From Clavaria fumosa (lineage: Eukaryota > Basidiomycota > Agaricomycetes > Agaricales > Clavariaceae): 64,000 nucleotides of DNA. The notes under the pieces are model-generated. The model ran no database searches, had not been told where the DNA came from, and saw only the letters and a list, made by a program, of their open reading frames with translations. A program made the translations under genes and the position numbers. The DNA lies in contig CATOQE010000001.1 of assembly GCA_951802425.1 (NCBI GenBank), forward strand, positions 1 to 64,000, in the 5' to 3' direction. Shown piece after piece: positions 1 to 64,000 of the stretch (the first letter of the stretch is position 1; each line of letters begins with the position of its first letter).

Positions 1-3000
1 AAATGGTCCCTTGTTGCTCCTATCCTAACAGCATAGTCCTTGTGCAGATGGAGCATCTGCGCTTTCTTTCACTGCAAGCTAACCACTCAAGCTAGTCTTT
101 TGAAATTTTGTGTGCCTATATCTACCCCTCTAATCTTCAATTTCCATGGTTTACATTTTTCCCAAACTCATTTCCCAATGCATGCCAAAGCTGCTGACTG
201 AACTAGTCAAAATTCTCCCGTTTGTCAAAACCAACCATAGGATTCCAAAACAAATGGAATGCTATACTGGGCAATCCTATACCTATCATATTCCATCCCT
301 CTCTCTCCCCTCCCATCACCCACAAAGCAACAATTCCACCATACAGTCAGAATCCAGTTCTCACAGTCCTCACACAAGTTTGTACTTGTGGTGGCACCTA
401 ATCAAATGGGATCACATTGAAAGATTGAGTATAGTGCATGAATAATACACCCTGACTTTGTTTCAATTACTCTGCCACATCCAGGACTACAGTTGCCTTC
501 CTACAAACCTAAACAGCACAAGTACCGTACAAGTTTGCAGGCCTCACAGCACAAGATCTAACCGTGAAAATCTCTTGAAATTGATCATGGATGCTCTAAA
601 TGATGACCACTATCATATAACATGCTAAACAGACCAAACTGTTTTTCTGCAAATGGTCCCTTGTTGCTCCTATCCTAACAGCATAGTCCTTGTGCAGATG
701 GAGCATCTGCGCTTTCTTTCACTGCAAGCTAACCACTCAAGCTAGTCTTTTGAAATTTTGTGTGCCTATATCTACCCCTCTAATCTTCAATTTCCATGGT
801 TTACATTTTTCCCAAACTCATTTCCCAATGCATGCCAAAGCTGCTGACTGAACTAGTCAAAATTCTCCCGTTTGTCAAAACCAACCATAGGATTCCAAAA
901 CAAATGGAATGCTATACTGGGCAATCCTATACCTATCATATTCCATCCCTCTCTCTCCCCTCCCATCACCCACAAAGCAACAATTCCACCATACAGTCAG
1001 AATCCAGTTCTCACAGTCCTCACACAAGTTTGTACTTGTGGTGGCACCTAATCAAATGGGATCACATTGAAAGATTGAGTATAGTGCATGAATAATACAC
1101 CCTGACTTTGTTTCAATTACTCTGCCACATCCAGGACTACAGTTGCCTTCCTACAAACCTAAACAGCACAAGTACCGTACAAGTTTGCAGGCCTCACAGC
1201 ACAAGATCTAACCGTGAAAATCTCTTGAAATTGATCATGGATGCTCTAAATGATGACCACTATCATATAACATGCTAAACAGACCAAACTGTTTTTCTGC
1301 AAATGGTCCCTTGTTGCTCCTATCCTAACAGCATAGTCCTTGTGCAGATGGAGCATCTGCGCTTTCTTTCACTGCAAGCTAACCACTCAAGCTAGTCTTT
1401 TGAAATTTTGTGTGCCTATATCTACCCCTCTAATCTTCAATTTCCATGGTTTACATTTTTCCCAAACTCATTTCCCAATGCATGCCAAAGCTGCTGACTG
1501 AACTAGTCAAAATTCTCCCGTTTGTCAAAACCAACCATAGGATTCCAAAACAAATGGAATGCTATACTGGGCAATCCTATACCTATCATATTCCATCCCT
1601 CTCTCTCCCCTCCCATCACCCACAAAGCAACAATTCCACCATACAGTCAGAATCCAGTTCTCACAGTCCTCACACAAGTTTGTACTTGTGGTGGCACCTA
1701 ATCAAATGGGATCACATTGAAAGATTGAGTATAGTGCATGAATAATACACCCTGACTTTGTTTCAATTACTCTGCCACATCCAGGACTACAGTTGCCTTC
1801 CTACAAACCTAAACAGCACAAGTACCGTACAAGTTTGCAGGCCTCACAGCACAAGATCTAACCGTGAAAATCTCTTGAAATTGATCATGGATGCTCTAAA
1901 TGATGACCACTATCATATAACATGCTAAACAGACCAAACTGTTTTTCTGCAAATGGTCCCTTGTTGCTCCTATCCTAACAGCATAGTCCTTGTGCAGATG
2001 GAGCATCTGCGCTTTCTTTCACTGCAAGCTAACCACTCAAGCTAGTCTTTTGAAATTTTGTGTGCCTATATCTACCCCTCTAATCTTCAATTTCCATGGT
2101 TTACATTTTTCCCAAACTCATTTCCCAATGCATGCCAAAGCTGCTGACTGAACTAGTCAAAATTCTCCCGTTTGTCAAAACCAACCATAGGATTCCAAAA
2201 CAAATGGAATGCTATACTGGGCAATCCTATACCTATCATATTCCATCCCTCTCTCTCCCCTCCCATCACCCACAAAGCAACAATTCCACCATACAGTCAG
2301 AATCCAGTTCTCACAGTCCTCACACAAGTTTGTACTTGTGGTGGCACCTAATCAAATGGGATCACATTGAAAGATTGAGTATAGTGCATGAATAATACAC
2401 CCTGACTTTGTTTCAATTACTCTGCCACATCCAGGACTACAGTTGCCTTCCTACAAACCTAAACAGCACAAGTACCGTACAAGTTTGCAGGCCTCACAGC
2501 ACAAGATCTAACCGTGAAAATCTCTTGAAATTGATCATGGATGCTCTAAATGATGACCACTATCATATAACATGCTAAACAGACCAAACTGTTTTTCTGC
2601 AAATGGTCCCTTGTTGCTCCTATCCTAACAGCATAGTCCTTGTGCAGATGGAGCATCTGCGCTTTCTTTCACTGCAAGCTAACCACTCAAGCTAGTCTTT
2701 TGAAATTTTGTGTGCCTATATCTACCCCTCTAATCTTCAATTTCCATGGTTTACATTTTTCCCAAACTCATTTCCCAATGCATGCCAAAGCTGCTGACTG
2801 AACTAGTCAAAATTCTCCCGTTTGTCAAAACCAACCATAGGATTCCAAAACAAATGGAATGCTATACTGGGCAATCCTATACCTATCATATTCCATCCCT
2901 CTCTCTCCCCTCCCATCACCCACAAAGCAACAATTCCACCATACAGTCAGAATCCAGTTCTCACAGTCCTCACACAAGTTTGTACTTGTGGTGGCACCTA

Positions 3001-6000
3001 ATCAAATGGGATCACATTGAAAGATTGAGTATAGTGCATGAATAATACACCCTGACTTTGTTTCAATTACTCTGCCACATCCAGGACTACAGTTGCCTTC
3101 CTACAAACCTAAACAGCACAAGTACCGTACAAGTTTGCAGGCCTCACAGCACAAGATCTAACCGTGAAAATCTCTTGAAATTGATCATGGATGCTCTAAA
3201 TGATGACCACTATCATATAACATGCTAAACAGACCAAACTGTTTTTCTGCAAATGGTCCCTTGTTGCTCCTATCCTAACAGCATAGTCCTTGTGCAGATG
3301 GAGCATCTGCGCTTTCTTTCACTGCAAGCTAACCACTCAAGCTAGTCTTTTGAAATTTTGTGTGCCTATATCTACCCCTCTAATCTTCAATTTCCATGGT
3401 TTACATTTTTCCCAAACTCATTTCCCAATGCATGCCAAAGCTGCTGACTGAACTAGTCAAAATTCTCCCGTTTGTCAAAACCAACCATAGGATTCCAAAA
3501 CAAATGGAATGCTATACTGGGCAATCCTATACCTATCATATTCCATCCCTCTCTCTCCCCTCCCATCACCCACAAAGCAACAATTCCACCATACAGTCAG
3601 AATCCAGTTCTCACAGTCCTCACACAAGTTTGTACTTGTGGTGGCACCTAATCAAATGGGATCACATTGAAAGATTGAGTATAGTGCATGAATAATACAC
3701 CCTGACTTTGTTTCAATTACTCTGCCACATCCAGGACTACAGTTGCCTTCCTACAAACCTAAACAGCACAAGTACCGTACAAGTTTGCAGGCCTCACAGC
3801 ACAAGATCTAACCGTGAAAATCTCTTGAAATTGATCATGGATGCTCTAAATGATGACCACTATCATATAACATGCTAAACAGACCAAACTGTTTTTCTGC
3901 AAATGGTCCCTTGTTGCTCCTATCCTAACAGCATAGTCCTTGTGCAGATGGAGCATCTGCGCTTTCTTTCACTGCAAGCTAACCACTCAAGCTAGTCTTT
4001 TGAAATTTTGTGTGCCTATATCTACCCCTCTAATCTTCAATTTCCATGGTTTACATTTTTCCCAAACTCATTTCCCAATGCATGCCAAAGCTGCTGACTG
4101 AACTAGTCAAAATTCTCCCGTTTGTCAAAACCAACCATAGGATTCCAAAACAAATGGAATGCTATACTGGGCAATCCTATACCTATCATATTCCATCCCT
4201 CTCTCTCCCCTCCCATCACCCACAAAGCAACAATTCCACCATACAGTCAGAATCCAGTTCTCACAGTCCTCACACAAGTTTGTACTTGTGGTGGCACCTA
4301 ATCAAATGGGATCACATTGAAAGATTGAGTATAGTGCATGAATAATACACCCTGACTTTGTTTCAATTACTCTGCCACATCCAGGACTACAGTTGCCTTC
4401 CTACAAACCTAAACAGCACAAGTACCGTACAAGTTTGCAGGCCTCACAGCACAAGATCTAACCGTGAAAATCTCTTGAAATTGATCATGGATGCTCTAAA
4501 TGATGACCACTATCATATAACATGCTAAACAGACCAAACTGTTTTTCTGCAAATGGTCCCTTGTTGCTCCTATCCTAACAGCATAGTCCTTGTGCAGATG
4601 GAGCATCTGCGCTTTCTTTCACTGCAAGCTAACCACTCAAGCTAGTCTTTTGAAATTTTGTGTGCCTATATCTACCCCTCTAATCTTCAATTTCCATGGT
4701 TTACATTTTTCCCAAACTCATTTCCCAATGCATGCCAAAGCTGCTGACTGAACTAGTCAAAATTCTCCCGTTTGTCAAAACCAACCATAGGATTCCAAAA
4801 CAAATGGAATGCTATACTGGGCAATCCTATACCTATCATATTCCATCCCTCTCTCTCCCCTCCCATCACCCACAAAGCAACAATTCCACCATACAGTCAG
4901 AATCCAGTTCTCACAGTCCTCACACAAGTTTGTACTTGTGGTGGCACCTAATCAAATGGGATCACATTGAAAGATTGAGTATAGTGCATGAATAATACAC
5001 CCTGACTTTGTTTCAATTACTCTGCCACATCCAGGACTACAGTTGCCTTCCTACAAACCTAAACAGCACAAGTACCGTACAAGTTTGCAGGCCTCACAGC
5101 ACAAGATCTAACCGTGAAAATCTCTTGAAATTGATCATGGATGCTCTAAATGATGACCACTATCATATAACATGCTAAACAGACCAAACTGTTTTTCTGC
5201 AAATGGTCCCTTGTTGCTCCTATCCTAACAGCATAGTCCTTGTGCAGATGGAGCATCTGCGCTTTCTTTCACTGCAAGCTAACCACTCAAGCTAGTCTTT
5301 TGAAATTTTGTGTGCCTATATCTACCCCTCTAATCTTCAATTTCCATGGTTTACATTTTTCCCAAACTCATTTCCCAATGCATGCCAAAGCTGCTGACTG
5401 AACTAGTCAAAATTCTCCCGTTTGTCAAAACCAACCATAGGATTCCAAAACAAATGGAATGCTATACTGGGCAATCCTATACCTATCATATTCCATCCCT
5501 CTCTCTCCCCTCCCATCACCCACAAAGCAACAATTCCACCATACAGTCAGAATCCAGTTCTCACAGTCCTCACACAAGTTTGTACTTGTGGTGGCACCTA
5601 ATCAAATGGGATCACATTGAAAGATTGAGTATAGTGCATGAATAATACACCCTGACTTTGTTTCAATTACTCTGCCACATCCAGGACTACAGTTGCCTTC
5701 CTACAAACCTAAACAGCACAAGTACCGTACAAGTTTGCAGGCCTCACAGCACAAGATCTAACCGTGAAAATCTCTTGAAATTGATCATGGATGCTCTAAA
5801 TGATGACCACTATCATATAACATGCTAAACAGACCAAACTGTTTTTCTGCAAATGGTCCCTTGTTGCTCCTATCCTAACAGCATAGTCCTTGTGCAGATG
5901 GAGCATCTGCGCTTTCTTTCACTGCAAGCTAACCACTCAAGCTAGTCTTTTGAAATTTTGTGTGCCTATATCTACCCCTCTAATCTTCAATTTCCATGGT

Positions 6001-9000
6001 TTACATTTTTCCCAAACTCATTTCCCAATGCATGCCAAAGCTGCTGACTGAACTAGTCAAAATTCTCCCGTTTGTCAAAACCAACCATAGGATTCCAAAA
6101 CAAATGGAATGCTATACTGGGCAATCCTATACCTATCATATTCCATCCCTCTCTCTCCCCTCCCATCACCCACAAAGCAACAATTCCACCATACAGTCAG
6201 AATCCAGTTCTCACAGTCCTCACACAAGTTTGTACTTGTGGTGGCACCTAATCAAATGGGATCACATTGAAAGATTGAGTATAGTGCATGAATAATACAC
6301 CCTGACTTTGTTTCAATTACTCTGCCACATCCAGGACTACAGTTGCCTTCCTACAAACCTAAACAGCACAAGTACCGTACAAGTTTGCAGGCCTCACAGC
6401 ACAAGATCTAACCGTGAAAATCTCTTGAAATTGATCATGGATGCTCTAAATGATGACCACTATCATATAACATGCTAAACAGACCAAACTGTTTTTCTGC
6501 AAATGGTCCCTTGTTGCTCCTATCCTAACAGCATAGTCCTTGTGCAGATGGAGCATCTGCGCTTTCTTTCACTGCAAGCTAACCACTCAAGCTAGTCTTT
6601 TGAAATTTTGTGTGCCTATATCTACCCCTCTAATCTTCAATTTCCATGGTTTACATTTTTCCCAAACTCATTTCCCAATGCATGCCAAAGCTGCTGACTG
6701 AACTAGTCAAAATTCTCCCGTTTGTCAAAACCAACCATAGGATTCCAAAACAAATGGAATGCTATACTGGGCAATCCTATACCTATCATATTCCATCCCT
6801 CTCTCTCCCCTCCCATCACCCACAAAGCAACAATTCCACCATACAGTCAGAATCCAGTTCTCACAGTCCTCACACAAGTTTGTACTTGTGGTGGCACCTA
6901 ATCAAATGGGATCACATTGAAAGATTGAGTATAGTGCATGAATAATACACCCTGACTTTGTTTCAATTACTCTGCCACATCCAGGACTACAGTTGCCTTC
7001 CTACAAACCTAAACAGCACAAGTACCGTACAAGTTTGCAGGCCTCACAGCACAAGATCTAACCGTGAAAATCTCTTGAAATTGATCATGGATGCTCTAAA
7101 TGATGACCACTATCATATAACATGCTAAACAGACCAAACTGTTTTTCTGCAAATGGTCCCTTGTTGCTCCTATCCTAACAGCATAGTCCTTGTGCAGATG
7201 GAGCATCTGCGCTTTCTTTCACTGCAAGCTAACCACTCAAGCTAGTCTTTTGAAATTTTGTGTGCCTATATCTACCCCTCTAATCTTCAATTTCCATGGT
7301 TTACATTTTTCCCAAACTCATTTCCCAATGCATGCCAAAGCTGCTGACTGAACTAGTCAAAATTCTCCCGTTTGTCAAAACCAACCATAGGATTCCAAAA
7401 CAAATGGAATGCTATACTGGGCAATCCTATACCTATCATATTCCATCCCTCTCTCTCCCCTCCCATCACCCACAAAGCAACAATTCCACCATACAGTCAG
7501 AATCCAGTTCTCACAGTCCTCACACAAGTTTGTACTTGTGGTGGCACCTAATCAAATGGGATCACATTGAAAGATTGAGTATAGTGCATGAATAATACAC
7601 CCTGACTTTGTTTCAATTACTCTGCCACATCCAGGACTACAGTTGCCTTCCTACAAACCTAAACAGCACAAGTACCGTACAAGTTTGCAGGCCTCACAGC
7701 ACAAGATCTAACCGTGAAAATCTCTTGAAATTGATCATGGATGCTCTAAATGATGACCACTATCATATAACATGCTAAACAGACCAAACTGTTTTTCTGC
7801 AAATGGTCCCTTGTTGCTCCTATCCTAACAGCATAGTCCTTGTGCAGATGGAGCATCTGCGCTTTCTTTCACTGCAAGCTAACCACTCAAGCTAGTCTTT
7901 TGAAATTTTGTGTGCCTATATCTACCCCTCTAATCTTCAATTTCCATGGTTTACATTTTTCCCAAACTCATTTCCCAATGCATGCCAAAGCTGCTGACTG
8001 AACTAGTCAAAATTCTCCCGTTTGTCAAAACCAACCATAGGATTCCAAAACAAATGGAATGCTATACTGGGCAATCCTATACCTATCATATTCCATCCCT
8101 CTCTCTCCCCTCCCATCACCCACAAAGCAACAATTCCACCATACAGTCAGAATCCAGTTCTCACAGTCCTCACACAAGTTTGTACTTGTGGTGGCACCTA
8201 ATCAAATGGGATCACATTGAAAGATTGAGTATAGTGCATGAATAATACACCCTGACTTTGTTTCAATTACTCTGCCACATCCAGGACTACAGTTGCCTTC
8301 CTACAAACCTAAACAGCACAAGTACCGTACAAGTTTGCAGGCCTCACAGCACAAGATCTAACCGTGAAAATCTCTTGAAATTGATCATGGATGCTCTAAA
8401 TGATGACCACTATCATATAACATGCTAAACAGACCAAACTGTTTTTCTGCAAATGGTCCCTTGTTGCTCCTATCCTAACAGCATAGTCCTTGTGCAGATG
8501 GAGCATCTGCGCTTTCTTTCACTGCAAGCTAACCACTCAAGCTAGTCTTTTGAAATTTTGTGTGCCTATATCTACCCCTCTAATCTTCAATTTCCATGGT
8601 TTACATTTTTCCCAAACTCATTTCCCAATGCATGCCAAAGCTGCTGACTGAACTAGTCAAAATTCTCCCGTTTGTCAAAACCAACCATAGGATTCCAAAA
8701 CAAATGGAATGCTATACTGGGCAATCCTATACCTATCATATTCCATCCCTCTCTCTCCCCTCCCATCACCCACAAAGCAACAATTCCACCATACAGTCAG
8801 AATCCAGTTCTCACAGTCCTCACACAAGTTTGTACTTGTGGTGGCACCTAATCAAATGGGATCACATTGAAAGATTGAGTATAGTGCATGAATAATACAC
8901 CCTGACTTTGTTTCAATTACTCTGCCACATCCAGGACTACAGTTGCCTTCCTACAAACCTAAACAGCACAAGTACCGTACAAGTTTGCAGGCCTCACAGC

Positions 9001-12000
9001 ACAAGATCTAACCGTGAAAATCTCTTGAAATTGATCATGGATGCTCTAAATGATGACCACTATCATATAACATGCTAAACAGACCAAACTGTTTTTCTGC
9101 AAATGGTCCCTTGTTGCTCCTATCCTAACAGCATAGTCCTTGTGCAGATGGAGCATCTGCGCTTTCTTTCACTGCAAGCTAACCACTCAAGCTAGTCTTT
9201 TGAAATTTTGTGTGCCTATATCTACCCCTCTAATCTTCAATTTCCATGGTTTACATTTTTCCCAAACTCATTTCCCAATGCATGCCAAAGCTGCTGACTG
9301 AACTAGTCAAAATTCTCCCGTTTGTCAAAACCAACCATAGGATTCCAAAACAAATGGAATGCTATACTGGGCAATCCTATACCTATCATATTCCATCCCT
9401 CTCTCTCCCCTCCCATCACCCACAAAGCAACAATTCCACCATACAGTCAGAATCCAGTTCTCACAGTCCTCACACAAGTTTGTACTTGTGGTGGCACCTA
9501 ATCAAATGGGATCACATTGAAAGATTGAGTATAGTGCATGAATAATACACCCTGACTTTGTTTCAATTACTCTGCCACATCCAGGACTACAGTTGCCTTC
9601 CTACAAACCTAAACAGCACAAGTACCGTACAAGTTTGCAGGCCTCACAGCACAAGATCTAACCGTGAAAATCTCTTGAAATTGATCATGGATGCTCTAAA
9701 TGATGACCACTATCATATAACATGCTAAACAGACCAAACTGTTTTTCTGCAAATGGTCCCTTGTTGCTCCTATCCTAACAGCATAGTCCTTGTGCAGATG
9801 GAGCATCTGCGCTTTCTTTCACTGCAAGCTAACCACTCAAGCTAGTCTTTTGAAATTTTGTGTGCCTATATCTACCCCTCTAATCTTCAATTTCCATGGT
9901 TTACATTTTTCCCAAACTCATTTCCCAATGCATGCCAAAGCTGCTGACTGAACTAGTCAAAATTCTCCCGTTTGTCAAAACCAACCATAGGATTCCAAAA
10001 CAAATGGAATGCTATACTGGGCAATCCTATACCTATCATATTCCATCCCTCTCTCTCCCCTCCCATCACCCACAAAGCAACAATTCCACCATACAGTCAG
10101 AATCCAGTTCTCACAGTCCTCACACAAGTTTGTACTTGTGGTGGCACCTAATCAAATGGGATCACATTGAAAGATTGAGTATAGTGCATGAATAATACAC
10201 CCTGACTTTGTTTCAATTACTCTGCCACATCCAGGACTACAGTTGCCTTCCTACAAACCTAAACAGCACAAGTACCGTACAAGTTTGCAGGCCTCACAGC
10301 ACAAGATCTAACCGTGAAAATCTCTTGAAATTGATCATGGATGCTCTAAATGATGACCACTATCATATAACATGCTAAACAGACCAAACTGTTTTTCTGC
10401 AAATGGTCCCTTGTTGCTCCTATCCTAACAGCATAGTCCTTGTGCAGATGGAGCATCTGCGCTTTCTTTCACTGCAAGCTAACCACTCAAGCTAGTCTTT
10501 TGAAATTTTGTGTGCCTATATCTACCCCTCTAATCTTCAATTTCCATGGTTTACATTTTTCCCAAACTCATTTCCCAATGCATGCCAAAGCTGCTGACTG
10601 AACTAGTCAAAATTCTCCCGTTTGTCAAAACCAACCATAGGATTCCAAAACAAATGGAATGCTATACTGGGCAATCCTATACCTATCATATTCCATCCCT
10701 CTCTCTCCCCTCCCATCACCCACAAAGCAACAATTCCACCATACAGTCAGAATCCAGTTCTCACAGTCCTCACACAAGTTTGTACTTGTGGTGGCACCTA
10801 ATCAAATGGGATCACATTGAAAGATTGAGTATAGTGCATGAATAATACACCCTGACTTTGTTTCAATTACTCTGCCACATCCAGGACTACAGTTGCCTTC
10901 CTACAAACCTAAACAGCACAAGTACCGTACAAGTTTGCAGGCCTCACAGCACAAGATCTAACCGTGAAAATCTCTTGAAATTGATCATGGATGCTCTAAA
11001 TGATGACCACTATCATATAACATGCTAAACAGACCAAACTGTTTTTCTGCAAATGGTCCCTTGTTGCTCCTATCCTAACAGCATAGTCCTTGTGCAGATG
11101 GAGCATCTGCGCTTTCTTTCACTGCAAGCTAACCACTCAAGCTAGTCTTTTGAAATTTTGTGTGCCTATATCTACCCCTCTAATCTTCAATTTCCATGGT
11201 TTACATTTTTCCCAAACTCATTTCCCAATGCATGCCAAAGCTGCTGACTGAACTAGTCAAAATTCTCCCGTTTGTCAAAACCAACCATAGGATTCCAAAA
11301 CAAATGGAATGCTATACTGGGCAATCCTATACCTATCATATTCCATCCCTCTCTCTCCCCTCCCATCACCCACAAAGCAACAATTCCACCATACAGTCAG
11401 AATCCAGTTCTCACAGTCCTCACACAAGTTTGTACTTGTGGTGGCACCTAATCAAATGGGATCACATTGAAAGATTGAGTATAGTGCATGAATAATACAC
11501 CCTGACTTTGTTTCAATTACTCTGCCACATCCAGGACTACAGTTGCCTTCCTACAAACCTAAACAGCACAAGTACCGTACAAGTTTGCAGGCCTCACAGC
11601 ACAAGATCTAACCGTGAAAATCTCTTGAAATTGATCATGGATGCTCTAAATGATGACCACTATCATATAACATGCTAAACAGACCAAACTGTTTTTCTGC
11701 AAATGGTCCCTTGTTGCTCCTATCCTAACAGCATAGTCCTTGTGCAGATGGAGCATCTGCGCTTTCTTTCACTGCAAGCTAACCACTCAAGCTAGTCTTT
11801 TGAAATTTTGTGTGCCTATATCTACCCCTCTAATCTTCAATTTCCATGGTTTACATTTTTCCCAAACTCATTTCCCAATGCATGCCAAAGCTGCTGACTG
11901 AACTAGTCAAAATTCTCCCGTTTGTCAAAACCAACCATAGGATTCCAAAACAAATGGAATGCTATACTGGGCAATCCTATACCTATCATATTCCATCCCT

Positions 12001-15000
12001 CTCTCTCCCCTCCCATCACCCACAAAGCAACAATTCCACCATACAGTCAGAATCCAGTTCTCACAGTCCTCACACAAGTTTGTACTTGTGGTGGCACCTA
12101 ATCAAATGGGATCACATTGAAAGATTGAGTATAGTGCATGAATAATACACCCTGACTTTGTTTCAATTACTCTGCCACATCCAGGACTACAGTTGCCTTC
12201 CTACAAACCTAAACAGCACAAGTACCGTACAAGTTTGCAGGCCTCACAGCACAAGATCTAACCGTGAAAATCTCTTGAAATTGATCATGGATGCTCTAAA
12301 TGATGACCACTATCATATAACATGCTAAACAGACCAAACTGTTTTTCTGCAAATGGTCCCTTGTTGCTCCTATCCTAACAGCATAGTCCTTGTGCAGATG
12401 GAGCATCTGCGCTTTCTTTCACTGCAAGCTAACCACTCAAGCTAGTCTTTTGAAATTTTGTGTGCCTATATCTACCCCTCTAATCTTCAATTTCCATGGT
12501 TTACATTTTTCCCAAACTCATTTCCCAATGCATGCCAAAGCTGCTGACTGAACTAGTCAAAATTCTCCCGTTTGTCAAAACCAACCATAGGATTCCAAAA
12601 CAAATGGAATGCTATACTGGGCAATCCTATACCTATCATATTCCATCCCTCTCTCTCCCCTCCCATCACCCACAAAGCAACAATTCCACCATACAGTCAG
12701 AATCCAGTTCTCACAGTCCTCACACAAGTTTGTACTTGTGGTGGCACCTAATCAAATGGGATCACATTGAAAGATTGAGTATAGTGCATGAATAATACAC
12801 CCTGACTTTGTTTCAATTACTCTGCCACATCCAGGACTACAGTTGCCTTCCTACAAACCTAAACAGCACAAGTACCGTACAAGTTTGCAGGCCTCACAGC
12901 ACAAGATCTAACCGTGAAAATCTCTTGAAATTGATCATGGATGCTCTAAATGATGACCACTATCATATAACATGCTAAACAGACCAAACTGTTTTTCTGC
13001 AAATGGTCCCTTGTTGCTCCTATCCTAACAGCATAGTCCTTGTGCAGATGGAGCATCTGCGCTTTCTTTCACTGCAAGCTAACCACTCAAGCTAGTCTTT
13101 TGAAATTTTGTGTGCCTATATCTACCCCTCTAATCTTCAATTTCCATGGTTTACATTTTTCCCAAACTCATTTCCCAATGCATGCCAAAGCTGCTGACTG
13201 AACTAGTCAAAATTCTCCCGTTTGTCAAAACCAACCATAGGATTCCAAAACAAATGGAATGCTATACTGGGCAATCCTATACCTATCATATTCCATCCCT
13301 CTCTCTCCCCTCCCATCACCCACAAAGCAACAATTCCACCATACAGTCAGAATCCAGTTCTCACAGTCCTCACACAAGTTTGTACTTGTGGTGGCACCTA
13401 ATCAAATGGGATCACATTGAAAGATTGAGTATAGTGCATGAATAATACACCCTGACTTTGTTTCAATTACTCTGCCACATCCAGGACTACAGTTGCCTTC
13501 CTACAAACCTAAACAGCACAAGTACCGTACAAGTTTGCAGGCCTCACAGCACAAGATCTAACCGTGAAAATCTCTTGAAATTGATCATGGATGCTCTAAA
13601 TGATGACCACTATCATATAACATGCTAAACAGACCAAACTGTTTTTCTGCAAATGGTCCCTTGTTGCTCCTATCCTAACAGCATAGTCCTTGTGCAGATG
13701 GAGCATCTGCGCTTTCTTTCACTGCAAGCTAACCACTCAAGCTAGTCTTTTGAAATTTTGTGTGCCTATATCTACCCCTCTAATCTTCAATTTCCATGGT
13801 TTACATTTTTCCCAAACTCATTTCCCAATGCATGCCAAAGCTGCTGACTGAACTAGTCAAAATTCTCCCGTTTGTCAAAACCAACCATAGGATTCCAAAA
13901 CAAATGGAATGCTATACTGGGCAATCCTATACCTATCATATTCCATCCCTCTCTCTCCCCTCCCATCACCCACAAAGCAACAATTCCACCATACAGTCAG
14001 AATCCAGTTCTCACAGTCCTCACACAAGTTTGTACTTGTGGTGGCACCTAATCAAATGGGATCACATTGAAAGATTGAGTATAGTGCATGAATAATACAC
14101 CCTGACTTTGTTTCAATTACTCTGCCACATCCAGGACTACAGTTGCCTTCCTACAAACCTAAACAGCACAAGTACCGTACAAGTTTGCAGGCCTCACAGC
14201 ACAAGATCTAACCGTGAAAATCTCTTGAAATTGATCATGGATGCTCTAAATGATGACCACTATCATATAACATGCTAAACAGACCAAACTGTTTTTCTGC
14301 AAATGGTCCCTTGTTGCTCCTATCCTAACAGCATAGTCCTTGTGCAGATGGAGCATCTGCGCTTTCTTTCACTGCAAGCTAACCACTCAAGCTAGTCTTT
14401 TGAAATTTTGTGTGCCTATATCTACCCCTCTAATCTTCAATTTCCATGGTTTACATTTTTCCCAAACTCATTTCCCAATGCATGCCAAAGCTGCTGACTG
14501 AACTAGTCAAAATTCTCCCGTTTGTCAAAACCAACCATAGGATTCCAAAACAAATGGAATGCTATACTGGGCAATCCTATACCTATCATATTCCATCCCT
14601 CTCTCTCCCCTCCCATCACCCACAAAGCAACAATTCCACCATACAGTCAGAATCCAGTTCTCACAGTCCTCACACAAGTTTGTACTTGTGGTGGCACCTA
14701 ATCAAATGGGATCACATTGAAAGATTGAGTATAGTGCATGAATAATACACCCTGACTTTGTTTCAATTACTCTGCCACATCCAGGACTACAGTTGCCTTC
14801 CTACAAACCTAAACAGCACAAGTACCGTACAAGTTTGCAGGCCTCACAGCACAAGATCTAACCGTGAAAATCTCTTGAAATTGATCATGGATGCTCTAAA
14901 TGATGACCACTATCATATAACATGCTAAACAGACCAAACTGTTTTTCTGCAAATGGTCCCTTGTTGCTCCTATCCTAACAGCATAGTCCTTGTGCAGATG

Positions 15001-18000
15001 GAGCATCTGCGCTTTCTTTCACTGCAAGCTAACCACTCAAGCTAGTCTTTTGAAATTTTGTGTGCCTATATCTACCCCTCTAATCTTCAATTTCCATGGT
15101 TTACATTTTTCCCAAACTCATTTCCCAATGCATGCCAAAGCTGCTGACTGAACTAGTCAAAATTCTCCCGTTTGTCAAAACCAACCATAGGATTCCAAAA
15201 CAAATGGAATGCTATACTGGGCAATCCTATACCTATCATATTCCATCCCTCTCTCTCCCCTCCCATCACCCACAAAGCAACAATTCCACCATACAGTCAG
15301 AATCCAGTTCTCACAGTCCTCACACAAGTTTGTACTTGTGGTGGCACCTAATCAAATGGGATCACATTGAAAGATTGAGTATAGTGCATGAATAATACAC
15401 CCTGACTTTGTTTCAATTACTCTGCCACATCCAGGACTACAGTTGCCTTCCTACAAACCTAAACAGCACAAGTACCGTACAAGTTTGCAGGCCTCACAGC
15501 ACAAGATCTAACCGTGAAAATCTCTTGAAATTGATCATGGATGCTCTAAATGATGACCACTATCATATAACATGCTAAACAGACCAAACTGTTTTTCTGC
15601 AAATGGTCCCTTGTTGCTCCTATCCTAACAGCATAGTCCTTGTGCAGATGGAGCATCTGCGCTTTCTTTCACTGCAAGCTAACCACTCAAGCTAGTCTTT
15701 TGAAATTTTGTGTGCCTATATCTACCCCTCTAATCTTCAATTTCCATGGTTTACATTTTTCCCAAACTCATTTCCCAATGCATGCCAAAGCTGCTGACTG
15801 AACTAGTCAAAATTCTCCCGTTTGTCAAAACCAACCATAGGATTCCAAAACAAATGGAATGCTATACTGGGCAATCCTATACCTATCATATTCCATCCCT
15901 CTCTCTCCCCTCCCATCACCCACAAAGCAACAATTCCACCATACAGTCAGAATCCAGTTCTCACAGTCCTCACACAAGTTTGTACTTGTGGTGGCACCTA
16001 ATCAAATGGGATCACATTGAAAGATTGAGTATAGTGCATGAATAATACACCCTGACTTTGTTTCAATTACTCTGCCACATCCAGGACTACAGTTGCCTTC
16101 CTACAAACCTAAACAGCACAAGTACCGTACAAGTTTGCAGGCCTCACAGCACAAGATCTAACCGTGAAAATCTCTTGAAATTGATCATGGATGCTCTAAA
16201 TGATGACCACTATCATATAACATGCTAAACAGACCAAACTGTTTTTCTGCAAATGGTCCCTTGTTGCTCCTATCCTAACAGCATAGTCCTTGTGCAGATG
16301 GAGCATCTGCGCTTTCTTTCACTGCAAGCTAACCACTCAAGCTAGTCTTTTGAAATTTTGTGTGCCTATATCTACCCCTCTAATCTTCAATTTCCATGGT
16401 TTACATTTTTCCCAAACTCATTTCCCAATGCATGCCAAAGCTGCTGACTGAACTAGTCAAAATTCTCCCGTTTGTCAAAACCAACCATAGGATTCCAAAA
16501 CAAATGGAATGCTATACTGGGCAATCCTATACCTATCATATTCCATCCCTCTCTCTCCCCTCCCATCACCCACAAAGCAACAATTCCACCATACAGTCAG
16601 AATCCAGTTCTCACAGTCCTCACACAAGTTTGTACTTGTGGTGGCACCTAATCAAATGGGATCACATTGAAAGATTGAGTATAGTGCATGAATAATACAC
16701 CCTGACTTTGTTTCAATTACTCTGCCACATCCAGGACTACAGTTGCCTTCCTACAAACCTAAACAGCACAAGTACCGTACAAGTTTGCAGGCCTCACAGC
16801 ACAAGATCTAACCGTGAAAATCTCTTGAAATTGATCATGGATGCTCTAAATGATGACCACTATCATATAACATGCTAAACAGACCAAACTGTTTTTCTGC
16901 AAATGGTCCCTTGTTGCTCCTATCCTAACAGCATAGTCCTTGTGCAGATGGAGCATCTGCGCTTTCTTTCACTGCAAGCTAACCACTCAAGCTAGTCTTT
17001 TGAAATTTTGTGTGCCTATATCTACCCCTCTAATCTTCAATTTCCATGGTTTACATTTTTCCCAAACTCATTTCCCAATGCATGCCAAAGCTGCTGACTG
17101 AACTAGTCAAAATTCTCCCGTTTGTCAAAACCAACCATAGGATTCCAAAACAAATGGAATGCTATACTGGGCAATCCTATACCTATCATATTCCATCCCT
17201 CTCTCTCCCCTCCCATCACCCACAAAGCAACAATTCCACCATACAGTCAGAATCCAGTTCTCACAGTCCTCACACAAGTTTGTACTTGTGGTGGCACCTA
17301 ATCAAATGGGATCACATTGAAAGATTGAGTATAGTGCATGAATAATACACCCTGACTTTGTTTCAATTACTCTGCCACATCCAGGACTACAGTTGCCTTC
17401 CTACAAACCTAAACAGCACAAGTACCGTACAAGTTTGCAGGCCTCACAGCACAAGATCTAACCGTGAAAATCTCTTGAAATTGATCATGGATGCTCTAAA
17501 TGATGACCACTATCATATAACATGCTAAACAGACCAAACTGTTTTTCTGCAAATGGTCCCTTGTTGCTCCTATCCTAACAGCATAGTCCTTGTGCAGATG
17601 GAGCATCTGCGCTTTCTTTCACTGCAAGCTAACCACTCAAGCTAGTCTTTTGAAATTTTGTGTGCCTATATCTACCCCTCTAATCTTCAATTTCCATGGT
17701 TTACATTTTTCCCAAACTCATTTCCCAATGCATGCCAAAGCTGCTGACTGAACTAGTCAAAATTCTCCCGTTTGTCAAAACCAACCATAGGATTCCAAAA
17801 CAAATGGAATGCTATACTGGGCAATCCTATACCTATCATATTCCATCCCTCTCTCTCCCCTCCCATCACCCACAAAGCAACAATTCCACCATACAGTCAG
17901 AATCCAGTTCTCACAGTCCTCACACAAGTTTGTACTTGTGGTGGCACCTAATCAAATGGGATCACATTGAAAGATTGAGTATAGTGCATGAATAATACAC

Positions 18001-18587
18001 CCTGACTTTGTTTCAATTACTCTGCCACATCCAGGACTACAGTTGCCTTCCTACAAACCTAAACAGCACAAGTACCGTACAAGTTTGCAGGCCTCACAGC
18101 ACAAGATCTAACCGTGAAAATCTCTTGAAATTGATCATGGATGCTCTAAATGATGACCACTATCATATAACATGCTAAACAGACCAAACTGTTTTTCTGC
18201 AAATGGTCCCTTGTTGCTCCTATCCTAACAGCATAGTCCTTGTGCAGATGGAGCATCTGCGCTTTCTTTCACTGCAAGCTAACCACTCAAGCTAGTCTTT
18301 TGAAATTTTGTGTGCCTATATCTACCCCTCTAATCTTCAATTTCCATGGTTTACATTTTTCCCAAACTCATTTCCCAATGCATGCCAAAGCTGCTGACTG
18401 AACTAGTCAAAATTCTCCCGTTTGTCAAAACCAACCATAGGATTCCAAAACAAATGGAATGCTATACTGGGCAATCCTATACCTATCATATTCCATCCCT
18501 CTCTCTCCCCTCCCATCACCCACAAAGCAACAATTCCACCATACAGTCAGAATCCAGTTCTCACAGTCCTCACACAAGTTTGTACTT
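1..18587. repeat. Satellite array, 650-bp unit, about 28.6 copies
   Basis: Head-to-tail repeats start at 1, 651, 1301 and so on to 18201; the last copy breaks off after about 387 bp at 18587. By eye I found no difference between copies, and an identical 300-bp open frame recurs every 650 bp (146-445, 796-1095 and so on). The array runs off the left edge, so its true length is unknown. The 99-codon frame in each unit has no recognisable domain, and it is interrupted in the diverged single copy at 34020, so I do not call it a gene. Identity across 18 kb points to recent amplification or strong homogenisation. Whether it is centromeric or subtelomeric cannot be told from here. Confidence 0.97.
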
Positions 18588-18969
18588 AGCTGTGGCACCC
18601 TAATAAGGACCCCACATGAGATATTCCCAAAAAAAAAAGTCCCCACTTTTAGTCCTCATTATGTCTTTAGTGATGTTTACTCTCATTTGGTGCTTTCCCT
18701 CAAAACTTTTTTCTCACCCCAAAAATTCATTTAGGGTTCCTGGGGTCTTCCAGCAGAATTTGAAATATGGTAGTTGTGAAGTAGTTATTAGTGCTGTTTA
18801 GAAGAATATATGCAGCTGACTGAATGCTGCATGTATGAATGTTGATATTGTCACATCATGAGGTGGGTCACATGGTGATGCTTGTGACCATGGGGTAATG
18901 TGAATAAGACTAATGTATCCATGTGGCATGTCATGTGCCAGATGAAGGGATTGTGCCATGGCATATCAT
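18588..18969. other. Satellite-edge flank, no gene
   Basis: The last satellite unit stops at 18587 and is followed by about 140 bp of sequence found only here, including an A10 run near 18630. From 18730 on the sequence is shared, with substitutions and small gaps, with 34438-34722. No open frame with recognisable similarity was seen. Confidence 0.7.
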
Positions 18970-20740
18970 ACATAGTATTGGAGGCTGCTGGTGTGCCATC
19001 ATTGTTGATAGCTGCTGGTGCATCATCATCATCAGCTGCTGCTGCTGTCATCAGTCATTGTTGTTGGCTGCTGGTGCATTGTTGTTGTTGTTGTTGTTGT
19101 TGGCTGCTGATGTGCTGTCATTGTTGTTAGCTGTTGGTGTGTCAGCATTGGTCATCATCATTGGCTGCTGGTGTATTGTTGTCATCATTAGCTCCTGGTG
19201 TGTCATCATCATCATCAGCCACTGCTGCCATCATTGGTCATCATTGGTGTTAGGGCCTGTCCTGTCTCATAAATAACACTGAAGTTGATTTTGATGGTGA
19301 CCAGTCCTGTAAACTCACTAAGACCAATCAACTGTTGAGTATGATCAAGAATACTCAGTCCCAGAAGGTTGCAAAAACATTTGACAGGGTATAGGAAGGG
19401 AAAAAGACAAGTTGAGAAGTGAGAGATGTTGCTGAGAAGGTTGCAAGTAGTCATTACAATGACAAGGAGTATGTCAGTGAAGGCAATGACTTTGCCAACT
19501 CAGAGGAGAACCTGCAAGGTTCCAGAAAGCCAGTAGCAAGATGATAGAAAGAGAGTACTTAAGTGCATGAGTTTGTACAAGCATGGAAGATGAGTTAGCA
19601 GAAAGCAGAGTGTGTCTTGGCATTCTTGAGGTCACAAGTGTGACAAGACCTATCAATTATGGTGGTTCAAAGCTCAAAGGGCATACTAGCCTCAAGCTTA
19701 AACCAAAGTGCATCAATATCAAGTCTACAGTACTGTAGGTACATGCAAGACTTATATATGTGCATTGTACATGTGTAGCTTCTTTGGGAAAGTACAAAGG
19801 TCTCCCAGTGACAGAACTATAGTAGTATGGGGTATGTTTAGTTGTAAAGTGACTAGGCACATGTTCTACCAAGGTCATGAGGGGTTAGGGAAGCATAGAT
19901 AAGGTTGTGAAGATGACCAGTCAAGGGTTGTGACCTAGTAAATAATCATATACATAGCTATTACTACAGGGGGATCCTCAGATCATAGATAATGTAGCTA
20001 TACACTACTGCAGGCAAAGAGGGGAGCATATTTGAAGTACATACACAGCTGACCATTGATTTGGGTGTTAAGGTTATGGCATCATGAGGTGGGTCATGTG
20101 GGTGACACTAGTAATGCAGGTGACCTTGGGCAGGAGGTCACATGAGTAATGCCAGTAACACAAGTAATGCTGGTAGTGCTGGTGGTGCCATGCTGGATGA
20201 AGAGATTGCACAACAGCATGTTGCACATTGATATTGGGGGTTTGGGTGGTGGATGCAGGGAGGGTGAGGTGGAAGGAGGCTGCACAAGTATAGAGTCATG
20301 GTCATGAGTATTGTGGAATGATGTGGGCAGTTGGGGAAGGTTCCAGGGGGTGGCAGTGTCTGGAAGTGGGTAGAGTAGTCTGCAAGGTTGTGAGGGTGTC
20401 TGGAGGCTTGTAGGTGCTGATAGAGTTGAATTGGGTAGGGAAAAATGGGTGGATCCTGACAATTGGCTGCTGGTGCATTGTCATCATTGGCCACTGCTGC
20501 CATTGTCATGGGCTGCTGGTGCATCATCATCATTGTTATCCACTGGTGTATTGTCATTGTTGTTAGCCACTGGTGTGTCATCATCATTGTCAGCCACTGC
20601 TGCTGTCATTGGTTGTCATTGGCTGCTGGTGCATTGTCATCATTAGCCACTGCTGCCATCATTGGTTGTCATTGTTGTAGGCTGCTGGTGCATCATCATT
20701 GTTGTCATCATTGTTGTGTCAAGAGTAGGTCAATTCCACC
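18970..20740. repeat. GCTGCTGGTG / CATCATTGTTG simple-sequence block split by a solo LTR
   Basis: Two blocks, 18970-19247 and 20462-20740, consist of irregular repeats of GCTGCTGGTG with CAT and GTT triplet runs. They were one block before the LTR at 19248-20461 inserted, as the ATTGG target duplication at the junctions shows. Triplet periodicity leaves several frames open, but the peptides (runs of C, I, V, S and H) are low complexity and I see no gene. Confidence 0.85.
19248..20461 (-). mobile_element. Solo LTR of the Gypsy-1 family (LTR-A copy 1)
   Basis: Read on the reverse strand it starts TGTCAGGATCCACCC and ends GGCCCTAACA, the same ends as the LTRs of Gypsy-1a and Gypsy-1b. It is 1214 bp long and flanked by a perfect 5-bp duplication ATTGG (19243-19247 and 20462-20466). 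No internal element sequence is attached, so it is a solo LTR left by LTR-LTR recombination. A TATATA-like promoter box remains near 19751. Compared with the copy at 59682-61020 it has lost most CpG sites. Open frames on both strands inside it are chance frames. Confidence 0.9.
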
Positions 20741-21091
20741 TAAATACAAGTATAAACAGTGATAGGGAGGAGCAGAGCAGTAATTCCAGTGGTGGGCAGG
20801 AATTCTGCATGCTGATCACATTGACAAGAAAGGGTGCATACATGGCTGGGGAGAATGAGGAGTATGTCATGGGAAGAATGACAAAGTCGATTATGTAACC
20901 AAGGCAAACTACAACGAAGGCAACATGACTAAGGACAACCGCAACACTAGAGACGAGAAAACCAAGGTACCAATGGCAATCAAGAGCGAGGAGATGCTCC
21001 TCGCTGTTGATGGCCATTGGGGATTGGTTTATGGGATCGAAGCACCTAAGTAATACAAGAACCAATCCGAAACCAGAAACTATGTATTACA
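20741..21091. other. Unassigned spacer with a 51-bp imperfect palindrome
   Basis: No gene recognised. Positions 20970-21020 form an imperfect palindrome with 24-bp arms (two mismatches) around a 3-bp loop. Base composition changes here: CpG reappears after the CpG-poor block to the left. Confidence 0.5.
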
Positions 21092-21528
21092 TCAAACGGA
21101 ATCTTCGATGTTTGGGCCACTAGACCCAGAGCCTATCCTCGTCCACCAATCGAGAAGGAGACTCCCCAACCTGGACAAACTCGCCCTCGACGTCTGGCAA
21201 AGCCACCGTAGCCATCGCAGGGGCTGATGGAGGAGACGAGGGCAGAGGAGTGGAGTTCCACCCGGAGAAGGAAGTGGGAGAGGCCCACCGAGTAGGGGGA
21301 GCACTGTCCCATTCTACAAGAAAGAAATCAGCAAAGCGAATGAGAAATGGAAGAAAAGACAGTACTGTGGGGGTCCTTGAGTAGGTCACAGATAAGGTTG
21401 CCCGGGCGGACGACTCGAGGGCATCCCGATGCAAAATGGCCAGGATGGCCACAAGCGTAGCATCGTCGGGCAACGGTAAGAATGAGGAGGTCGTCGGCTC
21501 CCCTCTGAATCGCCCAATGGAAGGCCAC
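21092..21528 (-). pseudogene. Gag-like CCHC zinc-knuckle fragment
   Basis: The reverse-strand frame 21528-21328 encodes a classic CX2CX4HX4C zinc knuckle (CYACGHPGHFASGC), the nucleic-acid-binding motif of retrotransposon Gag and of cellular zinc-knuckle proteins. It is followed by a proline/serine-rich tail in another frame (down to about 21120). A pyrimidine-rich stretch ending in TTGTAG (reverse strand, near 21314) could be a 3' splice site joining the two, but I could not find a donor giving an open joined frame. No LTR, protease or RT is attached. Most likely a remnant of a Gypsy gag; a host zinc-knuckle gene piece is the alternative. Confidence 0.5.
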
Positions 21529-23527
21529 GCAAGAGAGTACGTGTTATGGATCTGGTACTGGGTGCAGTCAGAAATGAGTCACTGAGAGTCATAATGACTC
21601 AGACAGGTCCTCAATTCCTCATGCAGTTGGTCTACAGGACTAGTAGATCCTCCAGTTCCATACCTTCCTGCTAACAGTATTGGAACCAACACTGCTAGCA
21701 AGGCATTGCTTTGGGCAGATATTATTATTATTAGTAACCTAAGTCACAACATCCCATGGGCTTAGCCATTGATCCCCCATAGTCTGCCTCAACCTGGTAT
21801 CACTCCACAGGCTGATACTATGGCTCAATGACTGACCACTCCATAGGTATTGTACACTTAAGCCAAATCAACATAGATAGGTCAAAAATTGAATGGTGAA
21901 TAACTAGCTAACCAGTGAAGGGAGAATTAAGCTAAAGAGTTCATGAGATTCTCCTGGCTTTGTAGACCATTCTAGCTCTATAAACCTTCTCTCAATTCTC
22001 AATACTTGGCTAGTTATTCACTACTTACTCTGATGAATACATTGATACATTGTACAGTAGAGTACCTTGTACCCTATACCGAAATATTCATATCTCGTTC
22101 AATACTTACCGCGCCGAGGGGAGCCGGCACAGGGCGGCTCGTCCGAAGCCTGGGTACCTTTGGGTACCCAGATCATTTGACTAGACTAAGTCCTTAGTCG
22201 GTAGATACTACATTTAGCTTAACTAGACCCTGTCCTTAGTATGTCCTTAGCTCCATGGGGAGCTAGACTCAGACTTAGTCCTCTTAGAGGATAGTGTAAT
22301 CGATGTATGGGTAGGGAATGATGCCTAGAACGCGAGGATCTGTCAGCTATTTATACTCAAATTCACATATCTACTACATTTGGAAAGATTCAACATAGCT
22401 CCTTAACTAGTAATCCTAACATACCGTTTAAGGACTCTAAATTAAGGAAAATTCACTGGCTTTACATATCAGGCAAAATTATAATTATATCTCATGTCTT
22501 CATTGAGATATTCCTTCTCGAAGGTTCTACATATAATCAAAATGACTCATGATGACTCATTTCTTGGGTTCCGGTCATCGGGGATTGTGGGGAAGGACCC
22601 CACGATCACCCCCGATCGCTTCTACGACGTTCCGCGACTTTCCGCGACTTTCTGCGACGTTCCTGGCCTTGATCGCGTCATTATCTCATCTATACTTCCT
22701 CTGTTTCCTCTTATCTCCCCCAGACTAGTCATAATTAAGCGTACTAACCCTATTTAGCATGTGTTTCAGCTGTATTCTATGCCAAATACATGCTAGTAAC
22801 ACCCTAGTACAAAGGGAGACAAGGGGAGGGCCGAGGGACTGCGCACAAAGGTTGCGAGTGCACAGTCTGCTTGTGAGGATGACTAGTCCATATCTGGAAG
22901 AGCGGCAGCATCGGCCATCACTGCTGATCGCTGCCCTCACCACCGTGAGAACTGGGCCGAACTGTTGGTCCTCGATCACTCGATCGAGGTCCGATCATGA
23001 TCGGGACTGCCCCACAATGCCAGAGTGGTGCCAAACTCGCACCAGCGAGTTCGCGACCCTGTAGCTCAGCCGCAAGTGCTCCACGTCTCTCGTAAACTCG
23101 CGGGTATGACCTCACAGACCTTTCCGACATTTCTGTCTGTTCAGACCTTCCATTTAAAACCTCCCTTTAGCGCTATTCTAGTAATACTAGAGTATGGCCT
23201 AAACAGCAGTAGAACCAGCCTGAGCGAGTGAATAACAGTTACTTCCTTTTGCTTTTATGCATATAGGGGTAAACGAGCAGTGGGAATTCAATGGTAAAAA
23301 CCGTTTGTTTGTGCAGTTCTTCGTTCCTGCTGTAGAACCATTTCTTTCCGTCCTAGTACCACTTTCCATAGCTTATGTCATATTGGGAGTAAGTTTACAT
23401 GGGTGAGTAGTACAGTATGGGTAAAGGACCTAGAAAGAGCATAGGAATGTATTGAAGAGACGCATAATTGCCTGGATCATCTGTTCAAGGGGCTAAGTAC
23501 TATAGGTACTCAAGTACCCTAACAGTA
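21529..23527. other. About 2 kb without a recognisable gene
   Basis: Only short, unrelated open frames. Small structures visible: an inverted repeat reading CTGGGTACC-TTT-GGGTACCCAG near 22150, a GATTGTGGGG/CCCCACGATC hairpin near 22577-22601, and several CCGCGACTTT-like direct repeats near 22630. CpG content is higher than in the flanking old repeats. It may include decayed LTR material, but I could not define ends. Confidence 0.45.
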
Positions 23528-23541
23528 CGAGGGGGGCGACT

Positions 23542-24072
23542 TGTTGGAAGACATTGGAGGAGGGGAGGAAGTTGAGCTTGTGAGGGCCCCAGCACATAAC
23601 AAGGATGGGGGAAGAGAAGCGGTACAGGCCCTCCTTATATACTGTGAAGGACGGATAAGAACCGGAAGATAAGCGAGGCAGTGGGAAGGGACCGTCACAC
23701 AGGAGCACATGACGAATGAAGGAGCATGTGGAGATAAGCCGCGCCATGTGGAAGACTGCGGAGCAGCACATGGCCGATAAGCGAAAGGTGATGATGTTCA
23801 AGATAAGAGTGTAGGGCAGCATTCGGCAAGCTGCGGACTGTGCGAGCCCACAAGGGCAGCTGCGTCGAAGAGCAGTAGCAGGCAGCTGCGGACTGAGCAG
23901 GCCTGCAGGAGGACACACCGCAGTAGATGGATAGCATCCTTGGGCTGCGGACAATAGGCTGCGCTGCAGGAACCCGCAGCACCCCTGAGGTATATAAGGG
24001 GTGTAGTGACATGGGAAACCCCTTAGCATTGTTCACTTGTCCCTTTCACCTTATTGTACTTTGGTGAAATCA
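23542..24072 (+). mobile_element. Probable LTR with TATA box (LTR-E)
   Basis: A purine run GAGGGGGG (23529-23536), resembling a polypurine tract, lies just before a TGTTGG start at 23542. A strong TATATAAGGG box lies at 23991-24000, about 450 bp in, followed by pyrimidine-rich sequence and a possible CA end near 24072. This matches the U3-R-U5 order of an LTR. No second copy is in the window, so the ends are uncertain. The 178-codon reverse-strand open frame here has no recognisable domain and I treat it as chance. Confidence 0.4.
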
Positions 24073-24557
24073 CACTGGCTTTCCCTACTGCCAACGAGAG
24101 ATACCCCCTCTCCTCCTGGCCCAAAGTAGCGACTACGCCAACCTACGGACGGATCTACCCGACGCTGACTCAGCGACGAGCGCAGATCACACGACTCACA
24201 CACCACCTGACTGAGTTCAGTCACTCCATCTGTGTCGATATCCTTGGATGCGATCACCCCGACCGCCAAGCCCTCGAGCACACGTTTGCACGAGGAGTAG
24301 CCAATCTCAGGCACCGAGTTATCGAAGCCAACGACTCTGAGTACAGAGCCAGAGCCACCCTACTTCGCTCTTTCCTAGGCCCTGGAAGACCCAGCGACAG
24401 AGTAATATCCCAATTCGACCCCATTGACCAGACCGCTTTCGATCCTCTCATTCTGGCACTCGGGACTAACATAATCTTGGCACCCGATCACCTGACGGAA
24501 AGCACTTCCGAGCCTTCGGCCCAGCTTCCCGTAACAAGTAGTAGGACAACACAATGA
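24054..24557 (+). CDS. Hypothetical protein, 167 aa, next to probable LTR-E
   Basis: Open frame of 167 codons with balanced composition and normal CpG content, unlike the repeats around it. It begins at the end of the probable LTR-E and ends about 110 bp before an LTR-A fragment. I do not recognise a domain; the middle looks mainly helical (residues about 40-115) and there is no signal peptide, membrane segment or zinc motif. Its position just downstream of an LTR suggests the start of a gag gene, but this rests on position only. It could also be host sequence. Confidence 0.35.
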   Translation: MYFGEITLAFPTANERYPLSSWPKVATTPTYGRIYPTLTQRRAQITRLTHHLTEFSHSICVDILGCDHPDRQALEHTFARGVANLRHRVIEANDSEYRARATLLRSFLGPGRPSDRVISQFDPIDQTAFDPLILALGTNIILAPDHLTESTSEPSAQLPVTSSRTTQ

Positions 24558-24670
24558 AGGGATTTGACCTGGAGACCACACAAGAGGGTGGCCACTATGT
24601 GACACCCAGTCAAGTACCTCAGGTGGCTCTTGACAGTGATCCTTGTGCCTAGCATCCATTGGCAGAAGGC

Positions 24671-25292
24671 TGTTATGGCCTGTCCTGTCTCATAAATAGC
24701 ACTGAAGGTCAATTTGTTGGTGACCATTTTTGAAAGCTTGCTAAGACCAAACAACTTTCAACTACAATCAAGGATACTCAGTCCTGGAAGGTCATGAAAA
24801 TGTCTGGTGAAGTGTAGGAATGGGAAAAGACAAGTGGGGAAGGGGAAGATGTCACTAGGAAGGTCATGAAGTTGATGAAGCATAGGGGGGAGGGAAAGAT
24901 GAGTTGAGAGAGGGAGGACATTGCTGAGAAGGTCATGAAGTCAATAGATGAAGCATAGAAGGAGAAATTGACAAGTTAAAGAGAAAAGGATGTTGCTGAG
25001 AGGGTTGTGAGTGGTCATGATGGTGTTGAGAGACATGTTGGTGAAGGCGATGACTTTGCCAACCAACAGGAGAACATGTGGGGTTCAAGGAATCAGTACC
25101 AAGATGAAATAAAGGAAGATACTTAGGTACACAAGTTTATACAAGCATGGAGGATGAGTTTAGAAAGAAGCAGAGTAGTCGCAGAGTAGTCTTGGTGTTG
25201 TCAAGGTCACCAAGCAAGACAAGACCTATCAATTGTGGTGGTTCCAAGCTCAAAGGGCATAATAGCCTCAAGCTTAAACCAATGTGCATCAA
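24671..25292 (-). mobile_element. LTR-A fragment (copy 2), 3' half only
   Basis: Starts TGTTATGGCC on the forward strand, which is the 3' end of LTR-A in reverse orientation, and aligns with 59682-60255 and 19248-19715. Similarity stops abruptly after GTGCATCAA at about 25292. The missing 5' half of a same-strand LTR-A begins at 35259, at almost the same internal position, so the two may be halves of one split LTR. Confidence 0.8.
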
Positions 25293-25756
25293 GAACTGGG
25301 ACTTCCTTTCTAATCAACTACATCAACATGCACAACAAAAACAATGAAACCACAAAAATCGCCTAGTATCCTAGTCCCTTATAATCCTCTAGCTTAGCTT
25401 GACTGCTACTGTAATGCATATATACTTTGGGAGATGGAGGAATGTCAAGTAATCCCAGGGAAGCCCCTGTGGACCCAGGGACTGATGTGCCAACATGTGT
25501 GACACCACCACAGATCCCCGCTCCCCCCACCCACACACCCAGCTCCAGCAACCCAGCAGCAAACCCAGACCGGAATGAAGAAACATGAGATGCAGCAATG
25601 GCAAGAATGGTACTACAGAGAATCAGCATCCAAATCCTTGAAGGACCAGTAACAGTCTTGGACATGGCCACAGCCATCAGACAAATGATACATGCTGGAA
25701 CCAGAATCCCCAAAAACTATGGCAGATGCAATGTTAGCAATTGTGACCCTCCTGCA
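25293..25756. other. Unassigned segment left of Gypsy-1a
   Basis: Between two LTR-A pieces. Forward-strand translation of about 25450-25740 is rich in P, T, N and Q, as in Gag linkers, but no motif can be named and stops interrupt it. The last five bases before the LTR, CTGCA, are the candidate left target duplication of Gypsy-1a; the partner site is lost. Confidence 0.4.
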
Positions 25757-27246
25757 TGTCAGGACCCATTCATTTTTCCTCGATCTACGACAACTCTACT
25801 AGCACCTGTGGACCTCCCGACACCTCCTTACCACCTCACAAACCCCCCTGTACTCTTCCGAAGCCCACTGCCCGATTCCGGATGCTTCCCCAGCCTCCCT
25901 CATATTCTCACGACACTCGCAACCATTATACTATATTCGTGTCAACCCCCACCACCTCACCCTACATGTGTCTACCACCTGAACCTGCCAAATTGATGCA
26001 CGACACACAGTTATGCAATCTTCCTCAGCCGGCACCACTGGCACCACCAGTGTTACCCATGTTACCAGCATTACCCATGTGACTTCCTGCCCAAGGTCAC
26101 CTGCATCACTAGCATCACCTGTGTCACCACTGCCACTCATGTGACCACTCTTGGACCTCACAACCTTAATGATGAAACATGCCATTGATGGCCAGTTGAG
26201 CACTACTTCAAATTATGCTTCCTTTCTTCTCCCCAGTCATCTATAACTATGATACTTATGACCAAAGCACCTCTTCATAGTTATAGTTACTCATATGATT
26301 ATTTAACTAAGTTGTGACCCATGACCAGTCAGGTTTGCGACCTTACCTATGTTTCCTTTACCCCTTGTGACCTTAGTAGAACATGTCCATAGTCTCCTTA
26401 TGACTGACCATACCCTGTACTACTATAGTTCTGTCACTTGGCAACCTCTGTACTTTTCCTCTTCTGTTATACTCTCTGTATGCATGTATATAAGTCTCAC
26501 ATGTACTTCTCCTCTTCTGTTATACTCTCTGTACGCATGTATATAAGTCTCACATGTACTTCTCCTCTTCTGTTATACTCTCTGTATGCATGTATATAAG
26601 TCTCACATGTACTTCTCATACTGTAGACTTGATATTGATGCACTTTTGGTTTAAGCTTGAGGCCATGATGCCCTTTGAGCTTGGAACCATTGTGATTGAG
26701 AGGTCTTATCTCCCTTGGTGACCTCAAGATTGCCAAGACACTTTCAGCTTACTCTAAACTTGTCCTCCGTGCTCGTATGACTCATGCACTTAAGTATTCT
26801 CTTCACTTCATCTTGGTACTGATCTCCTCGAACCCCACAGGTTCTCCCATTGGTTGGCAAAGTTATCACCTTCAGCAACATATCTCTTGACATCATCGTG
26901 ACTACCCACAACTTTCTCAACATCGTCTCTTTCTCCCACTTCATCTTTTTCCTTCTTTATGCTTCATTGGTTGACTTCACGACCTCCTCAGTGTTACCTA
27001 TTTCTCCCTCCTCATCAATTTCCTTCTTTATGCTTCATCTACCAACTTCAAAACCTTTCTAGTGACATCTCCCCTCTCCCTATTTGTCTATTTCCATTCT
27101 TACATCTTCCCAGACATCTTTGCAACCTTCTGGGACTGAGCATTCTCAACTGTGCTCAACAGTTGATTGGTCTTAGCGAGTTTCCAGGATCAGTCACCAA
27201 CAAGTTGATTCCCAGCATTACCATCAAGACAGGACAGGCCCTAACA
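25757..27246 (+). mobile_element. 5' LTR of Gypsy-1a (LTR-A copy 3)
   Basis: Begins TGTCAGGACCC and ends GGCCCTAACA; 1490 bp, longer than the 1339-bp copy at 59682-61020. It is followed directly by TAATATCAAGTCTCCCC, the same internal sequence that borders the LTR of Gypsy-1b, so this is a 5' LTR and not a solo one. About 106 bp of the extra length is explained by the triplicated promoter unit at 26455-26611. Confidence 0.88.
26455..26611 (+). promoter_or_regulatory. Triplicated 53-bp core promoter unit in LTR-A
   Basis: Three near-identical 53-bp units each carry TATATAAGTCTCAC. The TATA boxes lie near 26487, 26540 and 26593. Other LTR-A copies (for example near 60295 on the reverse strand) have a single box. 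As this is the U3/R region, the repeat multiplies potential transcription starts. Confidence 0.75.
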
Positions 27247-28178
27247 TAATATCAAGTCTCCCCCTTGCCCTACCACTCAACACCCGGATAACACCATATT
27301 ATGTCCACCAGTCACACTCCTCCCCAACCTATTACTCATCATTTTCAAACATGCACAGGCAGCCATGCAATCACTCCAATGGCCTTGGAGACAACTCACG
27401 AGCCGCCCACTACCATTCAAGAATGACTGGCATCTGTTGTTCAGTTGCAACCTGAAGAACCCACCCAAATCACAGCCAGTCAAGCTTCATCCCTGTGTGA
27501 AGAAGCCGAGTCCCTCATAGAGCAGCTTGGCTATCTGCGCTTTGACTGTCCCTGCCACCACACCTACCAAATCCTTAACAATACTTGTCACCAGTACGAA
27601 GTGGGAACCCTCGACAAAGAATTGGCTTACATCATAGAGACCACAAATCTTTATGAGCCTTTGGTATGATTGATGGACAGATTCCACACTAATCCACAGA
27701 ACTGATTATATGAAAGTCAATGTCAGTATCCAGGGACTACTGACCATGGAGTTCCCACTCCTCTTGACCTGGATACCCCTTTGCAACCTCTGAGACAGGT
27801 TCAACCTACCAGAGGACCCCAGGATATGGCCCCACTTTTCCAGGTCACAGCCTGATCTCTTCAGAATTTCACAAACCCTGCTGTGACCTGCCATTGTCTC
27901 TAGGATCCCAAGGTACACCACCCCTCATAGCAGCTGGCCCACTTGGATGCAGCCAGCTACTACTCCGAGCAGGGCACTCCCTTGCAACCCTATAGGGACC
28001 GAAGCAATGCTTCAACCTGCCTCCCACCTTGAAATACCAGTCGAACCCTTCTGTATTCTTCAACTGGAAGCATGACCAGTACCCCTGATGGAGATGTGAC
28101 CAGTATCTCGTCCCCCGTCTCAGGCTGAAGCTCCACAGGTCCCTCTGGTCCCCCCTATGCCTCCACACCTTGCTGCCA
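27247..28178 (+). pseudogene. Gypsy-1a leader and gag, 3' truncated
   Basis: Internal region of Gypsy-1a. A frame opens at ATG 27301 and reads 41 codons to a TGA at 27424-27426. It then continues in the same frame to 27669 with a segment containing SLCEEAESLIEQLG and a Cys/His-containing stretch (DCPCHHTYQILNN). The same sequence, including the TGA, is present in Gypsy-1b on the reverse strand (59681 to about 58700). Downstream, proline-rich Gag sequence is broken by further stops. Similarity to Gypsy-1b ends near 28178, where Copia sequence begins in the opposite direction. Protease, RT and the rest are missing. The gag assignment rests on position between 5' LTR and, in Gypsy-1b, the zinc knuckle and protease. 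Confidence 0.75.
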
Positions 28179-30812
28179 TCCCAGGCTTCTTTCCATTGAC
28201 TGGCGTCATCTCTCAAGAGCGCTTCGGCAAGGGTGCACAGTTCGGATCCTACAGCGCCTGCGGTCAATGCGAAGAGGGGAAAATAGTTGTCAGAGTCGTC
28301 TGAGGTGTTTTCAGGTGCGTACGCTGAAGCGTGGGCGTGGTGGCCGGCTAATTTCCTGTAAAATCCAGGTTCATGGCGTTTGTGGCGAGGTCGACCGGAT
28401 TCATCATGTTCGGCATGCTGGGGGTAATCAGGCATTGGTGACGGGGATCTGCGACTGTTGGAATGACTGTGAGTATCATCTGAGTCGCTCTCGTCACTGT
28501 CTGACAGCTGATCGTTGCTTCTTGTGTCATCTTGGTCACTTTCACTTTCGTCGGTGCCGGGTGACGAAGGGCGGGCCTCCGGAGAGTTTCGGAGAATGTC
28601 CTTTTGCCTCTCCCCCTCAATCTCTGACTCTTCGGGGATTTGGACCGTCTGAGGATGTCTGGTACGGTCAAAAGTGACTTCATGCTCGATTTTAACTTGT
28701 CGTTTCTCAGGGACATAAATTCGATAGCCAGTACTCGTTGCATTGAAGCCGACGAAGTGGCCGAGCATCGCGCGAGGTTCCAGCTTGCCAGCATCTACGA
28801 TTTTAACCCAGGCACACGTGCCGAATGGTACAACTCGCGACATGTCGGGTTTTTTGCCGTATCGAGCTTCGTACAGGGTACCGTTGTTGAGTGCACGTGT
28901 AGGTGAGCGGTTTTTTATCCAAGCTGCGTGATTCATTGCTTCAGCCCACAGGAATCTAGACAACTTCGAGTCGATAAGCATTGTGCGGGCTAGCTCGGCT
29001 TTCGTGCGGTTCCAACGCTCAGCAATGCCGACTTGCTCGTGCGTGTCATGGACAGTGAGTTCTCGTATTGTCCCTTTGTTGGCCAGGTGCTCACTGAATT
29101 TATCGTTGAGGAACTCGTGGCCGCAGTCAGACCAGAGGATTTTTATCTTTATGCCATCCTGCGTCTCAAGGTGTTTCTCAAAATCAAGATAGGCTTGAAA
29201 CGCCTCGTTCTTATGGCGAAGAAAGGCAACGTGAGTCCAGCGAGTTGCACAGTCGATGAAATCGACTGTGTAACGGCTCCTAAATATTGACTCAACCTTC
29301 GCAGGTCCCCATAGGTCGGTGTGGATGCAATCTCCGAAGTTCTGCGCACAGTTTTGGGCTTGCTCAGGAAACGATTGATGGTGAGGCTTTGCCTGCGCAC
29401 ATGCGTCACAGAACTCAGGTTCCGAGTCATCATCGAGCATTATGCCGGTAATTTTACCCATTTTTATTGCATGTTTAATGGTCTCGACATTGATATGGCC
29501 CAAGGTGCGGTGCACTTCGGTTATGCTTAGCCGCTGCGTGGCTATATTGGCGTGTAGTGAGCTGTGTTTATGCATGCTGCCGTTTAGGATGTAGAGACCG
29601 TTTATTTTCTTCACTCGGGCTAGCTCCCTTCCATCAGAATGTTTGATGGTGCAGTGTCCCTGTCCAAACGTGGCCGCATCCGACTCCATTGAATTCCCCT
29701 CCATTGGCTGCGGTAACTGGCCTGGGAGACATGTTCCGGAAATTGATCAACTTCTGTCTCAAAGGGGTAAAATGGGCGGTAGCTCCACTATCAAGGAATG
29801 CAGTGACGTGGGAGCACTGATGAGTTGCCTTGGCAGCGACATCTGTGGGAGTAGAAGTACAGGTGAATGTGACCCACTCGTCCATCTCTTCTTTCTTCCC
29901 CTTCGTTGCTGCAGCGTTCGCTTCGGTTTGTTTGCTCTTCGCCCAGGGAGGGCGTTGTCCCTCCTTGGGTCCTCCCTTGGCAAAGCAGTCCTCTATATTG
30001 TGGTTGGTGCGTTTGCAGTTGTCCCACAGCTTCGTTTGGCCTGAAGACTTGTTCCCCTTGCCTCTGCGACGATTTTTATTTGTCTGGAAGGCCGCCTGAC
30101 CAGATTTTGATAGTCCATGAGTTATCTGTCATTGATGATTCTCCTCAAGGACAATTCTAATCAGGTAGTTCGGGTCAACAGCTTTTTCATTCATGTCTGC
30201 GGCGTGGAGGACGGATTGCAGGAGTGGCCAATAGCTTAGCGGTAAGCTCACATGTATCATTGTCGCGAAGTCGTCATCATTGACTGGTGTGCCAATTGCC
30301 TCCAGTTCATTTTGCAGGTCGGTCATCGCGTTGAGGTGCGCATGCACATCTCCTCCTTCGGGGCAGTGAAGCTCCTGAATATGTTGATGGGTATCAACTT
30401 GATAAACACGACTTTTCTTCCTAGCATCCGAGATTATTTGCTGCCACATCTGTGCAGCTGAAGTGTTTGCCCGGAGCATCGTGGAAAGTCGCGGCGAGAC
30501 AGAGGTAAGCATTATGTGTTGTGCCACGTACTCTTTTTGCTCATACTCGTCCATAGCGCATTCGAGCTCTTGGATCTCGAGTTGCGTGGCGGGTTTTCCA
30601 GGATCAGAAACTGGTCGGCCGTTCTCGATGTCAAAAGGTAGAGGTCGCCTTGCTGTCCTTTCGACGTGTCTGATCAGTCCCTTGGCTCCCATAGCGGTCT
30701 TGGCTCTCATTTCGTAATCAGGCCAGTTTGAACTGTCATTGCGAAGCTTTATTATTGCGAACGAGGAGCTCTGGGGGGCGACAGAACCTTTGTGTTGGGA
30801 AGCAGGTCTCAT
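28179..30812 (-). pseudogene. Ty1/Copia gag-protease-integrase, truncated in RT
   Basis: Reverse strand. Gag (30812-30129, 227 codons) is of the UBN2 type (AAQMWQQI, Q-rich helices). A TGA at 30129-30131 interrupts it, but the same frame continues through a partial zinc knuckle (NCKRTNHNIEDC) into the protease (FLDSGATAHF, near 29770). One frameshift near 29690 leads into a long frame down to 27869. That frame holds the GAG-pre-integrase HHCC region (H65, H70, C99, C102) and the integrase core D130, D193 (SDCGHEF) and E229 (GIAERWNRT). It reaches the first residues of the RT domain (EALLRDDASQWKEAW). At about 28178 it runs into antisense Gypsy-1a sequence. RT and RNase H are lost. Only one stop and one shift suggest a fairly young copy. 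Confidence 0.92.
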
Positions 30813-31326
30813 AATCTCTAGAATAGAGGTGACCTGACACTACAGTTAGATGCTCAGTCAGTAGTCCGAACTTATCTGGTATTCACCTGACACTACAGTT
30901 AGACTATAAGTATTTAGTGTCAGTACAAAGAGTGTAAGGTGATAAAAGTTATTTAGACTCACTGCTCAGTTGGTAGTCTGAACTGAGCAGTATCGCACCA
31001 TGCGCGTGGCTGTGAAAAGTGTAAATTAGGTTTGTGCTCTGCTTGAACATCCAACATTGATGTCATAGAACTACTGGCAGTGTTAGTTCAGTTTATATCA
31101 TTGATCAAGGAAACTCAATCCTCAATCAACAACATGCCCATATTGTTGACCAATGGTAAGTGCAAATAGTCAGCCAATGGCATGCACATATTGTCAGTCA
31201 ACAAAGCAGTGGAAGCAGGGCATACAAGCAAGGTGAGCATGATAGACAGGGACTTACATTGAGGGGTTGAGTGACTTGCTGACAGTAGACTCTGAAGGTC
31301 TGAGACAACTGGGGACAGGGACAGGA
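30813..31326. other. Copia upstream region with short direct repeats
   Basis: Upstream of the Copia gag start. CCTGACACTACAGTTAGA occurs twice (about 30831 and 30887) and CTCAGTYRGTAGTCYGAACT occurs near 30852 and 30962. This could be leader or part of a 5' LTR, but I could not find TG/CA ends. From about 31080 the sequence changes to CpG-poor material related in motif (ATGCACATATTGTCAGTCAA) to the inner part of the inverted repeat that follows. Confidence 0.5.
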
Positions 31327-33094
31327 AATTTTGTTCCCACATTTCATCAGTCTTTCTTGTCTAGGTGGCTAACATTATTATGCCTTCTTGTCTCACTACC
31401 CATGGTGGGCCTTCTTCTTCCATTCTATCCAGCATCCATTCAAGCCCTCCTCTATCTGAAGTGCTCCCTGCTGACCCTGTGGCACTATCAGATAGTCACC
31501 CATATACTAGCATACCATTGCCCTTGCATTATTGTCTGCTCTCCTGTCTCTGCCCAAGTGAATTCATTCAGCAATTGCATCTCATATGTTGATAGCTGTG
31601 GGCCACACACTTTGAAACACATGCATACAAGCCTTGACACTGACTCAACTCACAACTGAACTGACTTTATAAGATGTGGGCATCCATGACACCCACTTTG
31701 ACATACACCTTCAGTCAACCTTGTGCATTATGTGAGCATGGGAGTCCTGGATACCCACTTTGAGATACACATCCAGTCAACTTACTTTGTACATTATGAG
31801 AGGTGTGGGTGTCCTGGCCATTTACATGGCATGTCTCACCTGTAACATGTCCAAGCCTGCATCACATTGGATCTTGGTAGGTATGTAGGACCTAGGTATT
31901 AGCATGCTGGGAGTGAGCAGCACAGGTAGCATAAGTAGGATGGAGGGTGGACAGTCTGAGTGGGGTGAGTGGGTGGCACAAGCAAGGTGAGTAAAGCAGG
32001 AAGCATGCCAGGTGGTGTAGCACCAATGAGGTGAGTGGGCAGACAGCACAAGCAGGGTGGATGGTGCAATTGGGGTGAGCAGCATGGGTGACACCAGTGG
32101 GGCAAGTTTGGTGGACAAGTGCATGTGCATATTATCAGTCAATGATATATCTGCTTGAGTAATGTATGTGTTTACGTTGCTCATGTTTGTCATTAAGCAA
32201 TGACTGATGAGCATGAGCAGTGCCAGGATGACAAACATGAGCACAGTAAACACATACATTACTCAAGCAGATATATCATTGACTGATAATATGCACATGC
32301 ACTTGTCCACCAAACTTGCCCCACTGGTGTCACCCATGCTGCTCACCCCAATTGCACCATCCACCCTGCTTGTGCTGTCTGCCCACTCACCTCATTGGTG
32401 CTACACCACCTGGCATGCTTCCTGCTTTACTCACCTTGCTTGTGCCACCCACTCACCCCACTCAGACTGTCCACCCTCCATCCTACTTATGCTACCTGTG
32501 CTGCTCACTCCCAGCATGCTAATACCTAGGTCCTACATACCTACCAAGATCCAATGTGATGCAGGCTTGGACATGTTACAGGTGAGACATGCCATGTAAA
32601 TGGCCAGGACACCCACACCTCTCATAATGTACAAAGTAAGTTGACTGGATGTGTATCTCAAAGTGGGTATCCAGGACTCCCATGCTCACATAATGCACAA
32701 GGTTGACTGAAGGTGTATGTCAAAGTGGGTGTCATGGATGCCCACATCTTATAAAGTCAGTTCAGTTGTGAGTTGAGTCAGTGTCAAGGCTTGTATGCAT
32801 GTGTTTCAAAGTGTGTGGCCCACAGCTATCAACATATGAGATGCAATTGCTGAATGAATTCACTTGGGCAGAGACAGGAGAGCAGACAATAATGCAAGGG
32901 CAATGGTATGCTAGTATATGGGTGACTATCTGATAGTGCCACAGGGTCAGCAGGGAGCACTTCAGATAGAGGAGGGCTTGAATGGATGCTGGATAGAATG
33001 GAAGAAGAAGGCCCACCATGGGTAGTGAGACAAGAAGGCATAATAATGTTAGCCACCTAGACAAGAAAGACTGATGAAATGTGGGAACAAAATT
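31327..33094. repeat. Large inverted repeat, 867-bp arms, 34-bp spacer
   Basis: Left arm 31327-32193 and right arm 32228-33094 are reverse complements with no indel: paired positions always sum to 64421. The only mismatches I noticed are two bases close to the spacer. Both arms therefore give the same open frames (31267-31659 forward mirrors 33064-32762 reverse; 32259-31822 mirrors 32207-32599), none with a recognisable domain. There is no flanking duplication. It may be a foldback-type element, an inverted duplication, or an assembly/read chimera; a transcript would form a long hairpin. Confidence 0.93.
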
Positions 33095-33285
33095 GCGTTT
33101 CTTAAGGTGGGTTGCTAACTATTCCCTAGGACGAATAGGCTAGCCTATTCAGGTTGGATGTTGGATACCTTCAAATCTCACCCCCCCCTTGGAATTGAGG
33201 GTGGTGGCAGTGAGGGGAGGTGACCCAGAGTGGATTAGGGTTAGGTTAAGGGGGTTCGTGGTTTCCCCTAACTCAAATGGCAGGG
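33095..33285. other. Short spacer
   Basis: No gene. It contains an ATAGGCTAGCCTAT palindrome near 33127 and two TTAGGGTTAGG-like units near 33236, too few to call telomeric. Confidence 0.5.
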
Positions 33286-34019
33286 TTAGGGCCTGGTTGG
33301 ATTGACTGGGCCCAGTTGGATCACCTTGGGGCATGGTTGGATTAACCCAGGGCATGGTTGGATTGACCCAGGGCATGGTTGGATCACCTTGGGGCCTGGT
33401 TGGATCTACTCAGAGCATGGTTGGATTGACCCAGGGCATGGTTGGATCACCCTGAGGCATGGTTGGATCCACTCAGAGCATGGTTGGATTGACCCAGGGC
33501 ATGGTTGGATTAACCCAGGGCCTGGTTGGATCTACTTGGGGCATGGTTGGATCTACTTGGGGCATGGTTGGATCACCCTGAGGCATGGTTGGATCTACTT
33601 GGGGCATGGTTGGATTAACCCAGGGCCTGGTTGGATCTACTTGGGGCCTGGTTGGTTCACCCTGAGGCATGGTTGGATCTACTCAGAGCATGGTTGGATT
33701 GACCTAGGGCATGGTTGGATTAACCCAGGGCCTGGTTGGATCTACTTGGGGCATGGTTGGATCTACTTGGGGCATGGTTGGATTAACCCAGGGCCTGGTT
33801 GGATCTACTTGGGGCCTGGTTGGTTCACCCTGAGGCATGGTTGGATCTACTCAGAGCATGGTTGGATCTACTTGGGGCATGGTTGGATTAACCCAGGGCC
33901 TGGTTGGATCACCCTGAGGCATGGTTGGATTGACCCAGGGCATGGTTGGATCACCCTGTGGTTAGGTTGGATTGACCCAGGGCATGGTTGGATCACCTTG
34001 GGGCCTGGTTGGATCTACT
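33286..34019. repeat. 21-bp minisatellite, about 35 units
   Basis: Units follow GGGCATGGTTGGATYNACCYN, exactly 21 bp, so the frame stays open for 239 codons on the forward strand (33302-34021; heptads such as GHGWIDP). It also stays open for 65 codons on the reverse strand. A higher-order repeat of 8 units (168 bp) is visible: the variant CCTGGTTGGTTCACC recurs at about 33646 and 33814. No start context, signal or partner domain supports a protein, so I call it a non-coding minisatellite. Confidence 0.9.
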
Positions 34020-34437
34020 AATAGCATAGTCCTTGTGCAGATGGAGCATCTGCGCTTTCTTTCACTGCAAGCTAACCACTCAAGCTAGTCTTTTGAAATT
34101 TTGTGTGCCTATATCTACCCCTCTAATCCTCAATTTCCATGGTTTACATTTTCCCCAAACCTATTTCCCAATGCATGGCAGAGCTGCTGACCAAACCAGT
34201 CAAAATTCTCCCATTTATCAAAACCAACCATAGGATTCCAAAACAAATGGAATGCTATACTGGGCCATCCCATACCTATCATATTCCATCCCTCTCTCTC
34301 CCCTCCCATCACCCACAAAGCAACAATTCCAGCATATAGTCAGAATCCAGTTCTCACATCCTCACACAAGTTTGTACTTGTGGTGGCACCTAATCAAAAG
34401 GGATCACATTGAAAGATTGAGTATAGTGCATGAATAA
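34020..34437. repeat. Diverged single copy of the 650-bp satellite unit
   Basis: Matches unit positions about 27-438 with scattered substitutions and small indels, including a stop in the 99-codon frame. It starts directly at the end of the 21-bp minisatellite. It lies in the same orientation as the array. Confidence 0.9.
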
Positions 34438-34722
34438 TTTAGGGTTCCTGGGGTCTTCCAGCAAAATTTGAAATATAGTAGCTGTGAAGTAGTTATTAGA
34501 AGAACATATGCAGCTGACTGATAGCTGCATATATGAATGTTGATGTTGTCATGTCATGAGGTGGGTCACATGGTGATGCTTGTGACCATGGGTAATACTG
34601 GTAATGTGAATAAGACTAATGTATTCATGTGGCATAATGTGCCAGATGAAGGGATTGTGCCATGGCATATCATACATAGTATTGGAGGCTGCTGGTGTGC
34701 CATCATTGTGGTTAGCTGCTGG
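34438..34722. repeat. Duplicate of the satellite-array flank
   Basis: Corresponds to 18730-19016 in the same orientation, including the start of the GCTGCTGGTG block. Together with the preceding unit this is a dispersed duplicate of the array edge. In this copy the satellite unit runs about 50 bp further and the 140-bp segment seen at 18588-18729 is absent. Confidence 0.88.
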
Positions 34723-35053
34723 TGTTAGGATTGCTTACCTAAGCCATCCCAAAGAGGAGTTGTGGAGAAACTGGGGAGGCTTGTTGGAAGGCCACATGAC
34801 CTGTGGCTGAGAGTCAGATTACTTAATCCCAAAGTCACCTGACCTGCACCTTGGCATGTCACATGATCCAAGGATCCAAGCATGAGAACACCAGCAAGTG
34901 CTGAGGCATTTGCTATAAGTACTTCACCTTTTCCTTTTTTGTACTCTTTTCCCCTTATCTTAGTATTGTCATCATGACCTCCCTTAAGTTGTGTGAGCCC
35001 AGTCTTATATAATACTAAGATCTGCCCATCTGCCCAAGCCCTGTGTCCTAACC
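34723..35053 (+). mobile_element. Possible LTR with TATA box (LTR-D)
   Basis: TGTTAGGATTGC begins exactly where similarity to the array flank stops. A TATAAG box lies at 34914-34919 and a TCCTAAC motif (35046-35052) could be the inverted partner of the 5' TGTTAGGA end with a mutated last base. No target duplication or second copy was found, so this is tentative. Confidence 0.35.
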
Positions 35054-35258
35054 CAGCTAGCCTGGACCCTTAATTTCAAACTGTGACACATTGTCACAGC
35101 TCAGCCCCTATCATCCTCTTTTCCTTTTCCTTGCCTGTGGTGTGTAACAGAACCACATGAATTTTTTACTGTGTGTAGATACACATGACCCAACCTGGAA
35201 GATGACTACTGTGACCCTCTCTGGGTGATACCAAGTGCCCAGCAACACTGCCCACCAC
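35054..35258. other. Unassigned spacer
   Basis: Pyrimidine-rich sequence with a GTGACA-CATT-TGTCAC-like hairpin near 35085. No gene recognised. Confidence 0.4.
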
Positions 35259-36090
35259 TCAATCAAGTCTAGAGTACCATAAGTACATGTGAGACTTTAT
35301 ATGTGCACGTACAGGAAGTATAATAGAAAAGGAAAAGTGCAGAGGTCACCAAGCAACAAGACTATAGTAGTACAGGGTAGACCTAGTTGTGAAATGACCA
35401 TGCGTGTGCTCTACTAAGGTTGCAAGGGGTAGGGAAGACATAAGTAAGGTCACAAATGTGACCAGTCATGGGTCATGACCTAGCTAGATAAGCATATGTG
35501 TAACTATAACTATGGGGGTATCTTCAGATCATAAGTATCGCAGTTATAGATTACTGAGGGCAAGTAGGGGAGCATAATTTGAAGGTATATATGACTGACC
35601 GTCAGTGGCACGTTTGGTTGTTAAGGTCACAAGGTCATGTGAGTGATCATGTGGGTGATGCTAGTGGTGCAGGTGACTTTAGGTGGGAAGTCACATGGGT
35701 AACATTGGTAACACAAGTAATGTGAGTGGCACTGGTAATGGTAGTAGCACCAGTGATGTCATGGTAATGTCAGTGATGCTGGTAGCACTGGTGGTGTCAC
35801 ATGGCAGGTCATGTGCCAGATGAAGAGATTGCAGAACTGTGTGTTGTGCATTGATATGGTGGGTTCGGACGAAGTATACATGTGGGGTGAGGCAGAGAGA
35901 GGCATTGCGAGTATGGTATGGTGGTCGTGAGTGTCGTGTGAATGCGGGAGAGGTCAGAGGGGCTCCCAGAAGGGGACAGTGGGTTCCGGAAGCGTGTAGA
36001 GGGGCTCACAAAGTTATAGAGGGCAATCAGGAGGTTTGTAGGTGTCGGTAAAGTCGGCTTGGGCAAAGGAAAAATGAATGGGTCCTGACA
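35259..36090 (-). mobile_element. LTR-A fragment (copy 4), 5' half only
   Basis: Ends GGGTCCTGACA at 36090, which is the reverse complement of the LTR-A 5' end, and aligns with 60255-61020 and 19720-20461. It lacks the 3' half, starting within CAATCAAGTCT near 35259. Partial CpG retention places it between copies 1 and 5 in decay. Confidence 0.85.
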
Positions 36091-36940
36091 CACCCCTGAA
36101 AACAAGTACCCTCACATCTGCAAGTATTCCAGACACCCATTTTCCCAACCCTGGCCCTATCCCTGATTGGCCCAGCCACTACCCTTTGGTTTTTAGTGAA
36201 GCAAAGGGGGATGAGCTTCCCTGCTCCCGCCCAGACTTAGATATTAAAATTGAGTTTAAACTAGACCCTGGGCACCTCTCCTCTAAGCTATACTCACTAA
36301 TGCAAGGAGAGATGGTGGTGAATCACTGGGTGGATGAGCAGCTGGCCTCTGGACAAATCTGACCTTGGAAGTCCCTGTATGTGAGCCCCCTCTTCTTCAA
36401 ATGCGAGAAGGACAAGCTGCAGCCCATTATCAACTACTCCAGCTGAACTTGCATCAAATCAAAGACAAGTACACCCTCCCCCTCATCTGAGACACTGTGG
36501 ATGTGTTAAAGGGGGCAACTATCTATCCCAAGATTGATGCGAAGGGAGGTTTCCCATCAATGCAGGTCTGGCCAGAACATCAACACCACTGTGCTTTCCT
36601 AACACCTCATGGACTCTTTGAACCAACAGTTATGTGGTTTGGGCTACAGAATGCACCTGCAACCTTCCAGTGCTTCATGAACCATGTGTTGAGGGAAGAG
36701 ATTGCAGGAGGGCATGTCTGGGCCTATGTTGATGATGTTATAGTGTTTGCAGAGGATTTGGCTATGCACCAGTATTGGATGGATCAGGTCTTGAGGAAGT
36801 TCAGGGAGAATGGGCTGTGTCTCAGACTCAGCAAGTGTGAGTTCAAGATGAGTGAGATCTTCTTCCTGGGAATGAAGATCTCCCACAACTATCTGGAGCA
36901 CTGTCACACCTGTGCTGCTCCCTTCAGGTCCGGACTGGAA
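36091..36940 (+). pseudogene. Ty3/Gypsy reverse transcriptase fragment (Gypsy-5)
   Basis: The forward frame from about 36100 reads through the RT N-terminal region (HLSSKLYSLMQGE, SPLFFKCEKDK). It is broken by TGA at 36360-36362 and again at 36488-36490, both at positions where arginine is expected. The frame 36497-36934 carries the RT palm (KIDAKGGF, GLQNAPATFQ), the catalytic YVDD (AYVDDVIVFAED) and LRLSKCEF. It ends abruptly near 36940 against reverse-strand Gag sequence. No protease, RNase H or integrase remains. Immediately upstream lies an LTR-A fragment in the opposite orientation that does not belong to it. Confidence 0.85.
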
Positions 36941-36960
36941 ACACTATCTCCAGTTTTGGA

Positions 36961-38869
36961 TCTCTGATAGCTCATACCTTGTGCCTCAGTAGTAGGTTTT
37001 CGTCCTCTGGCTCCTCACTTTCAACCACAGGTATCTCCTGTGGTTTATTGGGCCCTGCCTTGCCTGGATCCTCCTGTAAGGCATAGTTCCTTACATTTCC
37101 CCTAAAAGCCTCTGGCTTTCACTGTGACTGCAGACATGCACTCATGTAATGCCCTGCTTTCCTGCATGTATAATATATTAAAGGAGCTTTCCACTCCTCT
37201 CCAATTTGTGGCCCTGCCTTGGGCAGTTCTAGCTGGGGTTTACTCCCTCTGGCTGGGGTGCATTCATCCTGCACACAGTCAATCCACAGGGGAAAAGGTT
37301 CCCCTGGCCTGTGGTCTGTGTGTGGCTGATATGGCCACAGTCTCACAAACTGCTGCCCCACAGGTATTCTACCTGTGGGTGGGTTTCCTTTGGTACCCAC
37401 TGGGTTCCCTGATGAAGGCACTGCCCTCTGCTGCCGGAGGTAGTGGAGGGTCGCTTCCACTTGGTGACTAGCGTCGATAATATCTTCGATGCTAATTGCA
37501 CGAGTTTTGAAGATGGCCTCCACCATCTTGTTAGGCAGTCCATTAAGGAACTGCCTCTTCATCGTACCAGCATCAGGTGGGGTGAGCATTTGCTCAGCTG
37601 CCTGGGCCAATTCATTCCAGAATCCCAAGGCACCCTTCACCTTTGTGAACTTTACCTGGTAGAAGGCATCCACTGCCTTTTGGGCCATTACCTCAGTCAG
37701 GAACTGCTTAAACATAGCAGTTATCAATTCCTCGAAGGTGGACCTTCGAGGAGCACAGGACAGTCCTGTTACTTCTTGGGTATACCAAGTAGCAGCTATT
37801 CTGCTCAGTTGTGAACCTGCTAACATGACACATTGTAGGTAAGTTTTCTAATTGGGGTTCAGGTTTGGGAAGGGTTCAGGTTGTTTCTATGCCAGCATTT
37901 TAGAGGTCATTTGTGAGGGGTTAGTAAGTTATTTAAATTGTTTGAGTTAGATAGGTTACGTTTTTGTGGTTCAGGTTGTGTTATTATTATTCTTGAGCTA
38001 AGTCTAGACATCTGCATGTACTTGCTATTATTTTACATCTAACGATTAATGCATACCATTCATACATGGTGTGCAGGAAGTTAAAGGAGCAGTCACTCAT
38101 GCAATTTCCCACACACAATCTATGAATGGTATGTGGGAGTTGAAGGAGTCATCACTCCTGCAATTTCCCGCACACCATTCACACATGATGTGCGGGAAGT
38201 TTAAGGCGTGGTCATTCTGCAGGTTTCCCGCACACCATACGTGAATGGTGTGCGGGAAGTTGACGGAGCAACCACTCCTTCAACTTCCCGCATATCATGC
38301 GTGAATGGTGTGCGGGAAGTCGAAGGAGTGGTCGCTCCTCCAATTTCCCGCACACCATTCACGTATGGTGTGCGGGAAATTGCAGGAATGACCACTCCCT
38401 CAACTTCCCGCACACCATTCACATACGGTGTGCGGGAAGTTGAAGGAGTGGTTGCCCCTGCAATTTCCAGCATAGCATTCACACATGGTATGGGGACAGG
38501 CAAACTGACCCAAAGATATCTTACTCTCCTCTATGAGCTGGATATTCTCTTGCTTTGTCTTCTCAACCAGTTTCATGGCCTCCATGGCCTGTTCAAGTAC
38601 CTGGATTTTGGCAGTCTGAGTCCTTTGCAGCTTGTGCTTTGTAATATAAAGGGATGCAGAATGCTCCCTTTCACCCTGGAGTTCTGCTCTGGCATTGCTT
38701 AAGGCCAATATTGAGCATTATGCAATGCAGACTCAACACCCTCAAACTGCTTGTCAGAGGCAGGCTCTGATGGTCCTACACCTCCCTCCTGTAGTCTCCT
38801 GGCATGAGCTGCGAGCAGCTGCTCTCTCTGATCCTGTGACCTCTGTGATGCTGAATACTTTGGAGGCAT
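36961..38869 (-). pseudogene. Gypsy-4 gag with N-terminal coiled coil and CCHC remnant
   Basis: Reverse strand. A likely start ATG at 38869-38867 opens MPPKYSASQRSQDQREQL. After a break near 38700 the frame 38708-38500 continues with a coiled-coil-like helix (LQRTQTAKIQVLEQAMEAMK). A 60-bp hairpin minisatellite fills 38051-38496. The Gag core lies at 37826-37119: retrotransposon-gag helices (WYTQEV, FLTEVMAQKAVDAFYQVKF) and a degenerate zinc knuckle YYTCRKAGHYMSAC in which the first cysteine is tyrosine. Gag-like sequence with stops runs to about 36961. Pol is missing and the LTR was not found. Confidence 0.75.
38051..38496. repeat. 60-bp minisatellite of nested hairpins, about 7.5 units
   Basis: Units start at 60-bp steps. 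Each consists of an inverted repeat around CCCGCACACCAT-TCACGTA-TGGTGTGCGGG plus a second small inverted repeat GGAGTGGTCGCTCC. Because the unit is nearly its own reverse complement and 60 is divisible by 3, both strands stay open. Both encode almost the same 20-residue repeat (for example SRTPFTYGVREVEGVVAP). It sits inside a gag remnant between the coiled coil and the core. Confidence 0.9.
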
Positions 38870-40802
38870 AAATTCAGCCTGTATAGCTGATAAGAGATAA
38901 TGAGCCAGAAAGCCAAGGTTTTGCCCAGCTGCAATTCATCAAGAGATATGAATAAGTGAATATATAGGTTCAGAAAATAATGGTATAATAGTGCTTACCT
39001 AGGTGTTCCAAAGCCCCAAATTCTTCCCCCCAAGTACACACAGTCCAGTACAAGTCCCTAAAGTGTCAGAAGGTGGTATTCAGCCTGAAATGTAGAGAAA
39101 ACAGTAATTTATATGATAAGATAGGAAAATATGAAGTTTTGGAGGCTTACCCTGTGCACACAGAGTGTTTTAAAGTGGGGGGAGAATGAGAGCCAGAGAA
39201 TGAGGCCACAGAAACCTTGTGGTGTATGCACACAGCCACTGACTACATTAACACACAAGTCCAGCAGCATCAAATCTGTAGGCCTCATAGACCTTTTGGG
39301 ACTTACCTTTGCTGAGAGGAAATGTTCAGAAATCTTATTTGAACATTTTGTTCAAGATGGAATCTTTCTAAAGTCTTTGTTATCTAGATAACAACAATAT
39401 CTCAATAAATAAAGTGTTTTTCAAAGGTCCATCTTGAACAAAAGTTTCTAAATTTAATTTCAGACTGTCAAGAACAGTGAGGACAAAGTCCCAATGCACA
39501 GACCAGGTGTCAATAATGTTGAACTGAGGAGCATGGAGATACATGGGGGGTTCATATACTACTAGGGTAGGGCATAGGGGCTAACTGTGAAACATGAGTA
39601 TATCAGATATCTATAGCAATTTCACCTGAGGAGTGGGAAGGCATGGATGATACATGTAAGACAAAGAATATGTTCCCATGGGTAGTGGGCATCATCCCAA
39701 TGGTTGCTAATCATAGACTAGCACCAAGGGAAATGCCAGAAGTAAAGTCCATTTGGTCTGGAAGTCCAATTGATTGGAGCAGAGGAAGCAGAGGTGTGGA
39801 ATCAGAGTTTGGAGTTTTGGTGCAGAGGTGCAGAGGTGTGGAGGGAGCAGAAGTGTGGAGGGAGGGCAAAAAAAGTTGGAGATGCTGGGGGGCTGAGAGG
39901 ACCTATTGTAAGTTCACTCACCCCTCCCTCCTACAAAATTTTTTATCCTAAGAAGAAATTTTACTAAGGAATTGTCAAGAAGCAGGCTAGAGTAGACAGA
40001 AGAGTAGAACAAACAGAGCAAACAAGGAGTGTTGGAGTTGTACAAAAGGTAACATTGTATGAACAAGATTTCAGAGTTTTTGCAAGGTCAAGAAAAATCA
40101 GAGAATCAAAGTATCAAGGAATCAGAAAAAGCAGAGTTTCAGAGTTTTGGTATTTGTGAGGACTGGAATAACAAGGAACAGAAGAACATAAGGAGTGTGG
40201 GTTTAGATTGGAGGTGCAGATTGGAGGTTTGGATTGGACCTTTGGCTGTTGCAGCAAGGAGCAGGGCAGGAAGCAGCACAAAGGGCAAGCAAAGGACCAG
40301 TTGTATACACAAGGTTGTAGTTTGAATATACTTCTAAAGTCTATAGGGTCAATATCCCACTAATAGTGCATTGGTGGAAAATCTAAGGAAATATTCATAG
40401 CAAGCCTAATACCTAAGATATTGGCATGGGGTTTGCTTCTTCCTAACCCTAAATCCTACACCAATTCTGTAAAACAAGAATGGTGTAGGATTGTGGGAAT
40501 TTCAACCCTTAGCTGCCAGGTAAAGCCATAGGCCCCATTCACTAGGTCACATGACCTATTCCCCAATTTTCACCAATGCCCCCTTTTCAGGTGATCTTTA
40601 GGTACAATATTCCTCAATTCTATTAGGTGCTTGGGATCTGGGAAACTATTAGGCACAGGATGCCAAAAAAGGCAATATCCACTCCACAAATGGGTTGGAA
40701 TTAGGTGCCTGAACCATTTTCAATTAGGTGCCAGCACCACAAAACCACCAATAGGTCAATTTCCACATATCTTATAGGGTCAATATCCCACCAATAGTGC
40801 AT
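38870..40802. other. About 1.9 kb without a recognisable gene
   Basis: Probably the leader and decayed LTR of Gypsy-4 (reverse), but no clear TG/CA ends. Visible structures: an inverted pair TTGTTCAAGATGGA (about 39350) and TCCATCTTGAACAA (about 39428); a hairpin with AATCCTACACCA/TGGTGTAGGATT arms near 40450-40490; and a direct repeat TATAGGGTCAATATCCCAC(T/C)AATAGTGCATT at about 40342 and 40774. Only short unrelated open frames. Confidence 0.5.
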
Positions 40803-41718
40803 TACCATGCCCTGTGGTCACCATCCCCATGCATCCAGAGTATGAGGACCCCAAGATTGTGGCCCTTGCAAGGTGGTTCAAGAGAAGAAGGCACAGGAGG
40901 AGGACAAGTGGAAGAAGAGGGAGGAAGTGGATCAGGTGTGGTGGGAGGAGATGGAGTGGGTGAAGGCAGTGGAGGTGAAGTGGCATGTGGAGGAGATCGC
41001 ATGAGTGCATGGAGTGGGGCAGAAGCGGAATCCAATGCCAGAGTCTGAGGTGGAGCGAGGGGTATGCATGCAGTGCTGGCTGTTGTCACTGGGCTGCATG
41101 TACCCAAGTGGAGGGCAGGGCACTTCATGTGTTGCCTGTGTGGGGGTGAAGCAGAAGTGTGTGGGTGGAGAGGCAGAGGGGCTGGAGCAGAAGAGACTCC
41201 ACTCTGTGAAGTCAAAAAAGGTGGTAGAGGAGGAGATGGAGGTGTGGGAGGTGCGGGCTCTGCAAGCAGAGGTGGAGAGGGCAGAAGTGGAGTGGGCGAG
41301 GTTGGCAAAGGCCACCCTTGACTTGGTGGCCTGCAGTGTGGCGGAGTTGGAGGAGTGGAGGAAGGAGGCAAGGGTGGAGAGGAAGGAGTGGAGGGTGGAG
41401 CAGAAGGCAGTGGCAGAGGATTGGAGGATCCTCCAAGAGTTTTTTATGGGGAAGTGGGGGGTGGAGGCAGAGGTGGAGGAGAAAGCAGAGGGAGAGAAGA
41501 TGGTGGTAGAGTCAGAGGCAGAGATGGAGATGGAGGGAGAGAAGGAGAAGGAGGATGCAGAGATGGATGCAGAGGTGGAGGTGGAGGCAGAGATGGAGGC
41601 AGAGGTGGAGAAGGAGAAAGAGGCAGAGGCAGAGGAGGGGGAAGTAGGAGCAGAGTCCAGGCTGAAGGAGCCTGAAGGAGTTTTACAAGCATTGCCTGGC
41701 TCACCCCCCTCTGCCTAA
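40803..41718 (+). pseudogene. Antisense Zn2Cys6-like acidic protein of Gypsy-2a, 5' truncated
   Basis: Lies downstream of, and convergent with, Gypsy-2a pol. Sequence from 40803 matches the 2b copy (DPKIVALARWF, then [19 protein letters not shown] after a frame change), with a TGA at about 41002. The open part, 41005-41718 (237 codons), has a cysteine cluster CMQCWLLSLGC - ten residues - [11 protein letters not shown]. That spacing, CX2CX6CX10CX2CX6C, fits the fungal Zn2Cys6 binuclear cluster. A long Glu/Lys/Val-rich helical region (residues about 70-220) follows, and the end LPGSPPSA is shared with 2b. Function unknown; zinc binding and possibly DNA or RNA binding is inferred from spacing only. 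The upstream part was lost in a junction at 40802. Confidence 0.7.
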
Positions 41719-42021
41719 TATATATATATATATATATTATCTACTTATTTATTGTTTCTTTTTTTATCTTTTATCTTTTCTTTTATAAAATTTATCTTTT
41801 ATCTTTTGAACTTGAGTGAAAGTAAGCAGTGTGAAAACAGAAAATGAGGTAAAGTGGAACAGAGAAACAGAAGAAAAGTCCAGAGTTGGACTTGATGAAA
41901 TAAAATTTCAGAGTTTTTTGGAGAAGAACAAAGGTTCTTTTTTTTTTTTTGGGATTCAGAGAAAGTGGAGAAAGCAGAGAGGAGAGACAGAGAGACAAGG
42001 AGACAGAGAGACAGATCAAAG
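41719..42021. other. Spacer between the converging Gypsy-2a genes
   Basis: Begins with a (TA)n run at 41719-41739, then poly-pyrimidine/A-rich sequence, a T12 run near 41940 and GAGACAGA repeats. The same spacer is present in 2b (about 61155-61480, inverted), so it belongs to the element. It may hold the 3' ends of both converging transcripts. Confidence 0.6.
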
Positions 42022-45000
42022 GGAATTGAGAGGTCCAGGCTTGTTCAGATATGCATGGATGGAAGTCCAAAACAGCCTCAGAGGTGTGTACAAGGTCTGT
42101 AGCTGGTAACCAAGATGTTTCCTCATTGGTCCCACTGCACCAAGTAAAGGAGTTTGCAGGTGTGGTGTTTGTTGATCTTGGAGTTAGAAATGTGGAAGAC
42201 AGGGTGGACCACTCACATGGCTTCAGGGAGTTGGAGTATGAAGGGATGCAAGCCAGCCTCTCCAATGATCTCGAAAGGTCCAAGGAACCTTTCAGAGAGC
42301 TTCTGGGATGGTCTGGTGGTATGGAAAAAGTTTGCCTTAATGTAGACTTGGTTTCCAACCTTAAACCTCAGTGCCAGAGCCCGATGGGTGTCTGCTGGAC
42401 CTTGATAGTGACATTGTGCATTGGCAATGTGGGTATGGAGTTCTTGGTGGAGCTCATCCAAGTCCACAGCAAGTTCTCAGGCACAAACCAAGATTACTTC
42501 ATGTTCAGGGTACACCAATATGTTCAGATGATAGCCCTTGTTTGCAAAGAATGGAGAAACCCCAGTAGTGGCACTCAGAGCATTGTTGTAGGCAAACTCC
42601 ACTAGAGGCAGCAGTTCAGACCAGTTGTCCTGCTGGTAATTGCAGTAACAACAGAGGTATTGTTCCAATGTCTGGTTAGTGCTCTGTTTGTCTGTTGCCC
42701 TCCAGATGATATCTGGAGGTAAAGTGCAAAGTCATATCAAGGACTTTGCCCAATGAGCAGAAGAAATGGGAGACAAACTCAGAGCCACAATCAGAGGTGA
42801 CATGTGACAGAACTCCATGTTTTGAAAAGATGTGAGGTATGAACAGGCAAGCCAACTCTGTGGAGTTCACTTTGTTGGTTGTTGGGATGAAAATCCCCTG
42901 CTTCATAAACCTATCAACAACCACCAAGATTGTGGTAAAACCAGAGCTCTTGGGGAGTTGCTCAATGAAATCCATCGAGATGGAATTCCACAGTTTCTCA
43001 GGTATGGGCAGCTGCTTAAGCATTTCATATGGCTTATGCTGAGGGGCTTTCACCCTACCACAAGTTGTGCAAGATTTGCAAAAGTCTGATACAAATCCTT
43101 GGAGTTTTGGCCAGGAATAGTCCCTGAAGACCAAGGCCATAGTCTTGGTCCAACCAAAATGTTCAGCAAGCGGGTGATCATGTCTTGCATGTAAAATGCA
43201 GAATTGGAGGTCATCAACATCTGGTACATAAATCTGTCTGCACTCACAGAGAAGTCCATTGTTGTCCATGGAGTTCAAGCAGAGGTCCTGCAGAATTGGA
43301 GTGATCACAGGATCAAGCAAGAGTCCAAACCAGATATCCTCACAGAGTTGATTATTGTCAATCACGAATGAGGCACATGCATGTAGTGCAGCACATAGAG
43401 CAATGAAGCTTGGAGTGATGAAATCAATTGTCCACCAGTGAACATTGGCTAGAGATTCTGTGGATTGATGCAGGCATGATCACTATCCACCTCTTTGGGA
43501 TAGACATCCCAATGTCTAGTCAACATCAGGTTTCATTCCAAGGTGACTGGGGCAGAATCAGATCATGAAATTGAACTGGGAGAGGAACTTCAACCACCTG
43601 GCTTGACACCAGGTGAGCAGGCAGACCATGGAGAAATACTCAAGGTTCTTGTGGTCAGTAACAATGTTGACCAGAGTTTCAGAACCTTCGAGATAATGCC
43701 TCCAAGTGGTAAATGCCCAGGGTGTGGAAATGAAAAGTGATAGGATGGACTTCACTGTCGGAGGTGACTGTAGAGAGAATCATGGAAACAGCATAGTCTG
43801 AGGTGTTGGTTTTGACTATAAGCAGAGCTCCAGGGATAAAGTGTGAGAGGATCAGCATGGAGGAGAACACAGTTTGTAGAGAGTCAAAAGTGGACTGGCA
43901 GTTGTCAGACCAATGCCACTGTATGTTCTTATAAGTGAGGCAGTTCATTGGAGAGACAACATTGGAGTAGCCATGGATGAAACAGCAATAGAAATTGGCA
44001 AATCCAAGGAAGGACTGTACATCTTTGACCTTCTGCGGAGTGGGCCATTCCTGTATAGCTTTAACTTTAGTTGTTTCCATAGAAGGTCCAGCTGGAGATA
44101 AGACAAATCCAAGGTACTCCATGGTCTCAGCATGAAATTCACACTTAGCTGGGTTCAGGAAGAGACTGTTCTTCTGGAGCCTTTGGAGTACCTCTCAGAC
44201 ATGTTCATACATGTTGTTCTGGGTCCTCAGAGTAGATGAGGATGTCATCAAGATAGACAACCATGAACATGTCAAGGAGGTCAGAGAAGACATTGTTCAT
44301 GAAATGCTGGAAAATGGTGGGTGTGTTTGTGAGCCCAAAGGGCATCACACCATTTGAAGGACCCATATTGGGTGCAGAATATGGTCTTCCATTCATCACC
44401 CTCAGCAATATGGACCAGGTGGTATGCATGTTGGAGGTCAAGTTTAGTGTAGATTTGGGCTTTTCCTGGAACATCAAGAAGATCTTTGGTTAGCAGAAGT
44501 GGATAATGGTCCTTTTTGGTCACTTTATTGAGACCATGGAAATCAACACAGTGTCAGAGTGTTCCATTCTTTTTCTGGATGAAGAGCACAGGTGCTCCAT
44601 GTGGAGAATGGCTCAGACATATGGATCTGATGCAGAGATGCTCATCCAGAAACTTGTGGAGTTCACTGAGTTCAGACTGCAACAAAGGATAGACTATACC
44701 TGGCAGAAGAGATTGCCCCTCCAGATGGTTGGTGCAGAGCCAGGGTGTCTGCCTTCTTTTTACTGAAGATGTCCAGAAAATTCCTGTACTCCTCTGGGAC
44801 AGAGAGGAGATCCTCCTGGGTGGTGTCAAGGACGTGCTGCAGATGATGGTTGAGCCAAAGCACATGGAATGGAGACAGACAGAGAGACAGAGGTGGACAA
44901 AGGGACAGAATGGAGAGTGCTGGCCAGTGCACCCTCCAGGACAGATTCCAGAGTTTTTTTCTCATTTATAGATGGTCTGGGTGTTATCTGGGCAGTAGTC

Positions 45001-45245
45001 CAGTCAACCAGCAGGTTGCGTTGGAACAGCCAATTCATTCCCAAGATCACATCACATGAGGGGTCAAGATCAGTAAGATGTTAGTCAGATCCATGGGGGA
45101 GAGCTGAATGGAGAGCTGGACTGCTTTGGTAACCCAGATGGAGGTGCCTTGTGAACTACTTGCCATTTCCAGAGATGTCTGCAAAAAGATGAAGGATATG
45201 GTCACTGCCCACCGTGTTCTGGTCATGGTCTCTGCAGTGCAGGAT
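42022..45245 (-). pseudogene. Gypsy-2a pol (chromodomain lineage), decayed
   Basis: Reverse strand, order protease end - RT - RNase H - integrase - chromodomain. Seen: DVILGMNWLF (about 45050), a pre-RT segment (VPEEYRNFLDIFSKKKAD), RT with [13 protein letters not shown] and the catalytic YLDD (44255-44244), and RNase H (near 43755-43560). The integrase has a zinc-binding region (HARHDHPLAEHFG...CKSCTTC), core SMDFIEQLP, SDCGSEF and [10 protein letters not shown], and C-terminal RFLGPFEII. The C-terminal chromodomain (LLYLVQWD, then ETSWLPATDLVH and AVLDFH in the next frame) identifies a chromovirus-type Gypsy. Numerous frameshifts and stops make it inactive. It is cut within the protease near 45245, where Gypsy-3 begins on the other strand. 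CpG is almost absent. Confidence 0.88.
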
Positions 45246-48200
45246 ACACTCTACACAAATGTTACGGCTCCGGACACCTCCGATCTCGTTGTGGCAGTCG
45301 ATGCCACTCCGCTCCGCATTGTAGAAGGCATATTGGATGGTCGAATCGCTGTGGAGTGCCTTCTCGACCAGGGAAGTTCGATTGTAGCAATGCGGCGAGA
45401 CGTCTGGGAGAAACTTGGCAATCCACTACACTCTGAACACGTTATTCACATGGAATCCTCTCATGGTACCATTGCTCTGATGCTCAGACTCATCAAAAAT
45501 TCCCCTTTACAGATCGGTCTGTGCACGTTCCATGTTCAAATGCAAGTGGCAGACACACTGCCCTGCGAGGTTCTTGTCAGACGACCATTTTTTATGCTAA
45601 CTGGCTCGCAAACAATCGATCATCCCCATGGGGCCCAGGACCTCATTCTAAATGATCCAAACACAGGAGAACAAATCATAGTGCCAACAAAAGAGCGAAT
45701 GCCGATCTGCAAAACATTGAAGAATAAGAAACCGCATCCGGATTTTTGATGGCTGGAGCCTCGAACATCCGCAAATCTATGGACTCACCTCCGATCAATG
45801 TGGACATGGAAACTATACCCAAATACGAGACTCCAGCCATCTTTTCCACTTCCGTTCAGAATTCCTCATCATCTCTTTGTAAATCTAGCCCCTCTTGATC
45901 CTTGTATCAGTGTCTTGGACATTTCTCTCGATTCTGTTGATTCCCCAGTGTAGTAGGCTGTACAGGTGTTGGCTGCAAATAGATGTTCGCGGCCGGGTTC
46001 TTCAGGGGGTCTTATTACACAATGGGTACACTAGACAGAACCTTGGAGGATGTGGAGGTTGAGTGTAAAAAGGTTCAGAGAGTGAAAATATACGTTGTCC
46101 GGAGTATCCGGTATCGGATCCGATAGAGACCGATGTTTGGATCGAAGGTTCGAGGGGCCGGCGACGACGAAGGCCAGTGGATCAATAGGTACGACGAAGG
46201 GTGAGCTTGCTAAAAATCACAGCACGATGTGGGCGTTCAAAAAGCTGGATTTCCGTATAGTCCGAAGTGTGCTTAAGTACAGTTCTGTAAGTACAGCAAA
46301 TTGGAATGTACGGAAATGTCCGGAAAACATATGGAACAGCGCCATGTCACGTGAAGGGTTATATGGAGGAGTTATATCACAAGGGAATTGAGTAGCTCAG
46401 AGGAATGAAATGTCCGATGTCCGGACCGCTCGTAAACTGAAGGAAAGTGGGGCTGGTACAGCAAAGGGGTATTAGGAACAATGGGCAAAGTACTGCAAAG
46501 GGTTTGAAACGTTCAAATGATTGAATGGTTGAAAGGGATCACAATATGAAATTTACAGCATGTTATATGAAATAAAGGAATGGGAATGGAATAGTGAGTA
46601 TGTCGAGCGCTGACCATGCTGGAGTGATGAAATAGAAAGGCGTGGGCGGTGTGTGAGACCTGCAGGCTGTGATCGTCACGGGGGATTGAAGACCGGGGAG
46701 TCCGATATCGAATATATATCAGATGCTATTGGAGGTTATCGGACGGTGTCGGATGGTTATCAGATCGTATCGCGCGTAATTGCCTTGGATCGCAAAATAT
46801 CCGGATAGTCGGTTTCTGTCATATTTCCGTGTTTAGACCACATATAATCCTTACACCGGTCGCTACCAAATGTGAACCGACACATCCGAATATCGCATAT
46901 CCCCTGTACAACAATTCCTCCGAAATGAAGGTCCTGTCTACAGATGCCATTTTGCCAGTTTACTTAGGAAAGAAATATAAGAAGGTGGCGAACTGCATCA
47001 ATCCAATCAAAGCGACAGTACCCGAAGAATTCTGTATTGTCTGACGATGGCATCCAGACCCCCTAGCCGATATACCGACTCTTCCAACACACCCCCCCGA
47101 TTTCACCCCCAGTCTCTGATATACTCAAGACCAGAAAGATGCGCATAACACAAACCCCACCGGATTCTTATGGCTGGAGGAAGAAGAACTTGTTCACTAT
47201 CTTATCAAAGCCCAGGAAGATGCCTTCGCTTGGATGGAGACTGAAAAAGGACGATTCAACGCAAAATACTTCGATCCAATTATCATCCCGACAGTCAAAC
47301 ATGTCCCCTGGATTTTCAAAAATATACTGATTCCCCCTGGCATCTACAATGAAGTCCTAAAGGTTATCTGAGAAAAGATAGCAGCTGGAGTCTATGAAGA
47401 ATCCAATTCATCTTATCAGTCCCAGTGGTTTTGTGTGTTAAAGAAAGATGGAAAGTCCCTCCGACTCGTACACAACCTCCAGCCATTGAACAAAGTCACT
47501 ATCAGCAACTTGGCAGTTCCCCCAATAATGGAGGTTTTTGCAGAATCATTTGCTGGACGCGGATGCTACGGATCACTCGATTTATTTGTCTCCTTCGATC
47601 AACAGTCTCTCGATGAGTGAAGCCGAGACCTTACCACATTTCAAACCCCTCTCGGAGTCAAACGGCTCACTTGCGTCCTGATGGGATACACCAACATGAC
47701 GCAAATTATGCATGGAGACATCACGCATATCTTGCAAGATGAAATTCCGCATGTCACCATCCCATTTGTAGATGATGTAGCAATTAAGGGCCCAGAAACC
47801 CGATACAAGCTTCCGGATGGCACTTACAAGACGATCCCGGAGAATCCGCAAATATGGCAGTTTGTTTGGGAGCATTTAAATAATGTCAACCGGGTGCTCC
47901 AACGAATCAAGAAAGTCGGAGGAACCATTAATGGCAAGAAAACAACAATTTGCACCCCCGAAACAATAGTTACTGGACACATGTGCACATATGAAGGGCA
48001 AGTTCCGGATGCTTCCAATGTTCAGCGTATTCGAGACTGGCCTCCATGTGAAACACTCACAGATGTCCAATCATTTGCAGACTACTCCAGATATTCATTA
48101 AAAACTATGCAGTACTTGCCTGACCACTCATCAATCTGACTTGCAAGGATGTTCCATTCAGGTTTGAAGAAGAAGAGCAAAATTTGATGGACCGACTTAA

Positions 48201-50365
48201 GGATGTAATAGTCAACTCATCCACCGTTCGACTGATCAATTACCGCTCTGGATGGCCCGTGATTATGGCCATTGACTCGTCCAACATCACAGTCGGCTTT
48301 GCGCTATTTCAAATCAGAGAAGATGGAATCTGGTACCCATCTAGATTCAGTTTGATTACCTGGAATGAACACGAGGCCTGATACTCTCAAGCAAAAATTG
48401 AGTTATACGGACTGTTCTGCGCACTTCAGTCATATCGGATTTACCTTATCGCCTTCCGAAATTCATTGTCAAAATGGGCACTAAATTCATTAAGGGTATG
48501 CTAAACAATCCAGACATCCAACCAAACGCTGCCATGAATCGATGGATTGCTGGTATACTGCTTTTCGATTTCGACCTTGTTCATATTCCTGCAAATAAAC
48601 ACACCAGAGCCGATGGATTATCACGCCGACATGCCACAGATGGTGAGGAAGACACTGAGTCCGAAGATCATGAAGAGTGGATCAATCGGAGCTATGTGTT
48701 CGCCATGGAACACATGAATCGAGCACCGGAATCTTACTACCCATCCGAGGTGCACCCCCCTGGTATCACTCATACTGGCTTCCAACTTCACACAGGATCG
48801 ATGCTACTCAATTCGATGGTACCATCCAATGATTCACCAGCCCCCAACGAATCCTTCACTATCTTTATACCCTGGTCAGATGCAGCAAAGAAAAGATCCG
48901 CAAAATTGAATCTTTCCTTCGAAACCTGATCCATCCTTCTGGCACCAACACAAACCAGTTCCGACGATTAGTCCGCTCCGCATCTGAGTTCTTCATCCTT
49001 GATAACAAGCTATGGTGTCGCTGACCTAACAGATGCCACCAGGTAGTACCTCCGGACTACAAATGGCTTGCAATTATCACTGAGGCACACGATTCACTTG
49101 GCCACAAAGGTGTTTACATTATCCAGACATGTATCTTAAATTGGTTCTGGTGGCTGGTGTTGGATCAAGACGTAAAGTGGTTTGTCCAAACTTGTCACCA
49201 GTGCCAGACTCGGCAAATCTGGAAGATCTTTATTCCACCAATGGTCGCCACACCAGCCGGTCTTTTCCATTGAGCGCACATTGATACCATGTTCCTACCC
49301 AGGGCTCGCAGTTTTCGACTTCTTCTCCATGCCCGATGCTCATTATCCACATATCCGGAAGCGAGACTGCTACGAAACGAGACTGCCCGACTTCTCGGAA
49401 CCTTCATATTTGAAGATATACTGTGCTGATGGGGAGCAGTAGAGGAGATCATTATGGATAACAGTACCCCATTTATCAAGGCCCTCGATTTCCTCAAGAA
49501 ATGATATGGAATCTGTCACATCTGTATCTCCAGATATAATTCCCGCACTAATGGCATCATTGAACATGCCCACCGGTCAGTCCACAAGTCGTTAATCAAA
49601 GCAGCAGATGGAGACAAATCGAAATGGCCAGACGTTTTACCCTCAGTCATTTGGGCAGAACGAACCACAATCCAATGATCCACCAGTCACTCTCCATTTT
49701 ACATCACACATGGCGTTGAACCGCTTTTCCCTTTCAACATATCCGAAGCAACATATCTAATTCTGACCGCCGATGCCCCGATAACTACTGCGGAACTGAT
49801 AGCCCTTCGAGCCTGCCAACTACAAAAATGAGAAGAAGATCTAGCAACAATCGCTGATAAAGTACTTGCTGCCCGAAAACAATCTGTCAAGCAGTTCATC
49901 GACACACACCGGAACTCTATCATCAACTACGATTTCAAACCCGGATCACTGGTATTGATCCGCAATTTGGCTGTAGAAATGGCACTAAATCGGAAGACAA
50001 AACCGTGATTCTTCGGACTGATGATCATTGTTCGCCGAACTCAATACAGTGCATATATCCTCTCGGAACTCGATGGCGCTGTCTCAAAGATCCACTATGC
50101 AGCTTTCCGCATCATTCCATACTATCTGCGATTGCAAACATCGATTCCAGTCACATCTATCATCAATCAAGCGATGGAGATAAAAGAGCACATCTCACGC
50201 TATCAACCACACGAGGCCTCACATAACTCTACCAACACCAAGGATGGGGAAAACCAAACTGCTGAACTATCTGATGAATTTGATAACGAAGCCACCGACA
50301 CCGACGCTCCGAAATCTCGCCCACAACGCTCCGGAGCAACCCGAAACCTTCGGCCTCGCTATTAA
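45246..50365 (+). pseudogene. Gypsy-3 pol (protease-RT-RNase H-integrase), 5' truncated
   Basis: Forward strand, CpG-rich compared with Gypsy-2. The protease has CLLDQGSSIVAM (Asp at about 45366) and is open to 45749. An LTR-B copy splits the region at 45949-46855. Pol resumes with PVATKCEPTHPN at 46856. RT carries SQWFCVLKKDGKSLRLVHNL and the catalytic FVDD (47764-47775); RNase H carries AIDSSNITVGFALFQ (near 48270); then RADGLSRR. Integrase shows TCHQCQTRQ (from about 49192), HIDTMFLP, MDNSTPF and NGIIEHAHR, ending SRPQRSGATRNLRPRY. There is no chromodomain. Stops are almost all TGA at arginine positions (47042, 47369, 47618, 48379, 49271, 49502, 49676, 49829, 50006). Gag is missing. Confidence 0.92.
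45949..46855 (-). mobile_element. Solo LTR-B inserted in the Gypsy-3 protease-RT linker
   Basis: 907 bp from TGTAGTAGGCTG to CCTTACA on the forward strand, that is, the reverse orientation of the LTR-B copies at 52184-56871. The coding sequence reads ...DSPV before it and PVATK after it. The flanks CCAG (45945-45948) and CCGG (46856-46859) would be a 4-bp target duplication with one mismatch, the same length as the duplication of the LTR-B copy at 52628. Confidence 0.85.
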
Positions 50366-50563
50366 GCATTTTTCTCTATCATATCCCTTATTTTTTCTTT
50401 AATCCATTGATCTTTGACCAAAAAATAATAATTGAAATTTCGGACAAGTCCAAACTTTATACCTGGTGTCCCTTTTAACCTTTTTCTTACACTCTCACAT
50501 CCTTTACTCACTTCTCTTACACAATATAGTAATCCAATTGCAAAAGAAAAACACACAAAACAT

Positions 50564-52043
50564 TTATACAGTAAACAGCTCACCAAGGAGAAGCATCCAG
50601 AGCAACTCGGCTCTGGCCTTCACCTGATCAGCCCCCCTTTCCATCATCTGGAGCGCCTCCCTCATAGACGACCCTGCCACCGTCTCCCGCTCTTTACCTT
50701 TCCGACTCGGACCCACCTCCACTTTCTTTCGCTTTGCTGGCGGCTCCACCATCTCCACGCTATCATCATCCTCAATCTCGTCTTCTTCCTCCTCCTCTGG
50801 GGTCGTATCTTCACGGACTGGTGCCCGCGTCGCACCCCGCCTCGGCCTCTTGCTCCCAGTTGCCTCCATCACCTTCAGACCTGCTCCGATACATTAGCTA
50901 ATGCGGATCCGATATTTTCTTGACTTACCTCCGGTGCCGGACACCGCCACCCTCTCGGCTTTCATTCCTGAAACATACCTTTCAGATTATTTCAACACCG
51001 AAATAAAAAGAATATTACTTACCTCGTACAGCCGAGAGACTGCACGACACCTTGTAGGTCCGACACCACTGACATGCCACTCCTTCCACTCCGTAACATG
51101 AGCGCCGCTTCCGGGCGCACGCTTCGCAGGCCGGCTTGTGTTCCTATTTTCCGGATCAGAGACCTAAGGCTCAAAAAAACCCCATTTGACAACTCACCTT
51201 GTCTCCAGGTTGCCATGCAGCTCGGGACCTGATGTCCGCTCCCGCTCCGGTCCTCCTCCCTCGCCCTCGTTTCTCTGCTGCCCCCCTCGCAATCTCAACC
51301 CATACCGGCGTCACTGTCATCCGCCCGCACACCCGATGCTCCAGAATGGGGGGACCTTGATGACTAGGTGATGACCCCCCGGCTCCCGCACTGACTGCCC
51401 CCACGGATCCGTTTCTTCATTTACGCCCAGCTCCACCGCCTCCGTCAGATCCGTCACGGCCGGCACAACTGTTGCTGGTATTGTTGTTGTTGCTGTTGCT
51501 GTTGCTGCTGCTGCTGCACCCCCCTCTCCTCTTCCTCACCGTCCTCGCTCCCGACAATCCGATGCGCCCGGGCGAGTTGCGCCCTCTTCTCGGCAGCCCT
51601 CGCCGCCCCCGTCCGCCTCTCCTCCGCTGCGGCTCTCTCGGCGGCCGCCCTCTCCTCGCTCGTGCGTCTCTTTTCGGCCTCGGCCTCCTCCTGTTTCCTC
51701 GCCTGCTCGGCAGTCCATTCGTCCCCGCAGAGCCTCCGCCACTTCTTGAGCTTTCGCACAACGAGGATGAGTCCTTCGTCCACTTCCACGTCATCATCAA
51801 TTGCAGCAATGTAGCCGGCAAGAAAATCATTCCATAAATTGTCAGTGCAATGTGAAAAAGAAAGAAAGATACACCATGCACAGCATCGCCCCCATACATC
51901 TGCACCCACTCTGCGTACTCACCATCCTGCCCCTGTTCCGGTAATTCTTCACCCAGCGCCATGGCCCGTGCCTCTATCATCGCCTGGACCGCATTTTGGA
52001 AGAGTAGGGAATCGAAGTTTTCCATTGTTGAATAAGTTGACAT
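50564..52043 (-). CDS. Antisense Zn2Cys6-like gene carried by Gypsy-3 (multi-exon)
   Basis: Reverse strand, between Gypsy-3 integrase (ends 50365) and the 3' LTR (starts 52184). The likely start is MSTYSTMENF (52043) or the next Met (52025). The first part holds MIEARAMALGEEL, then after a weak first intron NDFLAGYIAAIDDDVEVDEG, a long E/R/A-rich helix and a Q12 run (near 51500). The second half is clean: introns 51197-51144, 51022-50968 and 50928-50881, all GT-AG and phase-consistent. They join AWQPGDK to a cysteine cluster CEACARKRRSC - seven residues - CQWCRTYKVSC, that is CX2CX6CX7CX2CX6C as in fungal Zn2Cys6 proteins. Next come basic KRPRRGATR, an acidic run (TPEEEEEDEIEDDD) and basic PPAKRKKVEVG, possible nuclear signals; stop at 50564. 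The middle (51200-51460) has frame breaks, so it may be damaged. Function unknown; nucleic-acid binding is inferred. Confidence 0.65.
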
Positions 52044-52726
52044 ATTGCTGTTGATGGAGAAAGCACAAGAGCCTGTTTGGACCCATGCGCGCCCACACAA
52101 CGCATACTTCACAATCAACAAACGATTATTTGGCTTTGTTTGGTTGCAATCGAGGACGGTTGCATTTTCAGCCCCCAGGAGAATGTAAGGATAATATACA
52201 GTTTAAACAAGGAAGCATCACAGATACCGACTATCCAGATATTTTTCGCATCAAAGGCAACAGCGACTGATAGCGTCTGGGACGTCCGATAAATGTCTGA
52301 TATCAGACTCTCCGGTCTCCAGTCCCCCATGATGATCACAGCCTGCAGGTCACACGCACTGTCTACACCCTTCTATTTCATCACTCCAGCATGGTCAGTG
52401 CTCGACATACTTGCTGTTCCATTCCCCTTCCTTTATTTCATATACCATGCTGTAAATTTCATATTGTGCTCCCTTTCAAGTGTCCACTAGTTTAAACATT
52501 TCAAACCCTTTGCAGTATCTTGCCCATTGTTCCTAGTACCCCTTTGCTGTACCAGCTATGCTTTCCTTCATTTTACGAGCGGTCCAGACATGTGCTGGTC
52601 ATCGGACATTTGATTCCTCCAAACCGCTGTAAGGATGATATGCGGTTTAGACAAGGAAACATCACAGATACTGACTATCTGGATATTTAGGCATCAAAGG
52701 CAACAGCGACCGATAACGATCCGATA

Positions 52727-52752
52727 CAGTGTAATACTGTTCCCTTGACCAC
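52727..52752 (+). repeat. Left terminal inverted repeat of the pogo-type element
   Basis: CAGTGTAATACTGTTCCC followed by TTGACCAC; pairs with the reverse complement of 55600-55625 with three mismatches in 26 bp. Confidence 0.88.
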
Positions 52753-52963
52753 AACTTTGAATTATTATTTTCTCCATGTGATGTCAATATTTATTGCCCA
52801 TATTTTTTCACTGACCAACTTAAATGCTTTCTACATGTCCCACAAAATTAAGGAATTATTACTACCAGCAGCGAAGTCTTTCAAATCTCAATGTGAGCTG
52901 GCAGCATTGAAAAGTCACATTTCATCGTTCCTTTGACCAGTGTGACGTCGCATGTGACATCCG

Positions 52964-55193
52964 TCACAGGCCCTCGTCAGCCTCATCTCCATGCAACTCC
53001 CCCACTTGTCCAACATCGTCAGGAAGCATTGGCTTCTTTGGTCGCACCGGCTTTGGGGGCAAATTCCGCTTTGCAATGCCTTCTTCTGTCAGGTGTGCAC
53101 ACTCAGCCTCCCAGGCTAAAATCGCCGCTGCATGTGCGGCCTTCAACTCGTCCCATTGGGCATTGATTGCTGACCTTGCATTCTTCCTTGTAGCCCTGTT
53201 TATTGCCCTCTGTTCCTTCTCGGCAGCCTCCTCTGCCTTCCGCTGTGCCACTGTCCTCAATTTCTCCTCAAACTCATCAGCAGTCAATGCCACAGCCTTG
53301 CCATCAAAGAGCATGGTACGGTCATCCTTCTTCCGGTTCTGCTTGCTATTCAAGGCCTCGTTTTGCTTGTCCAGGAACATGTGCTGGAAGATCAGCTGTG
53401 CAGATTGTCTCTCAAGCATCGAGTCTCGGGCATGAATGTGTGAATGGGCAAGTTTGAGATTTTTGCGGAGTTCTGTGACATGCTTCTCTAGTGTGTTGCG
53501 GCTGATGTATTCTGTTGGCAGTTCTGCCAGCATCCAGTCTGGTTCTGGAAGGTCTGGGGGAGCCTCAAGAACAGGTGCAGGTACGTTGTCAATGGCCCTC
53601 ATCGGTGCTTGTGATACGAGGATAGAACCAGTGGATGTTGCACGGAGCGTCTCTGAGAGCAACTTGATGCGCTTTGAAGCCACAGTCAGAGTGGGATCAA
53701 TGTCCGTATCCCTTGGATGGTGATGCAGCAGTGTGGGGGATGTGAGTTCCTCGTTTTCTATCGGCTGAGTTGAGATTGTTGGTGCGTCAGAGTCCTCTTC
53801 TTCATCATATCGCTGAGCCCGGAAAGCCGCCATGATGCGCCTCACAGGGCTGCTTTGTGGCAGAGGAAAACTGCCCCTCGTAGAGTGAGGGATGCTCGGT
53901 TTCATCTGGCCCACTGTTATCATTCTGGGATCAAATGGATGGATGCCCGTAGCACGGAATGCTGCCAAAACCGTCTCCATATTGAATGCCTTGAGATATG
54001 CCTTCCCAAATATGCTGGTGAAGTCGCTCTTCCCAACCGGTCTCCTATTCTTCTCCTCGAAGGCATTTATCTCATTTTTCCAGACTGCCTTCATCTTTGC
54101 GAAGCAAGCGACATCAAGGCCTTGCAAAGCGTGAGTGCAGTGTGGTGGATAGGCCAGCAGAATGATATTGTTAGCCCGAGCAAACTGCACAACATCAATG
54201 GTGTGATGGGAGCTATGCCCGTCGAGTAGCAAAATTCGTGGTTTGTCAGTGAATCCTTTCTCTTTGGTCTGTGGATTGAAGACTTTCTGGATCCATTCTA
54301 GTGCATGCGCCCCATCTGTCCAACCATTTGGGGAGTGGGAGATCCTGGACAAAAGTTAGTGGCTGTAGTTTGGCTTGGACTTGCATGTACGTCGCTCGTG
54401 CTATGTTGTCTTGACCCCACTTTGACATGAAATTTTGTCCTTTGTAGATGATCATCGGTGTCAGAGCTGTGCCATCAGCACAGATTGTAACAAGTGCAGT
54501 AACATTCTCCCGGTCAGCACCGCCTTGCTTATGTTGGGTCTTTGTGCCTCGCTGGCCAATAACACGTTCAGGGCCTTGATTAGCTGGTGGGAATCCACTC
54601 TCGTCCATCCCGTAGATATTTTCTGGGGGAATGCTGAGATCAACAATGTACTTCTTGACAAGGTCAAACCAGGATTTGACGGCTTCAGGATTCAGTGATT
54701 TCGCCCTCTGCATATCTAAGGGCTTGCTCCAGTGTGTCTGGAGTTTTTCGTGATGTCGGTCCAAGAAACGGAAGACCCATTGCTTGCCAACTGGGTCTGT
54801 ACCTCCCTCGCGACTTGTAATGACTGCATTTGCATAAGATTGAATTGCTTGATGGGAAAGCGGAAAACCGTGATCAGCAGACCCTTGAATGAAGTCAACA
54901 AGGACTTGTTCTTCTGCGACTGATAGTTTCTGTTTCTTAGAATTGAATTCACTGATGGTGGGCACATCTTCCCTCTTTGTGTGGTAGATGAGAGTGGTCC
55001 GGTTGACTCCATACCTCTTCGCAATTGCACGGCCTCCTTGTCTGTTCTCCTTGGGCCTGGCTTGGTCCATTTTGTACTCTAAGATTGCGAGCTTGAGCTT
55101 TGATTCTTTAACTTGAAGCTGCTTGAGATTCTTGACACGCTCTGACAGTGCATGTTTTGTCATTTTGTGCTGAGATTGGCAAGGGTGAACCAA
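52964..55193 (-). CDS. Pogo/Fot1 family transposase, one intron, intact frame
   Basis: Exon 1 is 55193-54391 and exon 2 is 54344-52964. The 46-bp intron 54390-54345 starts GTACATG, has a CTAAC branch site and ends CAG; splicing joins the frames exactly (NIARA-T-ISHSPNGWTDG). The product is 727 aa, or 717 from the Met at 55163, which I prefer because it leads straight into the first helical region. Domains: psq-type helix-turn-helix (RAIAKRYGVNRTTLIYH, about residues 55-71), CENP-B-type DNA-binding domain (about 90-165) and DDE_1 catalytic core with D197 (GMDESGF), D309 (LLLDGHSSH) and D345 (ALQGLDVACF), a DD35D triad. A long charged C-terminal tail (about 500-700) follows. All catalytic residues and both element ends are present, so activity is possible. 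It acts in the nucleus, cutting and pasting at TA sites. Confidence 0.93.
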
Positions 55194-55599
55194 GGAGGAG
55201 GAACGCGATCGGAAGAGAAGCGCGTGCCCAAATTGGGAATGTCACACCTGTCACGTTGAAATCTAGTCAACGAGAACAAGGCCTTCGCATTCGTCGTCAG
55301 GTGCCCAGCTGGACATGAATTATGCATAGGCCAAAAGCCAAATAGAGTAGTTTTCACAGCCATTTTTTTCAAAAATTTATCACCAATTCCTGTTCCACAA
55401 ATCCACTGCCAAAAGTGGATTTGTTCTGTGAACACCTTGCATCAGCGAGACAAAAGCATGCCAAGACGTCAGTTCCGGCCCAATACACTCAAAATTTCCC
55501 CAAGATATACACCATTACACTCATGATTTTCCTACTTAATTTCCAAAATAGACATGTGGCTACTGCGCTTGCTATCTCCCTTTGGTCAAAGGAACTGTA

Positions 55600-55625
55600 G
55601 TGGTCAAAGGACCACTATTACACTG
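55600..55625 (-). repeat. Right terminal inverted repeat of the pogo-type element
   Basis: Reverse complement begins CAGTGTAATAGTGGTCC and ends TTGACCAC. It is followed by the TA target duplicate. Confidence 0.88.
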
Positions 55626-56871
55626 TACTGTCTGATAACATCCGGGACATCTGATAAACATCTGATATCGGACTCTCCGGTCTCCAGTCTGCCATGATGA
55701 TCACAGCCCGCAGGTCATACACACCGCCCACACCTCTCTATTTCATCACTCCAACATGGTCAGCACTCGACATACTCACTATTTCATTCCCCTTCCTTTA
55801 TTTCACATACCATGCTGTAAATTTCATATTGTGATCCCTTTCAACCATCCAATCATTTAAACATTTCAACCCTTTGCAGTGCTTTGCCCATTGTTCCTAG
55901 TACCCCTTTGCTGTACCAGCCACACTTTCCTTCATTTTATGAGCAGTCCAGACATATGCTAGTTATCGGACATTTCATCCCTCCGACTCACTTATGAATT
56001 ATGGCCCTTATATGACCCTGTGCACAATACCGCATTGCCTTCTGTAGCTTCCAGAGATTTCTGTAGGATCGGATTTGCTGTACTTAGAAAAATTGTACAT
56101 AAGTATGTACCAGACTCTATGGAAATCCAGCTTTCTGGACGCCCATATTGCACTGGGATCTTTAGCAGGCTCACCCTTCGTCATACCCATTGATCCGCTA
56201 GCCTTTGTCGTTGCCGGCCCCTTGAACCTTCGATCCGAACATCGGACTCCACTGGATCCGATACCGGATACTTTGGATAACATATATTTTCATTCTCTGA
56301 ACATTTTATACTCAGTCTCTACTTCCTCCAAGGTTCTGTCTAGTGTCTACGTTGTGTAACAAGACCCCCTGAAGAACCAGGCCATGAACACTTGTTTGCA
56401 GCCAACACCAGTACAGCCTACTACACCGCATGACTCATTTATGAATTATGGCCCCTATATGACCTTGTACATGATATTGCATTGCCTTCTGTAGCTTCCA
56501 GAGATTTTCATAGGATCAGATTTGCTGTACTTAGAAAAATGTACATAAGTATGTACCAGACTCTATGGAAATCCAGCTTTTTGAATGCCCACATTGTGCT
56601 GTGATCTTTAGCAGGCTCACCCCTCGTCATACCCATTGATCCACTGGCCTTCATCATTGCCGGCCCCTCGAACTTTCGATCTGAACATCGGACTCCACCG
56701 GATCTGATACTGGATACTTCAGATAACATATATTTTCATTCTCTGAACATTTTACACTCAGCCTCTACATCCTCCAAGGTTCTGTCTAGTGTCTCTGATG
56801 TGTAACAAGACCCCCTGAAGAACCTGGCCATGAACACCCATTTGCAGCCAACACCAGTACAGCCTACTACA

Positions 56872-59681
56872 ATGTCCATAAAATTGTGGTACTCCTGTAG
56901 AACTATTTCTTTGGGGTTTGGGGGAGAAGTTTGGGTGGTTGCAGAACTTGCGAGTATTGATTCATCATCATAGGGGTTGTTTGCAGGCTGAAAATGGAGG
57001 AGACCTATAAATTCTCCTTGTTGTTCCAATTGACGAAGCATGGTGGCCTTGACCAATTGAACTTGCAGGGGTTTAGGAGATTTCGGTGTTGAGTTCATGA
57101 GGTCAGGAAGAGGTTTACTTGGGGGTTTCGCATCCAGAAGGGTGAGAGGGATAGTTGCGGAGCAGGCAGTCTGTCCAAAACTAAAGGAGAGGTTAGTCCA
57201 GTCAATCTTGGGGTTCCAGGTTCGCAGCCAGTCAAGCCCTAGAATGACGGGAGTGAGAGGATGGGTCTTGGTGATGAGGAACTTGATGGATTGGATGGTA
57301 TCGTCAGGGAATTTTGTATTAGCGAGGATGTAGTGGGTGATATTGGAGCTGGAGGAACTTCTGTCAAAATATTGAAGAGGTAGGGGTTGTGGGAGTGGCA
57401 TTAGGAGGTTCGGATGGGTGTTTGCAAGAGTAAAATTGATAAAATTCATTGATGTGCCACAGTCAACAAGAGTATTGAGAGGAATCGAGCCAAAATCTGG
57501 GATTTGCATTTTTATGAGAAAGGATTGGGAGGACTGGGAAGCAATAGGCATATTAGAAAAGTTGCAAAGAAACTGAGAAGAGGAGGAACTAGTCGCAGCC
57601 CATGTGGGTATGGGGGTTGGTTCATCGTGACTCAGAGTTCCCCCGGAAGCTCCTGAGTCACTTCCTCGTTTAACTCTTCATGCAGATCATCAACATCCTC
57701 TTCTACTTCTTCCTCAACTTCATATGCTTCCTGGAAGTCTTCCTCTCCTTCCTCAAGCGTAAACACTGCTTGTCCGGCTACTTGTCAATCGGGGCATGCT
57801 GTGCTGTAATGTCCGGGCTTCCCACATCTCAAACACAAATTTCCCTGACATTGTTGTTCTTGTTCCTCATCACTGAGGGGAATGTAAGGTGGATTTGGAT
57901 TCGGCTGGCAGGGTGGATTAGCAGGTCGCAATGTGGTCATGGGGTTTTCTGTGGCTGGTCTGGGCATCGGAGGATTGTTGCCAGCAGCTGGATAAGGTCG
58001 CGACATGTTCACGAAGTTGTGATTTCCACCTTGTTGAGGAAGGGGGCGATTTCTGCCTTGTTGAGCAGGGGGATGAGGAGCAGGAGGGTTGGCGCGAAAA
58101 TTGGGTTCGGTGGGTCTCGCTCTCATACTCCCAGTGCCTCTGATTGATTTGCATTGCCAAATCTTGAAGTTCCTGATACATTGTAGGTCACAGAATGACC
58201 TTCATAGCCTCTTTGATGCACATGGACAGTGAACGATAGAGTTCCGATTGCAGAGCAGCAGAATTCCAGTTGGACTCAAAGGCGAAGGACTCGAAGCATA
58301 TAATATGGTTCGAGAACCATTCGTTTTTGCCCATCTGCAACATATGGAGGTTCTGGTCCACCTCGATCTGTGTGTTAACCACTCCAAACATCCCTCCAAA
58401 CTCACAGATGAACCCTTCCCACGAGTGTAAGGCTGGGTGTTTGGGATTGAATTGAAGGAGGGAGGTGTAGTGGCTCTGCATGGTGCCCATGAGGTAAGAG
58501 GCTGCAAAAGTGACCTTCTCATGATCCCCTTGAAAGGTTATGGGTTTCACAAAGAAAGTCATTAGGCATTCCATGACAAAGGGTTTCCATTTACACTGGT
58601 TGCAACCATTGAATGGCTTGGGGTGCCTAGTGTCAAGCTTAGATTCTCAGGCAGAAGTGTTTTAAGCTGATGGTCCTTTGGAAGGAGGGGCCTGGTAATA
58701 GTAGTGGTGATGGTGGGTACCAGGTGCCTCATCTTGAAGCATGGTAGTGAGGTGTGGAGGCATAGGGGGGACTGGAGGGGCCTGCAGGGCTTCAGCCTGA
58801 GACAGGGGGCAAGATGCTGGTTGCATCTCCATCGGAGGTACTGGTCATGCTTCCAGTTGAGGAATATGGAAGGGTTAGACCGGTATCTCGAGGCAGGGGG
58901 CAGGTTGAAGCATTGCTTCGGTCCCTATAGGGTTACGAGGGAGCGCCCTGCTCAGAGTAGTGGCTGGTTGTGTCCAAGTGGGCCAGCTGCTATGAGGGGT
59001 GGTGTACCCAGGGATTCTGGAGACAATGGCAGGTCATTCATCAGGCACAGCAGGATTTGCAAAGTTCTGCAGAGATTGGGCCACAACCTGGAAAAGTGGG
59101 GCCATATCCCAGGGTCCTCTGGCAGGATGAACTGATCTCGGAGGTCGCGAGGGGGTATCCAGGTCAGGGGGAGTGGGGACTCCACAGTCAGTGGTTCCTG
59201 GGTACTGATGCTGACTCTTGTATAGTTGGTTCTGTGGGTTAGCACAGAATCTGTCCATCAATCATACCAAAGGCTCATAAAGATTTGTGGTCTCTATGAG
59301 ATACGCCAGTTCTTTGTCAAGGGTTCCTGCTTCGTACTGGCAGTGAGTATTATTAAGGATTTGGTAAGTACGGTGGCAAGGACAGTCAAAGTGCAGGTAG
59401 CCATGCTGCTCTACAAGGGACTTGGCTTCTTCACACAGGGATGAAGCTTGGCTGGGGTGATTTGGGTGGTTTCCTTGGGTTGTGATTGAACGATGGATGC
59501 CGGTCACTCTTGAACAGTGGTAGGCGGCTCACAGGTAGCCTCCAAGGCCATTGGAGTAATCGCACAGCTGCCTGTGCGGGTCTGAAAGTGATGAGTGATA
59601 GGTTGGGGAGGAGTGTGACTGGTGGACATAATAAATGGTTCTGGGTGTTGAGTGGTGGGGTGAGGGGGAGACTTGATATTA
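56872..59681 (-). pseudogene. Gypsy-1b gag and protease, truncated before RT
   Basis: Reverse strand, directly after its 5' LTR. 59681 to about 58700 parallels Gypsy-1a (leader, the shared TGA at 59506-59504, and SLCEEAKSLVEQHG at 59435). A Gag core follows at 58574-58188 (FAASYLMGTMQSHY, SELYRSLS). A proline-rich linker with a zinc knuckle CLRCGKPGHYSTAC lies at about 57835-57790. The protease frame (57551 downward) has LVDCGTSMNFIN (active-site Asp in D-C-G, normally D-S/T-G) and VILGLDWLRTWNPKIDW, then EIVLQEYHNFMDIV at the pre-RT region. There the sequence runs into the Gypsy-3 LTR at 56871; the continuation of this frame beyond that point is chance. RT and the rest are absent. Several frame breaks make it inactive. 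Confidence 0.82.
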
Positions 59682-61020
59682 TGTTAGGGCCTGTCCTGTC
59701 TTGTAAGTAACGTTGAAGGTTGACTTGTTGGTGACCAATCCTGGAAACTTGCTAAGACCAATCAACTGTTGAGCACAGTCTTGGTCCTGGAAGGTTGTGG
59801 GGATGTCTGAAAGGTGTAAGAATGGAAATAGACAAATAGGGAGACAGGAGGACATTGCTGGGAAGGTCACGAAGTCAGTAGACAAAGTGTAAAGAAGGAA
59901 AAGGACAAGTTGAGAGAAACAGATAATGCTGAGAAGGTCACGAAGTCGACCAACAAAGTGTAGAAGGAGAAATAGACAATGTTGAAAGAGTCATGGGTAG
60001 TTGTGATGGTGTCGAGAGATGTGTTGGTGAAGGCAATGACTTTGCCAACCAATGAGAGAACCTATGGGGTTCGAAGAATCAGTACCAAGACAAAAGAAAG
60101 GAAATACTTAGAGCGTGCAAGTTGTACGAATGCAGAGGATGAATTTAGAAAGAAGCAGAGTGATCTTGGTGTTGTCAAGGTGAGACAAGACCTATCAATC
60201 ATGGTGGTTCCAAGCTCAAAGGGTGTAATAGCCTCAAGCTTAAACCAAAGTGCGTCAATATCAAGTCTACAGTATGAGAAGTACATGTGAGACTTATATA
60301 AGTGCATAGAGAAGAGTATAACAAAAGAGGAAAAGTACAGAGGTCACCAAGTGACAAGACTATAGTAGTATGGGGTATGTTTAGTCATAAAGTGACTAGG
60401 TGCATGTTCTACTAAGGTCGCAAGGGGTTAAGAAAGCATAGGTAAGGTTGTGACCTGGTTAAATAATCATATATGTAACTATAACTACGGGGGATTCTCA
60501 GATCATATGTAACATAGTTATAGACAACTGAGGAGAGGAAGGAGAACATAATTTGAAGGGTATATGCAGCTGACCGTCAGTGGCGCGTTTGAGTGTTAAG
60601 GTCACAAGGTCATAAGAGTGGTCATGTGGGTGATGGTAGTGATGCAGGTGACCTTGGGCGGGAGGTCACATGGGTAACGCTGGTAATGTGGGTAACAGTC
60701 GTAATGCTGATAATGTATTGGTGCTGGTAGTGGTAGCGCCGAGAGTGCCGAGCGGCAAGTCACATGCCAGCTGAAGAAGATGTGCAACAGCGTGTCACGC
60801 ATTGAGGTGGTGGGCCCAGGCAAAGTATACACATGGGTGAGGCAGAGAGAGGTGTCGCGAGTATGGCATGGTGGTCGCGAGTGTTGTGTGAACATGGGGG
60901 AGGTCGGGGAGGCTTCCAGAAGTGTGTAGAGGAGCTTGCGAGGTTGTAGAGGGTTGTCAGGAGGTTCATAGGTGTTTGTAAAGTCAGCTTGGGTAAGGGA
61001 AAAATGAATGGGTCCTGACA
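59682..61020 (-). mobile_element. 5' LTR of Gypsy-1b (LTR-A copy 5)
   Basis: 1339 bp; the reverse complement starts TGTCAGGACCC and ends GGCCCTAACA. It borders the Gypsy-1b internal region (TAATATCAAG on the reverse strand). On the other side it interrupts the Gypsy-2b chromodomain: the sequence after it, ACCAGCTACAGA, continues a site that is uninterrupted in Gypsy-2a near 42110. ACCAG (61021-61025) is thus one target duplicate; the other is lost. It retains the most CpG of the five LTR-A copies and has a single TATATAAG box near 60295. Confidence 0.9.
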
Positions 61021-61155
61021 ACCAGCTACAGAACTTATACATGCCTCCAAGGCTGTGTCAGACTTCCATCACACTTATCTGAACAAGCCAGACCTCTCAA
61101 CTCCCTTTAAACCTTACTCTGCTTACTCTGATACCCTGAAATTCTTATATATTTT
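61021..61155 (+). pseudogene. Gypsy-2b pol 3' end (chromodomain C-terminus)
   Basis: The forward frame reads PATELIHASKAVSDFHHTYL followed by NKPDLSTPFKP, matching the Gypsy-2a chromodomain end (PATDLVHTSEAVLDFH). Everything upstream was removed or displaced when LTR-A copy 5 and Gypsy-1b landed here. It shows that Gypsy-2b runs left to right. Confidence 0.82.
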
Positions 61156-61479
61156 TCTACTTATGTACATTTCCTTTCTATATCACTCCACCCCTTCTCT
61201 GAAACAAAAAAAAAATCTGTCTCTCTGTCACTTGTCTCTCTGTCTCCTTGCTCCATTTTGTATGAAACTCAAAAAAAAAATCTTACTTCTTCTTCTCTGA
61301 AAAACTCTGAAACTTTTGTTTTTCTCAAGTCTGACTCTGATTCTTCTTCTTCACTTAGTCCATTTTGCTTTACTTATTTTCCTTTCACTCCACTTACTTT
61401 CACTCAAGCTCAAAGAATAAAAGAAAATTTTATAAGAAGATAAATAAGTATGTAAAATAATTTTAAGTTTAATTTTTAG
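61156..61479. other. Spacer between the converging Gypsy-2b genes
   Basis: Homologous, inverted, to 41719-42021 of Gypsy-2a: A-rich tracts, GTCTCTCTGTC repeats and ATAAATAAGTATG. No gene. It could hold polyadenylation signals for both converging genes. Confidence 0.6.
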
Positions 61480-62541
<1,062 letters not shown>

Positions 62542-62618
62542 AAAACTCCAAGACTAACTCATTATGGGAGACATGTGTTCATGTGGACTTTGGCTAGAGG
62601 GTCTCAGGGGTTTGACCC

Positions 62619-62632
62619 TAAGAGGGGGATAC
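62619..62632 (+). other. Polypurine tract of Gypsy-2b
   Basis: AAGAGGGGGA followed by TAC directly before the TGTTACA start of the LTR. This position and composition are those of a plus-strand primer site for LTR retrotransposons. Confidence 0.65.
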
Positions 62633-63438
62633 TGTTACAACCCCATCTGATCACATAAGCACAATCCCTGCTCTGGACTCCAGACTCCATACCAACTCCA
62701 GCCATCTCTGATCCACTCCTCTGTAACTCCACACCCTCTGCTCTGCACCTTCCTTGGACTCCATTCCACTGTCCTTCAGACCTTTCATACTTTGTTCTAG
62801 AACCTTCTCCCCTCATCCCCTCATTCTGTCCACCAATGGGAGGATGCCCATGACCCATGGGAATCATCTTTTGTTGTTGTTTCTTTGTTCCAAGAAAATT
62901 GCACAGGCACATGTGGTGAAACTCTCCTAGTAAGTTGATATATACTATGTTTGAAGTACTCCTATACTCCTGTCCTTACAGTATAAGATCCTACCTGTAT
63001 TTCCCTGTTCTCCAGTTCAAATATTAACATCTCTTGGCTCCAAACATCCCTGAGCTTTCATCCTCATTGTCCTTGACATTCTCCATGTCATCCAACCAAC
63101 TCTGAGTAACTCTGGCAGACTCCAACAGAATTTGGAGTTTGACTTCTGTTTTTGATCTTCTTCTTTGGTGTTGTTTCTGTCTGACAAATAGGGACATGTA
63201 TATATGTGGCAGCACAACACATACATTGAGGCCATAGTCCCATAAGTTTCTGCTTATGCTATCTCTTTTCCATTCATCTGACATTGGACTCTTATCTATA
63301 TATCTCTGCTCTGCTAACTACTCTGCTGCATGACACCAACACTGACTTAGTACTTGATATTTGTTACTGTTATCATTACCAGTTTGCTGAGGGCTTGCCC
63401 TAAGCCTTTATGATGAAGGCAGATTATCTAATGTAACA
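62633..63438 (+). mobile_element. 3' LTR of Gypsy-2b (LTR-C)
   Basis: 806 bp bounded by perfect 7-bp inverted ends TGTTACA (62633-62639) and TGTAACA (63432-63438). It is preceded by a polypurine tract and contains a TATATA box near 62939. No second copy is in the window. Pol end, antisense gene, polypurine tract and LTR in this order fix the direction of the element. The 5 bp after it, AATGT, would be the right target duplicate. Confidence 0.8.
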
Positions 63439-63718
63439 AATGTAACAGTATGCATTAAGAAAAAGTGTACTGTATTATATAATTGATTTGTACAGGACTG
63501 CTAACTGGCATGTAAAAGAACAGCACACTTTCCCACATAAAAGAACAGCTATATCTGCACCATGTCTGTGACTGAATGGGTTCAATACCAAGTGATCTGG
63601 GCATTTTGTAACCAGATAATTAAATGACATGGGGGTCAACATGTAAAGCAAAATAGGGGAAGGGGAGGGGCTCCAAATGGCTTGTTAGAAGTGGTATCAG
63701 TACGAACAAAGAACCAAA
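63439..63718. other. Spacer between LTR-C and the edge gene
   Basis: AT-rich, with AAAGAACAGC repeated near 63516 and 63541 and a purine run near 63655. It probably includes the 3' untranslated region of the reverse-strand gene that follows. No gene seen. Confidence 0.5.
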
Positions 63719-64000
63719 TCAACTTCTCCTTGGCCGCTTCACCACCTCAACATAGACATCATGCATGGCACGATTGAGGGCACGTTTGAGACCTGCAGGG
63801 CCTAGGTTAAAATAAATAAATAATTCAAAGGGAATGGGAAACCAACAATGAAACAACTCACCAACTGACTGGTCTTCATCAGCTGGGGGACATTCACTCA
63901 ATGGGACTACAGAGAATTCACCACCTGTCCAGTCAAAAGTTTTGACATCATATGGAATGTCTGAGACACCACTCTTCATGTGATTAGTCAGTGGTGTCAA
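63719..64000 (-). CDS. Host-like gene, 3' exons only (runs off the right edge)
   Basis: Reverse strand. The frame enters at the window edge and reads to a GTGAG donor. A 60-bp intron (63861-63802) has a TTTTAAC branch-like site and ends CTAG. Splicing gives ...DEDQSVGPAGLKRALNRAMH and ends VEVVKRPRRS with a stop at 63719. Reading through the intron is also open, so the intron is inferred from its consensus ends and short size. The apparent start at the edge is not real; the gene begins outside the window. I do not recognise the family. The C-terminus is basic (KRPRRS), possibly a nuclear signal. It carries no sign of CpG decay and is the only ordinary gene candidate here. Confidence 0.6.
   Translation of the reverse strand: MTPLTNHMKSGVSDIPYDVKTFDWTGGEFSVVPLSECPPADEDQSVGELFHCWFPIPFELFIYFNLGPAGLKRALNRAMHDVYVEVVKRPRRS

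Follow-up and report, generated by a model that had tools for sequence, protein, structure and literature searches.

The window analysed here, 64,000 nucleotides at the start of contig CATOQE010000001.1 of Clavaria fumosa (assembly GCA_951802425.1), contains a degenerate retrotransposon with a gene on its reverse strand. As the initial annotation had placed it, this gene is situated at 50366-52183, between the end of the integrase (50365) and the 3' LTR, which starts at 52184. The parts of the element and the insertions found in its 3' LTR are the following:

45147..45948, plus strand: protease end of gag-PR, with a protease match below the cut-off; similarity to the young element extends no further upstream than 45147
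46856..50365, plus strand: degenerate pol, the longest listed plus-strand ORF having 152 aa
52184..52627, plus strand: first half (U3 side) of the 3' LTR, in which two CCGA cores remain
56432..56871, plus strand: second half of the same LTR
52628-52736 and 55626-56425: nested solo LTR with CCGC at both sides
52737-55625: DNA transposon in the nested solo LTR, with frames for a Tc5-type DNA-binding (HTH) domain and a DDE_1 endonuclease

The solo LTR thus splits the 3' LTR and is itself interrupted by the 2.9-kb DNA transposon. A more 5' part of gag-PR was not found upstream of 45147 within the window. The segment 45949-46855 was considered as the 5' LTR and ruled out: it is a solo LTR that was inserted into the element in inverted orientation, and it is absent from the copies L018, L020, L021, and L022. 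The DNA transposon, which we take to be pogo-like, has the ends CAGTGTAATA and an apparent TA duplication and is missing from the ten other near-identical copies.

At least 72 matches to this stretch of the window were found in the genome; among the matches listed, 11 are near-identical and full-length (the window included) and others are diverged. Of the ten besides the window, nine (L009-L017) have the inverted solo LTR and L018 is without it; the nested solo LTR is present in all ten. The distance of these copies to the contig ends is 37-293 kb. The shared solo-LTR insertions and the positions near contig ends rule out that the 11 copies are separate transpositions; most simply they are duplicated subtelomeric segments, and the window copy looks like it sits in one of them.

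The structure of the reverse-strand gene was derived from an alignment of 21 non-identical copies including the window, from which the near-identical copies L009-L017 and the rearranged copy L028 were excluded. The copies have in common the ATG at 52025, four introns, and the C-terminus. In the direction of the antisense gene the features are:

52026..52183, minus strand: antisense leader from the ATG to the 3' LTR, a candidate antisense promoter or 5' UTR and the putative site of the polypurine tract of the sense strand
51882..52025, minus strand: exon 1; the ATG (at 52025) and the frame align in the 21 copies, and the edge at 51882 is set by the intron-1 donor
51832..51881, minus strand: intron 1; GT in 21 of 21 copies, AG in 19 of 21, CTGAC ahead of the acceptor in 21 of 21; in the window it ends in GG
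51198..51831, minus strand: exon 2, with a coiled-coil-like EEAEAE segment and a low-complexity linker; frameshifted in the window copy
51144..51197, minus strand: intron 2, GT-AG in 20 of 21 copies
51023..51143, minus strand: exon 3, with the whole cysteine cluster inside
51042..51128, minus strand: Zn2Cys6-like cluster CX2CX6CX7CX2CX6C, within this one exon
50968..51022, minus strand: intron 3, GT-AG in 21 of 21 copies
50929..50967, minus strand: exon 4, from the 21-copy alignment
50881..50928, minus strand: intron 4, GT-AG in 21 of 21 copies, with a CTAAC-like branch sequence in the copies displayed
50564..50880, minus strand: exon 5, with an acidic tract, a KRKK-type basic stretch, and a C-terminal helix-like segment; stop codon at 50566-50564

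Introns 2, 3, and 4 had already been given by the initial annotation, and all of them are GT-AG in the window; the total, however, is not three but four, the intron at 51881-51832 that parts exon 1 from exon 2 having been missed. For this intron a donor at 51872 was replaced by the one at 51881 after the sequence of a young copy. Its acceptor AG is lost in the window copy and in L018, both of which read GG. With this acceptor lost and exon 2 frameshifted, the window copy is unable to encode the whole protein and is a decayed member of the element family; its exon 2 comprises 634 nt compared to 708 nt in the young copy L043. An imprecise deletion extends across intron 2 in L034, but a precise loss of an intron was not observed among the 21 aligned copies. 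The basic, acidic, and basic segments described previously were found in the protein read from the window copy.

The leader is the best conserved part of this region, with the highest mean pairwise identity (0.855) of 11 segments compared in nine copies, and it can be aligned in part even with the distant copy L044. It may hold the antisense promoter, by analogy with gene23 of the plant element Grande, which is described as being transcribed from an upstream promoter in the accessible text of PMC7264820.

The reading frame of the antisense gene is kept by purifying selection. The dN/dS values of L043 versus seven copies range from 0.20 to 0.31. Across 45 pairs of 10 copies, with the sequences cut at the first stop and three extra codons counted at intron 1, the values were 0.21-0.57, and the maximum belongs to a nearly identical pair. 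The whole frame, ATG to C-terminal stop, is open in five older copies (L019, L024, L033, L036, and L038). In pairwise, hence non-independent, comparisons among these five, 53 of 55 gaps in exons are multiples of three, in contrast to 10 of 87 outside the exons. The differences between L043 and L019 amount to 66, 71, and 159 at codon positions 1, 2, and 3, respectively. Contrary to expectation, the introns are about as conserved as the exons (identity of 0.70-0.85 versus 0.77-0.85 in nine copies).

The organization of the element can be seen in the young copy L043. It has stop-to-stop frames of 807 aa (gag-PR) and 1287 aa (RT-RH-IN), and its antisense gene is open over 445 aa in five exons (L043:1982-2125, 2183-2890, 2946-3066, 3122-3160, and 3209-3534). 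The matches of the 807-aa frame to protease and zinc knuckle are all below the Pfam cut-off. In the second frame RT_RNaseH (581-680) and Integrase_H2C2 (850-906) score above the cut-off, and RVT_1 (307-487) reaches 29.3 bits at a cut-off of 29.6. RT-RNase H is therefore found ahead of the integrase in one pol frame, and the element has two TG..CA LTRs with a target-site duplication (TSD); these domains and ends identify an LTR retrotransposon family whose gene order is that of Ty3/Gypsy. In 16 of 19 LTR-flank pairs examined the 4-bp TSDs are exact; in two further pairs a single transition separates the two sites, and the last pair, from a copy with a deletion in the antisense gene (C1:1408333), shows no TSD. 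The LTR pairs are 95.0% and 99.4% identical. Where the two LTRs of one element differ, the differences are nearly all transitions (43/45 in L024, 47/48 in L040/L022, 18/19 in L039/L020, and 10/10 in L041/L021), a pattern like that of C-to-T decay linked to methylation or resembling RIP.

The initial annotation had proposed to check whether full-length copies always have the gene. We used the RT of L043 as query, and the best 40 candidates, which are young copies, all have the antisense gene at the expected place and in the expected orientation, 37 by DNA and three by an exon-5 protein match alone. One of the 37 DNA-matched copies (C1:1408333) shows an internal deletion of the gene. A protein search of the genome with exons 3-5 yielded 225 matches; among those listed, 32 have an identical score and are located at dispersed sites, of which L043 is one. 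The gene belongs to the mobile unit: it accompanies the RT in every listed copy and its coding sequence is conserved, as in the antisense ORFs (aORFs) known from other elements. It is also old in the element, being present in diverged lineages including L044, a deeper lineage with about 61% protein identity in the matched part, the same intron positions, and two stops in frame. Public metagenome proteins include relatives of the exon-2 and exon-5 frames that are 61-92% identical to the query used in each case, and the gene therefore occurs beyond assembly GCA_951802425.1; one scan of viral contigs yielded no relative of exon 2. Two pairs of young LTRs that lie closer together, at C4:3393616-3400037 and at C1:522914-530673, enclose an antisense-gene match, with no RT match among the matches listed; possibly these are non-autonomous copies that retain the gene.

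The initial annotation had described a cysteine cluster with Zn2Cys6 spacing. The spacing CX2CX6CX7CX2CX6C at 51128-51042 of the minus strand fits the range of this class (CX2CX6CX5-12CX2CX6-8C), but the PF00172 profile scores of 15.9 bits (window copy), 11.8 bits (L024), and 11.2 bits (L043) stay below the cut-off of 21 bits. In the profile search that had been suggested as a check, 12 of the 15 exon-3 peptides gave a Zn_clus match at E<=1, the lowest E being 0.0035. The spacing was recovered from 22 sequences with a search pattern that required the cysteines, L023 and L028 not being recovered. In 15 aligned copies, picked for open exon-3 frames, the six cysteines and a lysine three residues past the second cysteine are invariant. 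LAC9 aligns over all six cysteines (E 0.65), and its lysine matches the conserved one. By hhalign, six host zinc clusters aligned in register over five of the six cysteines at P 0.0015 and a probability of 16.8. Among solved structures the one profile match was ZAR1 (E 0.25), which is not a Zn2Cys6 protein. On this evidence the Zn2Cys6 label, which is based on the cysteine spacing, is likely but not proven. GAL4/LAC9-type proteins share the six-cysteine spacing, and LAC9 the lysine as well; the antisense protein differs from them in its weak profile scores and in a coiled-coil-like segment located N-terminal of the cluster. Its sequence further displays KRKK-type basic stretches, an acidic tract, and a C-terminal helix-like segment, and a fungal_trans domain was not among its Pfam matches.

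Zn2Cys6 regulators typically bind CGG/CCG triplets. In the U3 of the young LTR we identified a chain of six CCGA cores at positions 93, 104, 114, 124, 134, and 145, that is 10-11 bp apart. In 1000 dinucleotide shuffles the chain never exceeded two cores, and two is also the maximum within the element's internal region. The array is retained in diverged LTRs, in which, by eye, the losses resemble C-to-T decay. Scanning both strands of the genome for three phased CCGA cores gave 902 matches compared to 155 for the reversed pattern; many of the matches listed are located in these LTRs and others elsewhere. CGG/CCG triplets as such were dropped as LTR-specific evidence because gag-pol shows the same enrichment (z 5.4), as does the antisense gene (z 3.4). 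The phased array could be bound by the antisense protein and constitutes its candidate binding sites.

A second family (C1:1048400-1059700), with LTRs that are 99.4% identical, allowed a comparison of the core positions. This family was found through its array; the presence of an array was therefore selected, but the positions of the cores were not. Blastn similarity between its LTR and the young LTR is confined to 54 bp at the start (80%), a stretch of 22 bp, and about 370 bp at the end (69%). Five CCGA cores are at the same LTR positions in the second family and L033, and four in the second family and either L043 or L031. Random placements did as well as the five shared cores in 2 of 200000 cases, L033 being the best of the three LTRs compared. 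Outside the shared cores, only 24 of 60 positions of the same stretch are identical between the second family and L033. In L045/L046 of the second family another cluster, of TCGG cores in the opposite orientation and 10-12 bp apart, is present near the 3' end of the LTR (about 737-770).

Taken together, the best explanation of the whole is in our opinion a spliced antisense regulator that binds the LTRs of its own element, and on balance we consider this explanation probable. The antisense gene would be transcribed toward pol from a promoter in the leader of about 160 bp or in the adjacent U3, and splicing of the transcript would give a protein of about 445 aa. With its Zn2Cys6-like cluster, acidic tract, and basic stretches this protein would enter the nucleus and bind the LTRs of its own element at the phased CCGA array in U3. 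The bound protein would tune both sense (gag-pol) and antisense transcription, either as an activator or as a repressor, and in this way the element may regulate itself. The introns would persist since only the sense RNA, in which they go unrecognized, is reverse-transcribed. That introns survive through the antisense orientation had been proposed by the initial annotation, and our data support this: the gene is antisense to gag-pol, its introns are conserved, and the lack of precise intron loss is as expected if the sense RNA alone is reverse-transcribed.

It is also conceivable, although we regard it as unlikely, that the protein acts as an accessory factor in replication or integration (nuclear entry, pre-integration complex, or target-site choice) and not as a transcription regulator. 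Nuclear roles are suspected for the antisense proteins of plants in the accessible text of PMC7264820, and the protein has basic stretches of the nuclear-signal type. All 16 exact 4-bp TSDs have a CG centre and 11 of them read NCGG, which suggests that integration prefers CpG sites, the CpG content of the genome not being factored into these counts. A CGG-reading zinc cluster could contribute to this preference, but an integrase alone is able to yield such a target preference, and a conserved phased array located in U3 is more in keeping with promoter binding. The gene-deleted copy at C1:1408333 is weakly informative in this respect since there is no TSD in its flanks and the deletion may postdate the insertion. 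Both functions could be combined in a protein that reads the helically phased CCG sites in U3 for two-way transcription control and also helps to steer the integrase to CpG sites of the NCGG type; such steering would explain the CG centre in all 16 exact TSDs, but we consider this dual role distinctly unlikely.

Alternatively the antisense transcript could act as RNA (by dsRNA, small RNAs, or transcriptional interference), the protein being secondary. The gene and pol face each other, so that RNAs of the two strands would pair over about 1.5 kb; for plant elements a function of this kind is discussed in the accessible text of PMC7264820. The dN/dS values of 0.20-0.31 and the frame-keeping gaps, however, demonstrate that the protein sequence matters, which makes this very unlikely as the principal function; the conservation is compatible with an antisense-RNA role in addition to that of the protein. 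That the gene is a captured host zinc-cluster gene, either cargo benefiting the host or there by chance, appears highly improbable. Zn2Cys6 domains are indeed common in the genome, with 46 PF00172 matches, 10 of them being near-identical copies of the element. The gene is present in diverged lineages including L044 with its same intron positions and is hence old, and the listed matches of exons 3-5 are many-copy. Finally, overlapping frames exist on both strands of the region, as might be produced by chance or by a GC-rich repeat. In view of the conserved introns, the frame-keeping gaps, the excess of third-position differences, and the invariant cysteines the likelihood of such an artefact is practically negligible, and the reading as a gene is confirmed.

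Antisense genes in Gypsy elements are known, namely from Grande, Retand, and Boty (brtn), and a spliced zinc-cluster variant did not turn up in our literature search. The initial annotation knew of no fungal Gypsy element that has a zinc-cluster protein in this arrangement. This calls for some qualification: an antisense gene in a fungal Gypsy had already been described in Boty (BcGypsy1) of Botrytis cinerea (brtn; Zhao 2011, as cited in the accessible text of PMC7264820, PMC8365987, and PMC4227169). Like the element studied here, Boty is fungal and of the Gypsy type and has an additional gene in antisense orientation between pol and the 3' LTR, according to the accessible text of PMC7264820. 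The gag-pol of Boty-like elements has a chromodomain according to the accessible text of PMC4227169, whereas Pfam shows none in the present element. Neither a zinc cluster nor an LTR site array is mentioned for brtn in the accessible parts of these papers.

The plant aORFs, that is gene23 of Grande and those of RIRE2, Retand (TRP28), and PvRetro13, are alike in position, orientation, presence in most copies, and a suspected nuclear or DNA-binding role, but encode different protein domains (TRP28, SMC), as stated in the accessible text of PMC7264820 and PMC11963269. The word "intron" is absent from the main text of both papers. In the accessible part of PMC5408684, on additional ORFs of bdelloid elements, no comparable antisense genes were found. 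PMC7264820 (accessible text) describes as undetermined what the antisense genes of LTR retrotransposons do. The present family offers a testable function, since it combines a conserved intron-bearing gene, a DNA-binding-like protein, a matching LTR array, and many young dispersed copies. Among the best-ranked papers of our literature search, to which subscription papers were largely inaccessible, none was on a fungal element with a spliced zinc-cluster gene in antisense orientation.

HBZ is a spliced gene, and HBZ and APH-2 are of the bZIP type. They resemble the present gene in adjoining the 3' LTR in antisense orientation and in encoding a nuclear regulator, and HBZ also in being spliced; this is an analogy of arrangement alone, because they have no zinc cluster and host and virus are unrelated. 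As for an HBZ-like action on the own LTR, the present element has a candidate site array alone. Both genes are mentioned as antisense genes of HTLV-1 and HTLV-2, respectively, in the accessible text of PMC7264820 and PMC11963269. If the proposed regulation is true, the family would be a fungal counterpart to the retroviral antisense regulators, built on a domain resembling those of fungal transcription factors. The introns, if confirmed by spliced RNA, would also mark the strand that is reverse-transcribed.

Two further observations concern other parts of the window. The contig starts with about 28 near-identical tandem units of 650 bp (1-18604), with a related piece at 34018-34438; these units are likely a subtelomeric satellite. 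At 31327-33094 an inverted self-match of about 1.77 kb with 98.9% identity forms a long, almost perfect palindrome.
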